Positions 1 to 64,000 of a DNA stretch of 64,000 bases are shown piece by piece. The stretch covers positions 124,001-188,000 of the forward strand of contig NZ_LITT01000011.1 of the NCBI RefSeq assembly GCF_001636845.1. Direction: 5' to 3'. The position numbers and the translations under genes were made by a program. The DNA is from Clostridium ljungdahlii (GTDB lineage: Bacteria; Bacillota; Clostridia; Clostridiales; Clostridiaceae). How positions within the stretch are numbered: position 1 is the first letter of the stretch; each line of letters starts with the position of its first letter. The notes under the pieces were generated by a model. The model ran no database searches, had not been told where the DNA came from, and saw nothing but the letters and a program-made list of their open reading frames with translations.

Positions 1-155
1 TTTTAGTAGTTTCTGAAAGTGCCATAAAGACTCCAGAAGATATAAGGTATTTAAATGGCTTAGGTGTAAGTGCAGTGCTTATAGGAGAAACTTTTATGAG
101 AAATATTGAAAATGAGTATAAGTTAAGAGATTTTATAAAACAGTCCAAGTTTTGA
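1..155 (+). CDS. trpC: Indole-3-glycerol phosphate synthase, C-terminal end (partial)
   Basis: The window opens inside an ORF read from base 3 that ends in TGA at 153-155. Its last 50 residues include VVSESAIKTPEDI and GVSAVLIGETFMR, typical of the last strands of the TrpC TIM barrel, where the SES and GE segments help bind the substrate phosphate. The enzyme closes the indole ring in tryptophan synthesis. It lies 13 bases before trpF in the same operon. Only the C-terminus is visible, so the call rests on these motifs and the operon context. Confidence 0.88.
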   Translation, partial: LVVSESAIKTPEDIRYLNGLGVSAVLIGETFMRNIENEYKLRDFIKQSKF

Positions 156-168
156 AAAGGGTGAATTT

Positions 169-798
169 ATGACTTTAGTAAAGGTATGTGGTATAAGGCG
201 GGGTGAAGATGTAGAATTTTTAAACAAGCTCCTTCCAGACTACGCTGGATTTGTGTTTTGTAAAAGCAAAAGGCAGGTTACTTTAAAATTAGCAGAAGAA
301 CTTGTTAAAAAGTTGGATAAAAGAATAAAGAGGGTTGGGATTTTTCAAAACAATAGTTTGGAAGAAGTGAAAAATACAGCAGAAATGTTGAAATTAGATG
401 TAATCCAGCTTCATGGAAGGGAAGATGAAAATTATATAAAAAACTTGCATCCATTTAAAATATGGAAAAGTGTAAGCATTGATGTAAAAAGTTCGTTAGA
501 AGATCTAAAAGACAAGATAGATAAAATATCAAATTGTAATGTGGAAGCAGTACTTGTAGATAGCAGTGTAGGTGGAAAAACTGGAGGTACAGGTACAAGT
601 TTTAATTGGAACGTATTAGAAAACTTAAATATAAATAAGAAATTAGTACTCGCAGGAGGTCTTAATCCAGATAACATAAATACTGCTTTAGAATGTGTAA
701 AACCCTATGTAGTAGACGTATCCAGCGGGGTTGAAGAAAATGGTGTAAAGAGTTTTAAAAAAATAGATCAATTTATAAAGAAAGTGAGGAATTTTTAA
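169..798 (+). CDS. trpF: Phosphoribosylanthranilate isomerase
   Basis: A 209-residue single-domain TIM barrel that converts N-(5-phosphoribosyl)anthranilate to CdRP in tryptophan synthesis. The catalytic Cys7 (VKVCGI) and general-acid Asp131 ([14 protein letters not shown]) are both present, followed by the phosphate-binding LAGGLNPDN segment. Length is normal for the family. The start follows a purine-rich GGGTG ribosome site. The stop codon overlaps the trpB start (TAATG), so the two are translationally coupled. Confidence 0.96.
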
Positions 799-1973
799 TG
801 GATGGAAGGTTTGGAAAATTTGGAGGACAGTATGTACCAGAAACAATAATGAATGCAGTTATGCAGCTTGAAAAGGAGTTTAATAAAGCAATAAAAGATG
901 AAAAATTTATAGAGGAATATAAGTACTACCTTAAAGATTATGTGGGAAGAGAAAATCCATTGTATTTTGCAAAGAATTTTACTGAAAAATTAGGTGGAGC
1001 AAAAATATATCTTAAAAGAGAAGATTTAAACCATACGGGAGCACATAAAATAAACAATGCACTAGGACAGGTGCTTCTTGCAAAGAGAATGGGTAAAAAA
1101 AGGGTTATAGCTGAAACAGGAGCTGGACAGCATGGGGTAGCTACGGCTACGGCAGCTGCTATCTTTGGCATGGAATGTGAAGTATTTATGGGTGAAGAAG
1201 ACATAAGAAGACAAGCTCTTAATGTATTTAAGATGAAAATATTAGGATCAAAAGTAACTTCTGTAACTTCGGGAACGGGAACCTTAAAGGATGCTGTAAA
1301 TGAAGCTATGAGAAATTGGGTGTCAAATATAGAAGATACCTTTTATGTAATAGGCTCTGTAATGGGACCGCATCCTTATCCAACTATGGTTAGAGATTTT
1401 CAAAGGGTAATTGGGGATGAAGCTAGAAAGCAGATTTTAGAAAAAGAGGGAAGACTTCCTGATTATGTCATAGCTTGTGTAGGTGGTGGAAGCAATTCCA
1501 TGGGAATTTTTTATCCCTTTGTAGAAGATACTTCTGTAAAATTGGTAGGAGTAGAGGCTGCAGGAAAAGGACTTGATACGGATGAACATGCAGCTACTAT
1601 ATCAAAGGGTTCTGTAGGGGTAATTCACGGTATGATGACTTATGTACTTCAAGATGAGGATGGTCAAATACTTCCTGCTTATTCTATATCAGCAGGACTT
1701 GATTATCCAGGAATAGGACCGGAACACGCATATTATCATGATATAAAAAGGGCAACTTATGAATCAGCTACAGATAAAGAAGCAGTGAATGCATTTACCT
1801 ACTTGTCACAGGTTGAGGGAATAATTCCAGCACTTGAAAGCTCTCATGCCCTGGCTTATGCAATGAAGCTTGCTCCAAAACTTAGTAAGGATAAAATAAT
1901 CATTGTAAATTTATCTGGAAGAGGAGACAAAGATATAAATACTATAGCTAATATAATGGGGGTAGAATTATAA
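798..1973 (+). CDS. trpB: Tryptophan synthase beta chain
   Basis: A 391-residue fold-type II PLP enzyme that condenses indole with serine. The Schiff-base lysine is Lys84 in HTGAHKINN, and the PLP-phosphate loop is GGGSNSMG. The N-terminal [14 protein letters not shown] block is the standard TrpB1 signature. Both junctions are TAATG overlaps, with trpF upstream and trpA downstream, as expected for subunits of one complex. Confidence 0.97.
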
Positions 1974-2758
1974 TGAATAGAATAGATTTCAAATTTTCAA
2001 AGTTAAAGGAAAGAGGAGAAAAAGCCCTAATACCATTTATAACTTCAGGAGATCCAGATTTAGACACTACTGTAGAATTAGTAATTGCAATGGAAGAAGC
2101 AGGAGCAGATATAATAGAACTTGGAATACCTTATTCAGATCCTCTGGCAGATGGACCTACTATACAGGCATCTTCAAATAGATCCCTTAAAGGCGGAACG
2201 AAAATATCAGGTATAATGGACACGGTGAAAAAGATAAGAGAGAAAACAGAAGTACCTTTAGTGTATCTTGTTTACTATAACTCCATATTCAAGTATGGTA
2301 TGGAAAAGTTTATAAGAGAGTGCAGCGAGTGCGGTGTAGACGGAATTATAATACCAGATCTTCCTATAGAAGAGAGAAAGGATATTATAGCTATTGGTAA
2401 GAAATACAATGTACATCTTATTCCACTAGTAGCACCTACTTCAAAGGAGAGAATAGAAAAGATAGTAAAAGATGCGGGTGGATTTGTATATTGTGTTTCT
2501 GTAAATGGTGTTACAGGTACGAGGAGCAGCATAAATACTGATATTGAGGAATATATGAATATAATTTCAAGTTATACGGATGTTCCAAAGGCACTTGGAT
2601 TTGGAATATCCTCAGCAGAGATGGCTGCAAAATTCAAGCCTTATTGTGAAGGGATAATTGTGGGAAGTGCAGTAATTAAAAAGATAGAAGCTGGAAAAAG
2701 TAAAGAAGACATAGTTGAAAATGTAAAAAAGTTCATTAGAGAATTAAAATTAGCTTAA
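1973..2758 (+). CDS. trpA: Tryptophan synthase alpha chain
   Basis: A 261-residue TIM barrel that cleaves indole-3-glycerol phosphate to indole, which passes to the beta subunit. The catalytic pair Glu49 and Asp60 is intact in ELGIPYSDPLADGPT. The phosphate-binding GFGISS and VGSAVIKK segments are near the C-terminus. It is the last gene of the trp operon and is followed at once by an intrinsic terminator. Confidence 0.97.
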   Translation: MNRIDFKFSKLKERGEKALIPFITSGDPDLDTTVELVIAMEEAGADIIELGIPYSDPLADGPTIQASSNRSLKGGTKISGIMDTVKKIREKTEVPLVYLVYYNSIFKYGMEKFIRECSECGVDGIIIPDLPIEERKDIIAIGKKYNVHLIPLVAPTSKERIEKIVKDAGGFVYCVSVNGVTGTRSSINTDIEEYMNIISSYTDVPKALGFGISSAEMAAKFKPYCEGIIVGSAVIKKIEAGKSKEDIVENVKKFIRELKLA

Positions 2759-2762
2759 GATA

Positions 2763-2803
2763 AAAAATAACCGGTATATGTTTGTAATCCGGTTATTTTT
2801 TTT
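2763..2803 (+). terminator. Intrinsic terminator of the trp operon
   Basis: A perfect 10-bp stem (AAATAACCGG at 2765-2774 with its complement at 2789-2798) runs into a T tract. It begins five bases after the trpA stop codon. Confidence 0.9.
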
Positions 2804-2883
2804 ATTTAAAACTATGGTGGACAGTATGATAGTACAAAAATAATAATTTAGAAAGTAATGCTATTTTCACATTGTTAATAAAT

Positions 2884-2910
2884 TTGACACTCAAATAACA
2901 TACTTGTAAT
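2884..2910 (+). promoter_or_regulatory. Candidate promoter for the glycosyltransferase gene
   Basis: TTGACA at 2884-2889 is followed after 15 bases by TGTAAT at 2905-2910, about 85 bases before the GTG start at 2997. The -35 box is consensus but the spacer is short, so this is a moderate call. Confidence 0.4.
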
Positions 2911-2996
2911 GTAAATTAGATATGAATAAATTAGAACCAGATTATTCAAGAACTTATTGTAAATTATTCATATTTAATTGAAAGAAGGTTGACATA

Positions 2997-5063
2997 GTGA
3001 ATAGAAAAGTTAAATTTACAAGAAAAAGCATTTTGTTATCATTAATTTTAATGTTATCTGCAGTGTTGAATTTTGCTAATTTGGGTATAGAAGGAAATGC
3101 AAATACTTTTTATGCTGCAGGTGTAAAAAGTATGATGATGAATTTTAAAAATTTCTTTTTTGCATCTTTTGATCCATCAGGTTTTGTAACCATTGATAAA
3201 CCACCTTTAGGTTTTTGGATTCAAACTATATCTGCAAAAATATTTGGATTTAGTGGATGGAGTATAATTCTTCCACAGGCGCTTGCAGGAGTAATTTCTG
3301 TTGCAATTATATATTATCTTGTTAAAAGATCTTTTGGAGCTTCGGCAGGACTTATTGCAGCACTGTGTCTTGCAGTAACACCAATATCTGTAGCAGCGGC
3401 TAGAAACAATACTATTGATAATTTGCTTGTTATGTTTTTATTGCTAGCATGTTTAGCTGCACAAATAGCTGCTGAAAGAGGCAAAATTAGTTATCTTATA
3501 TTGAGTTTGGTTCTTATAGGCATAGGATTTAATATAAAAATGGTTGAAGCCTATATGGTAGCGCCTGCTGTATATATAACATATCTTCTTGCTTCTACTA
3601 TGAGCTTTAAGAAGAAAATAAAGGATCTTATTTTAGGTACAGTTGTACTTTTAGTAGTATCACTATCCTGGGCTATAGTTGTAGATTTGGTACCAGCAAG
3701 TAATAGGCCTTATATAGGCAGCAGTACTAATAATACAGTTATGCAGCTTATAATAGGTCATAATGGACTGGAAAGGATTGGAATAAACGGAAGGAATGCT
3801 GGTAAAGGTCAAAAGCAGCAGGGAACATTAAAAAATGAATTTAATAAAAACAATACTAAAAGAACATTAGGTCAGGGTGACTTTGGAAATAGACCTAATG
3901 GATCAAATAAAAACAATCCATATTTTAATAATGCACAAGGTGGTATGAGATCTAACTCAAAGTCCGGTATTTTTAGATTATTTGGTAATGGCAATATGTC
4001 AGATCAAATATCCTGGTTTTTACTATTTGCTATGATTGGATTTATTGCTGCAGCCATAAAGGAAAAGTTAAAGGCTCCCTTTGATAGTAAAAGAAAGTTA
4101 TCTCTAATATTATGGGTTATGTGGTTATTGCCTGAGTTCATATATTTTAGTTTTTCAAAAAATGTAACACACACATACTATTTAACAACAATGGCACCAT
4201 CTATTGCAGCTTTGACTGGAATTGGATTGTCAGCTATGTGGACACTTTATAAAGAAGGCGGCTTAAAATCCTGGATTTTGCCAATAGGGCTTATTGCAAA
4301 TGGTTGTGCTGAGATACTTATTTTATCTTATAATTATAATAGATCAAATGGGTACAAGATTATAATTATAATAACAGGGATTTTATGCATTATATCTTCA
4401 CTAATATTATGTATAATTAATTTAATTAGAAGTAAAGAGAAAAATTCAGGTTTTAGTAGTAATACAGCATTGAGTAAAATGTTGGTTAGTATTGCTTTTA
4501 TAGGAATTTTAGCTGCTCCTACAGTGTGGTCATTTACTCCAATGATTTACAAAATGAATGGAAGTAGTCCATCAGCTGGATTGGAACTTGCAAGGAGTAA
4601 TCAGCAAAGAGATATGGGTAACACCAATAACTCAAAACTCATAAAATTCTTAGAGAATAATAAAACAAATGAAAAGTATCTTGTTGTAGTGCCTTCAGCT
4701 AATTCTTATGGTTCAGATTTAATACTTAAAACTGGTCAACCTGTAATGGCACTTGGAGGATTTAGTGGATCAGATCCTATACTTACAGTAGATAAGTTCA
4801 AAAAATTGGTTAATGATGGAGCTATAAGGTATGCTCTGGTAAGTGCAGGCAATGGCAGAGGCTTTATGGGTTTCGGGGGTCATGGGAGTAATTCGAATAA
4901 TGATATTGATAATTGGATTAAGCAAAACGGAAAGGTTGTTCCAGATAGTAAATGGAGTAATTCTAATACGCCTGAGAGCAAGGCTAAAAACCAAAGAACT
5001 AATGGATTTGTTGGATTTGGTGGAGAAAACAATTCTATGAAATTATATGATTTAGGTAAATGA
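2997..5063 (+). CDS. GT39-family membrane glycosyltransferase (ArnT/PMT-like)
   Basis: A 688-residue multispanning membrane protein. The N-terminus shows the GT-C fold hallmark of this family: a hydrophobic start, then the first large loop with YYAAGVKSM-like and DKPPLGFWIQ segments, where an acidic residue serves catalysis. About ten membrane segments follow. A low-complexity Asn/Gly loop (about residues 265-325) interrupts the helices, and a soluble C-terminal domain ends in KLYDLGK. Such enzymes move sugars from polyprenyl-phosphate donors to envelope lipids or proteins. It starts with GTG, placed 8 bases after AGAAGG. The 3' end of this gene is duplicated at 9636-9727. Confidence 0.82.
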   Translation: MNRKVKFTRKSILLSLILMLSAVLNFANLGIEGNANTFYAAGVKSMMMNFKNFFFASFDPSGFVTIDKPPLGFWIQTISAKIFGFSGWSIILPQALAGVISVAIIYYLVKRSFGASAGLIAALCLAVTPISVAAARNNTIDNLLVMFLLLACLAAQIAAERGKISYLILSLVLIGIGFNIKMVEAYMVAPAVYITYLLASTMSFKKKIKDLILGTVVLLVVSLSWAIVVDLVPASNRPYIGSSTNNTVMQLIIGHNGLERIGINGRNAGKGQKQQGTLKNEFNKNNTKRTLGQGDFGNRPNGSNKNNPYFNNAQGGMRSNSKSGIFRLFGNGNMSDQISWFLLFAMIGFIAAAIKEKLKAPFDSKRKLSLILWVMWLLPEFIYFSFSKNVTHTYYLTTMAPSIAALTGIGLSAMWTLYKEGGLKSWILPIGLIANGCAEILILSYNYNRSNGYKIIIIITGILCIISSLILCIINLIRSKEKNSGFSSNTALSKMLVSIAFIGILAAPTVWSFTPMIYKMNGSSPSAGLELARSNQQRDMGNTNNSKLIKFLENNKTNEKYLVVVPSANSYGSDLILKTGQPVMALGGFSGSDPILTVDKFKKLVNDGAIRYALVSAGNGRGFMGFGGHGSNSNNDIDNWIKQNGKVVPDSKWSNSNTPESKAKNQRTNGFVGFGGENNSMKLYDLGK

Positions 5064-5128
5064 TGCGAAATGGAGACATTGAAGTAAAAATAAATTATGT
5101 TGTTAGATAAAGTCTTTATAGTATAAAA
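5036..5128 (+). repeat. Direct repeat, copy 1 (glycosyltransferase 3' end and downstream)
   Basis: The last nine codons of the glycosyltransferase plus about 65 bases downstream recur at 9636-9727 with roughly 90% identity by eye. The copies flank the dehydrogenase, reductase and LysR genes. Confidence 0.85.
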
Positions 5129-5131
5129 AAC

Positions 5132-5190
5132 CTATCAAAATGTTTTATTATTATAAGTGATGAAACAAACAAAATAAAACATTTTGATGG
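5132..5190. repeat. Inverted repeat in the region beside transposase debris
   Basis: ATCAAAATGTTTTATT (within 5132-5149) has a matching inverse at 5173-5190, a stem of about 16 bp. No clear T tract follows, so it may be a transposon-related palindrome rather than a normal terminator. Confidence 0.5.
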
Positions 5191-5196
5191 GATCTT

Positions 5197-5262
5197 ATGC
5201 AAGATTTATTAATAGAAATATTTTATGACGTAGATAATTATTGTATCTTTCTTCGAATGTAA
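5197..5262 (+). pseudogene. Possible transposase N-terminal remnant
   Basis: A short reading frame of 21 codons starts MQDLLIEIFYDVDNYC and stops at 5262. The pattern (short helix, then D-x-D-N-x-C) resembles the beginning of IS982/IS4-type transposases. It stands alone, directly after the inverted repeat, so it is read as debris. The family assignment is tentative. Confidence 0.35.
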
Positions 5263-5281
5263 GTTCTATTTTTTCAGCCAT

Positions 5282-6376
5282 TTAATTTATTTTTAATACA
5301 GCTTTAATAACTTTACCATTGTGAGAGTCTTCGAAAGCTTTGTTAATATCTTCAAAATCATAGAATTTAATTAATTTATCAAATGGAAATTTACCTTCTT
5401 TATAGTATTGAATTAATTGAGGAATAAACAACTTTGGAATAGAATCACCTTCTACAATCCCAATTAGAGATTTTGCTTCACCCATTAATTCTTCTTGTAC
5501 ATTAATGGTCAAATCTCCAGTTGCCCCTAGAACTACTGCAGTACCTAAGAAACGAACACAAGCAAGAGCTTTCTTTACAAAATCACCAACTCCAGTGGTA
5601 TCAATTGCATAGTGACATCCTCCATTTGTGATTTTCTTAATTTCACAAACTATATCATCAGTTTCTTTTCTGTTTATAGTATGAGTTGCTCCAAGCTCTT
5701 TTGCAAGTTCTAAACTGCTTGGATTTCCTCCTACTGCAATAATTTTTGAACATCCTGTAATTTTAGCTGCCATAATAGCACTCATTCCTACAGTTCCACA
5801 TCCAAATACCGCAATAGTAGAACCAAATTTTGGATTTAATCTATTTAATACAGCACCTGCACCTGTTTGGATGCCACAACCTAGAGGGCCTACCAATGCA
5901 AGATCTATATCATCATCAACCTTTATTGCACTGTTTTGATTTACCACTGCATAAGTTGCAAAAGAGGATTGTCCAAAGAATGAAGATATTTCTTTTCCAT
6001 TTTGTGAAAGTCTCTTTGTACCATCACTCATAACCCCACCAAAATTAATTGCATTAAAATTTTCACATGCATGTTGATGTGCACTTAGACAGTTTTCACA
6101 ATGTCCACAAAATCCAAAGGAAAATCCAACACGGTCCCCCTTTTTAAACTCAATAACACTACTACCAACCTCTTCTACAATACCACAACCTTCATGTCCA
6201 AATACTGCTGGTAAAGGTACCGGAATCGCTTGTAGTTTTGCAACTTCATCAGTATGACAAACACCACTTGATACTATTTTTACAAGTATTTCATCTGCCT
6301 TTGGTGATGCTAATTCTACCTCTTCAATTTTAAAATCTTGTCCTTTTTCATGAACTACTGCCGCTTTTATTTTCAT
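5282..6376 (-). CDS. Zinc-dependent alcohol dehydrogenase (aryl/allyl-alcohol type)
   Basis: A 364-residue medium-chain dehydrogenase of typical length. The catalytic zinc ligands are the Cys in SSGVCHTDE, the His in FGHEGCG and a later Cys in GPLGCGIQTG. The structural zinc loop is FCGHCENC with a fourth Cys seven residues on. The Rossmann motif GCGTVGMSA binds NAD(P). The sequence is closest in style to benzyl/geraniol alcohol dehydrogenases. It lies 15 bases after the OYE-type reductase, so the pair probably forms one transcript and may act in sequence on an unsaturated alcohol, aldehyde or acid. The substrate is inferred only. Confidence 0.85.
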   Translation of the reverse strand: MKIKAAVVHEKGQDFKIEEVELASPKADEILVKIVSSGVCHTDEVAKLQAIPVPLPAVFGHEGCGIVEEVGSSVIEFKKGDRVGFSFGFCGHCENCLSAHQHACENFNAINFGGVMSDGTKRLSQNGKEISSFFGQSSFATYAVVNQNSAIKVDDDIDLALVGPLGCGIQTGAGAVLNRLNPKFGSTIAVFGCGTVGMSAIMAAKITGCSKIIAVGGNPSSLELAKELGATHTINRKETDDIVCEIKKITNGGCHYAIDTTGVGDFVKKALACVRFLGTAVVLGATGDLTINVQEELMGEAKSLIGIVEGDSIPKLFIPQLIQYYKEGKFPFDKLIKFYDFEDINKAFEDSHNGKVIKAVLKIN

Positions 6377-6391
6377 AATAATCCCCTTTCT

Positions 6392-8335
6392 TTAAATATC
6401 TAGTACACGATAGTATCCGTTTGTAACTGCATCAACAACACGACCCGGCTTAATACAGTCACCTGTTTCAAATACACGTGGTGCTGCGTTATAGAAGCTG
6501 TCTGCAACTGCACGGTCAGCTTTCATACCTGCTGCTAACAAAATGCTGTCAGCCTCAAAAGTAACTTCACCATCGGTCGTCTCACAGACAAGTCCTTCAG
6601 CTGTAACAGCCTTTGCCTTTGTATTTACATTGATCTTTATATTGCTGCCACGCATTGCCATTATCATTGCACTTTTGTGCATAAAATAAGAATCTATTGC
6701 CCAGTCACTTTTCATCTCAACGATTGTAACATCCTTTCCAAGTCTATCCAGATAAATTGCACATTCGCATCCAACAAGACCTCCGCCAAGGATAACAACC
6801 TTCTGTCCAAGTGCAGGAGCTTTCTGATGAAGAGCTTCAAGGCCAACAACTTTCTCATCATCAATTCCAGGGATTGGTGGAACAATCGGTTTAGCACCAA
6901 TAGCTGTAATGATGACATCAGCATTCTTTGCTGCAGCCTGCTCAGCAGTAATCTCTGTATTCAAATAAACCTCAACGCCTGATTTCTCCAAACGTCCTTT
7001 TAATACTTTTACAAAGTTGAACATATCCTGCTTAAAAGGAATATACTGTTCAGAAAGAAGCTGTCCACCAAGTTCACTGCTTTTTTCATAAAGAGTAACA
7101 GAATGACCACGATGAGCTGCTGTAATAGCTGCTTCCATACCGCCTGGGCCACCACCAACTACGATAACTTTCTTTGGCGTTGTGGCTGGGAATGCATGCT
7201 TGTTTTCTAGTTCATTACCAATAACTGGATTGAGTGCACAACAGAATGTTCTATTTGTTAAATAATTGAAGAAACAGGTGTAGCAGCGGCAGCAGCGATT
7301 AATATCATCTGCATTTCCTGAAAATGATTTCTCCGGGAAATATGGATCAGCTAGTGATTGACGTGCAATTTGTATGATATCTGCTTTTCCTGAAGCAATA
7401 ATTTCTTCCATCATGTCCGGATCATTTAGTCCACCTAATGTAGCAACCGGTGTCTTAACGTGCTTTTTAATCTCAGACGCAAGATATACATTATATCCAT
7501 GTTCAATAAACATAGATGGGTGGGTAAGTGTAAATACCTCCGGATCTTCATGAATACCAGCAGAAACATGGATAATATCGACCTTCCCATCCAGCATTTT
7601 GGCCATCTTGATGCCTTCTTCGATTGTGTATCCATCTTTCGTATACTCTGCTCCACTCATACGGAATTCAATTGGATAATTAGATCCAACAGCTTCACGT
7701 ACTTTTTCTATTACCAGCAGTGGAAAACGCATACGATTCTCAAGACTGCCACCCCATTTATCTGTTCTGTGATTCATCGTTGGAGAGCTGAACTGACCAA
7801 GCAGCCATCCATGACCACCATGGATAAGTACCATGTCAAAGCCAGCCTCTTTCACAAGCTTTGCACCTTTAGCAAAACAATCCGCAACTCTATAGATATC
7901 CTCATCTGTCATGCTGCGAACCTGAAGTCCCTCTGGATTTATTTCATCATTGGGTCCAATTAATGTGCCCTCAGCATTGCCATGACCACGGGCATTGCCA
8001 TATTTTCCTCCGTGGGCGAGCTCCATTACTGCATTACAATTGTGACGATGCATAGCGTTTGCAGCTTCCTTAAGTGAAGGGAGAGACATTATGTCATAGA
8101 GTTTTATTTCTTTTGTGTGTGTACGACCAATAGCATCTACAATACCAAGACCAATGGCTACACTGGCAAGACCACCGCGTGCACGATTTTCATGGAATGC
8201 GATTTCTTCTTTCCTCATATTACAGTTTGCGTCTAATTCCGGGTTGGACATAGGCGCACCAAAAATTCTGTTTTTAAAAGTAACTCCGTTAATCTTAATA
8301 GGACTTGCAAGATGTGGATAATATTTGTTTTTCAT
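6392..8335 (-). CDS. OYE-family NADH:flavin oxidoreductase / enoate reductase-like protein
   Basis: A 647-residue fusion. Residues about 1-370 form an Old Yellow Enzyme FMN barrel (catalytic-type HGG motifs, RxSLADPYFP near the end). A Cys cluster CCRCYTCFF...FCCALNP would hold a [4Fe-4S] centre. The C-terminal third carries two dinucleotide folds (VVGGGPGGMEAA and ILGGGLVGCECA) for FAD and NAD(P)H. This layout is that of 2,4-dienoyl-CoA reductase, trimethylamine dehydrogenase, 2-enoate reductase and BaiCD/BaiH. A strong AAGGAGA site precedes ATG. Base composition looks richer in GC than the neighbours, consistent with transfer. Confidence 0.88.
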   Translation of the reverse strand: MKNKYYPHLASPIKINGVTFKNRIFGAPMSNPELDANCNMRKEEIAFHENRARGGLASVAIGLGIVDAIGRTHTKEIKLYDIMSLPSLKEAANAMHRHNCNAVMELAHGGKYGNARGHGNAEGTLIGPNDEINPEGLQVRSMTDEDIYRVADCFAKGAKLVKEAGFDMVLIHGGHGWLLGQFSSPTMNHRTDKWGGSLENRMRFPLLVIEKVREAVGSNYPIEFRMSGAEYTKDGYTIEEGIKMAKMLDGKVDIIHVSAGIHEDPEVFTLTHPSMFIEHGYNVYLASEIKKHVKTPVATLGGLNDPDMMEEIIASGKADIIQIARQSLADPYFPEKSFSGNADDINRCCRCYTCFFNYLTNRTFCCALNPVIGNELENKHAFPATTPKKVIVVGGGPGGMEAAITAAHRGHSVTLYEKSSELGGQLLSEQYIPFKQDMFNFVKVLKGRLEKSGVEVYLNTEITAEQAAAKNADVIITAIGAKPIVPPIPGIDDEKVVGLEALHQKAPALGQKVVILGGGLVGCECAIYLDRLGKDVTIVEMKSDWAIDSYFMHKSAMIMAMRGSNIKINVNTKAKAVTAEGLVCETTDGEVTFEADSILLAAGMKADRAVADSFYNAAPRVFETGDCIKPGRVVDAVTNGYYRVLDI

Positions 8336-8436
8336 ATCCTTTTTCTCCTTTTTTATCTAAGTTTGATAATTTCTTGACACCTTAAGTATATATGATAAAA
8401 TTAAGACAAAAAAGAAGAAAAATTATTGTATATCTA

Positions 8437-8450
8437 CAACCAAAAGGTTG
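8437..8450. promoter_or_regulatory. Candidate LysR operator between divergent genes
   Basis: CAACCAAAAGGTTG is a perfect 5-bp-arm dyad in the 242-base divergent region between the reductase (minus) and the LysR gene (plus). LysR-type regulators normally bind such dyads and control the divergent operon. A TTGACA lies at 8374-8379, but no well-spaced -10 box was found. Confidence 0.5.
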
Positions 8451-8577
8451 CATGCAGAAGACTGTTTCATGAACATTTGCAATTTTTAATTATAGTTGTG
8501 CTATTTTCTATAAGAAATTTATTATACAATGTGTGATAATTTACTATATTTAAAAAAGTTATGAGGGAGGATGAGTT

Positions 8578-9504
8578 ATGACATTCAGACAAATGGAAGT
8601 CTTTATAGAAGTATGCGAGTGCAAAAGTATCAATAAGGCATCTGCGGTATATCATGTGTCCCAGCAAGGCATATCCAAAATAGTCCGAGAACTGGAAAAA
8701 GAGCTGGGATGCCAACTGCTTTACAGAAATAGCAATGGAGTATCTCCTACAAAATATGGTGCGTATTTTCTGGATGAATGTCGTATTATTCTAGAGCGAA
8801 AAAGATATATGTATTCCCATATTTCTCAGATAAAAGATGTGCCTCAGGAAACCATTTTTCTTGGTATGGCCTTTGGCGTAATTTCTGTACTGCCTTATAA
8901 ACTGATTATAGATTTCGAGAATACACATCCACACGTGAATATTGAATATTCAGATCATGCAGACTTTTATCTGGAAGAACTTTTGAAAAAAGACGAATAT
9001 GATTTCTGTATTACAACTGGTGTTATAGATGTAGACCGCTTTTCTGCTGAATGTCTAATTCAAGAACATATATATCTGTGTATTCCTTGGACACATGAAT
9101 TATACCGCAAAAAACATATCCAAGTAGATGATTTGAACTGTCAACGATATGCCATGTTTAACACACAATTTCACATACGACACAATTTCATTGCGACTTG
9201 TCGAAATGCAGGATTTAACCCAATTATTGATATATCATCTGGTGATTTCAACTCTTTAAGAGAGATTGCACAACATAACAACCTTCTGTTTGTTGTTCCG
9301 GCACATACCATACGTTCGGATGATTCCAAGCTCAGATATTATAAATTCCCGGATGATAACTTTAGTTGGGACGTATATTTCGTAAAGAAAAAAAACAAAG
9401 TGTTGACTGAAAATATGTTGGCATTTTATCGATATATAAAACAACAACTTCCTAAACTTAACAATCATCAGAGTACAATAACTTTCAATGATCTCAATGA
9501 ATAG
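8578..9504 (+). CDS. LysR-family transcriptional regulator
   Basis: A 308-residue protein. Residues 1-60 form the LysR winged helix-turn-helix (MTFRQMEVFIEVCECKSINKASAVYHVSQQGISKIVRELEKELG), and the rest is the periplasmic-binding-like effector domain. GAGGGAGG lies just before ATG. It is transcribed away from the reductase/dehydrogenase pair, the usual arrangement for a regulator and its target, so it probably activates that pair in response to an unknown small molecule. Confidence 0.92.
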   Translation: MTFRQMEVFIEVCECKSINKASAVYHVSQQGISKIVRELEKELGCQLLYRNSNGVSPTKYGAYFLDECRIILERKRYMYSHISQIKDVPQETIFLGMAFGVISVLPYKLIIDFENTHPHVNIEYSDHADFYLEELLKKDEYDFCITTGVIDVDRFSAECLIQEHIYLCIPWTHELYRKKHIQVDDLNCQRYAMFNTQFHIRHNFIATCRNAGFNPIIDISSGDFNSLREIAQHNNLLFVVPAHTIRSDDSKLRYYKFPDDNFSWDVYFVKKKNKVLTENMLAFYRYIKQQLPKLNNHQSTITFNDLNE

Positions 9505-9539
9505 CAAGCTCAACCTTTTAAGTTTCGCAACTAATTAAA

Positions 9540-9641
9540 GCCGAGCTTAGGTCTGGAAATGTTTACACATCAAGACAGGTTATAAGATTTATTGGCCCTG
9601 TACTAAAAAGATATATAGATAAAGTTCCAGAATTATATGAA
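9540..9641 (+). pseudogene. Transposase remnant, IS1380-like
   Basis: An open frame without a start reads AELRSGNVYTSRQVIRF followed by IGPVLKRYIDKVPELYE. The LRxGN...FIxPVLxRY pattern resembles the middle of IS1380-family DDE transposases. Internal parts are missing, since the usual segment between PE and LYE is gone. It abuts direct-repeat copy 2, marking a mobile-element scar at the right edge of the dehydrogenase/LysR island. Family assignment is by recall. Confidence 0.55.
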
Positions 9642-9727
9642 ATTATATGATTTAGGTAAATGACGCAAAATGGAGGTATTGAAGTAAAATAAATTACATT
9701 GTTAGATAGAGTCTCTATAGTATAAAA
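9636..9727 (+). repeat. Direct repeat, copy 2
   Basis: Repeats 5036-5128 at about 90% identity and still encodes the KLYDLGK tail and stop of the glycosyltransferase, but with no gene body upstream. It is fused to transposase debris. Confidence 0.85.
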
Positions 9728-9792
9728 TAGCTGCACCTATTTTATTATAGACAGAATAAAGTTTCTTATAAATAAGTGTTATTATATACATC

Positions 9793-9845
9793 TAGATTAT
9801 GAGTAGTACCTCATAATCTAAACAGGATGCTCTTTCGAGCATCCT
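9793..9845 (-). terminator. Paired hairpins at the end of the collagen-like gene
   Basis: Two perfect hairpins lie side by side: TAGATTATGAG (9793-9803) with 9810-9820, and AGGATGCTC (9824-9832, loop TTTC) with 9837-9845. On the minus strand the second comes 18 bases after the stop of the collagen-like gene. T-rich sequence after it is weak, so it may act as a terminator or a stability element. Confidence 0.6.
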
Positions 9846-9863
9846 CATAAGGAGTAAAAACCA

Positions 9864-12269
<2,406 letters not shown>

Positions 12270-12312
12270 AATTCTATCACTTCTTTCTTTTTATTCTCTT
12301 TTGCTTTTATGA

Positions 12313-12601
12313 CAATATTTATACCTAGCCTATTACAATATATGCGTTGATAATAAAATAGGATACTTTAATTTTAAGGATTTCGAGGAAATAAGGTTTG
12401 ATTGTTAGAACTGCCATAAAGAGCATCATTTTCACTTTATTTAGCAATAAATAAAAGTAATTGAGAAATTACTTTCAAAAGATGTTGATTATATAAGAAT
12501 ATTTAAAAAAATAGTGCAAAGAACTTTACACTAACTTATTATTTTGGAAGAGTTTTGTATGTATAAAATGAACAATAAAAGAAAAATTTTTACAAAAGTA
12601 C
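12313..12601. other. Intergenic region without recognised genes
   Basis: AT-rich spacer between the divergent collagen-like and PadR genes. It must hold the collagen-gene promoter on the minus strand. No clear housekeeping promoter or sporulation-sigma site could be assigned there. Confidence 0.5.
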
Positions 12602-12652
12602 TTGATAACATTTAGTAGTATGTCTTATAATATAGTAAAGAACTATATTATA
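12602..12652 (+). promoter_or_regulatory. PadR promoter with overlapping operator
   Basis: TTGATA (12602-12607), an 18-base spacer and TATAAT (12626-12631) form a good sigma-A promoter. The palindrome TATAATATAGT / ACTATATTATA (12626-12636 and 12642-12652) starts on the -10 box, an ideal place for self-repression by the PadR product encoded downstream. Confidence 0.7.
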
Positions 12653-12702
12653 GTATGATGTACTTTGTAAGATGAACTAATTTAGTTGGGAGTGCTGCTC
12701 TA

Positions 12703-13044
12703 ATGGAATTTGAAAAGGAATTATTAAAAGGATATATTGATATAATCGTTTTATCAGTTTTAAAAAATAAAGATATGTACGGGTATGAAATAGGAAAAAC
12801 AATAAAACAGGCAAATAAAAACTTTCAGATGAAGGAAGCAACTTTATATGTATCCTTAAAAAGAATGGAAAAGAGAAATTACCTGGAAGGATACTGGAAT
12901 GACGATGAGAATACTGGAGGCGGAAGAAGACGTTATTACAGAATTACACAAGAAGGTTTGAATTTTTTCAGAGAAAAAGTTCAAGAATGGATGGCTCTTA
13001 GGGAATTATTAGATCATTTTTTGGGGGTGAATATTAATGAATAA
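12703..13044 (+). CDS. PadR-family transcriptional regulator
   Basis: A 113-residue PadR protein: winged helix with LKGYIDIIVLSVLKNKDMYGYEIGKTI, the wing GGGRRRYYRITQEGL, and a C-terminal dimerisation helix. PadR proteins in this class repress transport or envelope-stress genes until a drug or phenolic binds. Its stop overlaps the next start by 8 bases, and it controls a three-gene unit with two membrane proteins. An operator-like palindrome sits on its own promoter. Confidence 0.93.
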   Translation: MEFEKELLKGYIDIIVLSVLKNKDMYGYEIGKTIKQANKNFQMKEATLYVSLKRMEKRNYLEGYWNDDENTGGGRRRYYRITQEGLNFFREKVQEWMALRELLDHFLGVNINE

Positions 13045-13630
13045 AATTGATTTGTATGTAAAACGTATTTGCAGCAAATTCAATGGATCTGACAAGGATA
13101 TCCAAATACTTAAGGAGGAACTGACATCAAACCTGAATGATGAGGTGTCAGAGCTTCAAAATCAAGGCTTCAGCGAAGAAGAAAGTATACAAATTGCTTT
13201 AAAAAATTTTGGCGAAGAAAACAATGTTATTTTAGAAATGAACAGCATATGGACAAGAAAAAGCGAGTCTACTTTGAAGATTATAAAAACAGCAATTGCC
13301 ATTTTTATCATTGGCTGTGCTTTTCTTATTATTCACATCGCTTTTAATAATGACAGTGATATTTTTCAAAATTTTACTTCTTTACTTTTTAACGTTTCTT
13401 GGATTATTGGGTGCATTACTTTTTACCAATATATTAATATTGAGAAGAAAAGCGGATTTTTAACTCTAATAGTGCTATGCGATATCATTTTTAGCGGATT
13501 TTTTGTTTGTTGTATACTTTTTCCAAATCACATAAAAGAAACCTTAATCATTATATTCGGTATTGTATTAATTACAATTTTAGTTATGAAGCTATATTTC
13601 ATTAAGAATAAACTTCAAAATCTAAATTAA
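13037..13630 (+). CDS. Membrane protein with permease-prefix (HAAS-like) N-terminal domain
   Basis: A 197-residue protein. Residues 1-75 form the helical domain found in front of many permeases and beside PadR genes (YVKRIC, ILKEELTSNLNDEV, GFSEEESIQIALKNFG). Four hydrophobic segments follow (about 83-100, 110-130, 138-160 and 170-188). It overlaps padR by 8 bases, so the two are coupled. In similar operons the helical domain is thought to connect the membrane protein to the regulator's response; that role is inferred. Confidence 0.75.
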   Translation: MNKIDLYVKRICSKFNGSDKDIQILKEELTSNLNDEVSELQNQGFSEEESIQIALKNFGEENNVILEMNSIWTRKSESTLKIIKTAIAIFIIGCAFLIIHIAFNNDSDIFQNFTSLLFNVSWIIGCITFYQYINIEKKSGFLTLIVLCDIIFSGFFVCCILFPNHIKETLIIIFGIVLITILVMKLYFIKNKLQNLN

Positions 13631-13677
13631 AAGTATGCTAAAATAATAAAATTTAATTTTTATGGGGAGGTTTAATT

Positions 13678-14523
13678 ATGTCTAACTTAAATCCTTTTAA
13701 AATTTTATCAAATCTTGAAAATGAAAAATCAGAGGTTAAAAAACTGAGTATTACAGATGCTGTACTTGCTGCAATTTCTTATGTATTGATATCGTCTTTT
13801 CTTTTAGGAATCGGTTTCAGTGTGATTCGTTCATTCAGTAATAGTATATTACAATTGTTACTATCTATTTTTGCAGTAGGAGTTACTTTTTTTGCAGTCA
13901 CTGCAGTATTCTATGCATATTACATTACTAATCTTAGTAAAGATAAAATCAAAGTAAGACTGGTAAAAAAATTCACTTTAATTAATGCATTACTTTTAGT
14001 ACTGATTGTTTTAGGTTATCTTATGTTCTTTGATTCACTTCTGATGCCAATAGATAAAATTCTTCCGGGATTTAGTTCAGTTACAGAAAGCATACAGCTT
14101 ATTAATAAAAATTCTATATTTTTTATTGGATATTTGTGTATCATTGGACCTTTATTAACAGAGTTTGTATTTAGAGGGATTATTGTCGACGGACTTTCAA
14201 AAAAATATTCCAGCCTAAAAACAATACTGGTATCCTCATTGTTGTTTGGAATATCTACCTTTAACCCTGCAGGATTTATGTGCGCTTTTTTACTTGGAAT
14301 CTTATTAGGTTATCTTTATATAAAAACTCATTCATTATATTTGTGCATAATTGGAGATATACTTTATAGCTCAATTACGAGCATTTTGCTTCAATACTAT
14401 CCACAGTTTTTATTGTTAATTAGTTCAAATACTCTTATTATAGTCCTATTAACGATCATTGGACTTTTGATAATATATTTTGGCATGAAAAAACTTTTCT
14501 CAAATATTAAAAATCAATATTGA
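13678..14523 (+). CDS. CPBP-family membrane protein, probable inactive protease
   Basis: A 281-residue protein with about eight membrane segments and the layout of the CPBP (Abi/Rce1-like) intramembrane protease family: LLTEFVFRGIIVDGL followed by LVSSLLFGISTFNP and a last helix pair. The usual EExxxR motif is TExxxR. The expected histidines of the FxxxH and HxxxN motifs are replaced (GISTF, GDILY), so metal binding is doubtful. It follows the PadR pair with its own GGGGAGG site. Proteolytic activity should not be assumed. Confidence 0.72.
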   Translation: MSNLNPFKILSNLENEKSEVKKLSITDAVLAAISYVLISSFLLGIGFSVIRSFSNSILQLLLSIFAVGVTFFAVTAVFYAYYITNLSKDKIKVRLVKKFTLINALLLVLIVLGYLMFFDSLLMPIDKILPGFSSVTESIQLINKNSIFFIGYLCIIGPLLTEFVFRGIIVDGLSKKYSSLKTILVSSLLFGISTFNPAGFMCAFLLGILLGYLYIKTHSLYLCIIGDILYSSITSILLQYYPQFLLLISSNTLIIVLLTIIGLLIIYFGMKKLFSNIKNQY

Positions 14524-14665
14524 TTTAAATAAGTATTTTAAAACAACAAATAAAGATACGGATTCCATTTATCCTGACGTAAATATTACTTTAAAAGCAT
14601 CGTCTTATTTTAATGGTAAGGATGATTTTTTAAATTATATTTTGGATAAACAAAGTATTAAGTAA
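14522..14665 (+). pseudogene. Unidentified gene remnant
   Basis: Downstream of the CPBP gene a 47-codon open frame lacks a credible start and ribosome site. It reads DLNKYFKTTNKDTDSIYPD, then VNITLKASSYFNGKDDF, ending in a TAA at 14663. Composition looks like real protein, suggesting the 3' end of a lost gene. No family is recognised. Confidence 0.3.
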
Positions 14666-14712
14666 AAAAAGTGTACCTTTTATTAAGAACAATAAAAAAA
14701 GAGTTATATTAA

Positions 14713-14823
14713 ATTAGGAAGATGATTTCTGTATTGTACCGGAGTCATCTTTTTTAGTCCCTATTGATATCTATAGTTATTATAGTGAAACATGTAGTTT
14801 TTGAATTCAATCTATGTACCTTG
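14713..14823 (-). pseudogene. IS3-family transposase (OrfB) C-terminal remnant
   Basis: On the minus strand the frame reads IEFKNYMFHYNNYRYQ, a stop, then GLKKMTPVQYRNHLPNLI and a stop. The YNxxR...GLKKMTPVQYR pattern is the conserved end of IS3/IS150-type transposases. The in-frame stop replaces the usual Trp (TAG for TGG). Only this tail remains. Confidence 0.75.
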
Positions 14824-14867
14824 AAGCCTAATATTTGACAATTGTTCAGTTATTATAGTTCATTTTT

Positions 14868-15265
14868 CTAAAATGCTTTCAGCATCAGATCTGAATGTTG
14901 CAGCAATGCTTCATATGCACCGGCAGAATCTCCTTCGCATATGGCATTCAATATTTTTCGATGACACTCATATACCTCTTTTCTTGATAGTTTATTATCT
15001 GTAAGCTGTAATTCAGGATGATTATAAAATCCCATAGGGGAATGCTGCAGATTACTAAAATAAGGATCTCCCAATGACTCAAGTAACTCCTGATGGAACT
15101 TTTGGTCTAAAGCAAAATATTCATCATACTGTAATTTTAGCAAGTGCTTCATCAAACCTCTTCATATCGTTTGCAGTAGCAAACTCAATCTTTCAGGTTT
15201 TGCTTGCTATATTTTCGACTTCTACCTACCTGGTACATTATATGCAGTCCAATATATTTTGAATA
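14868..15265 (-). pseudogene. GntR/FadR-type regulator, decayed (FCD domain)
   Basis: The last 95 residues form an intact FCD effector-domain end (DEYFALDQKFHQELLE, ECHRKILNAICEGDSAGAYEALLQHSDLM) with typical metal-ligand positions. Upstream on the same strand, another frame gives VENIASKT and KIEFATANDMKRFDEALAKI, the preceding helices of the same domain, broken by a stop and a frameshift. The DNA-binding domain is missing. It lies next to IS3 debris, so the locus is decaying. Confidence 0.65.
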
Positions 15266-15292
15266 TGTATAGTCCAATGCCTTTTTAGTATC

Positions 15293-15358
15293 TTGACAAA
15301 TAGAAACTAATAGCATAAAATATAGTTAGAATTCTTACTTTAAGTATTCTAACTATAT
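15293..15358 (+). promoter_or_regulatory. marR promoter and operator
   Basis: TTGACA (15293-15298), a 17-base spacer and TAAAAT (15316-15321) form a near-consensus promoter. An 18-bp-arm dyad, ATATAGTTAGAATTCTTA at 15320-15337 with its inverse at 15341-15358 (17 of 18 matching), begins on the -10 box and ends just before the ribosome site, as expected for a MarR autorepressor. Confidence 0.8.
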
Positions 15359-15372
15359 GAAAGGTGATGTTT

Positions 15373-15819
15373 ATGGCAAAAGATGAATTTCGAGAATTGC
15401 ACGACTTATTATTTAAAATTATGGGCTTATTCCATGCAAAATTTATCCGTAAATTTTGCACGGAAAGCCCAAATCATCCAGAACTAAAAAAAAATCATAC
15501 TGCAATCATTGGGTTCCTTTATCAATATAAGGTTCTTACTGCAACAGAAATTTCAAAGATGCTTAATATGGAAAAAGGCAGCTTAACTACATTGATTGAT
15601 CAATTAGAAGGATTAGGTCTTGTTATTCGCTGCAATGATGCTAATGACCGACGAAAAGTACTTATATCCCTTACAGATACTGGAAAAATGGAAATGGAAA
15701 GTATTATGAAAATTTCCATTCACCGTATGAGCGAAATTCTAAGTACTGCAGATCCTAATGAACTAGCAAAATTTACTGACAGTCTCAAATATGCTGTGGA
15801 GTTTATGCAAAAATTTTAA
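15373..15819 (+). CDS. MarR-family transcriptional regulator
   Basis: A 148-residue MarR protein with the winged helix LTATEISKMLNMEKGSLTTLIDQLEGLGLVIRCNDANDRRKVLISLTDTG. The DxRxxxxxLT wing is fully conserved. I chose ATG 15373 over in-frame GTG 15364 and ATG 15367, since AAAGGTG at 15360-15366 is correctly spaced only for 15373. It is 15 bases before a MATE exporter and follows a strong dyad, so it probably represses both genes until an exported compound binds. Confidence 0.92.
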   Translation: MAKDEFRELHDLLFKIMGLFHAKFIRKFCTESPNHPELKKNHTAIIGFLYQYKVLTATEISKMLNMEKGSLTTLIDQLEGLGLVIRCNDANDRRKVLISLTDTGKMEMESIMKISIHRMSEILSTADPNELAKFTDSLKYAVEFMQKF

Positions 15820-15834
15820 GAAGGTGAATTAAAA

Positions 15835-17226
15835 ATGAATGGCACAAACGAGCTTAGAAATGGAAAAATTAGTACTTTATTATGGAAGTTTTCCTGGCCA
15901 GCTGTTATAGCTATGCTGGTAAATTCTATGTACAACATTATTGATCGTATATTTGTAGGTCGTGGTGTTGGTCCAATTGCCATCGCAGCCATAACTGTAG
16001 CCTTTCCAATTATGCTTATTCTTATGGCAGTATCCGTATTAATTGGAGTTGGCGCTACATCACTTATTTCCATTCGGTTAGGTGAAAAAAAACCAGAAGA
16101 AGCTGAGAAAATAGCTGGAAATGCTGCATTATTGTTGGTTTTACTACCTCTTTGTATTAGCATTATTTATTTTCTTTTTAGCGTTCCTATTTTAACTTTT
16201 TTTGGTGCAAGCGCTGAGGTTTTGCCTTATGCTAAAGCTTTTATCAATATTATAATGATGGCATCATCTTTAGGCTCTATAAGCATGGGAATGGTTAATT
16301 TTATTAGAGCTGAAGGTAATCCTAGGATGTCCATGTATACTCAAGTAATCGGAACTCTTATCAATATAATTTTAAATTACATTTTCGTTATGAAATTAGG
16401 TTTTGGAATTAGAGGATCTGCTCTTGCAACTGTCTGTGGTCAGATATTTTCATCTATTTGGGTGTTAACTTATTTTCTATTTGGCCCTAGTATTATAAAA
16501 ATAAAGTTAAAAAATCTCAAGTTGCATAAAAACTTAGTTATTAGCATTATGTCTATTGGTTTCGCTCCTTTTGCAATGCAATTAGCTAACAGTCTTCAAA
16601 ATACTATCTTGAATAAAGCATTAATGAATTATGGTGGAGATATGGCATTATCCTCTATGGGTATTATTGGAAGCATAGCCACATTAATGTTTATGCCTAT
16701 TCTTGGTATTAGCCAAGGTGCTCAGCCAATCATTGGCTTCAATTATGGTGCCAAGGAATTTACCAGAGTAAAAGAAGCCCTGAAAAAAGCAGTTATTGCT
16801 GGTACAATTATAGCAGTATTCAGTACTGCAGTAGTTCATTTATGGCCTAGTCAAATTGCCAATATGTTCATTAATAATAATCCTAAGCTAACTCAATTAA
16901 CTGCTCACGCAATGTGTATCTTCTTTTTTATGTTTCCTGTGGCTGGTTTTCAAATTGTCTCTTCCCAGTACTTTCAGGCAGTTGGCAAACCAATTCAATC
17001 TACAATTCTGGGGTTATCCAGACAATTGTTCTTATTGGTTCCACTATTATTGATATTACCACGCTTTTGGGGTATTGAAGGTGTTTGGAGAACTCCACCT
17101 ATAGCAGATATTTTGTCTGCTCTTATAACTGCAAGCGTTGTGTTTTTTGAAATGAAACATATAAAAGAGAATGAAAAGGAACAGCTTCAAAGCAATACCT
17201 TTGATAGTGCTATTATTGAGAAATAA
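15835..17226 (+). CDS. MATE-family multidrug efflux transporter
   Basis: A 463-residue polytopic protein with twelve predicted helices and two homologous halves, each opening with a typical MATE segment (LLWKFSWPAVIAMLVNSMYNIIDRIFVG; GISQGAQPIIGFNYGA). The DinF/NorM-like half-repeat and length are standard. It exports cationic or organic compounds using Na+ or H+ gradients. It is the second gene of a marR-controlled unit. Confidence 0.93.
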   Translation: MNGTNELRNGKISTLLWKFSWPAVIAMLVNSMYNIIDRIFVGRGVGPIAIAAITVAFPIMLILMAVSVLIGVGATSLISIRLGEKKPEEAEKIAGNAALLLVLLPLCISIIYFLFSVPILTFFGASAEVLPYAKAFINIIMMASSLGSISMGMVNFIRAEGNPRMSMYTQVIGTLINIILNYIFVMKLGFGIRGSALATVCGQIFSSIWVLTYFLFGPSIIKIKLKNLKLHKNLVISIMSIGFAPFAMQLANSLQNTILNKALMNYGGDMALSSMGIIGSIATLMFMPILGISQGAQPIIGFNYGAKEFTRVKEALKKAVIAGTIIAVFSTAVVHLWPSQIANMFINNNPKLTQLTAHAMCIFFFMFPVAGFQIVSSQYFQAVGKPIQSTILGLSRQLFLLVPLLLILPRFWGIEGVWRTPPIADILSALITASVVFFEMKHIKENEKEQLQSNTFDSAIIEK

Positions 17227-17280
17227 GTTTTTTTCTACATTGGAAATATATACAAAGTTATTTGAAAATAAGTATTTAAA

Positions 17281-17331
17281 AAAGGAGTGTATTACACCAT
17301 ACATTGGTTTGTGATATACTCTTTGTTTTTT
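17281..17331 (+). terminator. Intrinsic terminator after the MATE gene
   Basis: AAAGGAGTGTAT...ACAC pairs with GTG...ATACTCTTT (17311-17324), followed by a T6 tract at 17326-17331. Confidence 0.8.
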
Positions 17332-17430
17332 AATTAAAGTTAAATAATGTATAATTAGTTTATATATTGATTTTATTAAAAATAGAGAAAAGAGCAGAAT
17401 AATTATTAATAACTTGTTCTAATTATTCAA

Positions 17431-17610
17431 TTAGATTATTGTACCTTCAAAATGATCCATTTCATGTTGAATTATTTGTGCTGTAAATCCAGTAAACACT
17501 TGCTTTTGATTCTTAAAATTTCTATCAAGATACTTCACTTCTATCATTTCATATCTTTTTGTTTTTTCTTTGTTAATTCAAATAATTCATTTTTTATTGT
17601 TACTCCTATT
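17431..17610 (-). pseudogene. def: Peptide deformylase C-terminal remnant
   Basis: The minus strand encodes MIEVKYLDRNF, then FTGFTAQIIQHEMDHFEGTII and a stop at 17431. QHEMDH is the HExxH zinc/iron motif of peptide deformylase, and EGTII is the usual continuation. Just upstream, a shifted frame gives GVTIKNELFELTKKKQKDMK, the preceding beta strands, so a frameshift separates them. The N-terminal half with the EGCLS motif is gone. This is the tail of an extra deformylase copy. Confidence 0.72.
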
Positions 17611-18490
17611 ATTTCTTTTGATTTTGCATCATTTCAAGTCCTAAATTTATTTTCTCTACCATAAAATTATTACCGGTTACGCAATATATCTTCTTTGCTA
17701 TTTCTATTTCATTTAACCCTTTTTCAACTTTTCCATTTGCATAATAATAAAGACCCTCTAAGTAGAATAAAATAACTTTCCAGGTAAGCATAGTTACATC
17801 TTTTGTTAATTCATATAGTCTATCAATGGCTTTTTTAGCAAGCGAATATTTCTCCGTGTAAATTAGATGAAATAAGTTATTTGTTAACAAATGGCAAATA
17901 TATACCGCAAAATCTGGATAATACTTGTATTTCTCAATTGAATTCCACGCACATTGGAATAACTCTGTTTTTCCTTCTCCATCTTCATATAAAAAACTCA
18001 TGTCAGAAAATAGTCTGAGTTCAGAAAGATTCCAACTTTCTACATCAAATAAGTATTTCTGTATATTTCTTTTTGCAATCTGATAATCATGAGATTTCTC
18101 ATAATCAGATTCTTTATAAAATGCCTTTAGAGCAAGAATTTCCATATACCTTATCATACTAGCAGAGTCTTTGTTTTTATATGCTTCCTCTTGCATCTTA
18201 ATTTCTATTTTCTTCGAATATGCAGCATCTTCTCTAAACTTTTCCATATCTAATTCAAATAGAGAATCATCAATAACCGGGTTATGGAAATCATTATGAA
18301 TTAGTATTAACTCATCTACCGAAATCATTAAACGGCTTAAAATTTTTATCATCAAAGAAAATTTTATATCATACAATCCTTTTTCAAAATCAATTGCAAA
18401 TGATTTACTTAGAATACCAGTATATATCTCTTTCTGACTAAATCCTTTACTTTTACGAATCTTGCGAATTGTACAACCATATTTCTCCAT
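17609..18490 (-). CDS. Rgg/GadR/MutR-like XRE regulator
   Basis: About 293 residues. Residues 5-60 form an XRE helix-turn-helix (GCTIRKIRKSKGFSQKEIYTGILSKSFAIDFEKG), where SKGFSQKE and the FEKG turn are typical of the Rgg group. The rest is an all-helical, TPR-like region of the kind that binds short peptides in Rgg and PlcR proteins. I prefer ATG 18490 (after GGGGTG) over ATG 18502, with limited certainty. It is divergent from a 47-residue ORF that starts 139 bases away. Peptide sensing is inferred from the family. Confidence 0.8.
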   Translation of the reverse strand: MEKYGCTIRKIRKSKGFSQKEIYTGILSKSFAIDFEKGLYDIKFSLMIKILSRLMISVDELILIHNDFHNPVIDDSLFELDMEKFREDAAYSKKIEIKMQEEAYKNKDSASMIRYMEILALKAFYKESDYEKSHDYQIAKRNIQKYLFDVESWNLSELRLFSDMSFLYEDGEGKTELFQCAWNSIEKYKYYPDFAVYICHLLTNNLFHLIYTEKYSLAKKAIDRLYELTKDVTMLTWKVILFYLEGLYYYANGKVEKGLNEIEIAKKIYCVTGNNFMVEKINLGLEMMQNQKK

Positions 18491-18546
18491 ATAACACCCC
18501 ATGTATAATAATCTTTATTTTTACTATACCACAAAATACATAATTT

Positions 18547-18596
18547 AGGTACGAATACCTGGACCTTTTTGAAGATTCATTCCTTGATAGTATAAA
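18547..18596 (+). promoter_or_regulatory. Promoter and dyad for the small ORF next to the Rgg-like gene
   Basis: TTGAAG (18569-18574), a 16-base spacer and TATAAA (18591-18596) form a promoter toward 18629. Just upstream, AGGTACGAATACCT (18547-18560) is a perfect 5-bp-arm dyad, a candidate binding site for the divergent Rgg-like regulator. Confidence 0.55.
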
Positions 18597-18628
18597 CTAA
18601 AATTACAAATAGAAAGGAGTTGAGATAT

Positions 18629-18772
18629 ATGAAAGGCATCCATATCCCACGCAAAAAGAAAGAGAGAAAATTTGGAATAGGAATTATAAAAGTAAAAGAT
18701 TTTGATGATACAAAATTAAAGGAAGAACTATCTAAGTTAGATTGTTACCTAAAAAATTTATTTAAAAGTTAA
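18629..18772 (+). CDS. Small basic protein of 47 residues, divergent from the Rgg-like gene
   Basis: ATG at 18629 follows GAAAGGAGT at ideal spacing, and the frame runs 47 codons to TAA at 18770. The product is MKGIHIPRKKKERKFGIG, then IIKVKDFDDTKLKEELSKLDC and a short tail. It is cationic at the N-terminus and helical and amphipathic afterward, with no classical signal peptide. Rgg genes often control an adjacent short ORF, so this could be a signal or effector peptide. No homologue is recognised. Confidence 0.6.
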   Translation: MKGIHIPRKKKERKFGIGIIKVKDFDDTKLKEELSKLDCYLKNLFKS

Positions 18773-18930
18773 CCCTAACTGTCTTGAAAACTTTATAACT
18801 CAATGACTATTATGTAAGTGTAAAAAGGTGCTCTTCATTTCCTTCAAAAACACTAAATCTTCACCTATTTAATACTCTTTCTTCATCTATTATATACCAT
18901 AAATCAAAGTCTAATAAGTTTAATTCTAAT

Positions 18931-18966
18931 GTACCTGCATTTGAAAAAATACAGGTACTCTCTTTT
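18931..18966 (+). terminator. Hairpin terminator between convergent genes
   Basis: GTACCTG (18931-18937) pairs with CAGGTAC (18952-18958), and a T5 tract follows. It can serve the small ORF on the plus strand and lies at the end of the minus-strand DUF6033 gene. Confidence 0.65.
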
Positions 18967-19634
18967 TAACTATTTGAGTTAAGTAAATTCACATTAAGAT
19001 TATTAAACAAGTTATTATTGTAACTTTTAGTAGCTTGCTTTTGTAAATTTGCTTTCCTAATATCTTCTTCAGCTACTTGTGAGAGCATTCTATTTTCTGC
19101 TTTTCTCTGTTCCTTCAGTCTCTTTAATCTTTTTTCTAATAATTCATCAAACTGAGTCATAAGTGATGGGCTGCTTTTTGAAGATGAATTATTAGTTGCA
19201 ATACCACCAGCACTGCACATACTACCATTTGCATCATAATAAGTACCAAGACTTGTTACTTTGTTACCATCCATTTTAGCTGCATTTTTCAGCCAATTTA
19301 AAGCCATAGGTTCATCGCCAAGGTTTTTCTCAAGTTCTGCTGCAACTTTTGGATTGTTTGCTGCTTTTTTTAGATAAGCTGGATCAATTGTAATGGGTGA
19401 ATGATCTATGTTGGTACTTGTTGGTATCATTGCTCCCTTTGAAAAATGGCCAACAATGATGTTTAAGTTTGGAAATTTAGCACAAAGCTCTTTATAATAT
19501 TCGTCTACAGAATTACTTGTAGTTTTAGATGTTGAGTTAGACTCAGTAACTGATTTTGACGCATCAGTTTTTGTATTGATATTTGATTGATTGTAATTAT
19601 TTAAAGCATAATTAGTAGATAGTTCTAAAGACAT
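18966..19634 (-). CDS. DUF6033-type protein
   Basis: A 222-residue soluble protein. A Ser/Thr/Asn-rich start (residues 1-40) precedes a conserved block DEYYKELCAKFPNLNIIVGHF, then ITIDPAYLKKAANNPKVAAELEKNLG, and a charged coiled-coil-like helix (LLEKRLKRLKEQRKAENRM). I recall these blocks from the clostridial DUF6033 family; function is unknown. GAAAGGTGG lies before the ATG. It follows the Agr-like kinase gene by 28 bases and may share its transcript. Confidence 0.6.
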   Translation of the reverse strand: MSLELSTNYALNNYNQSNINTKTDASKSVTESNSTSKTTSNSVDEYYKELCAKFPNLNIIVGHFSKGAMIPTSTNIDHSPITIDPAYLKKAANNPKVAAELEKNLGDEPMALNWLKNAAKMDGNKVTSLGTYYDANGSMCSAGGIATNNSSSKSSPSLMTQFDELLEKRLKRLKEQRKAENRMLSQVAEEDIRKANLQKQATKSYNNNLFNNLNVNLLNSNS

Positions 19635-19662
19635 AAAAATTCCACCTTTCTAAAATATATCT

Positions 19663-21087
19663 TTAAAGTTTTTTTAACATTACTGTCAGATTAAATACTT
19701 TATTTTTTATCGAAATATCGATGTCACCAAAGTACTTTCGAGCTACTGTTTGTACATTTTTTAGACCAATACCGTGAATCGATTTATCTGATTTACTTGA
19801 AATTGGAAGCTTTGTAGTATTGTCAAATTTAATTTGCGATTCAAGGCTATTTTTTACATCTATAAAAAATAAATTTTTCTCTTTGCTTGAGGTTATGACA
19901 ATAAAAGGTTTTGATTTCAATGATTGATTTGTACAAGCATCTAAGGCATTTTCCAGCACATTGCTTAGGATAATGCTTATATCAAATACATTCAATTGGA
20001 AGCTTGAGGGAAAAGCAAAATCTGATTCAAATAAAATATTATTTTTCAAAGCTTTTCTATAGAAATCATTTATTATTACATCTGTTATGGAGTTACCAGT
20101 CCCAAATTTAAAATCAAGCTTATTTACAGTATTTGAAATATTGCTAAAGTATTTTTCCATTTCATTGTATTTACCTTCTGTAACTAACCATTTTAAATTA
20201 TTTATATGATTTTTCATGTCATGTTTTATGCTGCGAATACCATTGTACATTTGTTGTATCTGATTAGTGTAATTTTGGAGGTCAGATATCTGATGTTCTA
20301 GAATTATTTTATTTCTTTTTTCTTCATTCAAACTTATCATATTTTGAAATAGCATTGTTGTACCGGCAATTCCCATAAGAGATACTATACCTATAGCAGG
20401 AATTAAAAAAATAAAAAAAGGATATTTATCATAAAGAAAATCTTTTGAATTATTATTAAATGTGGTAAGTATTATTTTCAATATCATAAAACTTATAAGC
20501 TGTGCTGATAAAGCAGGCATAATCAAAAACAAAGTTTCTCTTGTATTAAAATCATAGTTTTTATATATGAATTTTTTAGTTATGTAAACTATTGAAGTAT
20601 ACATTAATATAAAAAATATTAGTAAAAATATAATTCCTATTATAATTTGAATATACCCCATTAAAACAGGGTAGTGTTTAATTAATGAAGGATGGTCTTG
20701 TAAGTAATTTACACTAATAAGCTTAAAAGAGTTTTTTTGTAAAAAATAAAATATGCTGTAGGAGGTTAAAAGACACAATTCTTTAATTGCATAAAATGTA
20801 ACAATTAAAAATACTTTTATTGGAACATTAGTATCATATACTATAGAGATGATGGCAAACATTAGGATTATACCAAGTAAATCCATAAGTATATTGTCTG
20901 TGCTAGGATACATCCAAAAAAATATAATACAGTATGTAAAGTAAACAATAGGAATAATGATATCAGTTTGCCTTCTAATTTTGTCTTTTAAAAAGTTGTG
21001 TAGAAAATAATATAGAAAAATTGAACTAATTAAATATTTTACATTATTCAAAACTTCAAGTGTTATTTTTAGTGAAAATTGATTCAA
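19663..21087 (-). CDS. AgrC-like GHKL sensor histidine kinase
   Basis: A 474-residue membrane kinase. Six or seven hydrophobic segments fill residues 1-245. A coiled coil precedes the dimerisation helix with the phospho-accepting His in SIKHDMKNHINNL. The GHKL ATPase has the N box NVLENALDAC and the G box HGIGLKNV. This layout is that of AgrC/ComD/VirS peptide-pheromone kinases. Its ATGA start overlaps the response-regulator stop by four bases. No agrB/agrD pair lies nearby, so the signal must come from elsewhere. Confidence 0.88.
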   Translation of the reverse strand: MNQFSLKITLEVLNNVKYLISSIFLYYFLHNFLKDKIRRQTDIIIPIVYFTYCIIFFWMYPSTDNILMDLLGIILMFAIISIVYDTNVPIKVFLIVTFYAIKELCLLTSYSIFYFLQKNSFKLISVNYLQDHPSLIKHYPVLMGYIQIIIGIIFLLIFFILMYTSIVYITKKFIYKNYDFNTRETLFLIMPALSAQLISFMILKIILTTFNNNSKDFLYDKYPFFIFLIPAIGIVSLMGIAGTTMLFQNMISLNEEKRNKIILEHQISDLQNYTNQIQQMYNGIRSIKHDMKNHINNLKWLVTEGKYNEMEKYFSNISNTVNKLDFKFGTGNSITDVIINDFYRKALKNNILFESDFAFPSSFQLNVFDISIILSNVLENALDACTNQSLKSKPFIVITSSKEKNLFFIDVKNSLESQIKFDNTTKLPISSKSDKSIHGIGLKNVQTVARKYFGDIDISIKNKVFNLTVMLKKL

Positions 21088-21803
21088 AGGTATATCACCT
21101 CTGTTTTTAAATAACGAAGATAGTTTTTTACAAAATCGTTATATTTATGTTTTGATATTATAAGTTTAATGCCATTTTCAAGTGTAATGCTTGAAGTATC
21201 ATATTCTGTAATGTAAGCCATATTTACAATATATCCACGATGGCATCGAAAGAAGGCACTGCCAAGTTGAGATTCTACGTCATCCATTTTAGCATAATAT
21301 TCTTGAGTGCCATTTTGGGTATACAAAATCACTTTTCGTCTATTACTTTCTACATAGTAAATTTCTTTGAGAAAAACTTTTTTATAGGTGGTCCCAATTT
21401 TTATAAGTATATATTTGTTAGATTTTTCATTTGATTTTTTATACTCTAATACTGCATTTTTTAATACTTCAATAAATTTTCTGCTGTCTATTGGCTTTAG
21501 AAGGTAATGAAATGCATGCACATCAAAAGCATCATATACATACCTATCAAATCCAGTTACAAATATTAATATGGATCTGCACAATTCATTTTCACTGTTT
21601 CTAATTTTTTTTGCAGTAGTTATACCATCTAAATTGTTCATTTCAATATCTAGAAATATTATGTCATGTCTTATTTTTGATTTAAATAGATCTTTACCTG
21701 AAATATATTCTTTAACATCACAGGAAATTTTCTGTGATAGTATTAATGATTTTATGTAATCTCTTGTGCTTTTTTCATCATCGCAAATTGCTATATTTAA
21801 CAT
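21084..21803 (-). CDS. LytTR-family response regulator (AgrA-like)
   Basis: A 239-residue regulator. Residues 1-120 form a receiver domain (acidic pocket ICDDE, phospho-acceptor Asp in IIFLDIEMNNLDG, Lys in LLKPID). Residues about 135-235 form a LytTR DNA-binding domain (EIYYVESNRRKVILYT, FFRCHRGYIVNMAYI). It is the first gene of the two-component unit and overlaps the kinase start. LytTR proteins bind paired short repeats upstream of targets; none were confidently located here. Confidence 0.92.
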   Translation of the reverse strand: MLNIAICDDEKSTRDYIKSLILSQKISCDVKEYISGKDLFKSKIRHDIIFLDIEMNNLDGITTAKKIRNSENELCRSILIFVTGFDRYVYDAFDVHAFHYLLKPIDSRKFIEVLKNAVLEYKKSNEKSNKYILIKIGTTYKKVFLKEIYYVESNRRKVILYTQNGTQEYYAKMDDVESQLGSAFFRCHRGYIVNMAYITEYDTSSITLENGIKLIISKHKYNDFVKNYLRYLKTEVIYL

Positions 21804-21914
21804 TGTTTTTCATGCACTCCTCTATTGCACTATCGAAACAAAAAATATATACTTTAACAAAATGTAATAAATGAACATTTTTTTGTAATGAAATTTTTGA
21901 TAAAATGAAAATTA

Positions 21915-22280
21915 TTACCCACCAATGTTATCCCAGTGCTCATAGGCTTCATTGAGCTCCATAAATGCATTTGCTTTGTTTCTTGTGGCAATTGCACCTT
22001 GCAGTCGTGCTACATTCATGGTAAATGAATCAATCTCATCTTTTTCTGCACTAAATTGCACTCTAGTGACCACTTTCTTCCATGCATTTAACAATTGATC
22101 ACTTTTCTTGTATGCATCATCCCATTTATTATTTTTTACATCTTCCATAACTAGCTGAATACACTTAGGTACGTTATCATTTTTGGTCAAAGGCTTTTTT
22201 AAAAAATTATCGCTAATCATCACTAATACAAATAAAGTTAATGTTACTATAGGAATGGTTTTAACTAAAAAATTTCTCAT
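21915..22280 (-). CDS. DUF4363-type membrane-anchored protein
   Basis: A 121-residue protein with one N-terminal membrane anchor (about 9-27) and a helical external domain (VMEDVKNNKWDDAYKKSDQLLNAWKKV). The pattern is that of DUF4363, often paired with DUF421/YetF genes in spore formers. It follows the DUF421 gene by 14 bases in the same orientation. Function unknown. Confidence 0.75.
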   Translation of the reverse strand: MRNFLVKTIPIVTLTLFVLVMISDNFLKKPLTKNDNVPKCIQLVMEDVKNNKWDDAYKKSDQLLNAWKKVVTRVQFSAEKDEIDSFTMNVARLQGAIATRNKANAFMELNEAYEHWDNIGG

Positions 22281-22294
22281 ATAATAGCTCCTCC

Positions 22295-23023
22295 TTAATA
22301 AGGTCCTTTATAATCGCCAATATCGGTTATCTTGACCATATGGTCATCGTATTTATCTACATAAAGAGATCCAGCAGGATTTAAAGTGGCTAGAAAAACA
22401 TCGGAAATATTATTGATTTTTTGTAATTTTAATTGGTGCATAAGCCATTGCTTGGTTTTATTTAGTTGTTTAAGATTTTGTTCAATGAGTATTCCATCAT
22501 AAATGAGTTCTGTGCTTATACCTGATGCTTTTTTAGAAATATTCATGTCTTTGGCTGTTACAGGTTCACATTCAGGTTTTTTAAGTACAGAAAGTTGTCC
22601 GTTAGGTTCAAGAATGGCAAAATCAACATCTGATAAATCAAATACATCTTTATTTCTTAAAAGCTCCATAAGATCAGATACTGTATATTTCATTTGCCTC
22701 AAAGTATCTTCCATTATTTTACCATTCATTATAACTATAGTGGGTTCACCACCTATATATTTTGCCGCATATCGCCATTTTATTGTTATATACTCCATTA
22801 AATAACTTAAAGCTGCCCAGCAAAATAAACCTACCCAATGAGGCCAAGCTCTGCTTGATAGATCTGTAGTGAGGCTTGCAGCAATAGATCCTATTGTAAT
22901 ACCTACTACATAATCAAAAAACGTTAACTGACTTATTTGCTGTTTACCTAATATCTTTGCAAAGATAAGTAAAGTAAAAAAAGCAATAATAGAACGTACT
23001 AAAACAACTAATCCTTCATTCAA
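22295..23023 (-). CDS. DUF421/YetF-family membrane protein
   Basis: A 242-residue protein with three N-terminal membrane helices (ILGKQQISQLTFFDYVVGITIGSIAA is the family core) and two small cytoplasmic domains (PTIVIMNGKI..., ...TELIYDGILIEQNL). YetF-type proteins are linked to spore and envelope functions. AGGAGG lies just before ATG. It leads a two-gene unit with the DUF4363 gene. Confidence 0.88.
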   Translation of the reverse strand: MNEGLVVLVRSIIAFFTLLIFAKILGKQQISQLTFFDYVVGITIGSIAASLTTDLSSRAWPHWVGLFCWAALSYLMEYITIKWRYAAKYIGGEPTIVIMNGKIMEDTLRQMKYTVSDLMELLRNKDVFDLSDVDFAILEPNGQLSVLKKPECEPVTAKDMNISKKASGISTELIYDGILIEQNLKQLNKTKQWLMHQLKLQKINNISDVFLATLNPAGSLYVDKYDDHMVKITDIGDYKGPY

Positions 23024-23050
23024 TGTTATTTTCCTCCTGTGTTACTATTC

Positions 23051-23297
23051 TTTATCCGATCGCTGCCATTGCTAACACCCCCATCGCACACAGTGAAAGC
23101 GACTATCACCAAATCAAAGATTTGGGATATCTGCTTTTCTATCAAAGTGGAGGATAAGCACTGCTACGCGCCTGGATAAGTTCTTCCCCTAAAGGATAAC
23201 GTATTCTAAGTGCTAAAGACACTAAGAATACTGTTAATAAGGTTCGGCTGGAGAAAGTCATCCTTATAAGCAAACTCCATATGAACCTAAGAATCAC
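23051..23297. repeat. Dispersed structured repeat, long copy
   Basis: About 247 bases that recur at 48746-48956. It begins TTTATCCGAT and contains several hairpins: GTATTCT with AGAATAC enclosing GTGC/GCAC, and GGTTC with GAACC enclosing TGGAG/CTCCA. This copy has an extra hairpin (CCAAATC / GATTTGG) absent from the other. Stems are kept despite base changes, as in a structured RNA or transposon end. It lacks any ORF. Confidence 0.75.
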
Positions 23298-23452
23298 TTG
23301 ATATAAAGGGTGATAATTTTTAATATTCTAAAACTATTTATATAGTAGTTATTATCCGATATAAGTTGAATTTTATTCTGTTTCTGTGGAAAAAGGTTTA
23401 TTGTATTTTAGATATAGTTGTACCCCTAATTATTAGATTAATTGTTTATTAG

Positions 23453-23481
23453 TTGACTTTTTTCAATATTTATCATATTAT
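23453..23481 (+). promoter_or_regulatory. Promoter of the DUF3870 gene
   Basis: TTGACT (23453-23458) and TATTAT (23476-23481) are separated by 17 bases, about 60 bases before the ATG at 23540. Confidence 0.6.
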
Positions 23482-23539
23482 ATACATAATAGCTAACAAT
23501 TAATAATTGAACTTAATTTTCAGTTAATGAGATGATTTT

Positions 23540-23866
23540 ATGTATATGGAAAATACGGTATATATAGTGGGCAATGCAAAAACTAATGAGGATAATGCCA
23601 TTACCATTAAATTTAATTCTTTTTACATAGGTTTTGTAGTAGATTTAAGTACAGATAAAATAATTGATTTAAATTCATCTTCTACTTTAAGAACTACGGA
23701 TGAATTTATAAGATCTCTTTTAATAGGTAGAAACCTTAGGATATTTGATGATAAACTAAAAGAAGAAGTTATAAAAAGATACCATGGTTCATCTCAAAAA
23801 GCCATTATTGTAGCTTACAGAGATGGAGTTAAGAAATATAATGAAGTGAAAAAAAAATATTTTTAA
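23540..23866 (+). CDS. DUF3870-type protein
   Basis: A 108-residue soluble protein: NTVYIVGNAKTNEDNAIT, GFVVDLSTDKIIDLNSSSTL, and a terminal YHGSSQKAIIVAYRDGVKKY. These blocks match my recall of DUF3870, a small family of unknown function near metabolic genes in Clostridia. It is followed by a strong terminator, so it appears monocistronic. Confidence 0.72.
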   Translation: MYMENTVYIVGNAKTNEDNAITIKFNSFYIGFVVDLSTDKIIDLNSSSTLRTTDEFIRSLLIGRNLRIFDDKLKEEVIKRYHGSSQKAIIVAYRDGVKKYNEVKKKYF

Positions 23867-23916
23867 ATTACTGTTTTGTTTATGGTAAATAAGTTACCCT
23901 TATTTTAAAGTGAATG

Positions 23917-23961
23917 AAAGCCAGTAAAAGCAATGTTAATATGCTTTTGCGGGCTTTTTTT
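23917..23961 (+). terminator. Intrinsic terminator after the DUF3870 gene
   Basis: AAAGCC-GTAAAAGCA pairs with TGCTTTT-GGCTTT, with a T7 run completing the right arm. Confidence 0.85.
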
Positions 23962-23987
23962 GTATTAATTTCAAGGAGGTTCTCTAA

Positions 23988-25064
23988 ATGAAAATAAGAG
24001 ATATAAAAATAAAAAGAATATCCGTTCCGCTGGAGACGCCATTTAAAACAGCACTCCGTACTGTGGAAAGGGTAGAAGATATTATAGTTGAAATATACAC
24101 AGATACAGGAAATATTGGCTTTGGAGAAGCCCCACCTACTGGAGTCATAACGGGAGATACAACTGGATCTATAATAGGAGCCATAGAAGATCATATAAAG
24201 AAATCAATTATAGGCATGGAAATAGAAAATTTTGAGTCAATAATACAAAAGTTGAATGGATGCATTGTAAAAAACACTAGTGCAAAAGCTGCAGTGGACA
24301 TAGCACTTTATGATTTATATGGTCAGTTATATAAAGCACCATTGTATAAGCTTTTGGGTGGGTTTAGAAAAGAAATAACAACAGATATAACTATAAGTGT
24401 AAATGAACCCGAAGAAATGGTAAAAGACAGTATAGATGCTATAAAAAGAGGATATAAAACTTTAAAAATAAAGGTAGGTAAAGATTCTAAAAAAGATCTG
24501 GAAAGAATGAAAGCTATAAGACAGGCTATAGGATATGATATTGACCTTAGAATAGATGCAAATCAAGGATGGAAGCCTAAAGAAGCAGTAAAAGTATTAA
24601 GAGAAATGGAAGATGCAGGACTTAACATTGAGTTTGTGGAGCAGCCTGTTATAGCACACGATATAGATGGATTAAAGTTTGTTACAGACAACGTATCCAT
24701 ACCAGTTTTAGCAGATGAGAGTATATTTTCACCAATGGATGCCTTAAATGTTCTAGAAAGAAAAGCAGCAGATTTAATAAATATAAAACTCATGAAAACA
24801 GGTGGAATATACAATGCATTAAAGATATGTTCTTTAGCAGAAATACATGGAATTGAGTGTATGATAGGGTGCATGTTGGAGGCAAAAGTAAGTGTAACAG
24901 CTGCAGTTCACCTAGCTTGTGCAAAGAGTATTATAACTAAAATTGATTTGGATGGCCCTGTTTTATGTAGAGAAGATCCAATAAATGGTGGGGCAATATT
25001 CAATGAAAGCAAAATAACACTTACAGATAAACCTGGACTTGGAATAGAATCTATTAATTATTAA
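23988..25064 (+). CDS. L-Ala-D/L-Glu (dipeptide) epimerase
   Basis: A 358-residue enolase-superfamily enzyme of the muconate-lactonising group. The KxK pair is in TLKIKVGKD, the metal ligands are Asp (RIDANQGW), Glu (VEQPV) and Asp (LADES), and the opposite lysine is in NIKLMKTGG. It inverts the alpha carbon of L-Ala-D-Glu and similar dipeptides from peptidoglycan turnover. A GGAGG site precedes ATG. An amino-acid permease and a serine hydrolase follow, supporting a cell-wall peptide salvage unit. Exact dipeptide specificity is inferred. Confidence 0.88.
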   Translation: MKIRDIKIKRISVPLETPFKTALRTVERVEDIIVEIYTDTGNIGFGEAPPTGVITGDTTGSIIGAIEDHIKKSIIGMEIENFESIIQKLNGCIVKNTSAKAAVDIALYDLYGQLYKAPLYKLLGGFRKEITTDITISVNEPEEMVKDSIDAIKRGYKTLKIKVGKDSKKDLERMKAIRQAIGYDIDLRIDANQGWKPKEAVKVLREMEDAGLNIEFVEQPVIAHDIDGLKFVTDNVSIPVLADESIFSPMDALNVLERKAADLINIKLMKTGGIYNALKICSLAEIHGIECMIGCMLEAKVSVTAAVHLACAKSIITKIDLDGPVLCREDPINGGAIFNESKITLTDKPGLGIESINY

Positions 25065-25146
25065 TAAGTTAAAATGAAGCTCTTAGATTAAATTTCTAGG
25101 GACTTCTATATCAATATTATATTTTAATAAATTTAGGAGGGGAAAA

Positions 25147-26646
25147 ATGGGTACAAACAATTTAAAAAAACTGTCGCTTGTAGCACTAATTTTAATGATT
25201 TTTACCGAAGTATTTGGCTTTGCTAACATGCCAAGAGCATTTCTCCTTATGGGATATTCATCTATTCCATGGTATATAATATCAGGAATAGCATTCTTTA
25301 TTCCATATGCATTTATGATGGCTGAATTTGGTTCTGCATTTAAAGATGAAAAAGGTGGAATTTATTCATGGATGAATAGATCTGTAGGACCTAAATATGC
25401 TTTTGAAGCAACATTTATGTGGTATGCTTCATATGTTGTTTTAATAGTTGATATGTGTTCTCTTATATGGATTCCGCTTTCAAATCTAATATTTGGGAAA
25501 GATGTGACAGCTAGTTGGGGATTTTGGGGACTTAAATCTACCCAAGTTATAGGAATTTTTAGTATTATTTTTATAGTAGCCATAACATTTATAGCTACCA
25601 AGGGATTGAAAGACATTTCAAAAGTTACCTCAATTGGTGGTACTGCAGTTATGTTGTTGAATGTCTTTTTGATTATAGGAGCTGTAATTGTACTCATAGC
25701 AAGCCATGGACATCTTGCACAGCCTCTTAGTTTCACAGTATCTCCTAATCCCAAATACGGTAGTTCTCTTTCAATTTTATCATTTATAGTATTTGCCATA
25801 TTTGCTTATGGTGGAATTGAAGTTGTAGCAGGACTTGTAGATCAGACTGAAAAACCTGAAAAAAATTTCGCAAAAGGAATGGCTATATCTGCAATAGTTA
25901 TAACGCTGGGATATTCTATAGGCATATTTATGTGTGGTATATTCACAAATTGGAAACAGGTACTTTCAAACCCAGATGTTCATTTAGCTAATGTTGCATA
26001 TGTTATAATGCAAAACTTAGGTTACCAGTTAGGAGTTAGCTTTAATTTAAGCCAATCTGCAGCACTTACATTAGGTGCCTGGATAGCAAGATTTGTTGGA
26101 CTATCAATGTTCCTTGCACTGACAGGAAGTATCATAACTGTATTATATGGTCCGCTCAAACAGATAATAGAAGGTACTCCAAAAGGGTTATTCCCTGAAA
26201 AACTGACAGAAATGAAAGATGATATGCCTAAAAATGCAATGTGGGCACAGTGTATTATAATCGTTTTGTTTTTAGTACTACTTACAGTTGGTGGAGAAGG
26301 AGCATCCAAGTTTTTTAATATAGTTGTAAGTATGACAAACGTAGCATTGACAATTCCATATATGTTTATAGCAGGAGCTTTTGTTCCGTTTAAGAAGAAA
26401 AAGGAAATTAATAAACCATTTATAATTTTTAAAGGATACAAATCATCATTGATTTGGGAAATAGTTGTTGTATTTACCATAGGATTTGCAAATTTATTTA
26501 CAATAATTGCTCCAGCATTTCAAGGTGATATGCAAAGCACCATATGGATGGTTGTAGGTCCTATAGTTTTCTCAATTGCAGCATTTGTAATGTACTCCAA
26601 TTATGAAAAAAAGAATAAAGTTTCAAAACAAAAAGTAGAAAATTAG
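25147..26646 (+). CDS. APC-superfamily amino-acid permease (YjeM-like)
   Basis: A 499-residue transporter with about twelve membrane helices. The start LVALILMIFTEVFGFANMPRAF and EKGGIYSWMNRSVGP are typical of the glutamate/GABA branch that includes YjeM. An AGGAGG site lies before ATG. Between the dipeptide epimerase and a serine hydrolase, it may import amino acids or dipeptides for the same salvage route. Confidence 0.86.
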   Translation: MGTNNLKKLSLVALILMIFTEVFGFANMPRAFLLMGYSSIPWYIISGIAFFIPYAFMMAEFGSAFKDEKGGIYSWMNRSVGPKYAFEATFMWYASYVVLIVDMCSLIWIPLSNLIFGKDVTASWGFWGLKSTQVIGIFSIIFIVAITFIATKGLKDISKVTSIGGTAVMLLNVFLIIGAVIVLIASHGHLAQPLSFTVSPNPKYGSSLSILSFIVFAIFAYGGIEVVAGLVDQTEKPEKNFAKGMAISAIVITLGYSIGIFMCGIFTNWKQVLSNPDVHLANVAYVIMQNLGYQLGVSFNLSQSAALTLGAWIARFVGLSMFLALTGSIITVLYGPLKQIIEGTPKGLFPEKLTEMKDDMPKNAMWAQCIIIVLFLVLLTVGGEGASKFFNIVVSMTNVALTIPYMFIAGAFVPFKKKKEINKPFIIFKGYKSSLIWEIVVVFTIGFANLFTIIAPAFQGDMQSTIWMVVGPIVFSIAAFVMYSNYEKKNKVSKQKVEN

Positions 26647-26658
26647 GAGGTATAAGAT

Positions 26659-27432
26659 ATGCTGTATGAAAAAATATTAGCTGCAATAGATTTAAAAAAA
26701 TTAAATTGTTCTTTTGTGATAGAAAATCTTAAAACAGGAGAAAAAATTGCCTATAATGAAAATATGGTGGTGCCTTCTGCAAGTCTTATAAAGATACCAA
26801 TAATGATGGAGATATTGAATCAGGTTAAAGAAGGAAAACTTTCACTTAAACAGAGAATAACAGTAGAGGACAATGTAAAAGTACCTTTTAGCATACTTAA
26901 TCTTTTAGAAACTGGTAATAGCTATACTCTAAAAGATGTAATAACCCTGATGATAATTCAAAGTGATAATACGGCTGCAAACATACTGATGGATCTTGCA
27001 GGTATGGACAATGTAAATAATTATATTAAAAATTTAAAAATAAAAAATACAGTACTTCAGAGAAAAATGATGGATTCAAAGGCAAGAAAAGAGGGCAGGG
27101 AAAATAAAACTACTGCTGCTGATATGGCAAAATTTTTTGAAATTATCTATAAAGGTGAAAAGGCTGAGGAATCCTACAGCATCCTTATGAAAGATATATT
27201 GACTAACCAGCTGGATAACAGTGTTATGAGATTGAGCATACCGGATGATACAGTTATTGCCCACAAAACAGGAGATTTATATGGAATAAGCCATGATGCA
27301 GGTATAGTATATCTTCCTAATGTTGATTATATTTTTTGCGGACTTACATGGGATGCTGTTACAAATAATTTTGCCAGAGAAACAATTGGAAAGATTTCTA
27401 AAATAGCTTATGATTATTTCATATCTTTATAA
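26659..27432 (+). CDS. Class A beta-lactamase-like serine hydrolase
   Basis: A 257-residue penicillin-binding-fold protein. SLIK is the SxxK nucleophile motif, SDN is intact in IIQSDNTAAN, and KTG is in AHKTGDLYG. The class A omega-loop ExxxN is not clearly present, and no signal peptide is visible. This argues for a cytosolic peptidase or esterase on muropeptide products rather than a true resistance enzyme. It is 12 bases after the permease, the last gene of the unit. Confidence 0.8.
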   Translation: MLYEKILAAIDLKKLNCSFVIENLKTGEKIAYNENMVVPSASLIKIPIMMEILNQVKEGKLSLKQRITVEDNVKVPFSILNLLETGNSYTLKDVITLMIIQSDNTAANILMDLAGMDNVNNYIKNLKIKNTVLQRKMMDSKARKEGRENKTTAADMAKFFEIIYKGEKAEESYSILMKDILTNQLDNSVMRLSIPDDTVIAHKTGDLYGISHDAGIVYLPNVDYIFCGLTWDAVTNNFARETIGKISKIAYDYFISL

Positions 27433-27472
27433 TAGGATGTTAAAGGATAATGGACTGTAAAATATGAATATT

Positions 27473-27513
27473 AAAAAGGACCTGTATTTTAAAATGTGGT
27501 ACAGGTCCTTTTT
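27473..27513. terminator. Bidirectional terminator
   Basis: AAAAAGGACCTGTA (27473-27486) is perfectly inverted at 27500-27513. It lies between convergent genes and has T tracts on both strands. Confidence 0.9.
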
Positions 27514-27534
27514 AAAAGCAATATAATAGCTAAA

Positions 27535-28095
27535 TTATAGATGTTCTTCCCACCAGCCTAAGGCAACATCAGTTTTAATATGCTGGCTGCCAGGAGAGTG
27601 TAGATATACGATAAGAGAGCCTCTTGGAGGGATTATGATTTTACCATAATAATTTCCGACTACTGTGGAATTTGCTTCTGCAATTCTATTAAATAAACTT
27701 ATGCCACTGGAAGGTAAGTGTTTTACACGTTGTGCGAAACCTAATAAAATATTCGAAGTCGGTAAAGGATATATGGTAGTATTTGCAGGGGATACATAGG
27801 GGGATATAGAAGTTCTACCAATGGGTTCAGAATTTAGCCATAGTTCTGATCTAAAAGGTGTATTAGACGTATTTGACACTGTAAAGGTATTTATATATAA
27901 TTTAACATCTGAATCCTCTGGGTTCATCAAGCCTCCCCAGGCATTTAAATTACGTTCTAGAATTAGAAATGGGGTATGACCCATAAAATATTTCCCTTTA
28001 AAAGATTCATATACACGGTAGGGTAGGTTTACTACTTTAGTTGGTTTATTATAATGATTTATGGTATCGGAATTTAAAATATTTTCATTTTCCAT
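27535..28095 (-). CDS. DUF6143-type protein
   Basis: A 186-residue soluble protein rich in beta-type segments (SELWLNSEPIGRTSISPYVSP, VVGNYYGKIIIPPRGSLIVYL, DVALGWWEEHL). I recall this pattern from DUF6143 proteins of spore-forming Firmicutes, possibly structural or spore associated. An AGGAGGT site precedes ATG. It is monocistronic and convergent with the salvage unit. Function unknown. Confidence 0.6.
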   Translation of the reverse strand: MENENILNSDTINHYNKPTKVVNLPYRVYESFKGKYFMGHTPFLILERNLNAWGGLMNPEDSDVKLYINTFTVSNTSNTPFRSELWLNSEPIGRTSISPYVSPANTTIYPLPTSNILLGFAQRVKHLPSSGISLFNRIAEANSTVVGNYYGKIIIPPRGSLIVYLHSPGSQHIKTDVALGWWEEHL

Positions 28096-28306
28096 AAATA
28101 TGACCTCCTAGCATTTAGTATTATTTTATGTGAATATAGCTATAGAAGTGTACCATTTGTACAAGATTTCAATAAATGGTGTAGTTCACTTATTTCTTTT
28201 AGTATAAAAAATGCCAAAAATATGAACAAAAATAGAGTTTCTATGTATTGAATTGTAAAATATCCACTAAAAGAATAAAATTATAATAAAAAATGCAAAA
28301 AAATAA
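28096..28306. other. AT-rich region upstream of the adhE1 promoter
   Basis: Holds the minus-strand start region of the DUF6143-type gene. No further gene or strong structure is seen. Confidence 0.4.
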
Positions 28307-28338
28307 TTGACAAGATATAAATAATTATGCATAATTAT
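28307..28338 (+). promoter_or_regulatory. adhE1 promoter with palindromic operator
   Basis: TTGACA (28307-28312), 17 bases, CATAAT (28330-28335). The perfect 18-base palindrome ATAATTATGCATAATTAT (28321-28338) covers the -10 box. Transcription from here would give a leader of about 420 bases before the adhE1 ATG. Confidence 0.65.
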
Positions 28339-28341
28339 ATC

Positions 28342-28760
28342 ATGATAACAATTAGTTAAGCATAATTACACATATGTGAATATAAAATGACATCTTAGAA
28401 GCATATCTTTCGTTAGTAATAATATAATTTCCTTTAGAAGAAAATGATTTATTTAAAATAAATAGTGTAATGATTTTTTATAATTTTCGGAAAATTGCCA
28501 AATTTAGCGTCCTAGGCATGGTAAAATTAGCTTGAATAAGTGCCTACTATTATTTATTGATACATAGAGAATTCTACTCTTTGCATTTTATCTAACATCA
28601 AGGAGTTTATTTGTCACAAAATATGTAAAAATAAGACAAAGATGTCAGGAAATTCTATGATATAAATTTTGTAAACATAATAAATTAGCTTTGATAAGAT
28701 TGGAACAATGATAGTTAATACTCAGAATTGCCAAAATTAGGAAAGAGGTGTCGTTAATTA
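28342..28760 (+). promoter_or_regulatory. Long adhE1 leader
   Basis: About 420 untranslated bases. A hairpin TAGGCA (28513-28518) / TGCCTA (28541-28546) and a short AATTTTC/GGAAAATT stem are visible. The string ATTGCCAAA recurs at about 28494 and 28727. No known riboswitch was recognised. The length alone suggests post-transcriptional control or additional promoters. Confidence 0.4.
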
Positions 28761-31372
28761 ATGAAAGTTACAAATGTGGAAGAATTAATGAAAAGACTAG
28801 AAGAAATAAAGGATGCTCAAAAGAAATTCGCTACATATACTCAAGAACAAGTGGATGAAATTTTTAGACAAGCAGCTATAGCAGCCAATAGTGCTAGAAT
28901 AGACCTAGCTAAAATGGCAGTGGAAGAAAGTGGAATGGGAATTGTAGAAGACAAGGTTATTAAAAATCACTTTGCTTCAGAATATATATATAACAAATAT
29001 AAGGATGAAAAGACCTGTGGAATTTTAGAAAAAGATGCAGGTTTTGGAATGGTTAGAATTGCAGAACCTGTAGGGGTTATAGCAGCAGTAGTTCCAACAA
29101 CTAATCCAACATCTACAGCAATATTTAAATCACTAATAGCTTTAAAAACTAGAAATGGTATAATTTTTTCACCACATCCAAGGGCAAAAAATCAACTATT
29201 GCAGCAGCTAAGATAGTACTTGATGCTGCAGTTAAAGCTGGTGCTCCTGAAGGAATTATAGGATGGATAGATGAACCTTCCATTGAACTTTCACAGGTGG
29301 TAATGGGAGAAGCAAATTTAATTCTTGCAACTGGTGGTCCGGGTATGGTTAAGGCTGCCTATTCTTCAGGAAAACCTGCTGTAGGAGTTGGTCCAGGTAA
29401 CACACCTGCTGTAATTGATGAAAGTGCCGACATTAAAATGGCAGTAAATTCAATACTACTCTCAAAAACTTTTGACAATGGTATGATTTGTGCTTCAGAG
29501 CAGTCAGTAATAGTTTTAGACTCAATATATGAGGAAGTAAAAAATGAATTTGCTTATAGAGGAGCTTATATATTGAGTAAGGATGAAACAGATAAGGTTG
29601 GAAAAATAATTTTAAAAAATGGAGCTTTAAATGCTGGCATTGTAGGACAACCTGCTTTTAAAATAGCACAACTAGCAGGAGTGGACGTACCAGAAAAAGC
29701 TAAAGTACTTATAGGAGAGGTAGAATCGGTAGAACTTGAAGAACCATTTTCTCATGAAAAGTTATCTCCAGTTTTAGCTATGTACAGAGCAAGAGATTTT
29801 GAGGATGCCATTGCAAAAACTGATAAACTTGTTAGAGCAGGTGGATTTGGACATACATCTTCATTATATGTAAATCCAATGACAGAAAAATCAAAAGTAG
29901 AAAAATTTAGTACTATGATGAAAACATCAAGAACTATAATTAACACACCTTCATCCCAAGGTGGTATAGGTGATATATATAATTTTAAACTAGCTCCTTC
30001 TTTGACACTAGGCTGTGGTTCTTGGGGAGGAAACTCTGTATCCGAAAATGTTGGACCTAAACATTTATTAAACATAAAAAGTGTTGCTGAGAGGAGAGAA
30101 AATATGCTTTGGTTTAGAGTACCTGAAAAGGTTTATTTCAAATATGGCAGTCTCGGAGTTGCATTAAAAGAATTAAAAGTTATGAATAAGAAGAAAGTAT
30201 TTATAGTAACGGATAAAGTCCTTTATCAATTAGGCTATGTGGACAAAGTTACAAAAGTTCTTGGAGAATTGGGGATTTCCTATAAGGTATTTACAGATGT
30301 AGAACCAGATCCAACCCTTGCTACAGCTAAAAAAGGTGCAGCAGAATTGCTGTCATACGAACCAGATACAATCATATCAGTTGGCGGTGGTTCAGCAATG
30401 GATGCAGCTAAGATCATGTGGGTAATGTATGAGCATCCAGAAGTAAAATTTGAAGATTTGGCTATGAGATTTATGGATATAAGAAAGAGAGTATATGTTT
30501 TCCCTAAGATGGGAGAAAAGGCAATGATGATCTCAGTAGCAACATCCGCAGGAACAGGATCAGAAGTTACTCCATTTGCAGTAATTACAGATGAAAAAAC
30601 AGGAGCTAAATATCCATTAGCTGATTATGAATTGACTCCAGACATGGCTATAGTTGATGCAGAACTCATGATGGGAATGCCAAGAGGACTTACAGCAGCT
30701 TCAGGTATAGATGCATTGACTCATGCACTGGAAGCGTATGTATCAGTAATGGCTACAGAATTTACAAATGGATTAGCCCTTGAAGCAGTAAAATTGATAT
30801 TTGAATATTTACCAAAAGCTTATACAGAAGGTACAACTAATGTAAAGGCAAGAGAAAAAATGGCTCATGCGTCATGTATTGCAGGTATGGCCTTTGCCAA
30901 TGCATTTTTAGGGGTATGCCACTCTATGGCACATAAATTGGGAGCACAGCACCACATACCACATGGAATTGCTAATGCACTTATGATAGATGAAGTTATA
31001 AAATTCAATGCTGTAGATGATCCGATAAAACAAGCTGCATTTCCACAATACGAGTATCCAAATGCCAAGTATAGATATGCCCAGATAGCTGATTGTCTGA
31101 ACTTGGGAGGAAGTACAGATGATGAAAAGGTACAACTATTAATAAATGCTATAGATGATTTAAAAGCTAAGTTAAATATTCCAGAAACTATTAAAGAGGC
31201 AGGAGTTTCAGAAGAAAAATTCTATGCTACTTTAGATAAAATGTCAGAATTAGCTTTTGATGATCAATGTACAGGAGCTAACCCAAGGTATCCACTGATA
31301 AGTGAAATAAAACAAATGTATATAAATGTTTTTGATAAAACTGAGCCAATTGTAGAAGATGAGGAAAAGTAG
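28761..31372 (+). pseudogene. adhE1: Bifunctional aldehyde/alcohol dehydrogenase AdhE1, frameshifted
   Basis: Without the shift this would be an 870-residue AdhE: N-terminal acetyl-CoA-acylating aldehyde dehydrogenase (nucleophile Cys in GMICASEQ) and C-terminal iron-type alcohol dehydrogenase (metal His in GVCHSMAHKLGAQHHIPHG). The A-tract at 29186-29191 has six A; the same place in adhE2 has seven. The shift ends the first frame at 29216 after 151 residues, and the rest continues to 31372 in another frame. All later codons are intact, so this is a recent mutation or a homopolymer sequencing error. AdhE makes ethanol from acetyl-CoA. Confidence 0.9.
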
Positions 31373-31386
31373 TTATTAAATAAGAT

Positions 31387-31423
31387 AAAAATGGTGTTCA
31401 AATAAAATTTGAACACCATTTTT
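31387..31423 (+). terminator. Terminator between adhE1 and adhE2
   Basis: AAAAATGGTGTTCAAAT (31387-31403) is perfectly inverted at 31407-31423, ending in T5. adhE2 probably needs its own promoter or read-through. Confidence 0.88.
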
Positions 31424-31528
31424 ATATTTAAAAAGCAAGTATGAATAATAATAGTACAGAAACAAACAATAAAAGTGAGAATCTTGTTTATATTTAACAG
31501 CATAAAAAATAAGAAAGAGGTGTCATTA

Positions 31529-34159
31529 ATGAAGGTAACTAAAGTAACTAACGTTGAAGAATTAATGAAAAAGCTAGATGAAGTAACGGCTGCTCAAAAG
31601 AAATTTTCTAGCTATACTCAGGAACAAGTGGATGAAATTTTCAGGCAGGCAGCTATGGCAGCCAATAGTGCTAGAATAGACCTAGCTAAAATGGCAGTGG
31701 AAGAAAGCGGAATGGGAATTGTAGAAGACAAGGTCATTAAAAATCATTTTGTTTCAGAATATATATATAACAAATATAAGGGAGAAAGGACCTGTGGAGT
31801 TCTAGAGCAAGATGAAGGCTTTGGTATGGTTAGAATTGCAGAACCTGTAGGGGTTATTGCAGCAGTAGTTCCAACAACTAATCCGACATCTACAGCAATC
31901 TTTAAATCACTAATAGCTTTAAAAACTAGAAATGGTATAGTTTTTTCACCACATCCAAGGGCAAAAAAATCAACTATTGCAGCAGCAAAAATAGTTCTTG
32001 ATGCTGCAGTTAAAGCTGGCGCCCCTGAAGGAATCATAGGTTGGATAGATGAACCTTCCATTGAACTTTCCCAGGTGGTAATGAAAGAAGCAGATTTAAT
32101 TCTTGCAACTGGTGGGCCAGGTATGGTTAAGGCTGCCTATTCTTCAGGAAAGCCTGCTATAGGAGTTGGTCCAGGTAACACACCTGCTGTAATTGATGAA
32201 AGTGCTGATATTAAAATGGCAGTAAATTCGATACTACTCTCGAAAACTTTTGACAATGGTATGATTTGTGCTTCAGAGCAGTCAGTAGTAGTTGTAAGCT
32301 CAATATACAATGAAGTCAAGAAAGAATTTGCAGATAGAGGAGCATATATATTAAGTAAGGATGAGACAGATAAGGTTGGAAAAACAATTATAATTAATGG
32401 AGCCTTAAATGCTGGAATTGTAGGGCAAAGTGCTTTTAAAATAGCACAAATGGCAGGAGTAAAAGTGCCGGAAGATGCTAAAGTACTTATAGGAGAAGTA
32501 GAATCAGTAGAACTTGAAGAACCATTCTCACATGAAAAGCTATCTCCAGTTTTAGCTATGTATAAAGCAAAGAATTTTGACGAAGCTCTTTTAAAAGCTG
32601 GAAGACTAGTTGAATTAGGAGGAATTGGTCATACATCTGTATTATATGTAAATGCAATGACGGAAAAAGTAAAAGTAGAAAAGTTCAGGGAAACTATGAA
32701 GACTGGTAGAACATTGATAAACATGCCTTCAGCACAAGGCGCTATAGGAGACATATATAACTTTAAACTAGCTCCTTCTTTGACATTAGGCTGTGGTTCC
32801 TGGGGAGGAAACTCTGTATCAGAAAACGTCGGGCCTAAACATTTGTTAAACATAAAAAGTGTTGCTGAGAGGAGAGAAAATATGCTTTGGTTTAGAGTAC
32901 CTGAAAAGGTTTATTTCAAATATGGCAGTCTTGGAGTCGCATTAAAGGAACTGAGAACTCTGGGGAAGAAAAAGGCATTTATAGTAACGGATAAAGTTCT
33001 TTATCAATTAGGTTATGTAGATAAAATTACAAAAAATCTCGATGAATTAAGAGTTTCATATAAAATATTTACAGATGTAGAACCAGATCCAACTCTTGCT
33101 ACAGCTAAAAAAGGTGCAGCAGAACTGCTTTCCTATGAACCAGATACAATTATATCAGTTGGTGGTGGTTCAGCAATGGATGCAGCTAAGATCATGTGGG
33201 TAATGTATGAGCATCCAGAAGTAAGATTTGAAGATTTAGCTATGAGATTTATGGATATAAGAAAGAGAGTGTATGTTTTCCCTAAGATGGGAGAAAAGGC
33301 AATGATGATTTCAGTAGCAACATCCGCAGGAACAGGATCGGAAGTTACACCATTTGCGGTAATCACTGATGAAAGAACAGGAGCTAAATATCCACTAGCT
33401 GATTATGAATTAACTCCAAACATGGCTATAGTTGATGCAGAACTTATGATGGGAATGCCAAAGGGACTCACAGCAGCTTCAGGCATAGATGCATTGACTC
33501 ATGCACTGGAGGCTTATGTGTCAATAATGGCTTCAGAATATACCAACGGATTGGCTCTTGAAGCAACAAGATTAGTATTTAAATATTTGCCAATAGCTTA
33601 TACAGAAGGTACAACTAATGTAAACGCAAGAGAAAAAATGGCTCATGCGTCATGTATTGCAGGTATGGCCTTTGCCAATGCGTTTTTAGGGGTATGCCAC
33701 TCTATGGCACATAAATTGGGAGCACAGCACCACATACCACATGGAATTGCCAATGCACTTATGATAGATGAAGTTATAAAATTCAATGCTGTAGAGGCTC
33801 CAAGGAAACAAGCGGCATTTCCACAATATAAATATCCAAATGTTAAAAGAAGATATGCTAGAATAGCTGATTACCTAAATTTAGGTGGAAGTACAGATGA
33901 TGAAAAAGTACAATTGCTAATAAATGCTATAGATGACTTGAAAACCAAGTTAAATATTCCAAAGACTATTAAAGAGGCAGGAGTTTCAGAAGATAAATTC
34001 TATGCTACTTTAGATACAATGTCAGAATTAGCTTTTGATGATCAATGTACAGGGGCTAATCCAAGATATCCACTAATAGGGGAAATAAAACAAATGTATA
34101 TAAATGCATTTGATACACCAAAGGCAACTGTGGAGAAGAAAACAAGAAAGAAAAAATAA
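31529..34159 (+). CDS. adhE2: Bifunctional aldehyde/alcohol dehydrogenase AdhE2
   Basis: An 876-residue intact AdhE. Residues about 1-440 form the CoA-acylating aldehyde dehydrogenase (nucleophile Cys in GMICASEQSVVV, cofactor loop ATGGPGMVKAAYSSGKPAIGVGPGN). Residues about 460-870 form the iron-dependent alcohol dehydrogenase (SVGGGSAMDAAK, HALEAY, CHSMAHKLGAQHHIPHG). It reduces acetyl-CoA to ethanol in two steps. I chose ATG 31529, after AAGAAAGAGGTG as in adhE1; a frame extending upstream to 31475 lacks a ribosome site. It is a tandem duplicate of adhE1. Confidence 0.96.
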   Translation: MKVTKVTNVEELMKKLDEVTAAQKKFSSYTQEQVDEIFRQAAMAANSARIDLAKMAVEESGMGIVEDKVIKNHFVSEYIYNKYKGERTCGVLEQDEGFGMVRIAEPVGVIAAVVPTTNPTSTAIFKSLIALKTRNGIVFSPHPRAKKSTIAAAKIVLDAAVKAGAPEGIIGWIDEPSIELSQVVMKEADLILATGGPGMVKAAYSSGKPAIGVGPGNTPAVIDESADIKMAVNSILLSKTFDNGMICASEQSVVVVSSIYNEVKKEFADRGAYILSKDETDKVGKTIIINGALNAGIVGQSAFKIAQMAGVKVPEDAKVLIGEVESVELEEPFSHEKLSPVLAMYKAKNFDEALLKAGRLVELGGIGHTSVLYVNAMTEKVKVEKFRETMKTGRTLINMPSAQGAIGDIYNFKLAPSLTLGCGSWGGNSVSENVGPKHLLNIKSVAERRENMLWFRVPEKVYFKYGSLGVALKELRTLGKKKAFIVTDKVLYQLGYVDKITKNLDELRVSYKIFTDVEPDPTLATAKKGAAELLSYEPDTIISVGGGSAMDAAKIMWVMYEHPEVRFEDLAMRFMDIRKRVYVFPKMGEKAMMISVATSAGTGSEVTPFAVITDERTGAKYPLADYELTPNMAIVDAELMMGMPKGLTAASGIDALTHALEAYVSIMASEYTNGLALEATRLVFKYLPIAYTEGTTNVNAREKMAHASCIAGMAFANAFLGVCHSMAHKLGAQHHIPHGIANALMIDEVIKFNAVEAPRKQAAFPQYKYPNVKRRYARIADYLNLGGSTDDEKVQLLINAIDDLKTKLNIPKTIKEAGVSEDKFYATLDTMSELAFDDQCTGANPRYPLIGEIKQMYINAFDTPKATVEKKTRKKK

Positions 34160-34187
34160 ATATATAATAGGTTGAATATAGTAAAGT

Positions 34188-34218
34188 AAAAAGGACATAT
34201 TTATAATATGTTCTTTTT
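34188..34218 (+). terminator. Terminator after adhE2
   Basis: AAAAAGGACATATT (34188-34201) pairs with 34205-34218 across a three-base loop, with one G-U pair and a T5 end. Confidence 0.85.
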
Positions 34219-34246
34219 AGTTTACTATTATTTAGGTGGTTAAATT

Positions 34247-36460
34247 ATGAATTTGGAAGTGTTAAAAACAGAGTTTAAGTATTTGAGAGATAAAATAATT
34301 GAAAAGCAGTATGAACATCTTGATCCTATGCAAAGAAAAGCTGTTTTAAATGGTGAAAATAACTGCATTGTCATTGCTTGCCCTGGAGCAGGAAAGACCC
34401 AGACTATTATTAATAGAGTGGACTACTTATGTAGATTCGGACCTATATATAATACAGACTATGTTCCCAATTGCCTAAAGGCCGATGATTTACAGATAAT
34501 GAAGAAATATTTAAATGATGATTCCTTTAAAGATGTGACCGCAGTAAATAAAATTCAGAATTTGTTAAATGGCAATAAAATAAATCCGGAGAACATAATT
34601 GTCATAACTTTTACAAGAGCGGCTGCCCTCAATATGAAAAACAGATACATATCTATAGGAAATAAAGAAAAGTCACCTTTTTTTGGAACATTTCATTCCT
34701 TATTTTATAATATATTGAAAAAACACAATAAAGAAATAAATATTATAGATCCTTATAAGGCACATGAGATAGTTAAAAATGCACTTATGTATTATCTGGA
34801 CTTTATAGGAGAAGAGAAAGTAAAGGAAGTTCTAAATGACATATCTCTTTTAAAAAATAGTGAAACTAACATAGATTTATTTAAAAGTAAAATTGACAAA
34901 AGTGTATTTTTAAAATGTTTTAATGAATATGAAAATTACAAAGCTAGAAATAAGCTTATGGATTTTGATGATTTACAGTTAAAAGTTAAAGATATGTTTC
35001 TAAATCAAAAATGTATTCTAGACAGTTATCAGAATTTGTTCAAGTATATTTTAGTTGACGAGTTCCAGGACTCGGATAACCTCCAAATAGAACTTTTACA
35101 ACTAATAGGAAGTAAAGGTTTTATATTTGCAGTAGGGGATGAAGATCAGTGCATATATTCTTTTAGGGGATCTAAGCCAGAGTGCATGGTGAATTTTGAT
35201 AACTATTTTAAAGATGGAAAGAAAATTTATTTGAAAATAAATTATAGAAGTGTTAAAAATATAGTTGAATTGTCCAAAAAAATTATATGTAATAATAAAA
35301 ATAGAAATGTAAAACTTATAGAAAATAACAGAAAAAATGAGGGGAATATATACTTCAAGGTATTTGAAAGAGAAAAAGAACAGGCCTTTTTTGTATCAAA
35401 TTCAATCAAAGAAATTATAAACAAAGGAAAATACCAATATAGTCACATAGCTGTATTTTATAGAACTAACCTGGAATCAAGAAGTATAATAGATGCTTTT
35501 TTAAAATACAATATAAAGTTTAAACTTTTGGACGGTCAGTATAATTTTTACGAACATTTTATATGTAAGGATTTAATAGCATATCTCAAATTAGCTGTAA
35601 ATATGTGCGATAATAATAGTTTTATGAGAATAATAAATAAGCCTTTTAGATATATCGGTAAGGTAAATATAAAGAAAGTTATAGATAATAGAATAAAGGA
35701 AAATTGCTTTGATATTTTAAGGCAAGTAGGCGATTTACCTATTTTTCAACTTAAAAATATAACTGTGCTTGAAAGAAATATTAAAAAATTAAATAGAATG
35801 AGGAAGCAGGATAGAATAGATTATATATTGGATAAATTAGATTATATGGATTATTTAAAAAATTACTGCATGAAATTAAATAGGGATATGGATGAACTTC
35901 AAGATATTATAGGAGAGTTTAAGGAAGCTTGTGGGGAATTTGATAGTATAGAATCATTTTTAGATAATATTGAAAAGGTAGGACTGACTTTAGAGAAAGG
36001 TGAGAAGGAAAATAACGCAGTTACTTTGAGCACTATTCACGGCGTGAAAGGTATGGAGTTTGAGAATGTGTTCATAATAAACTGCAGCGAGGGATTAATT
36101 CCTCATGCAAATAGCATACAAAATAACCTGGAAGAGGAAAGGCGGCTTTTTTATGTAGGGGTTACAAGAGCCATAGACAATTTGACTTTATGCTATTCAA
36201 GTACTATTAGGAAAAAGGCAGTAGATGTATCCAGATTTATAGGAGAATGTGGCTTGTTAAATTCGGGGGAACTTATGAAAAATTGCGGTTTAGAAGTAGG
36301 AGATTATGTGGTTCACAAAGTATTTGGAAGTGGAAAAATAATAGATAAGAGAAATAATTGTTTAAAAGTATTATTTTCAGATAATAGAGAAATAGGATTT
36401 GATTTATCTGTTCTTTATAATGGACAGTTGATGAAGGATGCTGCTAGAAAATGTTTGTAA
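34247..36460 (+). CDS. UvrD/PcrA-type superfamily 1 DNA helicase
   Basis: A 737-residue helicase with all main motifs: Walker A CPGAGKTQT, the DExx box LVDEFQDSD, VGDEDQCIYSFRGS, INYRS, STIHGVKGMEFENVFI and RRLFYVGVTRA. The last 60 residues (VGDYVVHKVFGSGKII...) form the Tudor-like domain that couples PcrA to RNA polymerase. Residues about 65-115 form an insertion absent from standard PcrA. It would unwind DNA in repair or at stalled transcription. It stands alone after the adhE2 terminator. Confidence 0.88.
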   Translation: MNLEVLKTEFKYLRDKIIEKQYEHLDPMQRKAVLNGENNCIVIACPGAGKTQTIINRVDYLCRFGPIYNTDYVPNCLKADDLQIMKKYLNDDSFKDVTAVNKIQNLLNGNKINPENIIVITFTRAAALNMKNRYISIGNKEKSPFFGTFHSLFYNILKKHNKEINIIDPYKAHEIVKNALMYYLDFIGEEKVKEVLNDISLLKNSETNIDLFKSKIDKSVFLKCFNEYENYKARNKLMDFDDLQLKVKDMFLNQKCILDSYQNLFKYILVDEFQDSDNLQIELLQLIGSKGFIFAVGDEDQCIYSFRGSKPECMVNFDNYFKDGKKIYLKINYRSVKNIVELSKKIICNNKNRNVKLIENNRKNEGNIYFKVFEREKEQAFFVSNSIKEIINKGKYQYSHIAVFYRTNLESRSIIDAFLKYNIKFKLLDGQYNFYEHFICKDLIAYLKLAVNMCDNNSFMRIINKPFRYIGKVNIKKVIDNRIKENCFDILRQVGDLPIFQLKNITVLERNIKKLNRMRKQDRIDYILDKLDYMDYLKNYCMKLNRDMDELQDIIGEFKEACGEFDSIESFLDNIEKVGLTLEKGEKENNAVTLSTIHGVKGMEFENVFIINCSEGLIPHANSIQNNLEEERRLFYVGVTRAIDNLTLCYSSTIRKKAVDVSRFIGECGLLNSGELMKNCGLEVGDYVVHKVFGSGKIIDKRNNCLKVLFSDNREIGFDLSVLYNGQLMKDAARKCL

Positions 36461-36573
36461 TGAAAGGTAAATGTATCCTAATTTATAAATGGATTTCCGT
36501 TAATTTGATATGTAAAATTTAGTTACTCCATACATCTAAATAATAAAATTTATGTATAAGGGATGGAGTAAAA

Positions 36574-36870
36574 ATGGGTGTAAAAAAACTGATAAACGTA
36601 GTGAAAAAGCAGGATAGAAGCATTAGAGAAATTTATGAAAAATATTTAAAACATTGTATTTCTATAGGTCAGGCACATGGAACTATAGAGTCAAAAAAGC
36701 AATTCTTTAGGTATTCACTTCCCAAAATAGTAAATGTAGATGATAGCATAACTACTTTTACAAAACATAAATTAGAAGAACATATAATATTTATGAGAAA
36801 AGCAGGTGGTGAATGGCTATTTTGCACTTACGTTACATTTATAAATTTTTGGGGTATTAATTTTTTTTAA
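36574..36870 (+). CDS. Truncated integrase-like protein (N-terminal domain only)
   Basis: A 98-residue ORF with a good GGATGGAG site. Residues about 14-80 (IREIYEKYLKHCISIGQAHGTIESKKQFFRYSLPK) resemble the SAM-like core-binding domain of tyrosine recombinases. The catalytic domain is missing, and the last residues (TYVTFINFWGINFF) look non-homologous, so it is probably a gene fragment. No attachment site was recognised nearby. Confidence 0.5.
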   Translation: MGVKKLINVVKKQDRSIREIYEKYLKHCISIGQAHGTIESKKQFFRYSLPKIVNVDDSITTFTKHKLEEHIIFMRKAGGEWLFCTYVTFINFWGINFF

Positions 36871-36879
36871 AAATAAATG

Positions 36880-36920
36880 AAATAAGGTAGGGTACTAAAT
36901 AAGACACTCTACCTTATTTT
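36880..36920. terminator. Bidirectional terminator
   Basis: AAATAAGGTAG (36880-36890) pairs with CTACCTTATT (36909-36918), with T-rich sequence on each strand. It separates the integrase fragment from the convergent AI-2E gene. Confidence 0.8.
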
Positions 36921-37883
36921 TATTATTCTATATTTATATAAGCTTAATACAGTAACTTTTACTATGGCATATAGTGGAACAACAACAAAAGCTGCCATAG
37001 AACCTCCATAGGAAACAGCTGTTACTACTAAAAATATATCTGTAAGAGGATGTATTTTTAATGCAGACGACATAATTAGTGGAACTACTACTCTTCCCTT
37101 TAATGTTTGAACTGTAATAAATACTATACTAAGCTTTATTATCATATATAGGCCTTTACTTATAGCTATAATTGATGGAATTATCATAGATATAAAAAAT
37201 CCTATAAAAGGTATAAAACCTAAAATAAAAGTAAAGAAAGCCCATATCAATGCATTTGGCATATGTATTATTTTATAACCTATATATATCATAATAGCCA
37301 AGGAAAGTGCTACCATTAGCTGGCCAGTTACATAGGCATTCAATGCCCTATCTACATCATAAAGTGTTTCAGATAAAAAATCTCTATATTTTTCAGGGAA
37401 TAAATCTATAAATTTATCCCTAAGCTTACAGCCATCCTTTAAAAGGAAAAACAAAATTAGGAGCACTAATAGCATTTTAGAAAACACATCAACAATGTCA
37501 TTTATATTCTTATATAGGTTGCTTTGAAAATTTTGTGTATAATGGATCATTATATTATTAGCTATTTTAATTAACTCATTAATATTGATATACTTATAAA
37601 TTTCATTGACAATTGAATTTATAGGTTTTTGACTAGTAAAGGTTTTAGTATTAGGACTAAGATTATTTATATTTTTAGCTAATCCATTAAACTCTAATAT
37701 GGCATATCTAATAAAGAAATATAAAATTAACAAAGCAGCAATTAGGCTAATAATTAGGGTAAGCAAGGAGGAAATACCCTTACTAATGCCATTTTGGATA
37801 AATACATTGTTCAGGGGCTTTAATATATAGAATAGAAATACTGAAATAATTATAGGAACTAAAATGCATCTATATAAGGTCAC
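36909..37883 (-). CDS. AI-2E-family transporter
   Basis: A polytopic protein of the AI-2E/TqsA family: LKPLNNVFIQNGISKGISSLLTL, a helical external region, LFFLLKDGCKLRDKF, YVTGQLMVALSLAIM and FTFILGFIPFIGFFISMIP-like segments. The first usable conventional start is GTG 37883 (324 residues), but this would drop the first membrane helix. The frame stays open upstream to 37988 and encodes a fitting helix (ILIITNLFFLSIILF). AGGGG at 37993-37997 is ideally spaced from an ATT at 37985, giving 358 residues. Members export AI-2 or act as ion antiporters. Confidence 0.85.
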   Translation of the reverse strand: MTLYRCILVPIIISVFLFYILKPLNNVFIQNGISKGISSLLTLIISLIAALLILYFFIRYAILEFNGLAKNINNLSPNTKTFTSQKPINSIVNEIYKYININELIKIANNIMIHYTQNFQSNLYKNINDIVDVFSKMLLVLLILFFLLKDGCKLRDKFIDLFPEKYRDFLSETLYDVDRALNAYVTGQLMVALSLAIMIYIGYKIIHMPNALIWAFFTFILGFIPFIGFFISMIIPSIIAISKGLYMIIKLSIVFITVQTLKGRVVVPLIMSSALKIHPLTDIFLVVTAVSYGGSMAAFVVVPLYAIVKVTVLSLYKYRIIKIR

Positions 37884-38190
37884 TATTATCCTAAAAATAA
37901 AATGTATTTTGCTAAAAAGGATTATGGATAAAAAAAATAAATTTGTAATTATTAAAATCTTGATTACCTTATTGTTTAATATAATAAATCATCCCCTCGA
38001 AATTATGGAATAATAGTTGGTTGTAAATATATTATAGGTATAATTTATAATATTTATTTACCGCTTGCCGACAAAATATATGTGTGAGTGGAGCGATAAT
38101 AAAGGTAAAGCACCAGGAATAATTCTGTGCTTTCTTATATGGATTATTTGTAGCATTTCAAAATATTCAATAAATGAACAAAAAATATAA

Positions 38191-38223
38191 TGTTCTATGA
38201 TATTTTGATCTTATCATAGAACA
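38191..38223 (-). terminator. Terminator of the hypothetical gene at 38269
   Basis: TGTTCTATGATA (38191-38202) is perfectly inverted at 38212-38223. On the minus strand it is followed by a T-rich run. Confidence 0.75.
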
Positions 38224-38268
38224 CCGTGTTTTATATGTTTTTTTATGGAATCACATCAAACGGATTAT

Positions 38269-38760
38269 TTATACAAGAGTATCTAAATTATTATTTGAAG
38301 ATTGTGATAAAGAATCAATAGTATTATAAACATTGCTGGGGTTTGAGGAAAAGATACTTGAACAGGCATCCTGATAAGTTCCATTTTCTATTGCAGTGTA
38401 TTGGTATAGGATATTCTCATCCATATTGTCTGTTGTAGTATTGTTACTTTGAAGAAGAGATACAATATTTGATTCAGCAGGAGATAAACCATTACTAGGG
38501 GGAGTAACATTTGTAGGTATAGACAAATCACCTGATGAACTATAAGTTAGCGGTGTACCATAGGTTGGTTCAATTTGTTTGTAAATATCTTGAAGTTCAC
38601 TGCTGGTAGTATTTCCAAAATAGTTGGATGCAGTATAATTTTCTTGTACAGTTGAGTCAATGTTATTTACTAATGGAACAGAAGAATTTGTTGAGGTAGA
38701 ATTTAGGGTGTTCCATAGGGAATTCATATAATAAGTATTCATAACACTATTTACATCCAT
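38269..38760 (-). CDS. Hypothetical Ser/Asn/Thr-rich protein
   Basis: A 163-residue protein without signal peptide or membrane segment, rich in Ser, Asn and Thr (MDVNSVMNTYYMNSLWNTLNST at the start, SSNPSNVYNTIDSLSQSSNN near the end). The N-terminal pattern resembles small secreted or flagellar-type clostridial proteins, but I recognise no family. A GGAGAT site precedes ATG, and a strong terminator follows, so expression is plausible. Confidence 0.6.
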   Translation of the reverse strand: MDVNSVMNTYYMNSLWNTLNSTSTNSSVPLVNNIDSTVQENYTASNYFGNTTSSELQDIYKQIEPTYGTPLTYSSSGDLSIPTNVTPPSNGLSPAESNIVSLLQSNNTTTDNMDENILYQYTAIENGTYQDACSSIFSSNPSNVYNTIDSLSQSSNNNLDTLV

Positions 38761-38825
38761 TAGAATTCATCTCCATAAAATTATTTTAAATATTATCGTA
38801 TTAATATATGAAATCTTTAGCATAG

Positions 38826-39775
38826 ATTATGAAGTATCTAAAAATGGTTGGGCTAATGGTTCAGAATATGCTGTATTAGCTAACGGACAAAACTTTCCAG
38901 ATGCTCTCAGTGCAGCTCCCCTTGCTAAAAAATATAATGCACCTATTCTACTAAATCCAGACTCAGATTTAGATAGTAGAGTTGAAAATGAATTACAAAG
39001 ATTAGGGGTAAAACAAATATTTATTATTGGAGGTCCATCAGTAATATCTGATACCATTAAAAATAAACTTGAAGAACTTAATATTAAAACTACACGACTT
39101 TGGGGACAAAATAGATATGAAACGTCCATTAAAATTGCAGAACAATTAGATTTTAATGGACAAGTTGTAGTAGTAAGTGGTGAAAATTTTCCTGATGCTT
39201 TGGCAGGTTGAGCTTTGGCTGCTAAAAATTCTTCTGCTATTGCATTGGTAAATGGTTCTTTGGAAGCACTTACTATTTATAATGGTGATATTTTAGATAT
39301 TGAGAATTACGATAATATTGTACCTACTCTTGACTTTTTATGCTTAAGTAAATCTTTTAGTGTATTAGGTGGTACTAGTTCTATAAATGATACTATTATA
39401 GGCTGCCTTGAAATTAGTCGATTTGAAAAGGATAATAACACTACTGGTTACGCAGATAATGTAACTAGTGTTGTTGTAGATGGAGATTGGTTATATTACT
39501 ATAAAACATATAGTATGCGTGTTGGAGATGAATGGGACACAAAGGAATCATTCTTATGCAAAATAAAAAAGGACTTGACCGGATATACGGTCTTAGTAGA
39601 TACAACAAAATATAATAATCAAGGATCTCTTCATACTGGCATACAATATTATATAACTAAAATAGAAAATGGTTGGATATATTATGGCAATGAAAGTGCA
39701 TCCTTTAAGGTAAGAATTGATGGTACTGATGGTACTGAAAACACTTGTTTAGGTGGTAAACCTGATTATACTTAA
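38826..39775 (+). pseudogene. Cell-wall-binding (CWB2) repeat protein, decayed
   Basis: The frame shows CWB2 repeats (EYAVLANGQNFPDALSAAPLA, KQIFIIGGPSVIS, RLWGQNRYETSIKIA, VVVSGENFPDALAG), then a C-terminal part ending in WIYYGNESASFKVRIDGTDG, like DUF5050 tails. There is no signal peptide or start, and a TGA at 39209-39211 interrupts the second repeat where Ser is usual (TCA to TGA). The remaining 186 codons after it are open. It was probably a surface protein anchored to wall polymers. Confidence 0.75.
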
Positions 39776-39898
39776 TAATTTTCACATTTAATTCATCGAA
39801 TTCACGTTAAATTATGTAATTATTTGAAAATTTTTTTATATTTTTTAGCTAATAAATGGTATAATACTAGTAAAGTATTTTTATTGGAGGGAATGGAA

Positions 39899-40276
39899 AT
39901 GACTCAATTGAATCAAATCTATAAGTGTGATTTATGTGGAAATATTGTAGAAGTAATACACCCAAATGGAGGACAATTGGTATGCTGTGGACGACCAATG
40001 ACATTACAAAGGGAAAATACTGTTGAAGCATCAAAAGAAAAACACATTCCTATAATAGAAAAGGCAGAAAGTGGAGTATCAATTAAAGTTGGAAGTATAG
40101 AACATCCAATGGAGGAAAAACATTATATAGAATGGATTGAAGTTCAAACTCCTAAAAATATATATAGAAAATGTTTGAAGCCAGGTGAAAAGCCAGAGGC
40201 AGTTTTCAAAATGAATGATAATATTGTATGTGTAAGAGCATATTGTAATATTCATGGATTATGGGAAGCAAATTAG
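39899..40276 (+). CDS. dfx: Desulfoferrodoxin (superoxide reductase)
   Basis: A 125-residue class I superoxide reductase. The N-terminal desulforedoxin domain has Cys10, Cys13, Cys29 and Cys30 (CDLCG...CCGRPM) for centre I. The C-terminal domain has the His/Cys ligands of centre II (EKHIPIIE, EHPMEEKHYIEWIE, CNIHGLWE). It reduces superoxide to peroxide without making oxygen. ATG 39899 is 8 bases after GGAGG; the ATG at 39893 is too close. A TATAAT lies at 39860-39865. Rubrerythrin follows, completing the defence pathway. Confidence 0.96.
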   Translation: MTQLNQIYKCDLCGNIVEVIHPNGGQLVCCGRPMTLQRENTVEASKEKHIPIIEKAESGVSIKVGSIEHPMEEKHYIEWIEVQTPKNIYRKCLKPGEKPEAVFKMNDNIVCVRAYCNIHGLWEAN

Positions 40277-40441
40277 CATGTAATTGTATTTCTAAAACTA
40301 GAATGAGCTGGCATAATATGTTAAATAAAGCAAAACTTTTAATTAATAATAAAGTATTATAATTGGACTTGCTTATTTGGAGAGTACCTAAAAATAAATT
40401 TAATCAATTAAATTAAAATATTTAAATTAGGGGTGTATAAA

Positions 40442-40975
40442 ATGGAATTAAAGGGAAGTAAAACGGAAAAAAATTTATGGTCTGCATTTGCAGGTGAATC
40501 TCAAGCAAGAAATAAGTATACATATTTTTCTTCAGCTGCTAAAAAAGAGGGATATGAACAGATTGGTGAAATATTTCAACTTACAGCTGATAATGAAAAG
40601 GAGCATGCAAAAATTTGGTTTAAACTTTTAAATGGTATAGGTAATACTTCAGAAAATTTGAAATCTGCGGCTGGTGGAGAGAATTATGAATGGACTGAAA
40701 TGTATAAAAAATTTGCGGAAGAAGCTAAGCAAGAGGGCTTTGATGATATCTCTAGATTATTCAGTATGGTAGCAGAAATTGAGAAACATCATGAAGAAAG
40801 ATATAATGAACTTTTAAAGAATATAGAAGAAAACAAGGTTTTTAGTAAAAATGCGAAAAAGGTTTGGATATGTCGTAACTGTGGATATGTTTACGTTGGT
40901 GAAAACGCACCTGAAAAATGTCCTGTATGCTCACACCCTAAATCTTATTTTGAACTAGAAAGCAAAAATTGGTAG
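40442..40975 (+). CDS. rbr: Rubrerythrin
   Basis: A 177-residue protein. The ferritin-like diiron domain has the four carboxylate motifs ([44 protein letters not shown]), and the C-terminal rubredoxin domain has [20 protein letters not shown]. It reduces hydrogen peroxide to water using rubredoxin-delivered electrons. ATG 40442 follows AGGGG; the in-frame GTG at 40433 overlaps that site. It is placed after superoxide reductase. Confidence 0.96.
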
Positions 40976-40987
40976 TAATATAGTACT

Positions 40988-41028
40988 AAAAACATCGTAT
41001 TATTCAACTGAATTTTACGATGTTTTTA
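40988..41028 (+). terminator. Terminator after rubrerythrin
   Basis: AAAAACATCGTA pairs with TACGATGTTTTT across a 16-base loop, starting 12 bases after the stop codon. Confidence 0.85.
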
Positions 41029-41261
41029 TATTTGTAAAACAAAAATATTGTAATCATATTTTAAATTACTATAATTAAAAGTAAGGATGAATTGAAAAAC
41101 TAACTTCTTACTTGTATTTCAAGAATTTAGTTTCAAATTTAAATATCCCGTTTTGTAATTAAGAAGTATTTTTGATGTAAAGATGAAAAATAAACGTTAA
41201 GAATAATACTCATAAAGGGATTAAATGGACAAGACCAATGTTTAATAAGGAGATGCGTATT

Positions 41262-41525
41262 ATGGAAGTTAATCGAAAAACATTAATAAAGGATATTGTT
41301 AATATGGGGCCTAGGGCAATAGAAATATTAAAGAATTTTGGTATGGGTTGTATTGAATGTCCTTCGTCTCAAAATGAGAGTATAGAAGATGCTGCAGCAG
41401 TTCATGGAATCGACGTAGAGACTTTAATTCAAAGCTTGAACAAAATTCCATTAAGGGAGAAACTAAAATGGAAAATAGAAAAGAAGATTGAGGATGTTAT
41501 GAAGTCACGATACAATATTAAATAA
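41262..41525 (+). CDS. DUF1858-domain protein
   Basis: An 87-residue single-domain protein. LIKDIVNMGPRAIEILKNFGMGCIECPSSQNESIEDAAAVHGIDVETLI matches DUF1858, including the GCxxC pair typical of the redox-disulfide subgroup found with hybrid-cluster proteins. ATG 41262 fits AAGGAG at 41246-41251; ATG 41238 has no ribosome site. It is close to the superoxide reductase and rubrerythrin genes, consistent with redox or nitrosative-stress duty, which is inferred. Confidence 0.82.
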   Translation: MEVNRKTLIKDIVNMGPRAIEILKNFGMGCIECPSSQNESIEDAAAVHGIDVETLIQSLNKIPLREKLKWKIEKKIEDVMKSRYNIK

Positions 41526-41593
41526 TGTAATTTCGAAAATTAGTTATTTTATATAAAAATAAAGCCAGTACTTTAACCCAACATCATAGACTT

Positions 41594-41637
41594 AAGGAAA
41601 CCTGATTAACATTTTTGCTTATCAGGTTTCCTTATTT
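41594..41637 (+). terminator. Terminator after the DUF1858 gene
   Basis: AAGGAAACCTGAT (41594-41606) is inverted at 41621-41633. Confidence 0.8.
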
Positions 41638-41711
41638 ATGTGTATAGATTAAAATAAAAGTAAGGATGGTTGTATGTTTATATATTCCATAATACAACAG
41701 GTAATTTAGGC

Positions 41712-41756
41712 AAACCAATTTTCTTTTATGAATTGGTTTGAAAAATATGATATAAT
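41712..41756 (+). promoter_or_regulatory. Promoter region with inverted repeat before the SdpI-like gene
   Basis: TATAAT at 41751-41756 is a consensus -10 box. AAACCAATT (41712-41720) is inverted at 41731-41739 over the expected -35 region, suggesting an operator in place of a good -35 box. Confidence 0.45.
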
Positions 41757-41804
41757 TAACCAAAAAAAGTAGGGTTATTTATAATAATAGAGGGGTGTTT
41801 TACT

Positions 41805-42155
41805 ATGCTATTTACCAGTTATTTGATTGGGTTAGTTGTATTGGCTGTTGGAGCTGGACTTAAAATGTGGCCACCAGAGAATATAAGTAATGTTTATGGA
41901 TATAGAACGCCATTTGCTATGCAGAATAAAGATGTATGGGATGAAGCAAATTATTTTTGTAGTAATATGTTAATATGTATTGGTATTATATGTTTAATAA
42001 TATCAGCACTGTGTGATATTATTTATAAAAGCAATATTGATATTGCAAGCAAGATTTCAACAATAATATCTGCAACAATAATTGTATGTTCCCTTCCTAG
42101 CACAGAAATTCATTTAAGAAAAACATTTGACAAGTATGGAAATAGAAGGATGTAA
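41805..42155 (+). CDS. SdpI-family membrane protein
   Basis: A 116-residue protein with three membrane segments. The signature KMWPPENISNVYGYRTPFAMQNKDVWDEANYF matches SdpI-type proteins, in which GYRT and WxxAN are conserved. SdpI protects Bacillus from the SdpC toxin; no SdpC-like toxin gene is nearby, so a toxin-immunity role here is not supported. A GAGGGGTG site precedes the start. Confidence 0.82.
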   Translation: MLFTSYLIGLVVLAVGAGLKMWPPENISNVYGYRTPFAMQNKDVWDEANYFCSNMLICIGIICLIISALCDIIYKSNIDIASKISTIISATIIVCSLPSTEIHLRKTFDKYGNRRM

Positions 42156-42232
42156 TTTTAGCGGCGATTATATTTAAAATAGTAAAAAAATATTTCTAAA
42201 GTATAAAATCTTTTATTGAGGAGGTAAGGTTA

Positions 42233-42553
42233 GTGATAGTTGTTACTACTGAAAATATTGCAGGTTATAAAATAAAAGAGGTAAAGGGAGAAGTTTTTGG
42301 ATTGATTGTAAGAAGTAGAGGTTTGGGTGGTGATGTAATGGCTGGTTTAAAAAGTTTAGTTGGAGGAGAAATCCATCAATATACATCTTTGCTTGAAGAC
42401 GCACGTAAACAAGCAGTTGACCGTTTAATTGCAAATGCTACTGATATGGGTGCAAATGCAATTGTAATGATGAGATTTGATTCAAGTGAAGTCGGCCAGA
42501 CAATGAGCGAAGTGGTGGCTTATGGTACTGCCGTAACAATTGAAAAGGAATAA
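42233..42553 (+). CDS. YbjQ/DUF74-family protein
   Basis: A 106-residue protein of the YbjQ family (heavy-metal-binding in databases): TENIAGYKIKEVKGEVFGLIVRSRGLGGDVMAGLKSLVGGEI, LEDARKQAVDRLIANATDMGANAIVMMRFD. The family forms a pentameric beta barrel of unknown biochemical role. It starts with GTG seven bases after AGGAGG. It is apparently transcribed alone. Confidence 0.9.
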   Translation: MIVVTTENIAGYKIKEVKGEVFGLIVRSRGLGGDVMAGLKSLVGGEIHQYTSLLEDARKQAVDRLIANATDMGANAIVMMRFDSSEVGQTMSEVVAYGTAVTIEKE

Positions 42554-42596
42554 ATATTATATTAATATAACACTCAATTCTATGGCAAAAAACAAT

Positions 42597-43706
42597 TTAA
42601 ATATTAAAATATTTTCGCATACTTATATTTAAAACTAAAGCTAGTGAGATAAAATTAGCTAAACTAGAACTCCCTCCATAACTTACAAAGGGAAGAGTTA
42701 TTCCTGCAATAGGCATAATTCCAATAGTCATACTGATATTTTGAAATACAGAGAAAATGAGAGAAGCTGCTATACCTATACATATAAATCTTCCTAGAGA
42801 ATCTTTTGATTCTTTTGCTGACCTTATGATTCTATATATTAATATGCCGTATGCTGCTAAAAGTATTGTAGACCCGATAAGTCCCCATTCCTCGCCAATG
42901 ACAGAGAATATAAAATCTGTATGTACTTCGGGAATGTATCCACCAGATACTTGAGTACCTTTTAAAAATCCTGTTCCATGTAATCCGCCAGAACCTACTG
43001 CTATTAAGGATTGTGTAAGCTGGAAACTAACATCCTGTTGGTATGCTCCAGGGTTGATAAAAGAGGTTATTCTCTGCTTTTGATATTCTTTTAGAATTCC
43101 ACTAAACCAAATAACAATGCATAAAGGTATTGAAGAAGCAGCTCCTATTATTATAGATTTTAAATTTAGACCAGCAATGAAAAAGATACAAAAAACTATA
43201 AATAAGTATATTAGTGCCATACCTAAGTTAGGTTGTATTATTATTAAGAAAATTGGTATAAAGGCGTAAAGACACAGTATTAAAAAATTTTTTAAGTTAT
43301 TTATATTGCAATCCATTTCTTCTAATTTTTTTGCAATAATTAATATTAGTCCTATTTTTACAAATTCAGCTGGTTCTAGAGCTCTGTTTCCTATTCTGAT
43401 CCATGAAGAAGCACCTTTTATTGCTTTACTGGTCACATCATTAAATAGCAGAACTCCCACACCGCTCCAGTATATTAAATTGGCATATTGAACTATAGTT
43501 CTATAATCAATAAGCAAAATCAGAAATATTACCGCTGCACTTAATATAACCCATAATAACTGTAGTTTGGCATAATAATAATTAGACTGATTATGTGTGG
43601 CACTATAAATGTTCATTATACCAAAACAAGATATTGCGATTGCAACTAGCAGCGTAGTTACATCTAAATTTCTATATATTTTTTTATTTATTAAAAGCTT
43701 GTACAT
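42597..43706 (-). CDS. RodA/FtsW-type SEDS peptidoglycan glycosyltransferase
   Basis: A 369-residue SEDS protein with ten membrane helices. Family landmarks are GASSWIRIGNRALEPAEFVKIGLI, HTDFIFSVIGEEWG and the terminal GITLPFVSYGGSSSLANF. The catalytic Asp of the extracellular loop lies in the HTDF segment's region. SEDS proteins polymerise glycan strands with a class B PBP, but no such gene is adjacent. GASSWIRIG and the short N-terminus favour RodA over FtsW. It appears monocistronic. Confidence 0.9.
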   Translation of the reverse strand: MYKLLINKKIYRNLDVTTLLVAIAISCFGIMNIYSATHNQSNYYYAKLQLLWVILSAAVIFLILLIDYRTIVQYANLIYWSGVGVLLFNDVTSKAIKGASSWIRIGNRALEPAEFVKIGLILIIAKKLEEMDCNINNLKNFLILCLYAFIPIFLIIIQPNLGMALIYLFIVFCIFFIAGLNLKSIIIGAASSIPLCIVIWFSGILKEYQKQRITSFINPGAYQQDVSFQLTQSLIAVGSGGLHGTGFLKGTQVSGGYIPEVHTDFIFSVIGEEWGLIGSTILLAAYGILIYRIIRSAKESKDSLGRFICIGIAASLIFSVFQNISMTIGIMPIAGITLPFVSYGGSSSLANFISLALVLNISMRKYFNI

Positions 43707-43973
43707 TTTATCACCCGTAAAATATTACATAAATTTTCAACAAAAACAATATTATTCTAACATCTAATTGTTAAGATAAAATGTAATAATTATTACATTT
43801 TAATGAAGGGAAAGTTTTGAATATTTAATAAAATAGGGATATTCATTTCGATACACACTTTTTAGTGGCTATCGGTGTTTATGGAGAGATAGTTATAAAA
43901 ACATAATATGCTTTAGTAAATAATTGGTGTTATAATTAGTGCATAAGTTGTATTATGAATAGGAGAAATTATT

Positions 43974-44693
43974 ATGAGCACAAATATTGAGGCAATTTTA
44001 TTTGATTCTGGCCGTGTGTTAAATTATCCTCGGTCTGGCAATTGGTTTATCACACCTAATTTTTTCAAATATGTTGATAAAAATGTATTTGACAGCATTT
44101 CAAAGGATAGAAAGAAACTCTCGTTTAAAAAAGCATATAATTATATAAATTCGTGCATGTTAATTAAAACACAAGAAGAAGAATATAGGCATTTCGTTGA
44201 ATATTATAATATATTTTTTAAAGGATTTCCTGAATTAAATTTAAGTACAGATAATGTGGAAAGTGTTGCTAAAGATTTAGTGTACAACCCCAAAAAGTAT
44301 GTGTTCTTTGATGAAGTAGTAGGTGTAATTAGTATGCTGAGTAAAAAATATAAATTAGGAGTAGTATCTGATGCATGGCCATCTCTAAATAGTGTATTTG
44401 AAGCAGTAAAATTGCGAAAGTACTTTTCTACATTTATTATTTCGTCAATACTAGGAGTTACTAAACCTGATAGTATTATGTATCAAACTGCATTGGATGA
44501 ATTGGGTGCGCTGCCTCAAAATACAATATTTGTTGATGATAATTTAAAAAACTGTATTGGTGCAAATAAACTTGGTATCCATTCAGTTTTGTTATGTAGG
44601 AATAAGCGTGAGTATATTTTAAATAAAGTATTAAGTATAGGAAAAAAATACGATGTTGTAAATAATCTTCAGCAACTAGTTACACTAATTTGA
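43974..44693 (+). CDS. HAD-superfamily hydrolase
   Basis: A 239-residue HAD protein. Motif I is LFDSGRVLN, in which the usual second Asp (DxD) is Gly, so phosphatase activity is uncertain. Motif II Ser is in VVSDAWPS, motif III Lys in GVTKPDS, and motif IV is FVDDNLKNC. A four-helix cap lies between I and II. Proteins of this subgroup include haloacid-dehalogenase-like and epoxide-hydrolase-N-like members. GGAGAA precedes ATG, and TATAAT occurs at 43931-43936. Confidence 0.82.
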   Translation: MSTNIEAILFDSGRVLNYPRSGNWFITPNFFKYVDKNVFDSISKDRKKLSFKKAYNYINSCMLIKTQEEEYRHFVEYYNIFFKGFPELNLSTDNVESVAKDLVYNPKKYVFFDEVVGVISMLSKKYKLGVVSDAWPSLNSVFEAVKLRKYFSTFIISSILGVTKPDSIMYQTALDELGALPQNTIFVDDNLKNCIGANKLGIHSVLLCRNKREYILNKVLSIGKKYDVVNNLQQLVTLI

Positions 44694-44921
44694 ATTTATA
44701 CCTATGACATATATTCCATAAAGTAAAAGACAAGCTTGATAATACAAGTATTTTGATAAATTGATTTTAAAAATATGATATAATTACCATTGAATAATTC
44801 AGAATTTCAAAAGTAATAAAAATAAATATTGAGTACATTTCTGAGAAAGCAAGACGATAATTAATTTTACTGATAGTTTTTTTGATATTAATTGAATTAT
44901 AAAATATGAAGGAGTTTAAAT

Positions 44922-45308
44922 ATGAATGATGATTATATACTGAGAATAATAGAATCTATAGGGAAGTTTGCTGGAAAAGTATTGTTCAACAAACAGAGTA
45001 AGGAATTTGAAAATATAAATGTACAATCAATGACTACACAGGATGTGTTACCAATATTATTAAAAAAACTTGTTTTTCAAGGTAAATATAATGAGGCAGA
45101 AAATTTGCTATTTGAAGAACTGAAAAAGAATCCTTCAAATGATTTAATTAAAATAGGAAAAGATTTTTATAATATATTACTTTTAAAAAGTGATGAAGAT
45201 CTTACCAAAGCAAATTTTTCGAGAGAGGAAATATTTCAAGGATTAAATGATATGAAAAAATTTACTGGTGAGCTTATTCAGGTGACTAACAATTCACATC
45301 TTGAGTAA
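44922..45308 (+). CDS. DUF6483-type protein
   Basis: A 128-residue helical protein: DDYILRIIESIGKFAGKVLF at the N-terminus and a TPR-like middle (LLKKLVFQGKYNEAENLLFEELKKNPSNDLIKI). I recall this arrangement from DUF6483 proteins of Clostridia. Function is unknown. AGGAGT lies before ATG. Confidence 0.65.
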   Translation: MNDDYILRIIESIGKFAGKVLFNKQSKEFENINVQSMTTQDVLPILLKKLVFQGKYNEAENLLFEELKKNPSNDLIKIGKDFYNILLLKSDEDLTKANFSREEIFQGLNDMKKFTGELIQVTNNSHLE

Positions 45309-45382
45309 GCTCTTTTTGATATATTATAGATACGTTAAATAAATGTGCTAAACGTTGATTTATAATTTACATTTAGGAGTTC

Positions 45383-46357
45383 TTATAGACTATGATGATA
45401 TGAAAACCTGCTGCCTCGCAGCTTTTTCCAGACTTCATCACATTGCGAAAGGATTTCATTAGAGAGTGGACCCTTTTCTAAATATGCTAAATTCTGTTTC
45501 AAGTGCTCCAAGCGGCTTACTCCAATAATTACACTGCTCACGTAGTTATAAGAAATACACCAGCGCAATGCAAGTTCAAGCAGCTTCATGCCATGGCTTT
45601 GTGCAATCTGAGAGAGCTTTCCTATTGCTTGAAAACTGTCATCATTCCAATATCTTTGATAATATCCACCTAAATCGGAAAAACGCGAATTTTCAACAGG
45701 ATGATCTTTGCTGTGCTTGCCGGAAAGTAACCCACCTGCTATTGGATTATATATAACCAAGCCTACCTTGTTTTGTTTAATACAAGGTACTAGTTCCGAC
45801 TCTATACCCCTTGTAATCGAGTTGTAAACACTCTCGGTTACACTTGGTGCTATCAAGTTACGTTTGTCGCAGATCCATAAGGCATCCATTAGTTGCCATG
45901 CAGCAAAGTTGCTGATTCCAATATAACGAACTTTCCCTGATTTAACAAGAGAAGTCATTGCTTCCATTGTTTCTTCAAATGGTGTTAGTGGGTCAGGTGC
46001 ATGCATATAATAAATATCTAGATAGTCTGTATTTAATCGTTTTAAGCTATTTTCCACAGATGAAATAATATGTTTTCTGCTGAGTCCTTTGTCGTTTGGC
46101 CCTGGACCAGATGGCCCTCCGACCTTACTTGCTAGAATTACATTTTTCCTGCAACCTTTAATACCTTTACCCGTAATTATTTCACTTTGTCCACCGTTAT
46201 AAATGTCTGCAGTATCTATAAAGTTGACCCCGTTATCCAATGCATGTTTAATAACTTTAATACTATCCTGCTCGTTTAATTGTCCACTAAATGTCATTGT
46301 TCCAAGACAAACTCTTGATACATTTAAACCTGTCCCTGCTAAATTTGTATATTCCAT
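45383..46357 (-). CDS. Aldo/keto reductase
   Basis: A 324-residue AKR TIM barrel. The catalytic tetrad is visible: Asp48 and Tyr53 in FIDTADIY, Lys in LASKVGG and His in YYMHAPDP. The NADPH-phosphate end VIIGVSRLEHLKQNL is present. The sequence fits the YajO/AKR-like branch acting on aldehydes or ketones, with substrate unknown. A GGAGG site is before ATG, and a strong promoter with a dyad lies 75-140 bases upstream. Confidence 0.9.
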   Translation of the reverse strand: MEYTNLAGTGLNVSRVCLGTMTFSGQLNEQDSIKVIKHALDNGVNFIDTADIYNGGQSEIITGKGIKGCRKNVILASKVGGPSGPGPNDKGLSRKHIISSVENSLKRLNTDYLDIYYMHAPDPLTPFEETMEAMTSLVKSGKVRYIGISNFAAWQLMDALWICDKRNLIAPSVTESVYNSITRGIESELVPCIKQNKVGLVIYNPIAGGLLSGKHSKDHPVENSRFSDLGGYYQRYWNDDSFQAIGKLSQIAQSHGMKLLELALRWCISYNYVSSVIIGVSRLEHLKQNLAYLEKGPLSNEILSQCDEVWKKLRGSRFSYHHSL

Positions 46358-46432
46358 ATACGAAGCCTCCTAGTATATGTTTAATGTGGTATTTTATTCT
46401 TCCTTATAATAGAGATATTAGCAATACGATGA

Positions 46433-46493
46433 TTAGAAATCTAACAATTAGGTTTCTAACATTAATAGTATACTTTACTAAAATTAATGTCAA
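46433..46493 (-). promoter_or_regulatory. Promoter and operator of the aldo/keto reductase gene
   Basis: On the minus strand TTGACA (46493-46488), 17 bases, TACTAT (46470-46465). Just downstream, TTAGAAATCTAA (46433-46444) is inverted at 46448-46459 with 11 of 12 matches, in a position to repress. The regulator is not encoded next to it. Confidence 0.7.
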
Positions 46494-46522
46494 CTCAAAT
46501 CTATTTAACATCTTATTAAAAT

Positions 46523-46712
46523 AGTAGCCATCGGATAAACAGAGTCCTTGGCATCAGATGGAGTTTTGACCCCACCTGATGTTTAGAAATCGTTATCCAG
46601 GGACGTAGATGCTCTTTACTCCCACTTATTGGAGAAGTGGAAGTATTAGAGCAGGTAGTCATCGGATAAAAGTAACTTCCATGTGTTTCATATTTATCCA
46701 GCGATAAGTACT
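46523..46712. mobile_element. Non-autonomous element, IS200/IS605-like (tentative)
   Basis: About 190 bases without an ORF. CATCGGATAAA occurs at both the left (46529) and right (46660) parts. Internal stems are CATCAG/CTGATG and a long GCTCT...CCACTT / AAGTGG...AGAGC hairpin. A shortened 44-base version, inverted, lies at 50478-50521, and the same TTTATCCGAT terminus begins the repeats at 23051 and 48746. Such structured ends are typical of IS200/IS605 elements and their guide-RNA scaffolds; this assignment is inference. Confidence 0.5.
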
Positions 46713-46888
46713 AGACGGAATGATTTATATGTTATACATTTATATTATAGAAATATATATTAGAGTATCATATTATTTTTTAACGGCGATAAACCCATTT
46801 AATTATTTGAAGTTAGTATTCCCCAATATTAACTTCTTTTTTTATTAAAAAGGGTGGTTAATATACAATTGGTGTCATATTGGAAAAC

Positions 46889-46936
46889 AAAAGGTCAATT
46901 TTCACTATATAGTGAATTAATTGGCCTTTTATTTTT
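46889..46936 (-). terminator. Terminator of the G1 peptidase gene
   Basis: AAAAGGTCAATT (46889-46900) pairs with 46919-46930, with an inner TTCACTATATAGTGAA palindrome. T-rich runs lie on both strands. Confidence 0.8.
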
Positions 46937-46943
46937 TATAAAA

Positions 46944-47909
46944 TTATCGTCGATATTGTCTTGGATGAAGGCGGCTGCTATTATCTCTCAAAATAGGTCT
47001 TGGGAAATTATCCAATCTTTGTCTAGAAGTTGAGTTGGTATTTGTTGTTGTTGTAAATGACTCACCATCTGTTCCAATTGTAGAAGGATAAATTACAACA
47101 TTTTCATTACTTGATTCCATTGCAACAGGATTAACCTTGTTACTTGAAGCATTCAATAAATTACCATTGACCATAGCTGACTGGTATTTTATCGTACCCA
47201 TATCTGCTAAAGGATATAGTTGATTGCTATCGTTAGAAGGATCTTCACTGATCCATTCTGCTGATGTTCCAATTCCTTGTTCATAGGAAGAATCTAGCGT
47301 TGTAGATATAGTTTTAGTTTGCGTTTGGCCACCAGATGTAGTTACAGTAAATGTTAAATTCCATGTTGAATTGGGTGATTTAGATATACTAACATTGATA
47401 GTCGAATTAATTGGAACACTAATTATGTTTTGAGCAATATCAGGCAGCTTTTCCCAAAAAACTTCTGCCACAGCTTGTCCATTTTCTACTTCTTCTAAGG
47501 TTCCCATTTGAAGAAGATCTGAAGAACTTGCTCCACCTAAACCAATCCACTGTGCAGCTACTGCATTTGGCTTATTTGTTGAAATATTAGGGATTGTCCA
47601 ACTACCAGAAATACTAGTATAGCTGCTACTTTTAGAAGTAGGTGTATCTATGTATCCTGACCAATTACTAGACTTTTCAGTATTATCAGGAAGGTTTATT
47701 GTAGATACACTATTTTTCAGCTGCTGAATTGGTAGCTGCTGCTGAGTTGGCAGCGAATGAACTAAATTCCGTCTGGGAAAATAATTGGATAGAACATATT
47801 TATTGTTGGTGGTATTTTGAGGGCTATTTCCAATTATAGTGGAGCCGGTTCCAAATCCAACTAATAGTGTTAATAATATAAGTGGAATTTTTTTGAATAT
47901 AGTTTTCAC
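46944..47909 (-). CDS. Secreted G1-family (eqolisin-like) glutamic peptidase
   Basis: About 321 residues. A signal peptide (KTIFKKIPLILLTLLVGFGTGSTIIG) and a low-complexity Gln/Ser region lead to the G1 domain: NWSGYIDT, SGSWTIPNI, AAQWIGLGGASSSDLLQMGT, AEVFWEKLP and GTSAEWISEDP. The Gln of the WIGLGG region and the Glu of AEWI are the expected catalytic dyad. A Thr/Arg-rich basic tail ends the protein. I chose GTG 47909, eight bases after AAGGAGG; the longer ATG start would translate the ribosome site (WKEERK). G1 peptidases work outside the cell at acid pH. Confidence 0.82.
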   Translation of the reverse strand: MKTIFKKIPLILLTLLVGFGTGSTIIGNSPQNTTNNKYVLSNYFPRRNLVHSLPTQQQLPIQQLKNSVSTINLPDNTEKSSNWSGYIDTPTSKSSSYTSISGSWTIPNISTNKPNAVAAQWIGLGGASSSDLLQMGTLEEVENGQAVAEVFWEKLPDIAQNIISVPINSTINVSISKSPNSTWNLTFTVTTSGGQTQTKTISTTLDSSYEQGIGTSAEWISEDPSNDSNQLYPLADMGTIKYQSAMVNGNLLNASSNKVNPVAMESSNENVVIYPSTIGTDGESFTTTTNTNSTSRQRLDNFPRPILRDNSSRLHPRQYRR

Positions 47910-47933
47910 TTTTCTTTCCTCCTTCCATAACAT

Positions 47934-48263
47934 CTTAAAGATACATTTATGCTACTAATTTCTCATTTGTATGTGATGGGTATGTGATGAAATAATTACA
48001 ATAGTATTAATAAAATATAAATTTACTGTAAACTAAAAAATATACTAGCATACTGACTGGTTATTTCTTTGAAAATGCCTTATATAGAAGTAATTAAGAC
48101 AAATAAATCGTATAAGTTGGCATTTTCCCTAATATCCTTAAAATACAAAAGCTAATCGGTGATTAACTTTAAAAATGCTGTCAATAATATAGAGACAAGT
48201 ATAAACTTTTATAAAAGTTCACGAAATAAGATGTAGGGAGTTTGAATTGGAGGCAGTGATGGT
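47934..48263. other. Divergent intergenic region
   Basis: AT-rich spacer between the G1 peptidase (minus) and a hypothetical gene (plus). It must hold both promoters, but no confident boxes or repeats were seen. GGAG at 48249-48252 is the ribosome site for 48264. Confidence 0.4.
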
Positions 48264-48728
48264 ATGGGATACAATATTATAGATATAATTAATAAGTCAA
48301 TAAATATTGCAGTTAGAAGAAAAGTTGAATATGAAGATATAGGAAAAAAGTGTAATAAACAGTCCATAAAAATAATGTCAGTTGTTTTAATGAAACAATT
48401 GGACAAAAATATTGAATATTATGAGAAGCTAAAAAAAGTAATAAGTGGTATGGAATTTGAAGAAATTGATTTTGTAATATATGATAAAATATCTTTTTTA
48501 ATAGATGAGTTTAATAGAAAAGTATATAAACCTGATATTAATAACGTTAGAGATTATTTGAAATTTTTCCTTGGCTTAGAGAAAGATGTGTATTCTTTAC
48601 TTGTTGATGTACAAGGTAGATTCGTAAAAAATACAAGTGATGTAAGTACAAAAACATATACAATATTATCCCATATTATCAATAATAAGGCTAATCATAT
48701 TTCAACTCTTGAAAAAATGCTAAAATAA
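48264..48728 (+). CDS. Hypothetical helical protein, possibly ferritin-like
   Basis: A 154-residue, almost entirely helical protein: INIAVRRKVEYEDIGKKC, VVLMKQLDKNIEYYEKLKKVI, FLGLEKDVYSLLVDVQGRF, HIINNKANHISTLEKML. Four long helices with scattered Glu and His suggest a ferritin-like or DUF2383-like bundle, but a complete set of metal ligands is not evident. Function unknown. A structured repeat starts 18 bases downstream. Confidence 0.55.
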   Translation: MGYNIIDIINKSINIAVRRKVEYEDIGKKCNKQSIKIMSVVLMKQLDKNIEYYEKLKKVISGMEFEEIDFVIYDKISFLIDEFNRKVYKPDINNVRDYLKFFLGLEKDVYSLLVDVQGRFVKNTSDVSTKTYTILSHIINNKANHISTLEKMLK

Positions 48729-48745
48729 AATTTACTAATCTAAAT

Positions 48746-48956
48746 TTTATCCGATTGCTACCATTGCTAACCCACCCATCGCACACAGTGAAAGCGACTA
48801 TCAAAGTGGGGGATAAGCACTGTTACGCACCTGGATAAGTTCTTCCCCTGAAGGATAACGTATTCTAAGTGCTAAAGGCACTAAGAATACTGTTAATAAG
48901 GTTCAGTTGGAGAGAGACATTCTTATAAGCAAACTCCATCTGAGCCTAAGAATCAC
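48746..48956. repeat. Dispersed structured repeat, short copy
   Basis: About 211 bases matching 23051-23297 at high identity except for a missing hairpin of about 35 bases. Stems GTATTCT/AGAATAC with GTGC/GCAC inside and GGTTCAG/CTGAGCC with TGGAG/CTCCA inside are preserved. It lies between a hypothetical gene and the first binding-protein gene of the cofactor locus. Confidence 0.75.
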
Positions 48957-48977
48957 CTAATGCATTTCAAAGTATAT

Positions 48978-50063
48978 TTATTTAGTAGGAGGATCATCAT
49001 TGATGATTCTATTTGCTTCTTCCTCCGAAAGGTCATAATTTAAAAACGTTTTATAAAAATTTGTAGTTTCTTTAACTATATCTATATTAGAAAACTTATC
49101 AGGGTGTATGATTTTTGCTGCCCATTGTATTTGCAATGCTTCTTCTGCACTGTATCTATCCCAGTAAAAAGCTCCATCTGGATTGAAGTATACTTTTGAA
49201 TTCTTAACAGCATTTACTTTTTGCCAGGAAGGATCCTTTAATAAATTGTTTATATTTTTTTTACCATTACTTACTTTCATTAATGTATTGCTGCTTAATA
49301 TTACAATATCTGGATTCCACTTTAATATTTGTTCCATAGATACTTGTTTATTATTTCCTTTTACTTCTGAAGCTGCATTTACTCCACCAGCTGCTTCTAT
49401 CCAGGAATTAATTATTGTATTGTTTCCATCTACAGTTATCGGTGAAAGTGAAGTTACATGGAGAACTTTAGGTCTTTGTTCCTTAGGTATTTTAGACGTT
49501 ATGCTGGTTATAGTATTGAGTTTGCCATCTAAATAGGATACATATTCATCTGCTTTTTTCTTTGAGTCTGGTCCTAAAATATCACCTGTAAGTTTAACGC
49601 ATTTTTTTAAACTATTAAAATCAGTAAAGTTTAATTCTACAGTTGGAATTCCTGAGTCTGATATTTTATTTACATTTTTATCGTTTAAGGGTGTAAACAC
49701 AATGTCAGGTTTTGCTTTTATAAGTTCTTCTGTATTGACACCGTCTGAAGTAAATGCTGTTACTGCATTTTTCATTTGAGGATTTACTTTGTAGAGCCAG
49801 GGCCTTCCCTTTTCTGTGAGAATGGTGGCAACAATTTTATTTCCTTGGCCTAAAATACACAGGACCTCATTATGAGCTTGCCAGGAGTCTCCTATCTTTT
49901 TAATGTTTAAAGGCACGTCCACTTTTCGCCCAGCAGTATCGGTAATCGTTTTCGTCTGTTTGCTTTTTTCACTTGTTTTTTTTGATGTATCACCATTATT
50001 GCATCCGGTTATTAAAAAAATAATTGCAAAAACAGTAATGAGTATAAATTTTAGTTTCTTCAT
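48978..50063 (-). CDS. Lipoprotein binding protein, FepB/BtuF type (SBP 1)
   Basis: A 361-residue class III substrate-binding protein. The signal peptide ends in the lipobox LITGC. The two lobes carry the usual blocks (TDTAGRKVDVPLNIKKI, VNTEELIKAKPDIVFTPL, SMEQILKWNPDIVILSS), joined by a long helix. Such proteins capture siderophores, haem, cobalamin or other metal chelates for FecCD permeases. It is divergent from the MoeA-like operon and shares the 500-base region with it. It is clearly paralogous to the protein at 60340. The ligand is unknown. Confidence 0.85.
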   Translation of the reverse strand: MKKLKFILITVFAIIFLITGCNNGDTSKKTSEKSKQTKTITDTAGRKVDVPLNIKKIGDSWQAHNEVLCILGQGNKIVATILTEKGRPWLYKVNPQMKNAVTAFTSDGVNTEELIKAKPDIVFTPLNDKNVNKISDSGIPTVELNFTDFNSLKKCVKLTGDILGPDSKKKADEYVSYLDGKLNTITSITSKIPKEQRPKVLHVTSLSPITVDGNNTIINSWIEAAGGVNAASEVKGNNKQVSMEQILKWNPDIVILSSNTLMKVSNGKKNINNLLKDPSWQKVNAVKNSKVYFNPDGAFYWDRYSAEEALQIQWAAKIIHPDKFSNIDIVKETTNFYKTFLNYDLSEEEANRIINDDPPTK

Positions 50064-50320
50064 AAGTTAACACATCCTTCTTAAATTATTTAGCTATAGC
50101 TAAGTACCATAAAGATCCATTACAATATGTATTAATTTACAGAGTATATTAAACTTTTAGGGAAAATATGGATTTAATAGTATAATAATGTACTATGTTT
50201 ATTATAATATAATAATTTTTATTACACAATTGGTTTTAAGATTAAACAGATCTAAATATGACATATCATGCTTAGAACAAAATATAACATATACTTTATA
50301 TTATATTTTGTTATGTTTTG

Positions 50321-50349
50321 TTGCAAACTTAATGAGAATAGAATATAAT
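50321..50349 (+). promoter_or_regulatory. Promoter of the MoeA/FecCD operon
   Basis: TTGCAA (50321-50326), 17 bases, TATAAT (50344-50349). The same promoter with the same spacing occurs at 55862-55890, and the flanking bases are similar, so the whole leader was duplicated. Confidence 0.75.
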
Positions 50350-50378
50350 ATAAATATGTTAAAATAGTAATAAATGTT

Positions 50379-50475
50379 ATTACGTAACTGGCGAAATAGG
50401 AATTGACTGCAGGGAGTGTAATATTAAGTTAAGACAGAGCCGAGCGCCTGGGCGATAAAATGTCTGGGCGTTTTT
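50379..50475 (+). promoter_or_regulatory. ZTP (pfl) riboswitch-like leader with terminator
   Basis: The layout fits the ZTP/ZMP class: P1 ATTACG (50379-50384) with TGTAAT (50417-50422), ACTGGCG just inside, GGGAG before the closing strand, then GAGCCGAGCGCCTGGGC. P3 is a 10-bp stem (50444-50453 with 50462-50471) followed by T5, so the aptamer end doubles as a terminator. P2 is weak. ZTP switches usually control folate and purine genes. Here the downstream gene is a MoeA-like protein. Confidence 0.65.
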
Positions 50476-50477
50476 GC

Positions 50478-50521
50478 TTTATCCGATGACTACCTGCTCT
50501 GATACCAAGAACTCTGTTTAT
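50478..50521. mobile_element. Short TTTATCCGAT element
   Basis: Inverted relative to 46523-46712, it matches that element's left 25 and right 22 bases with the middle missing. It lies directly after the riboswitch terminator. Confidence 0.5.
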
Positions 50522-50565
50522 AGAATACTTACATAAATTATGATAGTAATGGGGGATGGTAAGTA

Positions 50566-51783
50566 ATGAAAAACAAAAATGAGGAACATATATCACTACC
50601 TGGAAATGAGGCTCTAAAGAGAATAATGGAAAGATGTGATTTAAAATCACGAATAGAAACAGTATCTCTAATTGATGGATTAGGAAGAGTGTGTGCTTAT
50701 GACATTGCATCTATGAATACACTGCCTAATAGTCTTACTAGTAGGCTAGACGGAATAGCTGTATATTACCATGATTTTGAGAATGGAATACCTGATACTT
50801 CTAGTTGGAAAAGAGGAGTACAATATGAGTTTGCAAATACTGGAATTGGCATTAAAAAGGATTATGATACCGTTATCAGAATAGAAGAAGTTGAAATAGA
50901 CAAATCAGATAACATAAAAATATTAAAGGCACCAACAGTAAAAGGAGAGCTTACTCAGCCTGTAGGACAAAAAATGAGAAAAGGTGATGTACTTGTAAAA
51001 TCCCATACGTTACTTACACCATCCCACCTTGAAATACTTGCTATGGGGGGAATTGATAAGATTGACGTGTTGCAAAAACCTGTAGTAGCTATTATACCTA
51101 CAGGTAACGAATTGGTTCCTATAGGAACACCCTTACCCTTGGGCAAAAATGTTGAATCTAATAGTATAATGATGAGAACAAAAGTTGTTCTTTGGGGAGG
51201 ACAGCCGCTAGTTTATGATATCGTTCCAGATAATCCTAAAAAAATTATAAATACACTTCTTGATGCTTTAAAGAAGGCGGATATTGTAATAATCAATGGA
51301 GGATCATCAAAAGGTACTGAGGACTATAATATAAAAATGTTAGGAGAAGTAGGAGAAGTACTAGCTCATGAAGTAGAACATGGACCAGGCAAACATACTT
51401 CATTTACCGTGGCTTATGGAAAGCCTGTAATTGGCATCGTAGGGCCACCAATCGGAGCCGAGTACACGGTAGATTGGTATATTATGCCTCTTATCAATAA
51501 ATATCTTTTTCAACCAACCATAAAGCCGCAAAGGTTACAAGTAGTTCTTACAAAGCCAATTGTATCAAAGCCTCCGTTCGATTTTTATGTACGTATTATT
51601 GTAAAATATGAGGACGGGCAGTATAAAGGTACGCCAGTAACTGGTCGTGACAGGCCTGTTGTTGAGGGATTGATTCATGCAAATGCTCATTTATGTATAC
51701 CAGGAAATGTTGACGGATATGAAGCAGGAGATAGAGTTGAAGTTGAGCTGCGCTGTCCTATCGAACTTATAACAAGAAATTAA
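50566..51783 (+). CDS. MoeA-like molybdopterin-binding protein
   Basis: A 405-residue protein with MoeA domain order. The N-terminal part has SRLDGIAV in place of the usual AMDGYA. The MPT-binding fold carries IIPTGNELVPIGTPL and IINGGSSKGTEDYN. A C-terminal beta domain ends near RVEVELRCPIEL. MoeA inserts molybdenum or tungsten into adenylylated molybdopterin. This copy diverges at key positions (PTGNEL for PTGDEL), and no other Moco genes are nearby. Being first in a transport operon, it may handle a related metal compound instead. GGGGGATGG lies before ATG. Confidence 0.8.
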   Translation: MKNKNEEHISLPGNEALKRIMERCDLKSRIETVSLIDGLGRVCAYDIASMNTLPNSLTSRLDGIAVYYHDFENGIPDTSSWKRGVQYEFANTGIGIKKDYDTVIRIEEVEIDKSDNIKILKAPTVKGELTQPVGQKMRKGDVLVKSHTLLTPSHLEILAMGGIDKIDVLQKPVVAIIPTGNELVPIGTPLPLGKNVESNSIMMRTKVVLWGGQPLVYDIVPDNPKKIINTLLDALKKADIVIINGGSSKGTEDYNIKMLGEVGEVLAHEVEHGPGKHTSFTVAYGKPVIGIVGPPIGAEYTVDWYIMPLINKYLFQPTIKPQRLQVVLTKPIVSKPPFDFYVRIIVKYEDGQYKGTPVTGRDRPVVEGLIHANAHLCIPGNVDGYEAGDRVEVELRCPIELITRN

Positions 51784-51855
51784 ATTATTAAATAATAAGT
51801 AATAAAAGACAATTTTGTAAGGTGACTAATTATAGTTTAAAAGGAGGACAAGTAT

Positions 51856-52932
51856 ATGTTAGAAGAAATGAAACTGGCTAATTCGTCTGAAAAATCTGTA
51901 TCAAAATCGAAGCAGGAAAGATCAAAAACGACTTATATTATGATAATTATTGCCTTATTACCGATATTTTCTTTTTTCATTTCCTTAGCTATAGGCAGAT
52001 ATCCTATATCAGTATCACAATTCTTTAATGTTATATTATCAAATGTTTCAGGGACGGATAATTCAAAATATGCAACTATTAGCACAGTTTTATTTAACGT
52101 CAGGATTCCTAGGATTTTGTCTGCATTACTGGTTGGAGCAGGCTTAGCTATAGCTGGTTCTGCATATCAGGGCTTATTTAAAAATCCAATGGTATCTCCA
52201 GATATACTTGGAGCTTCTTCTGGTGCGGGATTTGGTGCGGCATTTGGAATACTTTTATCATTTAACAGCTTTGGTGTACAGATTTCAGCATTTCTATTTG
52301 GACTTGCAGCAGTCAGCATAACCTATTTAATAAGTTTAATCATAGGAAGAGGTAATAATGCTACATTAGTACTTGTGCTTACAGGTATGGTTGTTTCAGC
52401 TTTATTCTCTTCTTTTATTTCTATAACAAAATATGTGGCTGATCCCTATGACAAACTCCCGGCTATAACTTTCTATTTGATGGGAGGATTATCTTCTGTC
52501 ACTATGAAAGACATCAAAATATTATCGATACCATTTGTAATAGGAATTATACCGTTAATTTTATTGAGGTGGAAACTTAATGTGCTTTCCTTTGGTGATG
52601 AAGAATCAAAATCTTTAGGTGTAGATACTTCAAAGTTAAGAATAGTTATAATACTTTGTTCAACTCTAATTACTGCTGGAGCTGTATCAATCAGTGGAAT
52701 TATTGGCTGGATAGGACTTGTAATACCCCATATAGCAAGAATGTTTGTGGGACCTAATTTTAAAGCCTTATTGCCTGCTTCCTTGTTGATTGGAGGTACA
52801 TTCCTCTTATTAGTTGATGACATAGCTAGATGTGCTTTTTCTATGGAGATTCCATTAGGAATTCTTACATCATTAATTGGAGCACCATTTTTTATTTATC
52901 TTTTGATTAAAGGAAGGAGAGGATGGATATGA
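51856..52932 (+). CDS. FecCD-family ABC transporter permease
   Basis: A 358-residue permease with about nine or ten helices. Family blocks: VRIPRILSALLVGAGLAIAGSAYQGLFKNPMVSPDILGASSGAG, and GIIGWIGLVIPHIARMFVG near the coupling region. It is the only FecCD permease in the window, although five FepB-type lipoproteins are present. Immediately after its stop, the sequence resembles the start of the ATPase gene at 54966, suggesting a lost ATPase. Confidence 0.93.
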   Translation: MLEEMKLANSSEKSVSKSKQERSKTTYIMIIIALLPIFSFFISLAIGRYPISVSQFFNVILSNVSGTDNSKYATISTVLFNVRIPRILSALLVGAGLAIAGSAYQGLFKNPMVSPDILGASSGAGFGAAFGILLSFNSFGVQISAFLFGLAAVSITYLISLIIGRGNNATLVLVLTGMVVSALFSSFISITKYVADPYDKLPAITFYLMGGLSSVTMKDIKILSIPFVIGIIPLILLRWKLNVLSFGDEESKSLGVDTSKLRIVIILCSTLITAGAVSISGIIGWIGLVIPHIARMFVGPNFKALLPASLLIGGTFLLLVDDIARCAFSMEIPLGILTSLIGAPFFIYLLIKGRRGWI

Positions 52933-52957
52933 AATTAGTAATGAGAGGGTTAAATAT

Positions 52958-53272
52958 ATGGAGATAAAAGAAGTAATAAATAATTATTGGTCAAAAAGAG
53001 CTGATGAATTTAGTGAATGCCGTCTTAAAAGATCTTGAAGGTTTTCAGCGTAAAGTGTGGACAGATATAATTAGGGAAGTAGTTCCTGATGGGATGTGGA
53101 TGTGTTGATTCAAAATGGTATTAATAAAATAACTATTAACACAGAAATTAGTAAGCGTGTATATATGGATGATCAATCTTTAAAAACAGAAAACAGTGAA
53201 ACAACTTATTGCAAAAGCAAAAATGACTCTGATTCGCAGATGTTTATGGTATGTGCTGCAAAAGATAGATAA
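52958..53272 (+). pseudogene. Class I SAM-dependent methyltransferase, decayed
   Basis: The pieces are MEIKEVINNYWSKRADEFSE, then in another frame LEGFQRKVWTDIIREVVPDG, then DVLIQNGINKITINTEISK and a tail ending QMFMVCAAKDR before TAA at 53270. The first two pieces match the opening of class I methyltransferases up to the glycine-rich motif I, but that motif and the catalytic core are deleted. At least one frameshift and one large deletion are needed to explain it. It suggests the ancestral locus also methylated its product or ligand. Confidence 0.7.
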
Positions 53273-53315
53273 AGTAAAATTAAGATTTTAATAAAGTAAG
53301 GGGATAGATTACATT

Positions 53316-53849
53316 ATGAAAAAAATTTTTTTTACTGGTGAGAAGGGGATAGGTAAATCTACACTATTAGAAAAAGTTATTAAAAATATAGATTGCTCTA
53401 TAGGCGGATTTATTCAAGAAAAAGAGTTTACAGAAGGAATGAAAATTTTTAAAGTTATTTCACTTTATAGTATGAATGATAATTATATTATTGGCAGATA
53501 TGATGTAAAAAAGGAAAAAATGGATATAGATATGGATATATTCAATGTTATATCTAATGATATACTTTTAAAAAGCTTATATAATAGAGATTTAATAGTA
53601 CTTGATGAATTAGGTTTTATGGAGGAAAATGCACCATTATTCAAAGATACCATTTTTAAAATACTTAATAGTGATAAACCTGTTATAGGAGTATTAAAAG
53701 AATGTGATGGAGATTTTGTACAGAAAATAGCAAAGAGAGAAGACGTACAAGTAATTAGAATTAATAAAAATAATAGAAATTTTGTGAAAGGTAAAATTCT
53801 TCAGATTTTACGAGAAAATGATGTAAGGCTGAAGAAAAATATAAGTTAA
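53316..53849 (+). CDS. THEP1-like P-loop NTPase
   Basis: A 177-residue nucleoside-triphosphatase-type protein: Walker A GEKGIGKST at residues 8-16, Walker B LIVLDELGFME, and a C-terminal KGKILQILREN. THEP1-like enzymes hydrolyse NTPs in vitro; the role in vivo is unclear. Its position within the transport/cofactor locus suggests work on a nucleotide-linked cofactor or chaperone, which is inference. Confidence 0.75.
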   Translation: MKKIFFTGEKGIGKSTLLEKVIKNIDCSIGGFIQEKEFTEGMKIFKVISLYSMNDNYIIGRYDVKKEKMDIDMDIFNVISNDILLKSLYNRDLIVLDELGFMEENAPLFKDTIFKILNSDKPVIGVLKECDGDFVQKIAKREDVQVIRINKNNRNFVKGKILQILRENDVRLKKNIS

Positions 53850-53872
53850 AAAAATCATGGGGGGAAGAAAAA

Positions 53873-54913
53873 ATGAAAAAAATATCTAAAATTTTAATTC
53901 TATTACTAATAGTATGTACCTTTGGAGCGTGTGGAAAAAGCACAACTTCTACAAGCACAACTACTGCAGATAGTAATAAAAAAATTACTGTTACTGATGG
54001 ATTAGGAAGAAAAGTAGAACTATCCAAGCCAGCTGAAAAGATATTAAGTGCATATCCTATAGCAACACAAATATTATGTGCCTTAGGGGAACAAAATAAT
54101 ATTTTGGGTGTAGATGGAAAAATTGTAAAAAACCCATTAGGTTCTTCACCGAAGGCAGGTGCAAGTAAATTAGCTGCTTCTAAAGGCAACAATGAGTTAA
54201 ATGTAGAACAAGTAGCAGCTGCTAAACCAGATATTGTTTTTATACAGAAAAAGGATAAACAAGTTATACCAAACCTTGAGAAATCTAATATTAAAGTTTT
54301 TGTTGTAAATGCGGAGGACCTTGATAAATTAAAATCTACTGTCAAAGATTTAGGAATAGTCACTGGCAAAGAAAAAAAAGCAGATGAATTTATGGATTAT
54401 TATACAAAAAAGTTAGATTCTATTAATAATAAACTTAAAGGTGTAGATCAAAAAAATAAGCCTAAAGTTTATATGGCAGGAGGAAGTATGTATTTAACCC
54501 CAGGAAAGAATATGTTTCAAAATTCATTCATTGAATTAGGCGGCGGAATAAATGTGGCAGGTTCTTTAAGCAAAAGTGCTAAGTGGAGTGAAATATCTGC
54601 AGAGCAGTTAATTAGCTGGAATCCTGATATAATAATTCTCACACAATATTCTGGAGTAAAACCTCAGGATGTACTTAATAATGCTGGCTTAAAAGATATA
54701 AATGCTGTAAAAAATAAAAAAGTTTATTTGATACCTTCAAAAATGAGTTCATGGGATATGCCTTGTCCACAGACGATTTTAGGAATAATGTGGTTAAGTA
54801 CAAAAACAAATCCTGAAGTATTTAAAGATACAAACATAACAAAAGAAGTAGATGATTTTTATCAAAAATTTTATGGAACTACTTATACAAAGCTTGGTGG
54901 TACTTTAGACTAA
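53873..54913 (+). CDS. Lipoprotein binding protein, FepB/BtuF type (SBP 2)
   Basis: A 346-residue class III binding protein. Signal peptide with lipobox FGAC, then Ser/Thr linker, KITVTDGLGRKVELSKPAEKIL, NVEQVAAAKPDIVFIQ and ISAEQLISWNPDIIILTQY. GGGGGAAG lies before ATG. It directly precedes the ABC ATPase, so it is the most likely partner of the FecCD permease. Confidence 0.88.
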   Translation: MKKISKILILLLIVCTFGACGKSTTSTSTTTADSNKKITVTDGLGRKVELSKPAEKILSAYPIATQILCALGEQNNILGVDGKIVKNPLGSSPKAGASKLAASKGNNELNVEQVAAAKPDIVFIQKKDKQVIPNLEKSNIKVFVVNAEDLDKLKSTVKDLGIVTGKEKKADEFMDYYTKKLDSINNKLKGVDQKNKPKVYMAGGSMYLTPGKNMFQNSFIELGGGINVAGSLSKSAKWSEISAEQLISWNPDIIILTQYSGVKPQDVLNNAGLKDINAVKNKKVYLIPSKMSSWDMPCPQTILGIMWLSTKTNPEVFKDTNITKEVDDFYQKFYGTTYTKLGGTLD

Positions 54914-54965
54914 AATAGAAACGTCCTAAATGTCATAATTTAATAAAAGGGAGGAGAGGACGGAT

Positions 54966-55747
54966 ATGAAGTTAGAAATAAAAAATGTTAGTTGTGGTTA
55001 TAGTACAAAAGTTGTTGTAAAAGATATATCCATGAGTGTGAGTTCAGGAGAAATATTGTGTTTATTGGGGCCAAATGGTGTAGGCAAAACTACTTTTTTA
55101 AGACTATATTGGGTTTTTTAAAGCTTAAAGGTGGAGAAATACTTTTAGACGGAGAAAATATACATAACTGGTCTAGAAAACAGTTGGCTAAAAATATTGG
55201 TTATGTACCACAGGCTCATACACCTCCTTTTCCCTACAAGGTTTTTGACGTAGTATTGATGGGCAGAACTGCTCACCTTTCAATGTTTTCTTCTCCTACA
55301 AAAGAGGATAAAGATATTGCTGAGGAGGCTATAGATATCTTAAATATATCCTATTTAAAAGAAAAGATATATACGGAAATAAGCGGTGGGGAAAGGCAAA
55401 TGGTTTTAATTGCTAGAGCACTTGCACAATGTCCTAAAATGCTCATAATGGATGAACCAACTTCTAATTTGGACTTCGGAAATCAAATTAGAGTATTAGA
55501 TCAAATAAAAAAGCTTTCTAAAAGAGGATTGGCAGTTGTTATGACTTCACATTATCCTAATCATGCATTTATATGCTCTACGAAAGTGGCGTTTATGCAA
55601 AGAAACAATGTATTTACAGTAGGTAATGTAGATGAAGTTGTTACAGAGGATATGCTTAAAGAAGCATATGGTATTGATGTAAAGATTATTAGCATACCTA
55701 ATTCAAATGGAGAAGAGATGAAAGCTTGTGTACCTGTGATCAATTAA
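54966..55747 (+). pseudogene. FecE/BtuD-type ABC ATPase, frameshifted
   Basis: The natural start [18 protein letters not shown] at 54966 leads to Walker [11 protein letters not shown], then the frame ends at a TAA near 55120. From the T-tract at 55094-55099 the other frame continues: [21 protein letters not shown], the signature SGGERQMVLIARALA, Walker B LIMDEPTSNLD and SHYP. One T more or three less in the tract restores a 260-residue ATPase of normal length. All other motifs are intact, so this is a fresh mutation or a sequencing error. It would power the FecCD permease. Confidence 0.88.
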
Positions 55748-55861
55748 AATGCATGATAGAATAATTAAATAAAATTATCAATATATAAATAAATATAAAT
55801 CAATATAAATTAACTAAAATAATATATATTATATTTTTTAAATATGTTATGTTATGTTTTG
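55748..55861. other. AT-rich spacer before the second leader
   Basis: No ORF or clear terminator between the ATPase and the second promoter. It resembles the AT-rich sequence upstream of the first leader. Confidence 0.4.
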
Positions 55862-55890
55862 TTGCAAATTTAACAAAAATATAATATAAT
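55862..55890 (+). promoter_or_regulatory. Promoter of the second cofactor operon
   Basis: TTGCAA (55862-55867), 17 bases, TATAAT (55885-55890), the same boxes and spacing as at 50321-50349. Confidence 0.75.
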
Positions 55891-55919
55891 ATAAATATGT
55901 TATATATGTAATAGTATTT

Positions 55920-56016
55920 ATTACACAACTGGCGATAATAGAATTGACCAGAAATAATGTGATAGTAATTTAAGACAAACAAGAGCGCCTGGACCATATA
56001 ACGTCTAGGTGCTTTT
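55920..56016 (+). promoter_or_regulatory. Degenerate ZTP-like leader with terminator
   Basis: A paralogue of the leader at 50379: P1 ATTACA (55920-55925) with TGTGAT (55958-55963), CTGGCG (55929-55934), and P3 GCGCCTGGAC (55985-55994) with 56003-56012, followed by T4. The conserved GGGAG before the P1 closing strand is missing (AGAAATAA instead), and GCCGAGCG is reduced to AAGAGCG. Ligand binding may be altered or lost, although the terminator hairpin is intact. Confidence 0.55.
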
Positions 56017-56137
56017 GTTATATAAAAATACTTATATAAATCATAATAAAAATAGATTGAGACATTGCTACGAGAATGTTTAAATCTCTAAAATATTGAA
56101 GATTAAATTTTTTGCATGCAGAAAGGGAGAAGTACAC

Positions 56138-57142
56138 ATGTTTGGAGAAGATGTATCCATAAGAAAAACTAATTTTTTAGCTCATATTGTATGTCCTATG
56201 CAGCAAATCTTCAGAAGAAACTTTCAAATGAAGCTTAATGAATACAAAAAGTTAACAGGAAAAACATTCAAATGCCATATATCTGTTGGATGTGGTGGAA
56301 GCGATAAGTATGATGACATCTGGAAGGCAAAAAGTATAGAAGATTTTCCTGACATTGTGGCTTCTGTTACATTTGGAAGTTTTTTTAGAAAGGATTTCAT
56401 AGAGAAATTTGTCCATAAGGGATATTTTAAATCAGTAATAGGAAAAAATGTAAATAAGGATTTTGTAAGAGCAGGACTAGAAGATCCTGATGGTAATTAT
56501 TCAGTTTACTCTGTATTTCCACTTGTAATGCTTGTAGATAAGAACAAATTGAGTAATCTTCCAATGCCGAAAAAATGGAGTGATCTTTTAAAGCCTATAT
56601 ATAAAAATAATATAATTGTTTCAGGGTCACAAAAGGGTATAGGGGAGCTTCTTCCTTTGTACATATATAAAGATTATGGTGAAAAAGGACTTCAAATGTT
56701 GGCATCTAACATAAAGGAAGGGTGGCATGCTTCAAAAATGTCTAAAGTAGCAGGAACTTTAAATAATGAAGGGGCTGCAATATATGTGCTTTCATGGTTT
56801 TTTGCTAAAATGTGTCCAAGAAAAGAGTATGTTTCTGTAGTTTGGCCTGAAGATGGAGCAATTGCAGAACCTATATATATGCTTGTAAAAAAGTCAAAAA
56901 TTAATGAACTGAAGGAAATAATAAATTTTATTATAGGGAGTGAATATGGGCAAAAATGCGCTTCATATTATTTTCCTTCGGCAAATGCTGCAATAGATAA
57001 TAATTTACCCCAGAATGCGTCTTTTAAGTGGTTAGGGTGGGAATATATTAAGCGCAATGACATTTATGAGGTAAAAGAACATGTAAGAGATAAAATTATG
57101 CAGTACTACAAATTAAAAAATAGGGTTAAGGAGGGATTTTAA
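56138..57142 (+). CDS. Leaderless type-2 (iron/PotD-like) binding-protein homologue
   Basis: About 334 residues. The fold pattern is that of extracellular class F binding proteins (HISVGCGGSDKYDDIWKAK, FPDIVASVTFGSFFRKDF, PMPKKWSDLLKPIYKNNIIVSGSQKGIGELL, VVWPEDGAIAEPIYMLVKK). There is no signal peptide, so it is cytosolic. ATG 56138 follows AAAGGGAGAAG; an ATG at 56096 has no ribosome site. It contains several Cys (C18, C44, C51-type positions), possibly for metal. It is the first gene after the second leader and may carry a metal or oxyanion inside the cell. Confidence 0.72.
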   Translation: MFGEDVSIRKTNFLAHIVCPMQQIFRRNFQMKLNEYKKLTGKTFKCHISVGCGGSDKYDDIWKAKSIEDFPDIVASVTFGSFFRKDFIEKFVHKGYFKSVIGKNVNKDFVRAGLEDPDGNYSVYSVFPLVMLVDKNKLSNLPMPKKWSDLLKPIYKNNIIVSGSQKGIGELLPLYIYKDYGEKGLQMLASNIKEGWHASKMSKVAGTLNNEGAAIYVLSWFFAKMCPRKEYVSVVWPEDGAIAEPIYMLVKKSKINELKEIINFIIGSEYGQKCASYYFPSANAAIDNNLPQNASFKWLGWEYIKRNDIYEVKEHVRDKIMQYYKLKNRVKEGF

Positions 57143-57143
57143 A

Positions 57144-58256
57144 ATGAAAAGTAGGATAAGTAAAAGAGCTATAGTAGTTGTTATGGCTATAGTATTTGTC
57201 CTAACTATGTTTTTTGGATGTGGAAATAAAAAAAGTTCTGCAGTCAGTGAAACAGAAAAAGTAAGTATTACAGATATGGCAGAAAGAAACGTTAAAATTC
57301 CAGCTGATATAAATAAGGTATTGTCAGTATCTCCTGCGACTACAACAGCAGTGTACATGCTTGCTCCTGAAAAGTTGGTAGGCTGGAATATGAAATTTTC
57401 ATCAGATAATGCAAAATACATACTCAAAAAGTACCAAAACCTTCCTATGGTAGGTTCTTGGTCTGGAAAAAATGATATCAACTATGAGACATATATATCC
57501 ATGAAGCCTGATATAGTTATGGACAACTCTGAAAACAATTCTATAACTAATGTGAGGCAGCAAAAACTTGGAAGCATACCTGTGGTAGTTGTACATGATT
57601 TGGATACCCAGAATTTTGTCCCATATATTACGTTTATGGGAAAGGTTTTAGGAGCAAAGCAAAAGGCAGATAAATTGATATCTTTTTATAACAATGTAAA
57701 GAAAAAAGTAGAGAGTAAAGTTTCAAATATACCAGATGAGCAGAAAGTAAAGGTTTATTATGCTGAAGGACCTAAAGGTCTACAAACTGATTATGACTCA
57801 GGGCCATCAGCTTTTAAAACCAATTACGCTAGTTTAAAGAACAATCAACACACTCAACTTATATATCTTTGTGGAGGACTAAATGTTGCAAGAGGCACTG
57901 GAATTAATAACACCTCAGAAGTTTCAATAGAAAAGGTACTTCAGTGGAATCCAGATGTTATTATAACAAATAATCCTCAATTTTATAAAAGTGTTTACTC
58001 TGACAGCTCCTGGCAAAATATAAAGGCTGTAAAAGAACATAGAATATACTTAACACCTACAAAACCTTTTAATTGGGTTGATAGACCACCAGGAATTAAT
58101 ACAATAATTGGAATACCATGGACAGCTAAAATGTTATATCCTGATAAATTCGAGGATATGGATTTAAATAAACTTACCAAAGAGTTTTATTCAGAATTTT
58201 ATCATATGAACCTTACTGACAGTGATATTAATGTTTTACTTAATAATCAACAATAA
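57144..58256 (+). CDS. Lipoprotein binding protein, FepB/BtuF type (SBP 3)
   Basis: A 370-residue class III binding protein with lipobox FFGC. Core blocks: SITDMAERNVKIPADINKVL, ISMKPDIVMDNSEN, VSIEKVLQWNPDVIITNNP, and a Trp/Asp-rich ligand-facing segment FNWVDRPPGINTIIGIPW, which resembles SBPs for tungsten/molybdenum-type or haem ligands only loosely. Its start is one base after the previous stop, so it is translationally coupled to the leaderless homologue. Confidence 0.87.
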   Translation: MKSRISKRAIVVVMAIVFVLTMFFGCGNKKSSAVSETEKVSITDMAERNVKIPADINKVLSVSPATTTAVYMLAPEKLVGWNMKFSSDNAKYILKKYQNLPMVGSWSGKNDINYETYISMKPDIVMDNSENNSITNVRQQKLGSIPVVVVHDLDTQNFVPYITFMGKVLGAKQKADKLISFYNNVKKKVESKVSNIPDEQKVKVYYAEGPKGLQTDYDSGPSAFKTNYASLKNNQHTQLIYLCGGLNVARGTGINNTSEVSIEKVLQWNPDVIITNNPQFYKSVYSDSSWQNIKAVKEHRIYLTPTKPFNWVDRPPGINTIIGIPWTAKMLYPDKFEDMDLNKLTKEFYSEFYHMNLTDSDINVLLNNQQ

Positions 58257-58282
58257 ATTTATGAAGGTAGGTGCTTGAAAGT

Positions 58283-59404
58283 ATGAAAAATAAGAGATTT
58301 AGAACTAGCGCGTGGGTTTTGGCAGTAGTTATGACACTGTCAACATTTACTGTAGGATGTGGAGAGCAAAAGTCTTCAACAAAAACAACTTCTCAATCTA
58401 CAAGTAATGTTCAAAATAATAACGGGACACGTAGTGTTACAAATTTAGATGGATCTACTGTAGTTGTTCCTAATAAGGTAAACAAAATAGCTGTAACATT
58501 TGGTCCAGCTTATGAAAAAGTAGTTTTATTGGGAGATGAAGATAAAATTGTAGCAGATGGAGATTATCATATTAACGGTTGGCCTTGGTCCAATAAGATA
58601 TATAAGCGATTGAATCAAGTACATGGAATTCCCAATGTTCATTCTAAATTAAATGTAGAAGAACTTATGAAATATAAGCCAGACGTTGTATTTCATTTTT
58701 CAAAACCAGATGAAATACAAAAAATTAATGATGCTAAAATGGTAGGGATACCTTCAGTATCTACAGGAAAGTTAGAAGATACAAAAAATATGGTTACATT
58801 TTATGCAAAAGTTCTTGGAAAGAAGGAGGAGAAGATTGCAGAAGAATATTCTAAATATTTTGATGAAAAATTAAAAATGGTAACAGATATTACTTCACAA
58901 ATTTCAGATAATGAAAAACCTACAGTATATTTTGCTAGCCAAAAGTTATTGTGGACTTCAGGAAAGGGTTCGGATATTCCAGAAGTAATTAATTTGGCAG
59001 GCGGTAAATGTGTAAATAAAGATGTAAAAGGAGCCAATCAGGCTCAGGTTGGAATTGAACAGTTAATTCAATGGAATCCTCAATATATATTTGTTGACCA
59101 TGCAGGTTCTTCAGGAAATGAACCAGCAGAAAGTGTTATAAAGAAAATGATTAATGATGATCGGTATAAAAAGATTTCTGCAGTAGCAAATAATAAAGTT
59201 TATATTGTACCTACAGGAGTTTTTTTCTGGGATTCAGGGGTTCAGAAGATATTGATGGTTATGTGGATGGCAAAACAACTTCATCCAGATAAGTTTAAAG
59301 ATTTAGATATGACGAAAGAAGTTAAACAATTTTATTCAAAATTTTTTAAATATAACCTTACGGATGAAGAAACTAAAAAAATACTAGATCATTTGAATCC
59401 TTAA
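58283..59404 (+). CDS. Lipoprotein binding protein, FepB/BtuF type (SBP 4)
   Basis: About 373 residues with lipobox TVGC, then SVTNLDGSTVVVPNKVNKIAV, NVEELMKYKPDVVFHFS, VGIEQLIQWNPQYIFVDHAG. ATG 58283 gives a normal signal peptide (MKNKRFRTSAWVLAVVMTL); the in-frame GTG at 58271 would lengthen it without benefit. It sits between SBP 3 and the radical-SAM gene. Confidence 0.87.
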   Translation: MKNKRFRTSAWVLAVVMTLSTFTVGCGEQKSSTKTTSQSTSNVQNNNGTRSVTNLDGSTVVVPNKVNKIAVTFGPAYEKVVLLGDEDKIVADGDYHINGWPWSNKIYKRLNQVHGIPNVHSKLNVEELMKYKPDVVFHFSKPDEIQKINDAKMVGIPSVSTGKLEDTKNMVTFYAKVLGKKEEKIAEEYSKYFDEKLKMVTDITSQISDNEKPTVYFASQKLLWTSGKGSDIPEVINLAGGKCVNKDVKGANQAQVGIEQLIQWNPQYIFVDHAGSSGNEPAESVIKKMINDDRYKKISAVANNKVYIVPTGVFFWDSGVQKILMVMWMAKQLHPDKFKDLDMTKEVKQFYSKFFKYNLTDEETKKILDHLNP

Positions 59405-59426
59405 TAAAAAGAGAGGGTAATGAATA

Positions 59427-60260
59427 ATGAATAATGTTTTAAAGGAGCTATTTGAATTAGAACCTAGTACTTTATTTCAGAGAGCACAGGAAATAGCTAG
59501 GACAAAGAAAAAAGTTTATTGCTCCCCCAATTTAATTAATAGCGTTTGCACTACAAAACCTGCTTGCAGGCATTGTAAATGGCAGAGTTTCAAAACAGTG
59601 AATCCTAATTTTTATGGAGAGAGGAGTTTAGAAGAAGTAAAAAATTGTACAAAAAAACTTGTTAAGGCAGGTGTGGATAGGGTGTTTATGCCTTCAGGTT
59701 GGATGGGATACAAAGTGCCACAGTATTACTATAGCTATGTACAATCAGTTAAAGAAAATTCTAACATGGAAGTGTATGGGCTTTTTGGAGCTATTGATAA
59801 AGAAAGTATTCAAAATTTAAAAAAATCAGGAATGGATGGTTATCTCTGTGGATTAGAATCTCCAAATGAAGAAATATATAAGAAATTTAGACCAGGAGGA
59901 GATACTTTAAAGGACCGTTTATATACTTTAAATACAGCTAAAGAACTTGGACTAAAGATATGGAGTGGATTTCTTGTAGGATTTGGAGAAACAGAAGAGG
60001 ATGATGCAAGAGGATTGGAGATTCTAAAAAAACTAGATGTAGATTCTTTATCTATACTTCCATTTACACCATTTGTTAATACAGATATGATGAAAGATAA
60101 TCCAGCGAATCCTTTTGAATGGGCAAGAGTAATGGCAGTAGCTAGAAATTATATGGTGAAACCAGATTTATTTTCTGATAATACTGAAGGATTTTATTAT
60201 GAATACGGAATTCTAGGTGGAAGCAATGGATTTTATATATTACCTAAAATTAAAGTGTAA
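59427..60260 (+). CDS. HmdB-like radical SAM protein (CX5CX2C)
   Basis: A 277-residue radical SAM barrel of the BioB/HydE/HmdB type. The cluster Cys are Cys41, Cys47 and Cys50 (CTTKPACRHC), a CX5CX2C motif in place of CX3CX2C. The SAM-binding GLESPNEEIYKKFRPGG and SGFLVGFGETEEDDARGLE blocks follow. CX5CX2C is reported for HmdB, the radical SAM protein of [Fe]-hydrogenase cofactor synthesis. The C-terminus is shorter than in HydE or BioB. No hmd gene is visible, so it probably acts on a different cofactor or ligand. GAGAGGG precedes ATG. Confidence 0.82.
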   Translation: MNNVLKELFELEPSTLFQRAQEIARTKKKVYCSPNLINSVCTTKPACRHCKWQSFKTVNPNFYGERSLEEVKNCTKKLVKAGVDRVFMPSGWMGYKVPQYYYSYVQSVKENSNMEVYGLFGAIDKESIQNLKKSGMDGYLCGLESPNEEIYKKFRPGGDTLKDRLYTLNTAKELGLKIWSGFLVGFGETEEDDARGLEILKKLDVDSLSILPFTPFVNTDMMKDNPANPFEWARVMAVARNYMVKPDLFSDNTEGFYYEYGILGGSNGFYILPKIKV

Positions 60261-60279
60261 TCAAATTCAATTTTTGTAA

Positions 60280-60311
60280 AAGCCACAAAATTTGATTATG
60301 TTTTGTGGCTT
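60280..60311 (+). repeat. Intercistronic hairpin
   Basis: AAGCCACAAAA (60280-60290) pairs perfectly with 60301-60311. No T tract follows, so it is more likely an mRNA processing or stability element than a terminator; it separates the radical-SAM gene from SBP 5. Confidence 0.6.
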
Positions 60312-60339
60312 GAGCGAATCGAAGGGAATGGATATAAAT

Positions 60340-61425
60340 ATGTTTAAAAAATTAAAAGCAAAAAATCTAATTACAGGATTAGTTATTTTATGCATGATTT
60401 TAGTTACAGGTTGTGGAAATAAGAGTTCATCACAAAGTGTAAGTTCAAATAAACAATCACAAAGCACTAAAACTATTGTAGATATGGATGGAAATTCAGT
60501 TAAAGTTCCTGTGAAGGTTACTAAAGTGGCAACTTCTTGGCCTGGATTTTGCAATGCACTTTTTACAGTTAGTGGCAGAAATAATAAAATAGTTGCAACT
60601 TCTCCTGCTATTAAGAAAAGCTATCCTTGGGCTATTAAATTGTATCCACAACTTAAAAATATATCTTACCCATTTAACGGAGAAACGACTAATATTGAGC
60701 AATTAGTAAAGTCTAAGCCAGATGTGGCATTTTTACGTAAAGGAGACAGTATACAAAAAGTTAAAGAAGCAGGTATACCTGTAGTTATGATTGATTATAA
60801 GCATAATAGCATAGAAGACATAATAAATAGTGTTGTTATAACAGGTAAAGTGCTTGGAGAAAATGAATATAAAAAAGCAGAACAGTATAAAGATTATTTC
60901 AACAAAAATATAAGTAAAGTATCTTCTATAACGTCTAAAATACCTGAAAATGAAAGACCTAAGGTAATTTATCTATCTGTGCAAAATGAAAGCATTTCAG
61001 TATGGGGTAAAAACATGCCTCAAAATGAAACTATAAATATGGTAGGAGCAATAAATGAAGCAGCTAATGAGATAGATGGATATAAAGAAGTTTCCATGGA
61101 GCAAATGCTTAAGTGGAATCCAGATGAGATAATAGTAGATGGAAATCTTAAAAAAAGTAAAGTAGCAAAGAATCCTTCATGGAACCAATTAAAGGCAGTA
61201 AAAGACAATAAAGTATTTGTAAGTCCTAGTGGCATTTTTTCATGGGCAAGACTTGGAACAGAATCAGCACTGCAATTATTATGGATGGCTAAGAACATAT
61301 ATCCCCAAAAATTTCAAGATATTGATATTGCAAAAGAAACAAAATATTTTTACAAAAATTTCTTTGGATATGAATTAAAGGATGATGAAGTTAAAGAAAT
61401 ACTAAATTGTGAAAATCCAATTTAA
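60340..61425 (+). CDS. Lipoprotein binding protein, FepB/BtuF type (SBP 5)
   Basis: About 361 residues with lipobox VTGC. Blocks: TIVDMDGNSVKVPVKVTKV, NIEQLVKSKPDVAFLRKG, SMEQMLKWNPDEIIVDGN. Its start region and length match SBP 1 at 48978 closely (SW..., NNKIVAT, KLYPQLKN), so these two are the nearest pair. ATG 60340 gives a normal signal peptide, though GAAGGGA is about 14 bases away; ATG 60328 is too close. Confidence 0.86.
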   Translation: MFKKLKAKNLITGLVILCMILVTGCGNKSSSQSVSSNKQSQSTKTIVDMDGNSVKVPVKVTKVATSWPGFCNALFTVSGRNNKIVATSPAIKKSYPWAIKLYPQLKNISYPFNGETTNIEQLVKSKPDVAFLRKGDSIQKVKEAGIPVVMIDYKHNSIEDIINSVVITGKVLGENEYKKAEQYKDYFNKNISKVSSITSKIPENERPKVIYLSVQNESISVWGKNMPQNETINMVGAINEAANEIDGYKEVSMEQMLKWNPDEIIVDGNLKKSKVAKNPSWNQLKAVKDNKVFVSPSGIFSWARLGTESALQLLWMAKNIYPQKFQDIDIAKETKYFYKNFFGYELKDDEVKEILNCENPI

Positions 61426-61467
61426 ACGAGTATAAAAAAATATGTTTGAAGGGTAAGTGTTTGAAAA

Positions 61468-62163
61468 ATGAAATTAATTACCGTTTCAGGTCCACCTTCA
61501 TCTGGGAAGACATCTGTAATTTTAAAAACTATACAGTATTTGAAGTTAAAAAAGGTAAATATAGGTGTAATAAAATTTGATTGTCTTTCTACATTTGATG
61601 ACATTCTATATAAAAAAGCAGACATTCCAGTTAAAGTGGGACTTTCTGGCAATCTGTGCCCTGATCATTTTTATATAAGTAATATTAATGATTGTGTAAG
61701 TTGGGGATGTAAAAACAATCTGGATTTATTAATTAGTGAAAGTGCAGGATTATGTAATAGATGTTCACCCCATATAAAAGGTGTCCTTGCCATATGTGTA
61801 ATAGATAACCTTTCTGGAATAAATACACCTAAAAAAGTGGGCCCTATGCTAAAATTAGCTGACATTATAGTTATAACTAAAGGAGATATTGTATCTCAAG
61901 CAGAAAGAGAGGTATTTTATTTTAAGGTAAAGCAATCTAATCCAAAAGCTTCAATTTTTTGTGTGAATGGTATAACGGGACAGGGAGCTTATGATTTAAG
62001 TGAGAGTTTAAAAAGTGCCTCAGAAGTAGATAGCTTAGAAGGAAAAATGTTAAGGTTCACTATGCCCTCTGCACTTTGTCCTTATTGTGTAGGTGAAAGG
62101 AAGATAGGCAAGGATTATGAAAAGGGAAATGTAAAAAAAATGAATTTGGGGGATGCCATATAA
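61468..62163 (+). CDS. HypB/UreG/CobW-like metallochaperone GTPase
   Basis: A 231-residue SIMIBI-class GTPase. The P-loop GPPSSGKTS is at residues 8-16, the second metal-type motif is SESAGLCNRCSPH, and ITKGDIVS is the NKxD-like base-recognition segment. The C-terminus carries a second Cys pair, CPYCVGERK. HypB and UreG deliver nickel with GTP; CobW-type proteins deliver zinc or cobalt. The two CxxC pairs suggest metal or Fe-S binding. Its stop overlaps the next start (TAATG), linking it to the ABC ATPase. Confidence 0.8.
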   Translation: MKLITVSGPPSSGKTSVILKTIQYLKLKKVNIGVIKFDCLSTFDDILYKKADIPVKVGLSGNLCPDHFYISNINDCVSWGCKNNLDLLISESAGLCNRCSPHIKGVLAICVIDNLSGINTPKKVGPMLKLADIIVITKGDIVSQAEREVFYFKVKQSNPKASIFCVNGITGQGAYDLSESLKSASEVDSLEGKMLRFTMPSALCPYCVGERKIGKDYEKGNVKKMNLGDAI

Positions 62164-63185
62164 TGAAGGATAAAGTTATATCAATTCCTATAAAAGACTT
62201 AATAAAAGAAAATTCATATATAGAAGATTTTTTTATATCAATCGGACTGAAAAATTATAATCATGATTGCACATTAGAGCAAATAGTAGAAACACTTACA
62301 GATGAATTTATTGATGACTGCGGACTTGGTAGAGAAGAGATATTAAACCATTTCCAATTGTTTGTTGAGAAAATGGATGAGTTAAAATTAAAATCAGAAA
62401 GTCACATTGAATATATAACTATTATTGGAGGACATGATAAGTCGGGCAAAAATGAAAATATAAGTATCATAGTAAAGCCTGGAGAAATCATATCTTTAGT
62501 TGGACCCACAGGATCTGGCAAAAGTAGATTATTAGCGGATATTGAATGTATTGCACAGAAGGATACTCAAACGGGTAGGCAGGTACTCATAAATGGGAAA
62601 GTACCTGAAATAGATAAAAGATTTTCCATGGACAATAAGCTAGTGGCACAGCTTTCTCAAAATATGAATTTTGTAATGGATTTAACGGTTAAGGAATTCA
62701 TTACAATGCACGCAGAGAGCAGGATGATAGATAAAATTGAAGATACGGTTAAAGCAATAATTGAATGTGCCAATGAACTTGCCGGTGAAAAGTTTTCTTA
62801 TGATGTACCTGTTACACAATTGAGCGGAGGTCAATCAAGGTCACTGATGGTTGCGGATACAGCGCTATTAAGTATATCTCCTATAGTTTTAATTGACGAA
62901 ATAGAAAACGCAGGTATTGATAGAGGAAAAGCAATAGAATTACTAGTGAAAAAAGAAAAAATAGTTTTTATGTCTACCCATGATCCTATATTGGCACTTA
63001 TGGGAAATAAGAGGATTGTTATAAAAAATGGAGGAATAAATAAAATAATTGAGACTAATTGTGCTGAACGAAAAAATCTTCAGCTGCTTAAAAAGTTTGA
63101 TACAAAAATGACAAAACTTAGAGGTACAATACGCAGCGGAGAAGTTATTGATTTTGATGTAAGTGAATATTTATGTGATTTATAA
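62163..63185 (+). CDS. Stand-alone ABC ATPase with DUF1858-like N-terminus
   Basis: A 340-residue protein. Residues about 1-75 (IPIKDLIKENSYIEDFFISIGL...TLEQIVETL) resemble DUF1858, as in the small protein at 41262. The ABC domain then has Walker A GPTGSGKSR, Q-loop LSQNMN, signature LSGGQSRS, Walker B IVLIDEIENAG and the switch His in MSTHDP. The helical region lacks the coupling sequence of transporters, and no permease follows. It may energise cofactor insertion or reduction, like component A2 (AtwA) does for methyl-CoM reductase; this is analogy only. Confidence 0.75.
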   Translation: MKDKVISIPIKDLIKENSYIEDFFISIGLKNYNHDCTLEQIVETLTDEFIDDCGLGREEILNHFQLFVEKMDELKLKSESHIEYITIIGGHDKSGKNENISIIVKPGEIISLVGPTGSGKSRLLADIECIAQKDTQTGRQVLINGKVPEIDKRFSMDNKLVAQLSQNMNFVMDLTVKEFITMHAESRMIDKIEDTVKAIIECANELAGEKFSYDVPVTQLSGGQSRSLMVADTALLSISPIVLIDEIENAGIDRGKAIELLVKKEKIVFMSTHDPILALMGNKRIVIKNGGINKIIETNCAERKNLQLLKKFDTKMTKLRGTIRSGEVIDFDVSEYLCDL

Positions 63186-63206
63186 ATCAAAAACGGGGGA
63201 GAAATT

Positions 63207-63965
63207 ATGTGGGAAATATATGATGAGTTAATAAAATTAATACCTAAGGATTTGGTTATAAAGGATTTTGCAGCAGGATTAAACTGGTTTTTAGTGGAAT
63301 CTGTTGGAACTGGGATGGCAATGACGCCTAAAGAGGGAAATTCTTATTTGCAGATGGCGGGTAATGTGGTTGGAATGAAAGTCTGTGAGGCGGCAAAACT
63401 TATAAAATCTTGGAGCAATTATGAAGCAGCTTTAGGTCTAGCAGCAATTAATTCTGTAATTAATACTCCTTATAATGTTGAAAAACTTAGTGGTATTAAG
63501 GTGAATGAACAGCCTAAAATTAGTGATTTTGAATATATGAAAGATAAAATAAAAGGTAAAAAAGTAGCCGTTATAGGTCATTTTCCTGATTTGGAGCCTT
63601 TAGCTGAGATATGCAAACTTTCTATACTGGAAAGAATTCCTCAAAAGGGAGATTTTCCAGATCCATCTTGTGAGTATCTACTACCTGAGCAGGATTTTGT
63701 GTTTATAACAGGAACTACCCTGATAAATAAAACCCTGCCAAGACTTCTTCAGCTTAGTAAAAATGCTTATGTTACTGTAGTAGGACCCAGCACACCTCTT
63801 ACTAAGTGTTTATATAAATATGGCATAAATATGCTGGCAGGTACTGTAGTCATGGAACGCAATAGAGTATGGAATTTAATTAGGGAAGGTGGATGCAGAG
63901 AATTCTTCAATAATGGAGCATTGATGGTTAAGGTACCTAAAGATAAAATAGGACAAAGGAGATGA
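63207..63965 (+). CDS. DUF4213/DUF364 putative metal-chelating protein
   Basis: A 252-residue protein. Residues about 1-90 match DUF4213 (AAGLNWFLVESVGTGMAMTP, AALGLAAINSVINTPYN). Residues about 110-245 match DUF364 (KKVAVIGHFPDLEPL, FITGTTLINKTLPRLL, VTVVGPSTPLTKCLYKYGINMLAG). The family is described as a heavy-metal chelation domain and is often beside radical-SAM or Fe-transport genes in anaerobes. A GGGGGAG site precedes ATG. Function unproven. Confidence 0.85.
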   Translation: MWEIYDELIKLIPKDLVIKDFAAGLNWFLVESVGTGMAMTPKEGNSYLQMAGNVVGMKVCEAAKLIKSWSNYEAALGLAAINSVINTPYNVEKLSGIKVNEQPKISDFEYMKDKIKGKKVAVIGHFPDLEPLAEICKLSILERIPQKGDFPDPSCEYLLPEQDFVFITGTTLINKTLPRLLQLSKNAYVTVVGPSTPLTKCLYKYGINMLAGTVVMERNRVWNLIREGGCREFFNNGALMVKVPKDKIGQRR

Positions 63966-63970
63966 ACTTT

Positions 63971-64000
63971 ATGAATAGCGAAAAGAAAGCTTTGGAATTT
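63971..64000 (+). CDS. Start of an unidentified CDS (partial)
   Basis: ATG at 63971 follows AAGGAG at ideal spacing, and the ten codons visible are open (MNSEKKALEF). It starts 5 bases after the DUF364 stop, so it continues the operon. Too short to identify. Confidence 0.6.
   Translation, partial: MNSEKKALEF

Follow-up and report, generated by a model that had tools for sequence, protein, structure and literature searches.

The conserved heart of the locus at positions 48978 to 64000 of a 64,000-nucleotide stretch of Clostridium ljungdahlii DNA (the window) is a three-gene cassette, which encodes an apparently leaderless binding protein of the SBP_bac_6 family (SBP6), a six-cysteine GTPase and an ABC ATPase that lacks a permease (ABC2). 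Judged from sequence, these proteins probably constitute an undescribed three-protein machine whose relatives are often encoded beside nitrogen-fixing and molybdenum genes. No description of the cassette was found in a search of open-access literature that included passages of PMC2954201, PMC13056359, PMC1274295, PMC7266159, and PMC7337938.

All genes named by an initial annotation of the locus are open frames in an ORF check of the 64-kb window at the positions it gave, and their families were confirmed by Pfam matches or by identity among the FepB-type lipoproteins. The locus does not end at position 64000. Beyond the window it extends some 3.6 kb further (L003:463-4135), with a methyltransferase, a second SBP_bac_6 protein, a second DUF364 protein, and a sixth FepB. 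This continuation, a FepC-type ATPase, a methyltransferase remnant, and a ZTP riboswitch with a diverged copy are absent from the initial annotation. All features below lie on the + strand except FepB0.

The SBP6-GTPase-ABC2 cassette

At least 543 of the 589 pattern matches listed encode relatives of the GTPase. The loci compared were the best 80 of the 543 relatives (the most window-like), 26 loci of the class and one Fusobacterium locus, which together form an uneven sample. Removal of one duplicate, and of five loci for which the ORF set contains no GTPase frame, left 101 distinct neighbourhoods. ABC2 is present in 95 and SBP6 in 92 of these 101, and GTPase and ABC2 are fused at four loci (L060, L063, L067, and L083). 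The initial annotation would be refuted if the genes were not conserved together elsewhere; for GTPase, ABC2, and SBP6 they are, with a weaker association for FecCD plus FepB, the methyltransferase, and DUF364.

The GTPase (61468..62163) matches PF02492, the CobW/HypB/UreG domain (E 6.9e-10), and its best fold matches are UreG (4hi0, E 1.5e-11) and HypB (2hf8, E 5.2e-11). Residues C64, C96, C99, C110, C204, and C207 are invariant in two alignments of 27 sequences. The protein shares fold and Pfam domain with the nickel metallochaperone GTPases of the HypA-HypB/UreG systems, but it is partnered by an ABC ATPase and a protein of the SBP fold, and it stays below the curated cut-offs for TIGR00073 (HypB; 51.8 vs 121.2) and TIGR00101 (28.5 vs 204.2). 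A small zinc-ribbon protein is encoded in 22 of the 101 loci; the one tested is weakly HypA-like (E 0.0011, under the cut-off). In ABC2 (62163..63185, PF00005), the P-loop, LSGGQ, and LIDE residues are conserved across 95 aligned sequences, while the N-terminal 99 aa, a segment of unknown family, gave no Pfam match.

In the fold test, SBP6 matched the FbpA-type fold. The tyrosine pair of FbpA, FutA, and SfuA provides iron ligands. SBP6 differs from these proteins in that the SfuA pair (YY) aligns with Met-Pro in its profile, no tyrosine reaching 85% conservation in 93 aligned sequences, and in having no membrane partner and no export signal seen by eye. By the same by-eye reading, SBP6b has no lipobox pattern, and SBP6a (56096..57142), whose true start may lie downstream, has a loose one at residues 5-8 (FFAC) with no hydrophobic stretch, Cys8 occurring in 1 of the 93 sequences.

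The importer and accessory genes

The claim that one permease serves up to five FepB-type lipoproteins was borne out as to gene content, the window encoding one FecCD permease (51856..52932, PF01032 E 1.3e-87) and five FepBs. PF01497 is matched by FepB0 (48978..50063, - strand, divergent; E 3.3e-32; lipobox ITGC), FepB1 (53873..54913; E 3.4e-37), and FepB2 (57144..58256; E 6.5e-19). FepB3 (58271..59404) and FepB4 (60292..61425) were assigned by 27-40% identity to other FepBs (29-36% for FepB3) and carry the lipobox pattern, which in loose form was found in all five by pattern search. In the relatives G129 and G131, FepB0 has 97-98% identical copies; the G129 stretch lacks FepB3 and holds a 94% copy of FepB4. 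The FepC-type ATPase (54966..55747) is frameshifted in the host at Walker A, as read from the sequence and from tblastn, which recovers it in two frames. Intact 93% copies exist in G129 and G131, and in the orthologous stretch of G131 the genes downstream of FepC differ from those of the window at the same place. The locus resembles type II importers in its FecCD, FepC (here frameshifted), and FepB families, but differs from them in that one permease is matched with five or six binding proteins and that the operon also encodes a cytosolic cassette.

MolBCA is a type II importer of the FecCD/FepB kind that takes up molybdate. No ModA or ModB was found among the locus genes scanned. The best synteny outside the genus is found at a Clostridium magnum locus (L080), where the orthologous importer genes are followed by ModA and a Mo_ABC_porter permease. 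Identities to the window there are 76% for FepB0, 66% for the NTPase, 80% for the methyltransferase, 77% for FecCD, and 82% for FepC. The SAM methyltransferase (52958..53266) is decayed in the host into three pieces, recovered by tblastn with the intact 266-aa C. magnum protein. The NTPase_1 protein (53316..53849) matches PF03266 (E 1e-31), and the MoeA-like protein (50566..51783) matches PF03453, PF00994, and PF03454 and has 94% copies in G129 and G131. The DUF4213-DUF364 protein (63207..63965) matches PF04016 (E 1.1e-36) and the structure 3l5o (E 1.3e-50). Neighbours of DUF364 in print include iron, tungstate, vanadium, and molybdate genes, and DUF364 lies there, as in the window, beside ABC importers; the available part of that paper does not mention the GTPase-ABC2-SBP6 cassette (PMC2954201).

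The radical SAM protein (59427..60260, PF04055) carries the motif CTTKPACRHC, found by pattern search. This is the CX5CX2C spacing of HmdB-type enzymes, and the protein is HmdB/BioB-like; its best NCBIfam match is HmdB (TIGR03957, 96.6 vs a cut-off of 320.9). The initial annotation had counted it among the intracellular processing genes of the locus, but it is not conserved. No relative was found in 205 other genomes of the family (E<=1e-30) or 397 other genomes of the phylum (E<=1e-25), nor is the gene in the orthologous stretches of the genus mates G129 and G131. Plasmids gave 115 matches, and each of the 20 listed was BioB, had no annotation or fell on no feature. Radical SAM as the system core was rejected on these grounds, and radical-SAM remodelling therefore falls outside the conserved system.

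ZTP-type leaders

The host operon is headed by a predicted ZMP/ZTP riboswitch aptamer (50374..50460; RF01750, 41.4 bits vs a gathering score of 39). The leader forms 4/4 pseudoknot pairs and 10/10 pairs of an intrinsic terminator that shares P3 and extends to about 50475. Its folding likewise agrees with the assignment. In Rfam score, pseudoknot, and terminator it is like known ZTP (pfl) riboswitches; the contexts in the printed account, as far as available, are purine and 10-formyl-tetrahydrofolate genes (PMC7266159), whereas here it precedes a MoeA-like metal locus. We infer a putative ZTP-responsive control of the operon. A diverged leader with a strong terminator (55917..56020) lies upstream of SBP6a; it lacks GGGAG and gave no ZTP match in Rfam at E<=5, and it retains 10/10 terminator pairs and a fold z of -6.86 (55905-56030).

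The G131 leader scores 30.9 against RF01750, under gathering, and no match was found in G129 at E<=1. A ZTP leader as a general family trait was rejected: none reached the gathering score in L031-L038 or in 17 more window-side loci, L032 and L181 had none at E<=1, and a pattern scan of 27 loci, L003, and the window returned the window copy plus three implausible fuzzy matches only. Rfam scans of the window, L031-L038, and the 17 loci contained no Moco riboswitch.

Genomic neighbourhoods of the cassette

Neighbour genes were scored over 105 loci (without L057 and L088) and in 54 control stretches at hand-chosen, not random, positions; 40 of these were added because the first 14 were too few to show enrichment. 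FecCD plus FepB occurs at 13/105 loci vs 1/54 controls, the methyltransferase at 13/105 vs 1/54, and DUF364 at 10/105 vs 0/54, modest contrasts (p 0.01-0.02, Fisher tests ignoring kinship). No scored neighbour was present at 58/105 loci.

In the GTPase tree, one branch divides 31 rows with molybdenum, nif, FecCD plus FepB or DUF364 neighbours (window included) from 14 rows with hybrid-cluster protein (Hcp), a separation equalled in 0/500 shuffles; 56 of the 101 rows are unlabelled, and L107, with Hcp and one Mo-type match, was counted as Hcp. The 44 loci on the window's side contain Mo-type genes at 15, nitrogenase-type at 14, FecCD plus FepB at 11, DUF364 at 8, and Hcp at 0, compared with 1, 0, 1, 0, and 0 of the 54 controls. 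The nitrogenase neighbours comprise NifD, AnfD, and VnfD, the ModA/ModB neighbours exceed curated cut-offs, and Moco genes lie at L060. The co-occurrence with the GTPase that the initial annotation proposed to look for was found for ABC2 and more weakly for DUF364, not for the radical SAM gene. Candidate client enzymes of the cassette are suggested by these neighbours, namely Mo-, V-, and Fe-nitrogenase, ModAB, and hybrid-cluster protein.

At the genome level, MoaA over its cut-off is present in 15/22 GTPase-positive vs 3/38 negative genomes and PF00148 in 13/22 vs 3/38, with kinship and genome size uncorrected. Molybdenum as universal metal and a nitrogenase-like enzyme as universal client were accordingly rejected, as was Hcp as universal client (69/79 named genomes or records). 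Both MoaA over cut-off and PF00148 are lacking in 6/22 (G071, G451, G709, G730, G751, and G771). In four of these (G709, G730, G751, and G771) the best MoaA matches reach 182-190 of 284 bits, and the negative G603 falls 3 bits short of the cut-off. Fusobacterium vincentii has the cassette and neither marker.

Proposed function and alternative explanations

Uptake followed by GTP/ATP-driven metal handling, as initially annotated, is still the best reading, without its radical-SAM step. We tentatively propose, at somewhat less than an even chance, that the locus takes up a metal in short supply and passes it on within the cytosol. Molybdenum or tungsten (oxyanion or chelate) or a similar metal is the likeliest cargo, with vanadium also admitted. 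Several FepB lipoproteins would feed one FecCD permease, a role in which the families are observed and the cargo is presumed. From fold, motif, and gene fusion, SBP6, in which no export signal was seen, may hold the metal species in the cytosol; the GTPase, with its six invariant cysteines, may receive and release it; and ABC2, having no membrane partner, may power the opening of SBP6 or release from it. Synthesis or removal of an organic ligand would fall to the methyltransferase and the DUF364 proteins. One client could be the MoeA-like protein and, by analogy, nitrogenase cofactor and molybdopterin enzymes could be others. The ZTP-type leader might raise metal supply when 10-formyl-tetrahydrofolate is short, in a host with three formate dehydrogenases.

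Several observations weigh against molybdenum. The family as a whole is not molybdenum-specific, given F. vincentii and the six class genomes lacking both markers; 58/105 loci have no scored neighbour, the locus genes scanned include no ModA or ModB, the permease's own FepC is frameshifted, and the sample is uneven. The FepB/FecCD families and the FbpA-like fold are at least equally compatible with iron. An iron system, in which the FepBs bind ferric chelates and the cassette delivers iron to nitrogenases and hybrid-cluster protein, is nevertheless rather unlikely: the replaced tyrosine pair speaks against it, and the ModA/ModB and Moco neighbours would go unexplained. A role of the cassette under nitrosative stress, in which it would repair or assemble unusual iron-sulfur clusters, Hcp being the original client and the window copy a co-opted relative, we consider distinctly unlikely, even though Hcp co-occurs with it better than any other single marker tested. 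Hcp is found in 22/22 GTPase-positive class genomes vs 177/391 overall and, F. vincentii included, in the 69 named genomes or records; it lies within 7 genes at 14/101 loci (0/54 controls), a Crp-type regulator is found at 15/101, and two SBP6 proteins tested carry a DUF1858 domain. However, the Hcp-linked loci lie across the tree branch from the window, SBP6a has no DUF1858 match, an anaerobic life-style is a confounder, and the 10/79 without Hcp include the isolate Plasticicumulans acidivorans, the rest being labelled MAGs.

It is improbable, too, that the locus in this strain is a decaying, largely idle remnant. The FepC frameshift, the methyltransferase remnant, the second leader's missing GGGAG, and the different genes after FepC in G131 fit such decay, but the other named frames are open, GTPase and ABC2 keep their conserved residues, FepC is intact in G129, both leaders keep terminator pairing, and, the assembly being a draft, one lone frameshift may be erroneous. 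The radical SAM protein might instead produce the organic ligand of a cofactor like that of [Fe]-hydrogenase, which the cassette would assemble, as its motif and HmdB match would suggest. Its score is under the curated cut-off, and the idea is excluded as a general explanation because the gene is absent, at the cut-offs given above, from the genomes searched and also from the orthologous stretches; we regard it as very improbable.

Beyond the metal-trafficking reading, a bolder and doubtful proposal is a widespread cytosolic machine whose ABC ATPase and GTPase would operate a binding-protein fold as metal carrier, with one branch serving molybdenum, vanadium and iron nitrogenase or Moco supply, another the hybrid cluster, and metal supply in the host set by ZTP, a one-carbon alarmone. 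To our knowledge, the way in which anaerobes move molybdenum, vanadium or the metal of the hybrid cluster internally, from importer to cofactor assembly, is poorly known. If the proposal is true, a conserved GTPase-ABC-binding-protein trio, present in hundreds of genomes and in two neighbour branches, would supply concrete genes for study, and the cassette would be relevant to moving nitrogenase into new hosts.

Gene content of the locus

The window (G000:C1:124001-188000) lies in a genome of 4.36 Mb and 65 contigs. The uptake and processing genes described at 48978-63965 by the initial annotation are all present, as judged by reading frames and domain matches. The operon ends ~3.6 kb past the window and adds a methyltransferase, a second leaderless SBP_bac_6 protein, a second DUF364 protein, and a sixth FepB. 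All six FepB proteins carry a loosely defined lipobox pattern and share 27-63% pairwise identity, consistent with one permease serving several binding specificities. Downstream of the operon are a MerR-type gene (read by eye), a ferredoxin, and an [FeFe]-hydrogenase. The ferredoxin and the compact hydrogenase lie directly 3' of the locus, as in the genus mate G129, together with a P-loop-like protein that has a GEGCGVC motif and no Pfam match (L003:5489-8246). Elsewhere in the window, positions 10001-12000, inside an 801-aa frame, have 49% GC against ~30% for the window, and 29297-34159 holds two adjoining aldehyde/alcohol dehydrogenase frames, the first of which resembles aldehyde dehydrogenase over a short stretch only.

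Three parts of the locus look degraded in this strain. FepC, the ATPase of the permease, is frameshifted at Walker A; a methyltransferase gene, situated between those for the permease and the NTPase, is broken into fragments; and no GGGAG element is present in the second leader. The lone FepC frameshift may be an assembly error, as the genome is a draft.

The MoeA-like genes of G129 (one contig) and G131, both of the same genus, are 94% identical to that of the window. The order in G129 is FepB0, MoeA, an extra FepB, FecCD, NTPase, FepB1, and intact FepC, followed by SBP6a, FepB2, FepB4, GTPase, ABC2, two DUF364 proteins, and FepB5; the radical SAM gene, FepB3, the methyltransferase, and the second SBP6 are missing at that place. 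Different genes come after FepC in G131. The CX5CX2C radical SAM protein, which scores 96.6 bits with the HmdB model (cut-off 320.9), is thus not the core; its gene was either gained by this strain or lost in the others.

Neighbours of the cassette

Seed proteins taken from the loci were run on 105 cassette loci. Mo-type genes (ModA, ModB, molybdate-type regulator or MoaA) were found in 17, nitrogenase-type in 16, Hcp in 14, FecCD with FepB in 13, and DUF364 in 10, and none of these classes in 58. For 54 controls, most of them stretches of the genomes that hold the loci, the corresponding numbers were 1, 0, 0, 1, and 0. The ModA and ModB calls passed curated cut-offs. Nitrogenase neighbours include NifD of the Mo enzyme (over the cut-off in L115 and slightly under it in L067), AnfD of the Fe-only enzyme in Pelosinus fermentans (L076), and VnfD of the V enzyme in L097, with DUF364 close by; L060 holds several molybdopterin genes.

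In the 101-row GTPase tree, one branch divides 31 Mo/nif/FecCD+FepB/DUF364 rows from 14 Hcp rows (one label change against a shuffled mean of 12; 0/500 shuffles; SH-aLRT 97). The window's side (44 loci) includes Mo-type genes in 15, nitrogenase-type in 14, FecCD+FepB in 11, DUF364 in 8, and Hcp in 0; the window itself falls in a starred set of 28 rows, of which 18 are Mo-type, 10 unlabelled, and 0 Hcp. Single placements are unsure because the tree is of a quick kind with long branches and many weak forks. The genes next to the cassette suggest clients of two kinds.

GTPase and ABC2 are fused (507-520 aa) at L060:9992-11536, L063:3310-4836, L067:8419-9942, and L083:175-1737, close to nif-type genes and to a protein like AnfO (PF09582 matched in the copy tested, that of L067). 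A zinc-ribbon protein of ~80 aa usually lies directly 3' of ABC2 (L125:11734-11979 and 21 other loci); the copy tested has weak likeness to HypA. At L054:9612-18053, a distant GTPase-ABC2-SBP6 set precedes NifH-like, two nitrogenase-like, and FepB-FecCD-FepC genes.

Co-occurrence across genomes

Among three markers tested, Hcp (TIGR01703, E<=1e-100) accompanies the cassette best: 177 of the 391 class genomes have it, as do all 22 that are GTPase-positive (Fisher p 1.3e-8, ignoring kinship and genome size); counts in named genomes or records were 42/50 and 27/29. MoaA and PF00148 were tested in all 22 positives and 38 of 369 negatives. MoaA exceeded its cut-off in 15/22 positives against 3/38 negatives and PF00148 in 13/22 against 3/38, both uncorrected for kinship and genome size. 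By these cut-offs both are lacking in six positives (G071, G451, and four whose MoaA matches fall short) and in Fusobacterium vincentii, although the latter has Hcp; the cassette family is therefore not linked to molybdenum or nitrogenase in every genome. The window's genome holds four further nitrogenase-like gene sets with PF00148 (L185 and L186 on C36, L187 on C63), of which, by eye, one lies next to hydrogenase-maturation-like genes and two next to radical SAM genes.

The ZTP-type leader

Rfam calls a ZMP/ZTP aptamer 5' of the MoeA-like gene (41.4 bits), and 13 genomes of the genus each contain a higher-scoring copy; PurH was read by eye as the downstream frame for five (L142, L143, L148, L150, L153). 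The first leader of the orthologous loci scores 30.9 in G131 and is not listed at E<=1 in G129. Terminator pairing is 10/10 in each of five leaders examined, and pseudoknot pairing 4/4 in four and 3/4 in G131, with one G-C pair replaced by A-U in G129; this indicates a drifting aptamer within a conserved switch architecture. ZTP sensing by the window's copy is plausible and may be changing. Published contexts of ZTP riboswitches are purine and 10-formyl-THF genes (PMC7266159), and a studied one is a terminator-type ON switch (PMC7337938). Three formate dehydrogenases in the window's genome exceed the cut-off, two with in-frame TGA. Formate dehydrogenases need Mo or W, a possible reason for ZTP control of a metal locus.

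Probable function

The closest wide synteny among loci fetched from outside the genus is in Clostridium magnum DSM 2767 (L080), with identities of 76% for FepB0, 66% for NTPase, 80% for methyltransferase, 77% for FecCD, 82% for FepC, and 56% for FepB1. These genes form a single block ending in ModA, a Mo_ABC_porter permease (both above cut-off), and part of an ATPase; SBP6, GTPase, and ABC2 lie divergently next to the block. No other single finding points as strongly to molybdenum or tungsten for the window's own locus. Gene content, conservation, the GTPase-ABC2 fusion, the tree split, and the neighbours are directly observed; the metal, its ligand, the direction of transfer, the roles of DUF364 and the methyltransferase, and ZTP control are inferred. 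The initial proposal of uptake and intracellular metal handling is partly upheld, without a radical SAM core; most likely, the locus takes up molybdenum, tungsten or a similar metal and traffics it in the cytosol.
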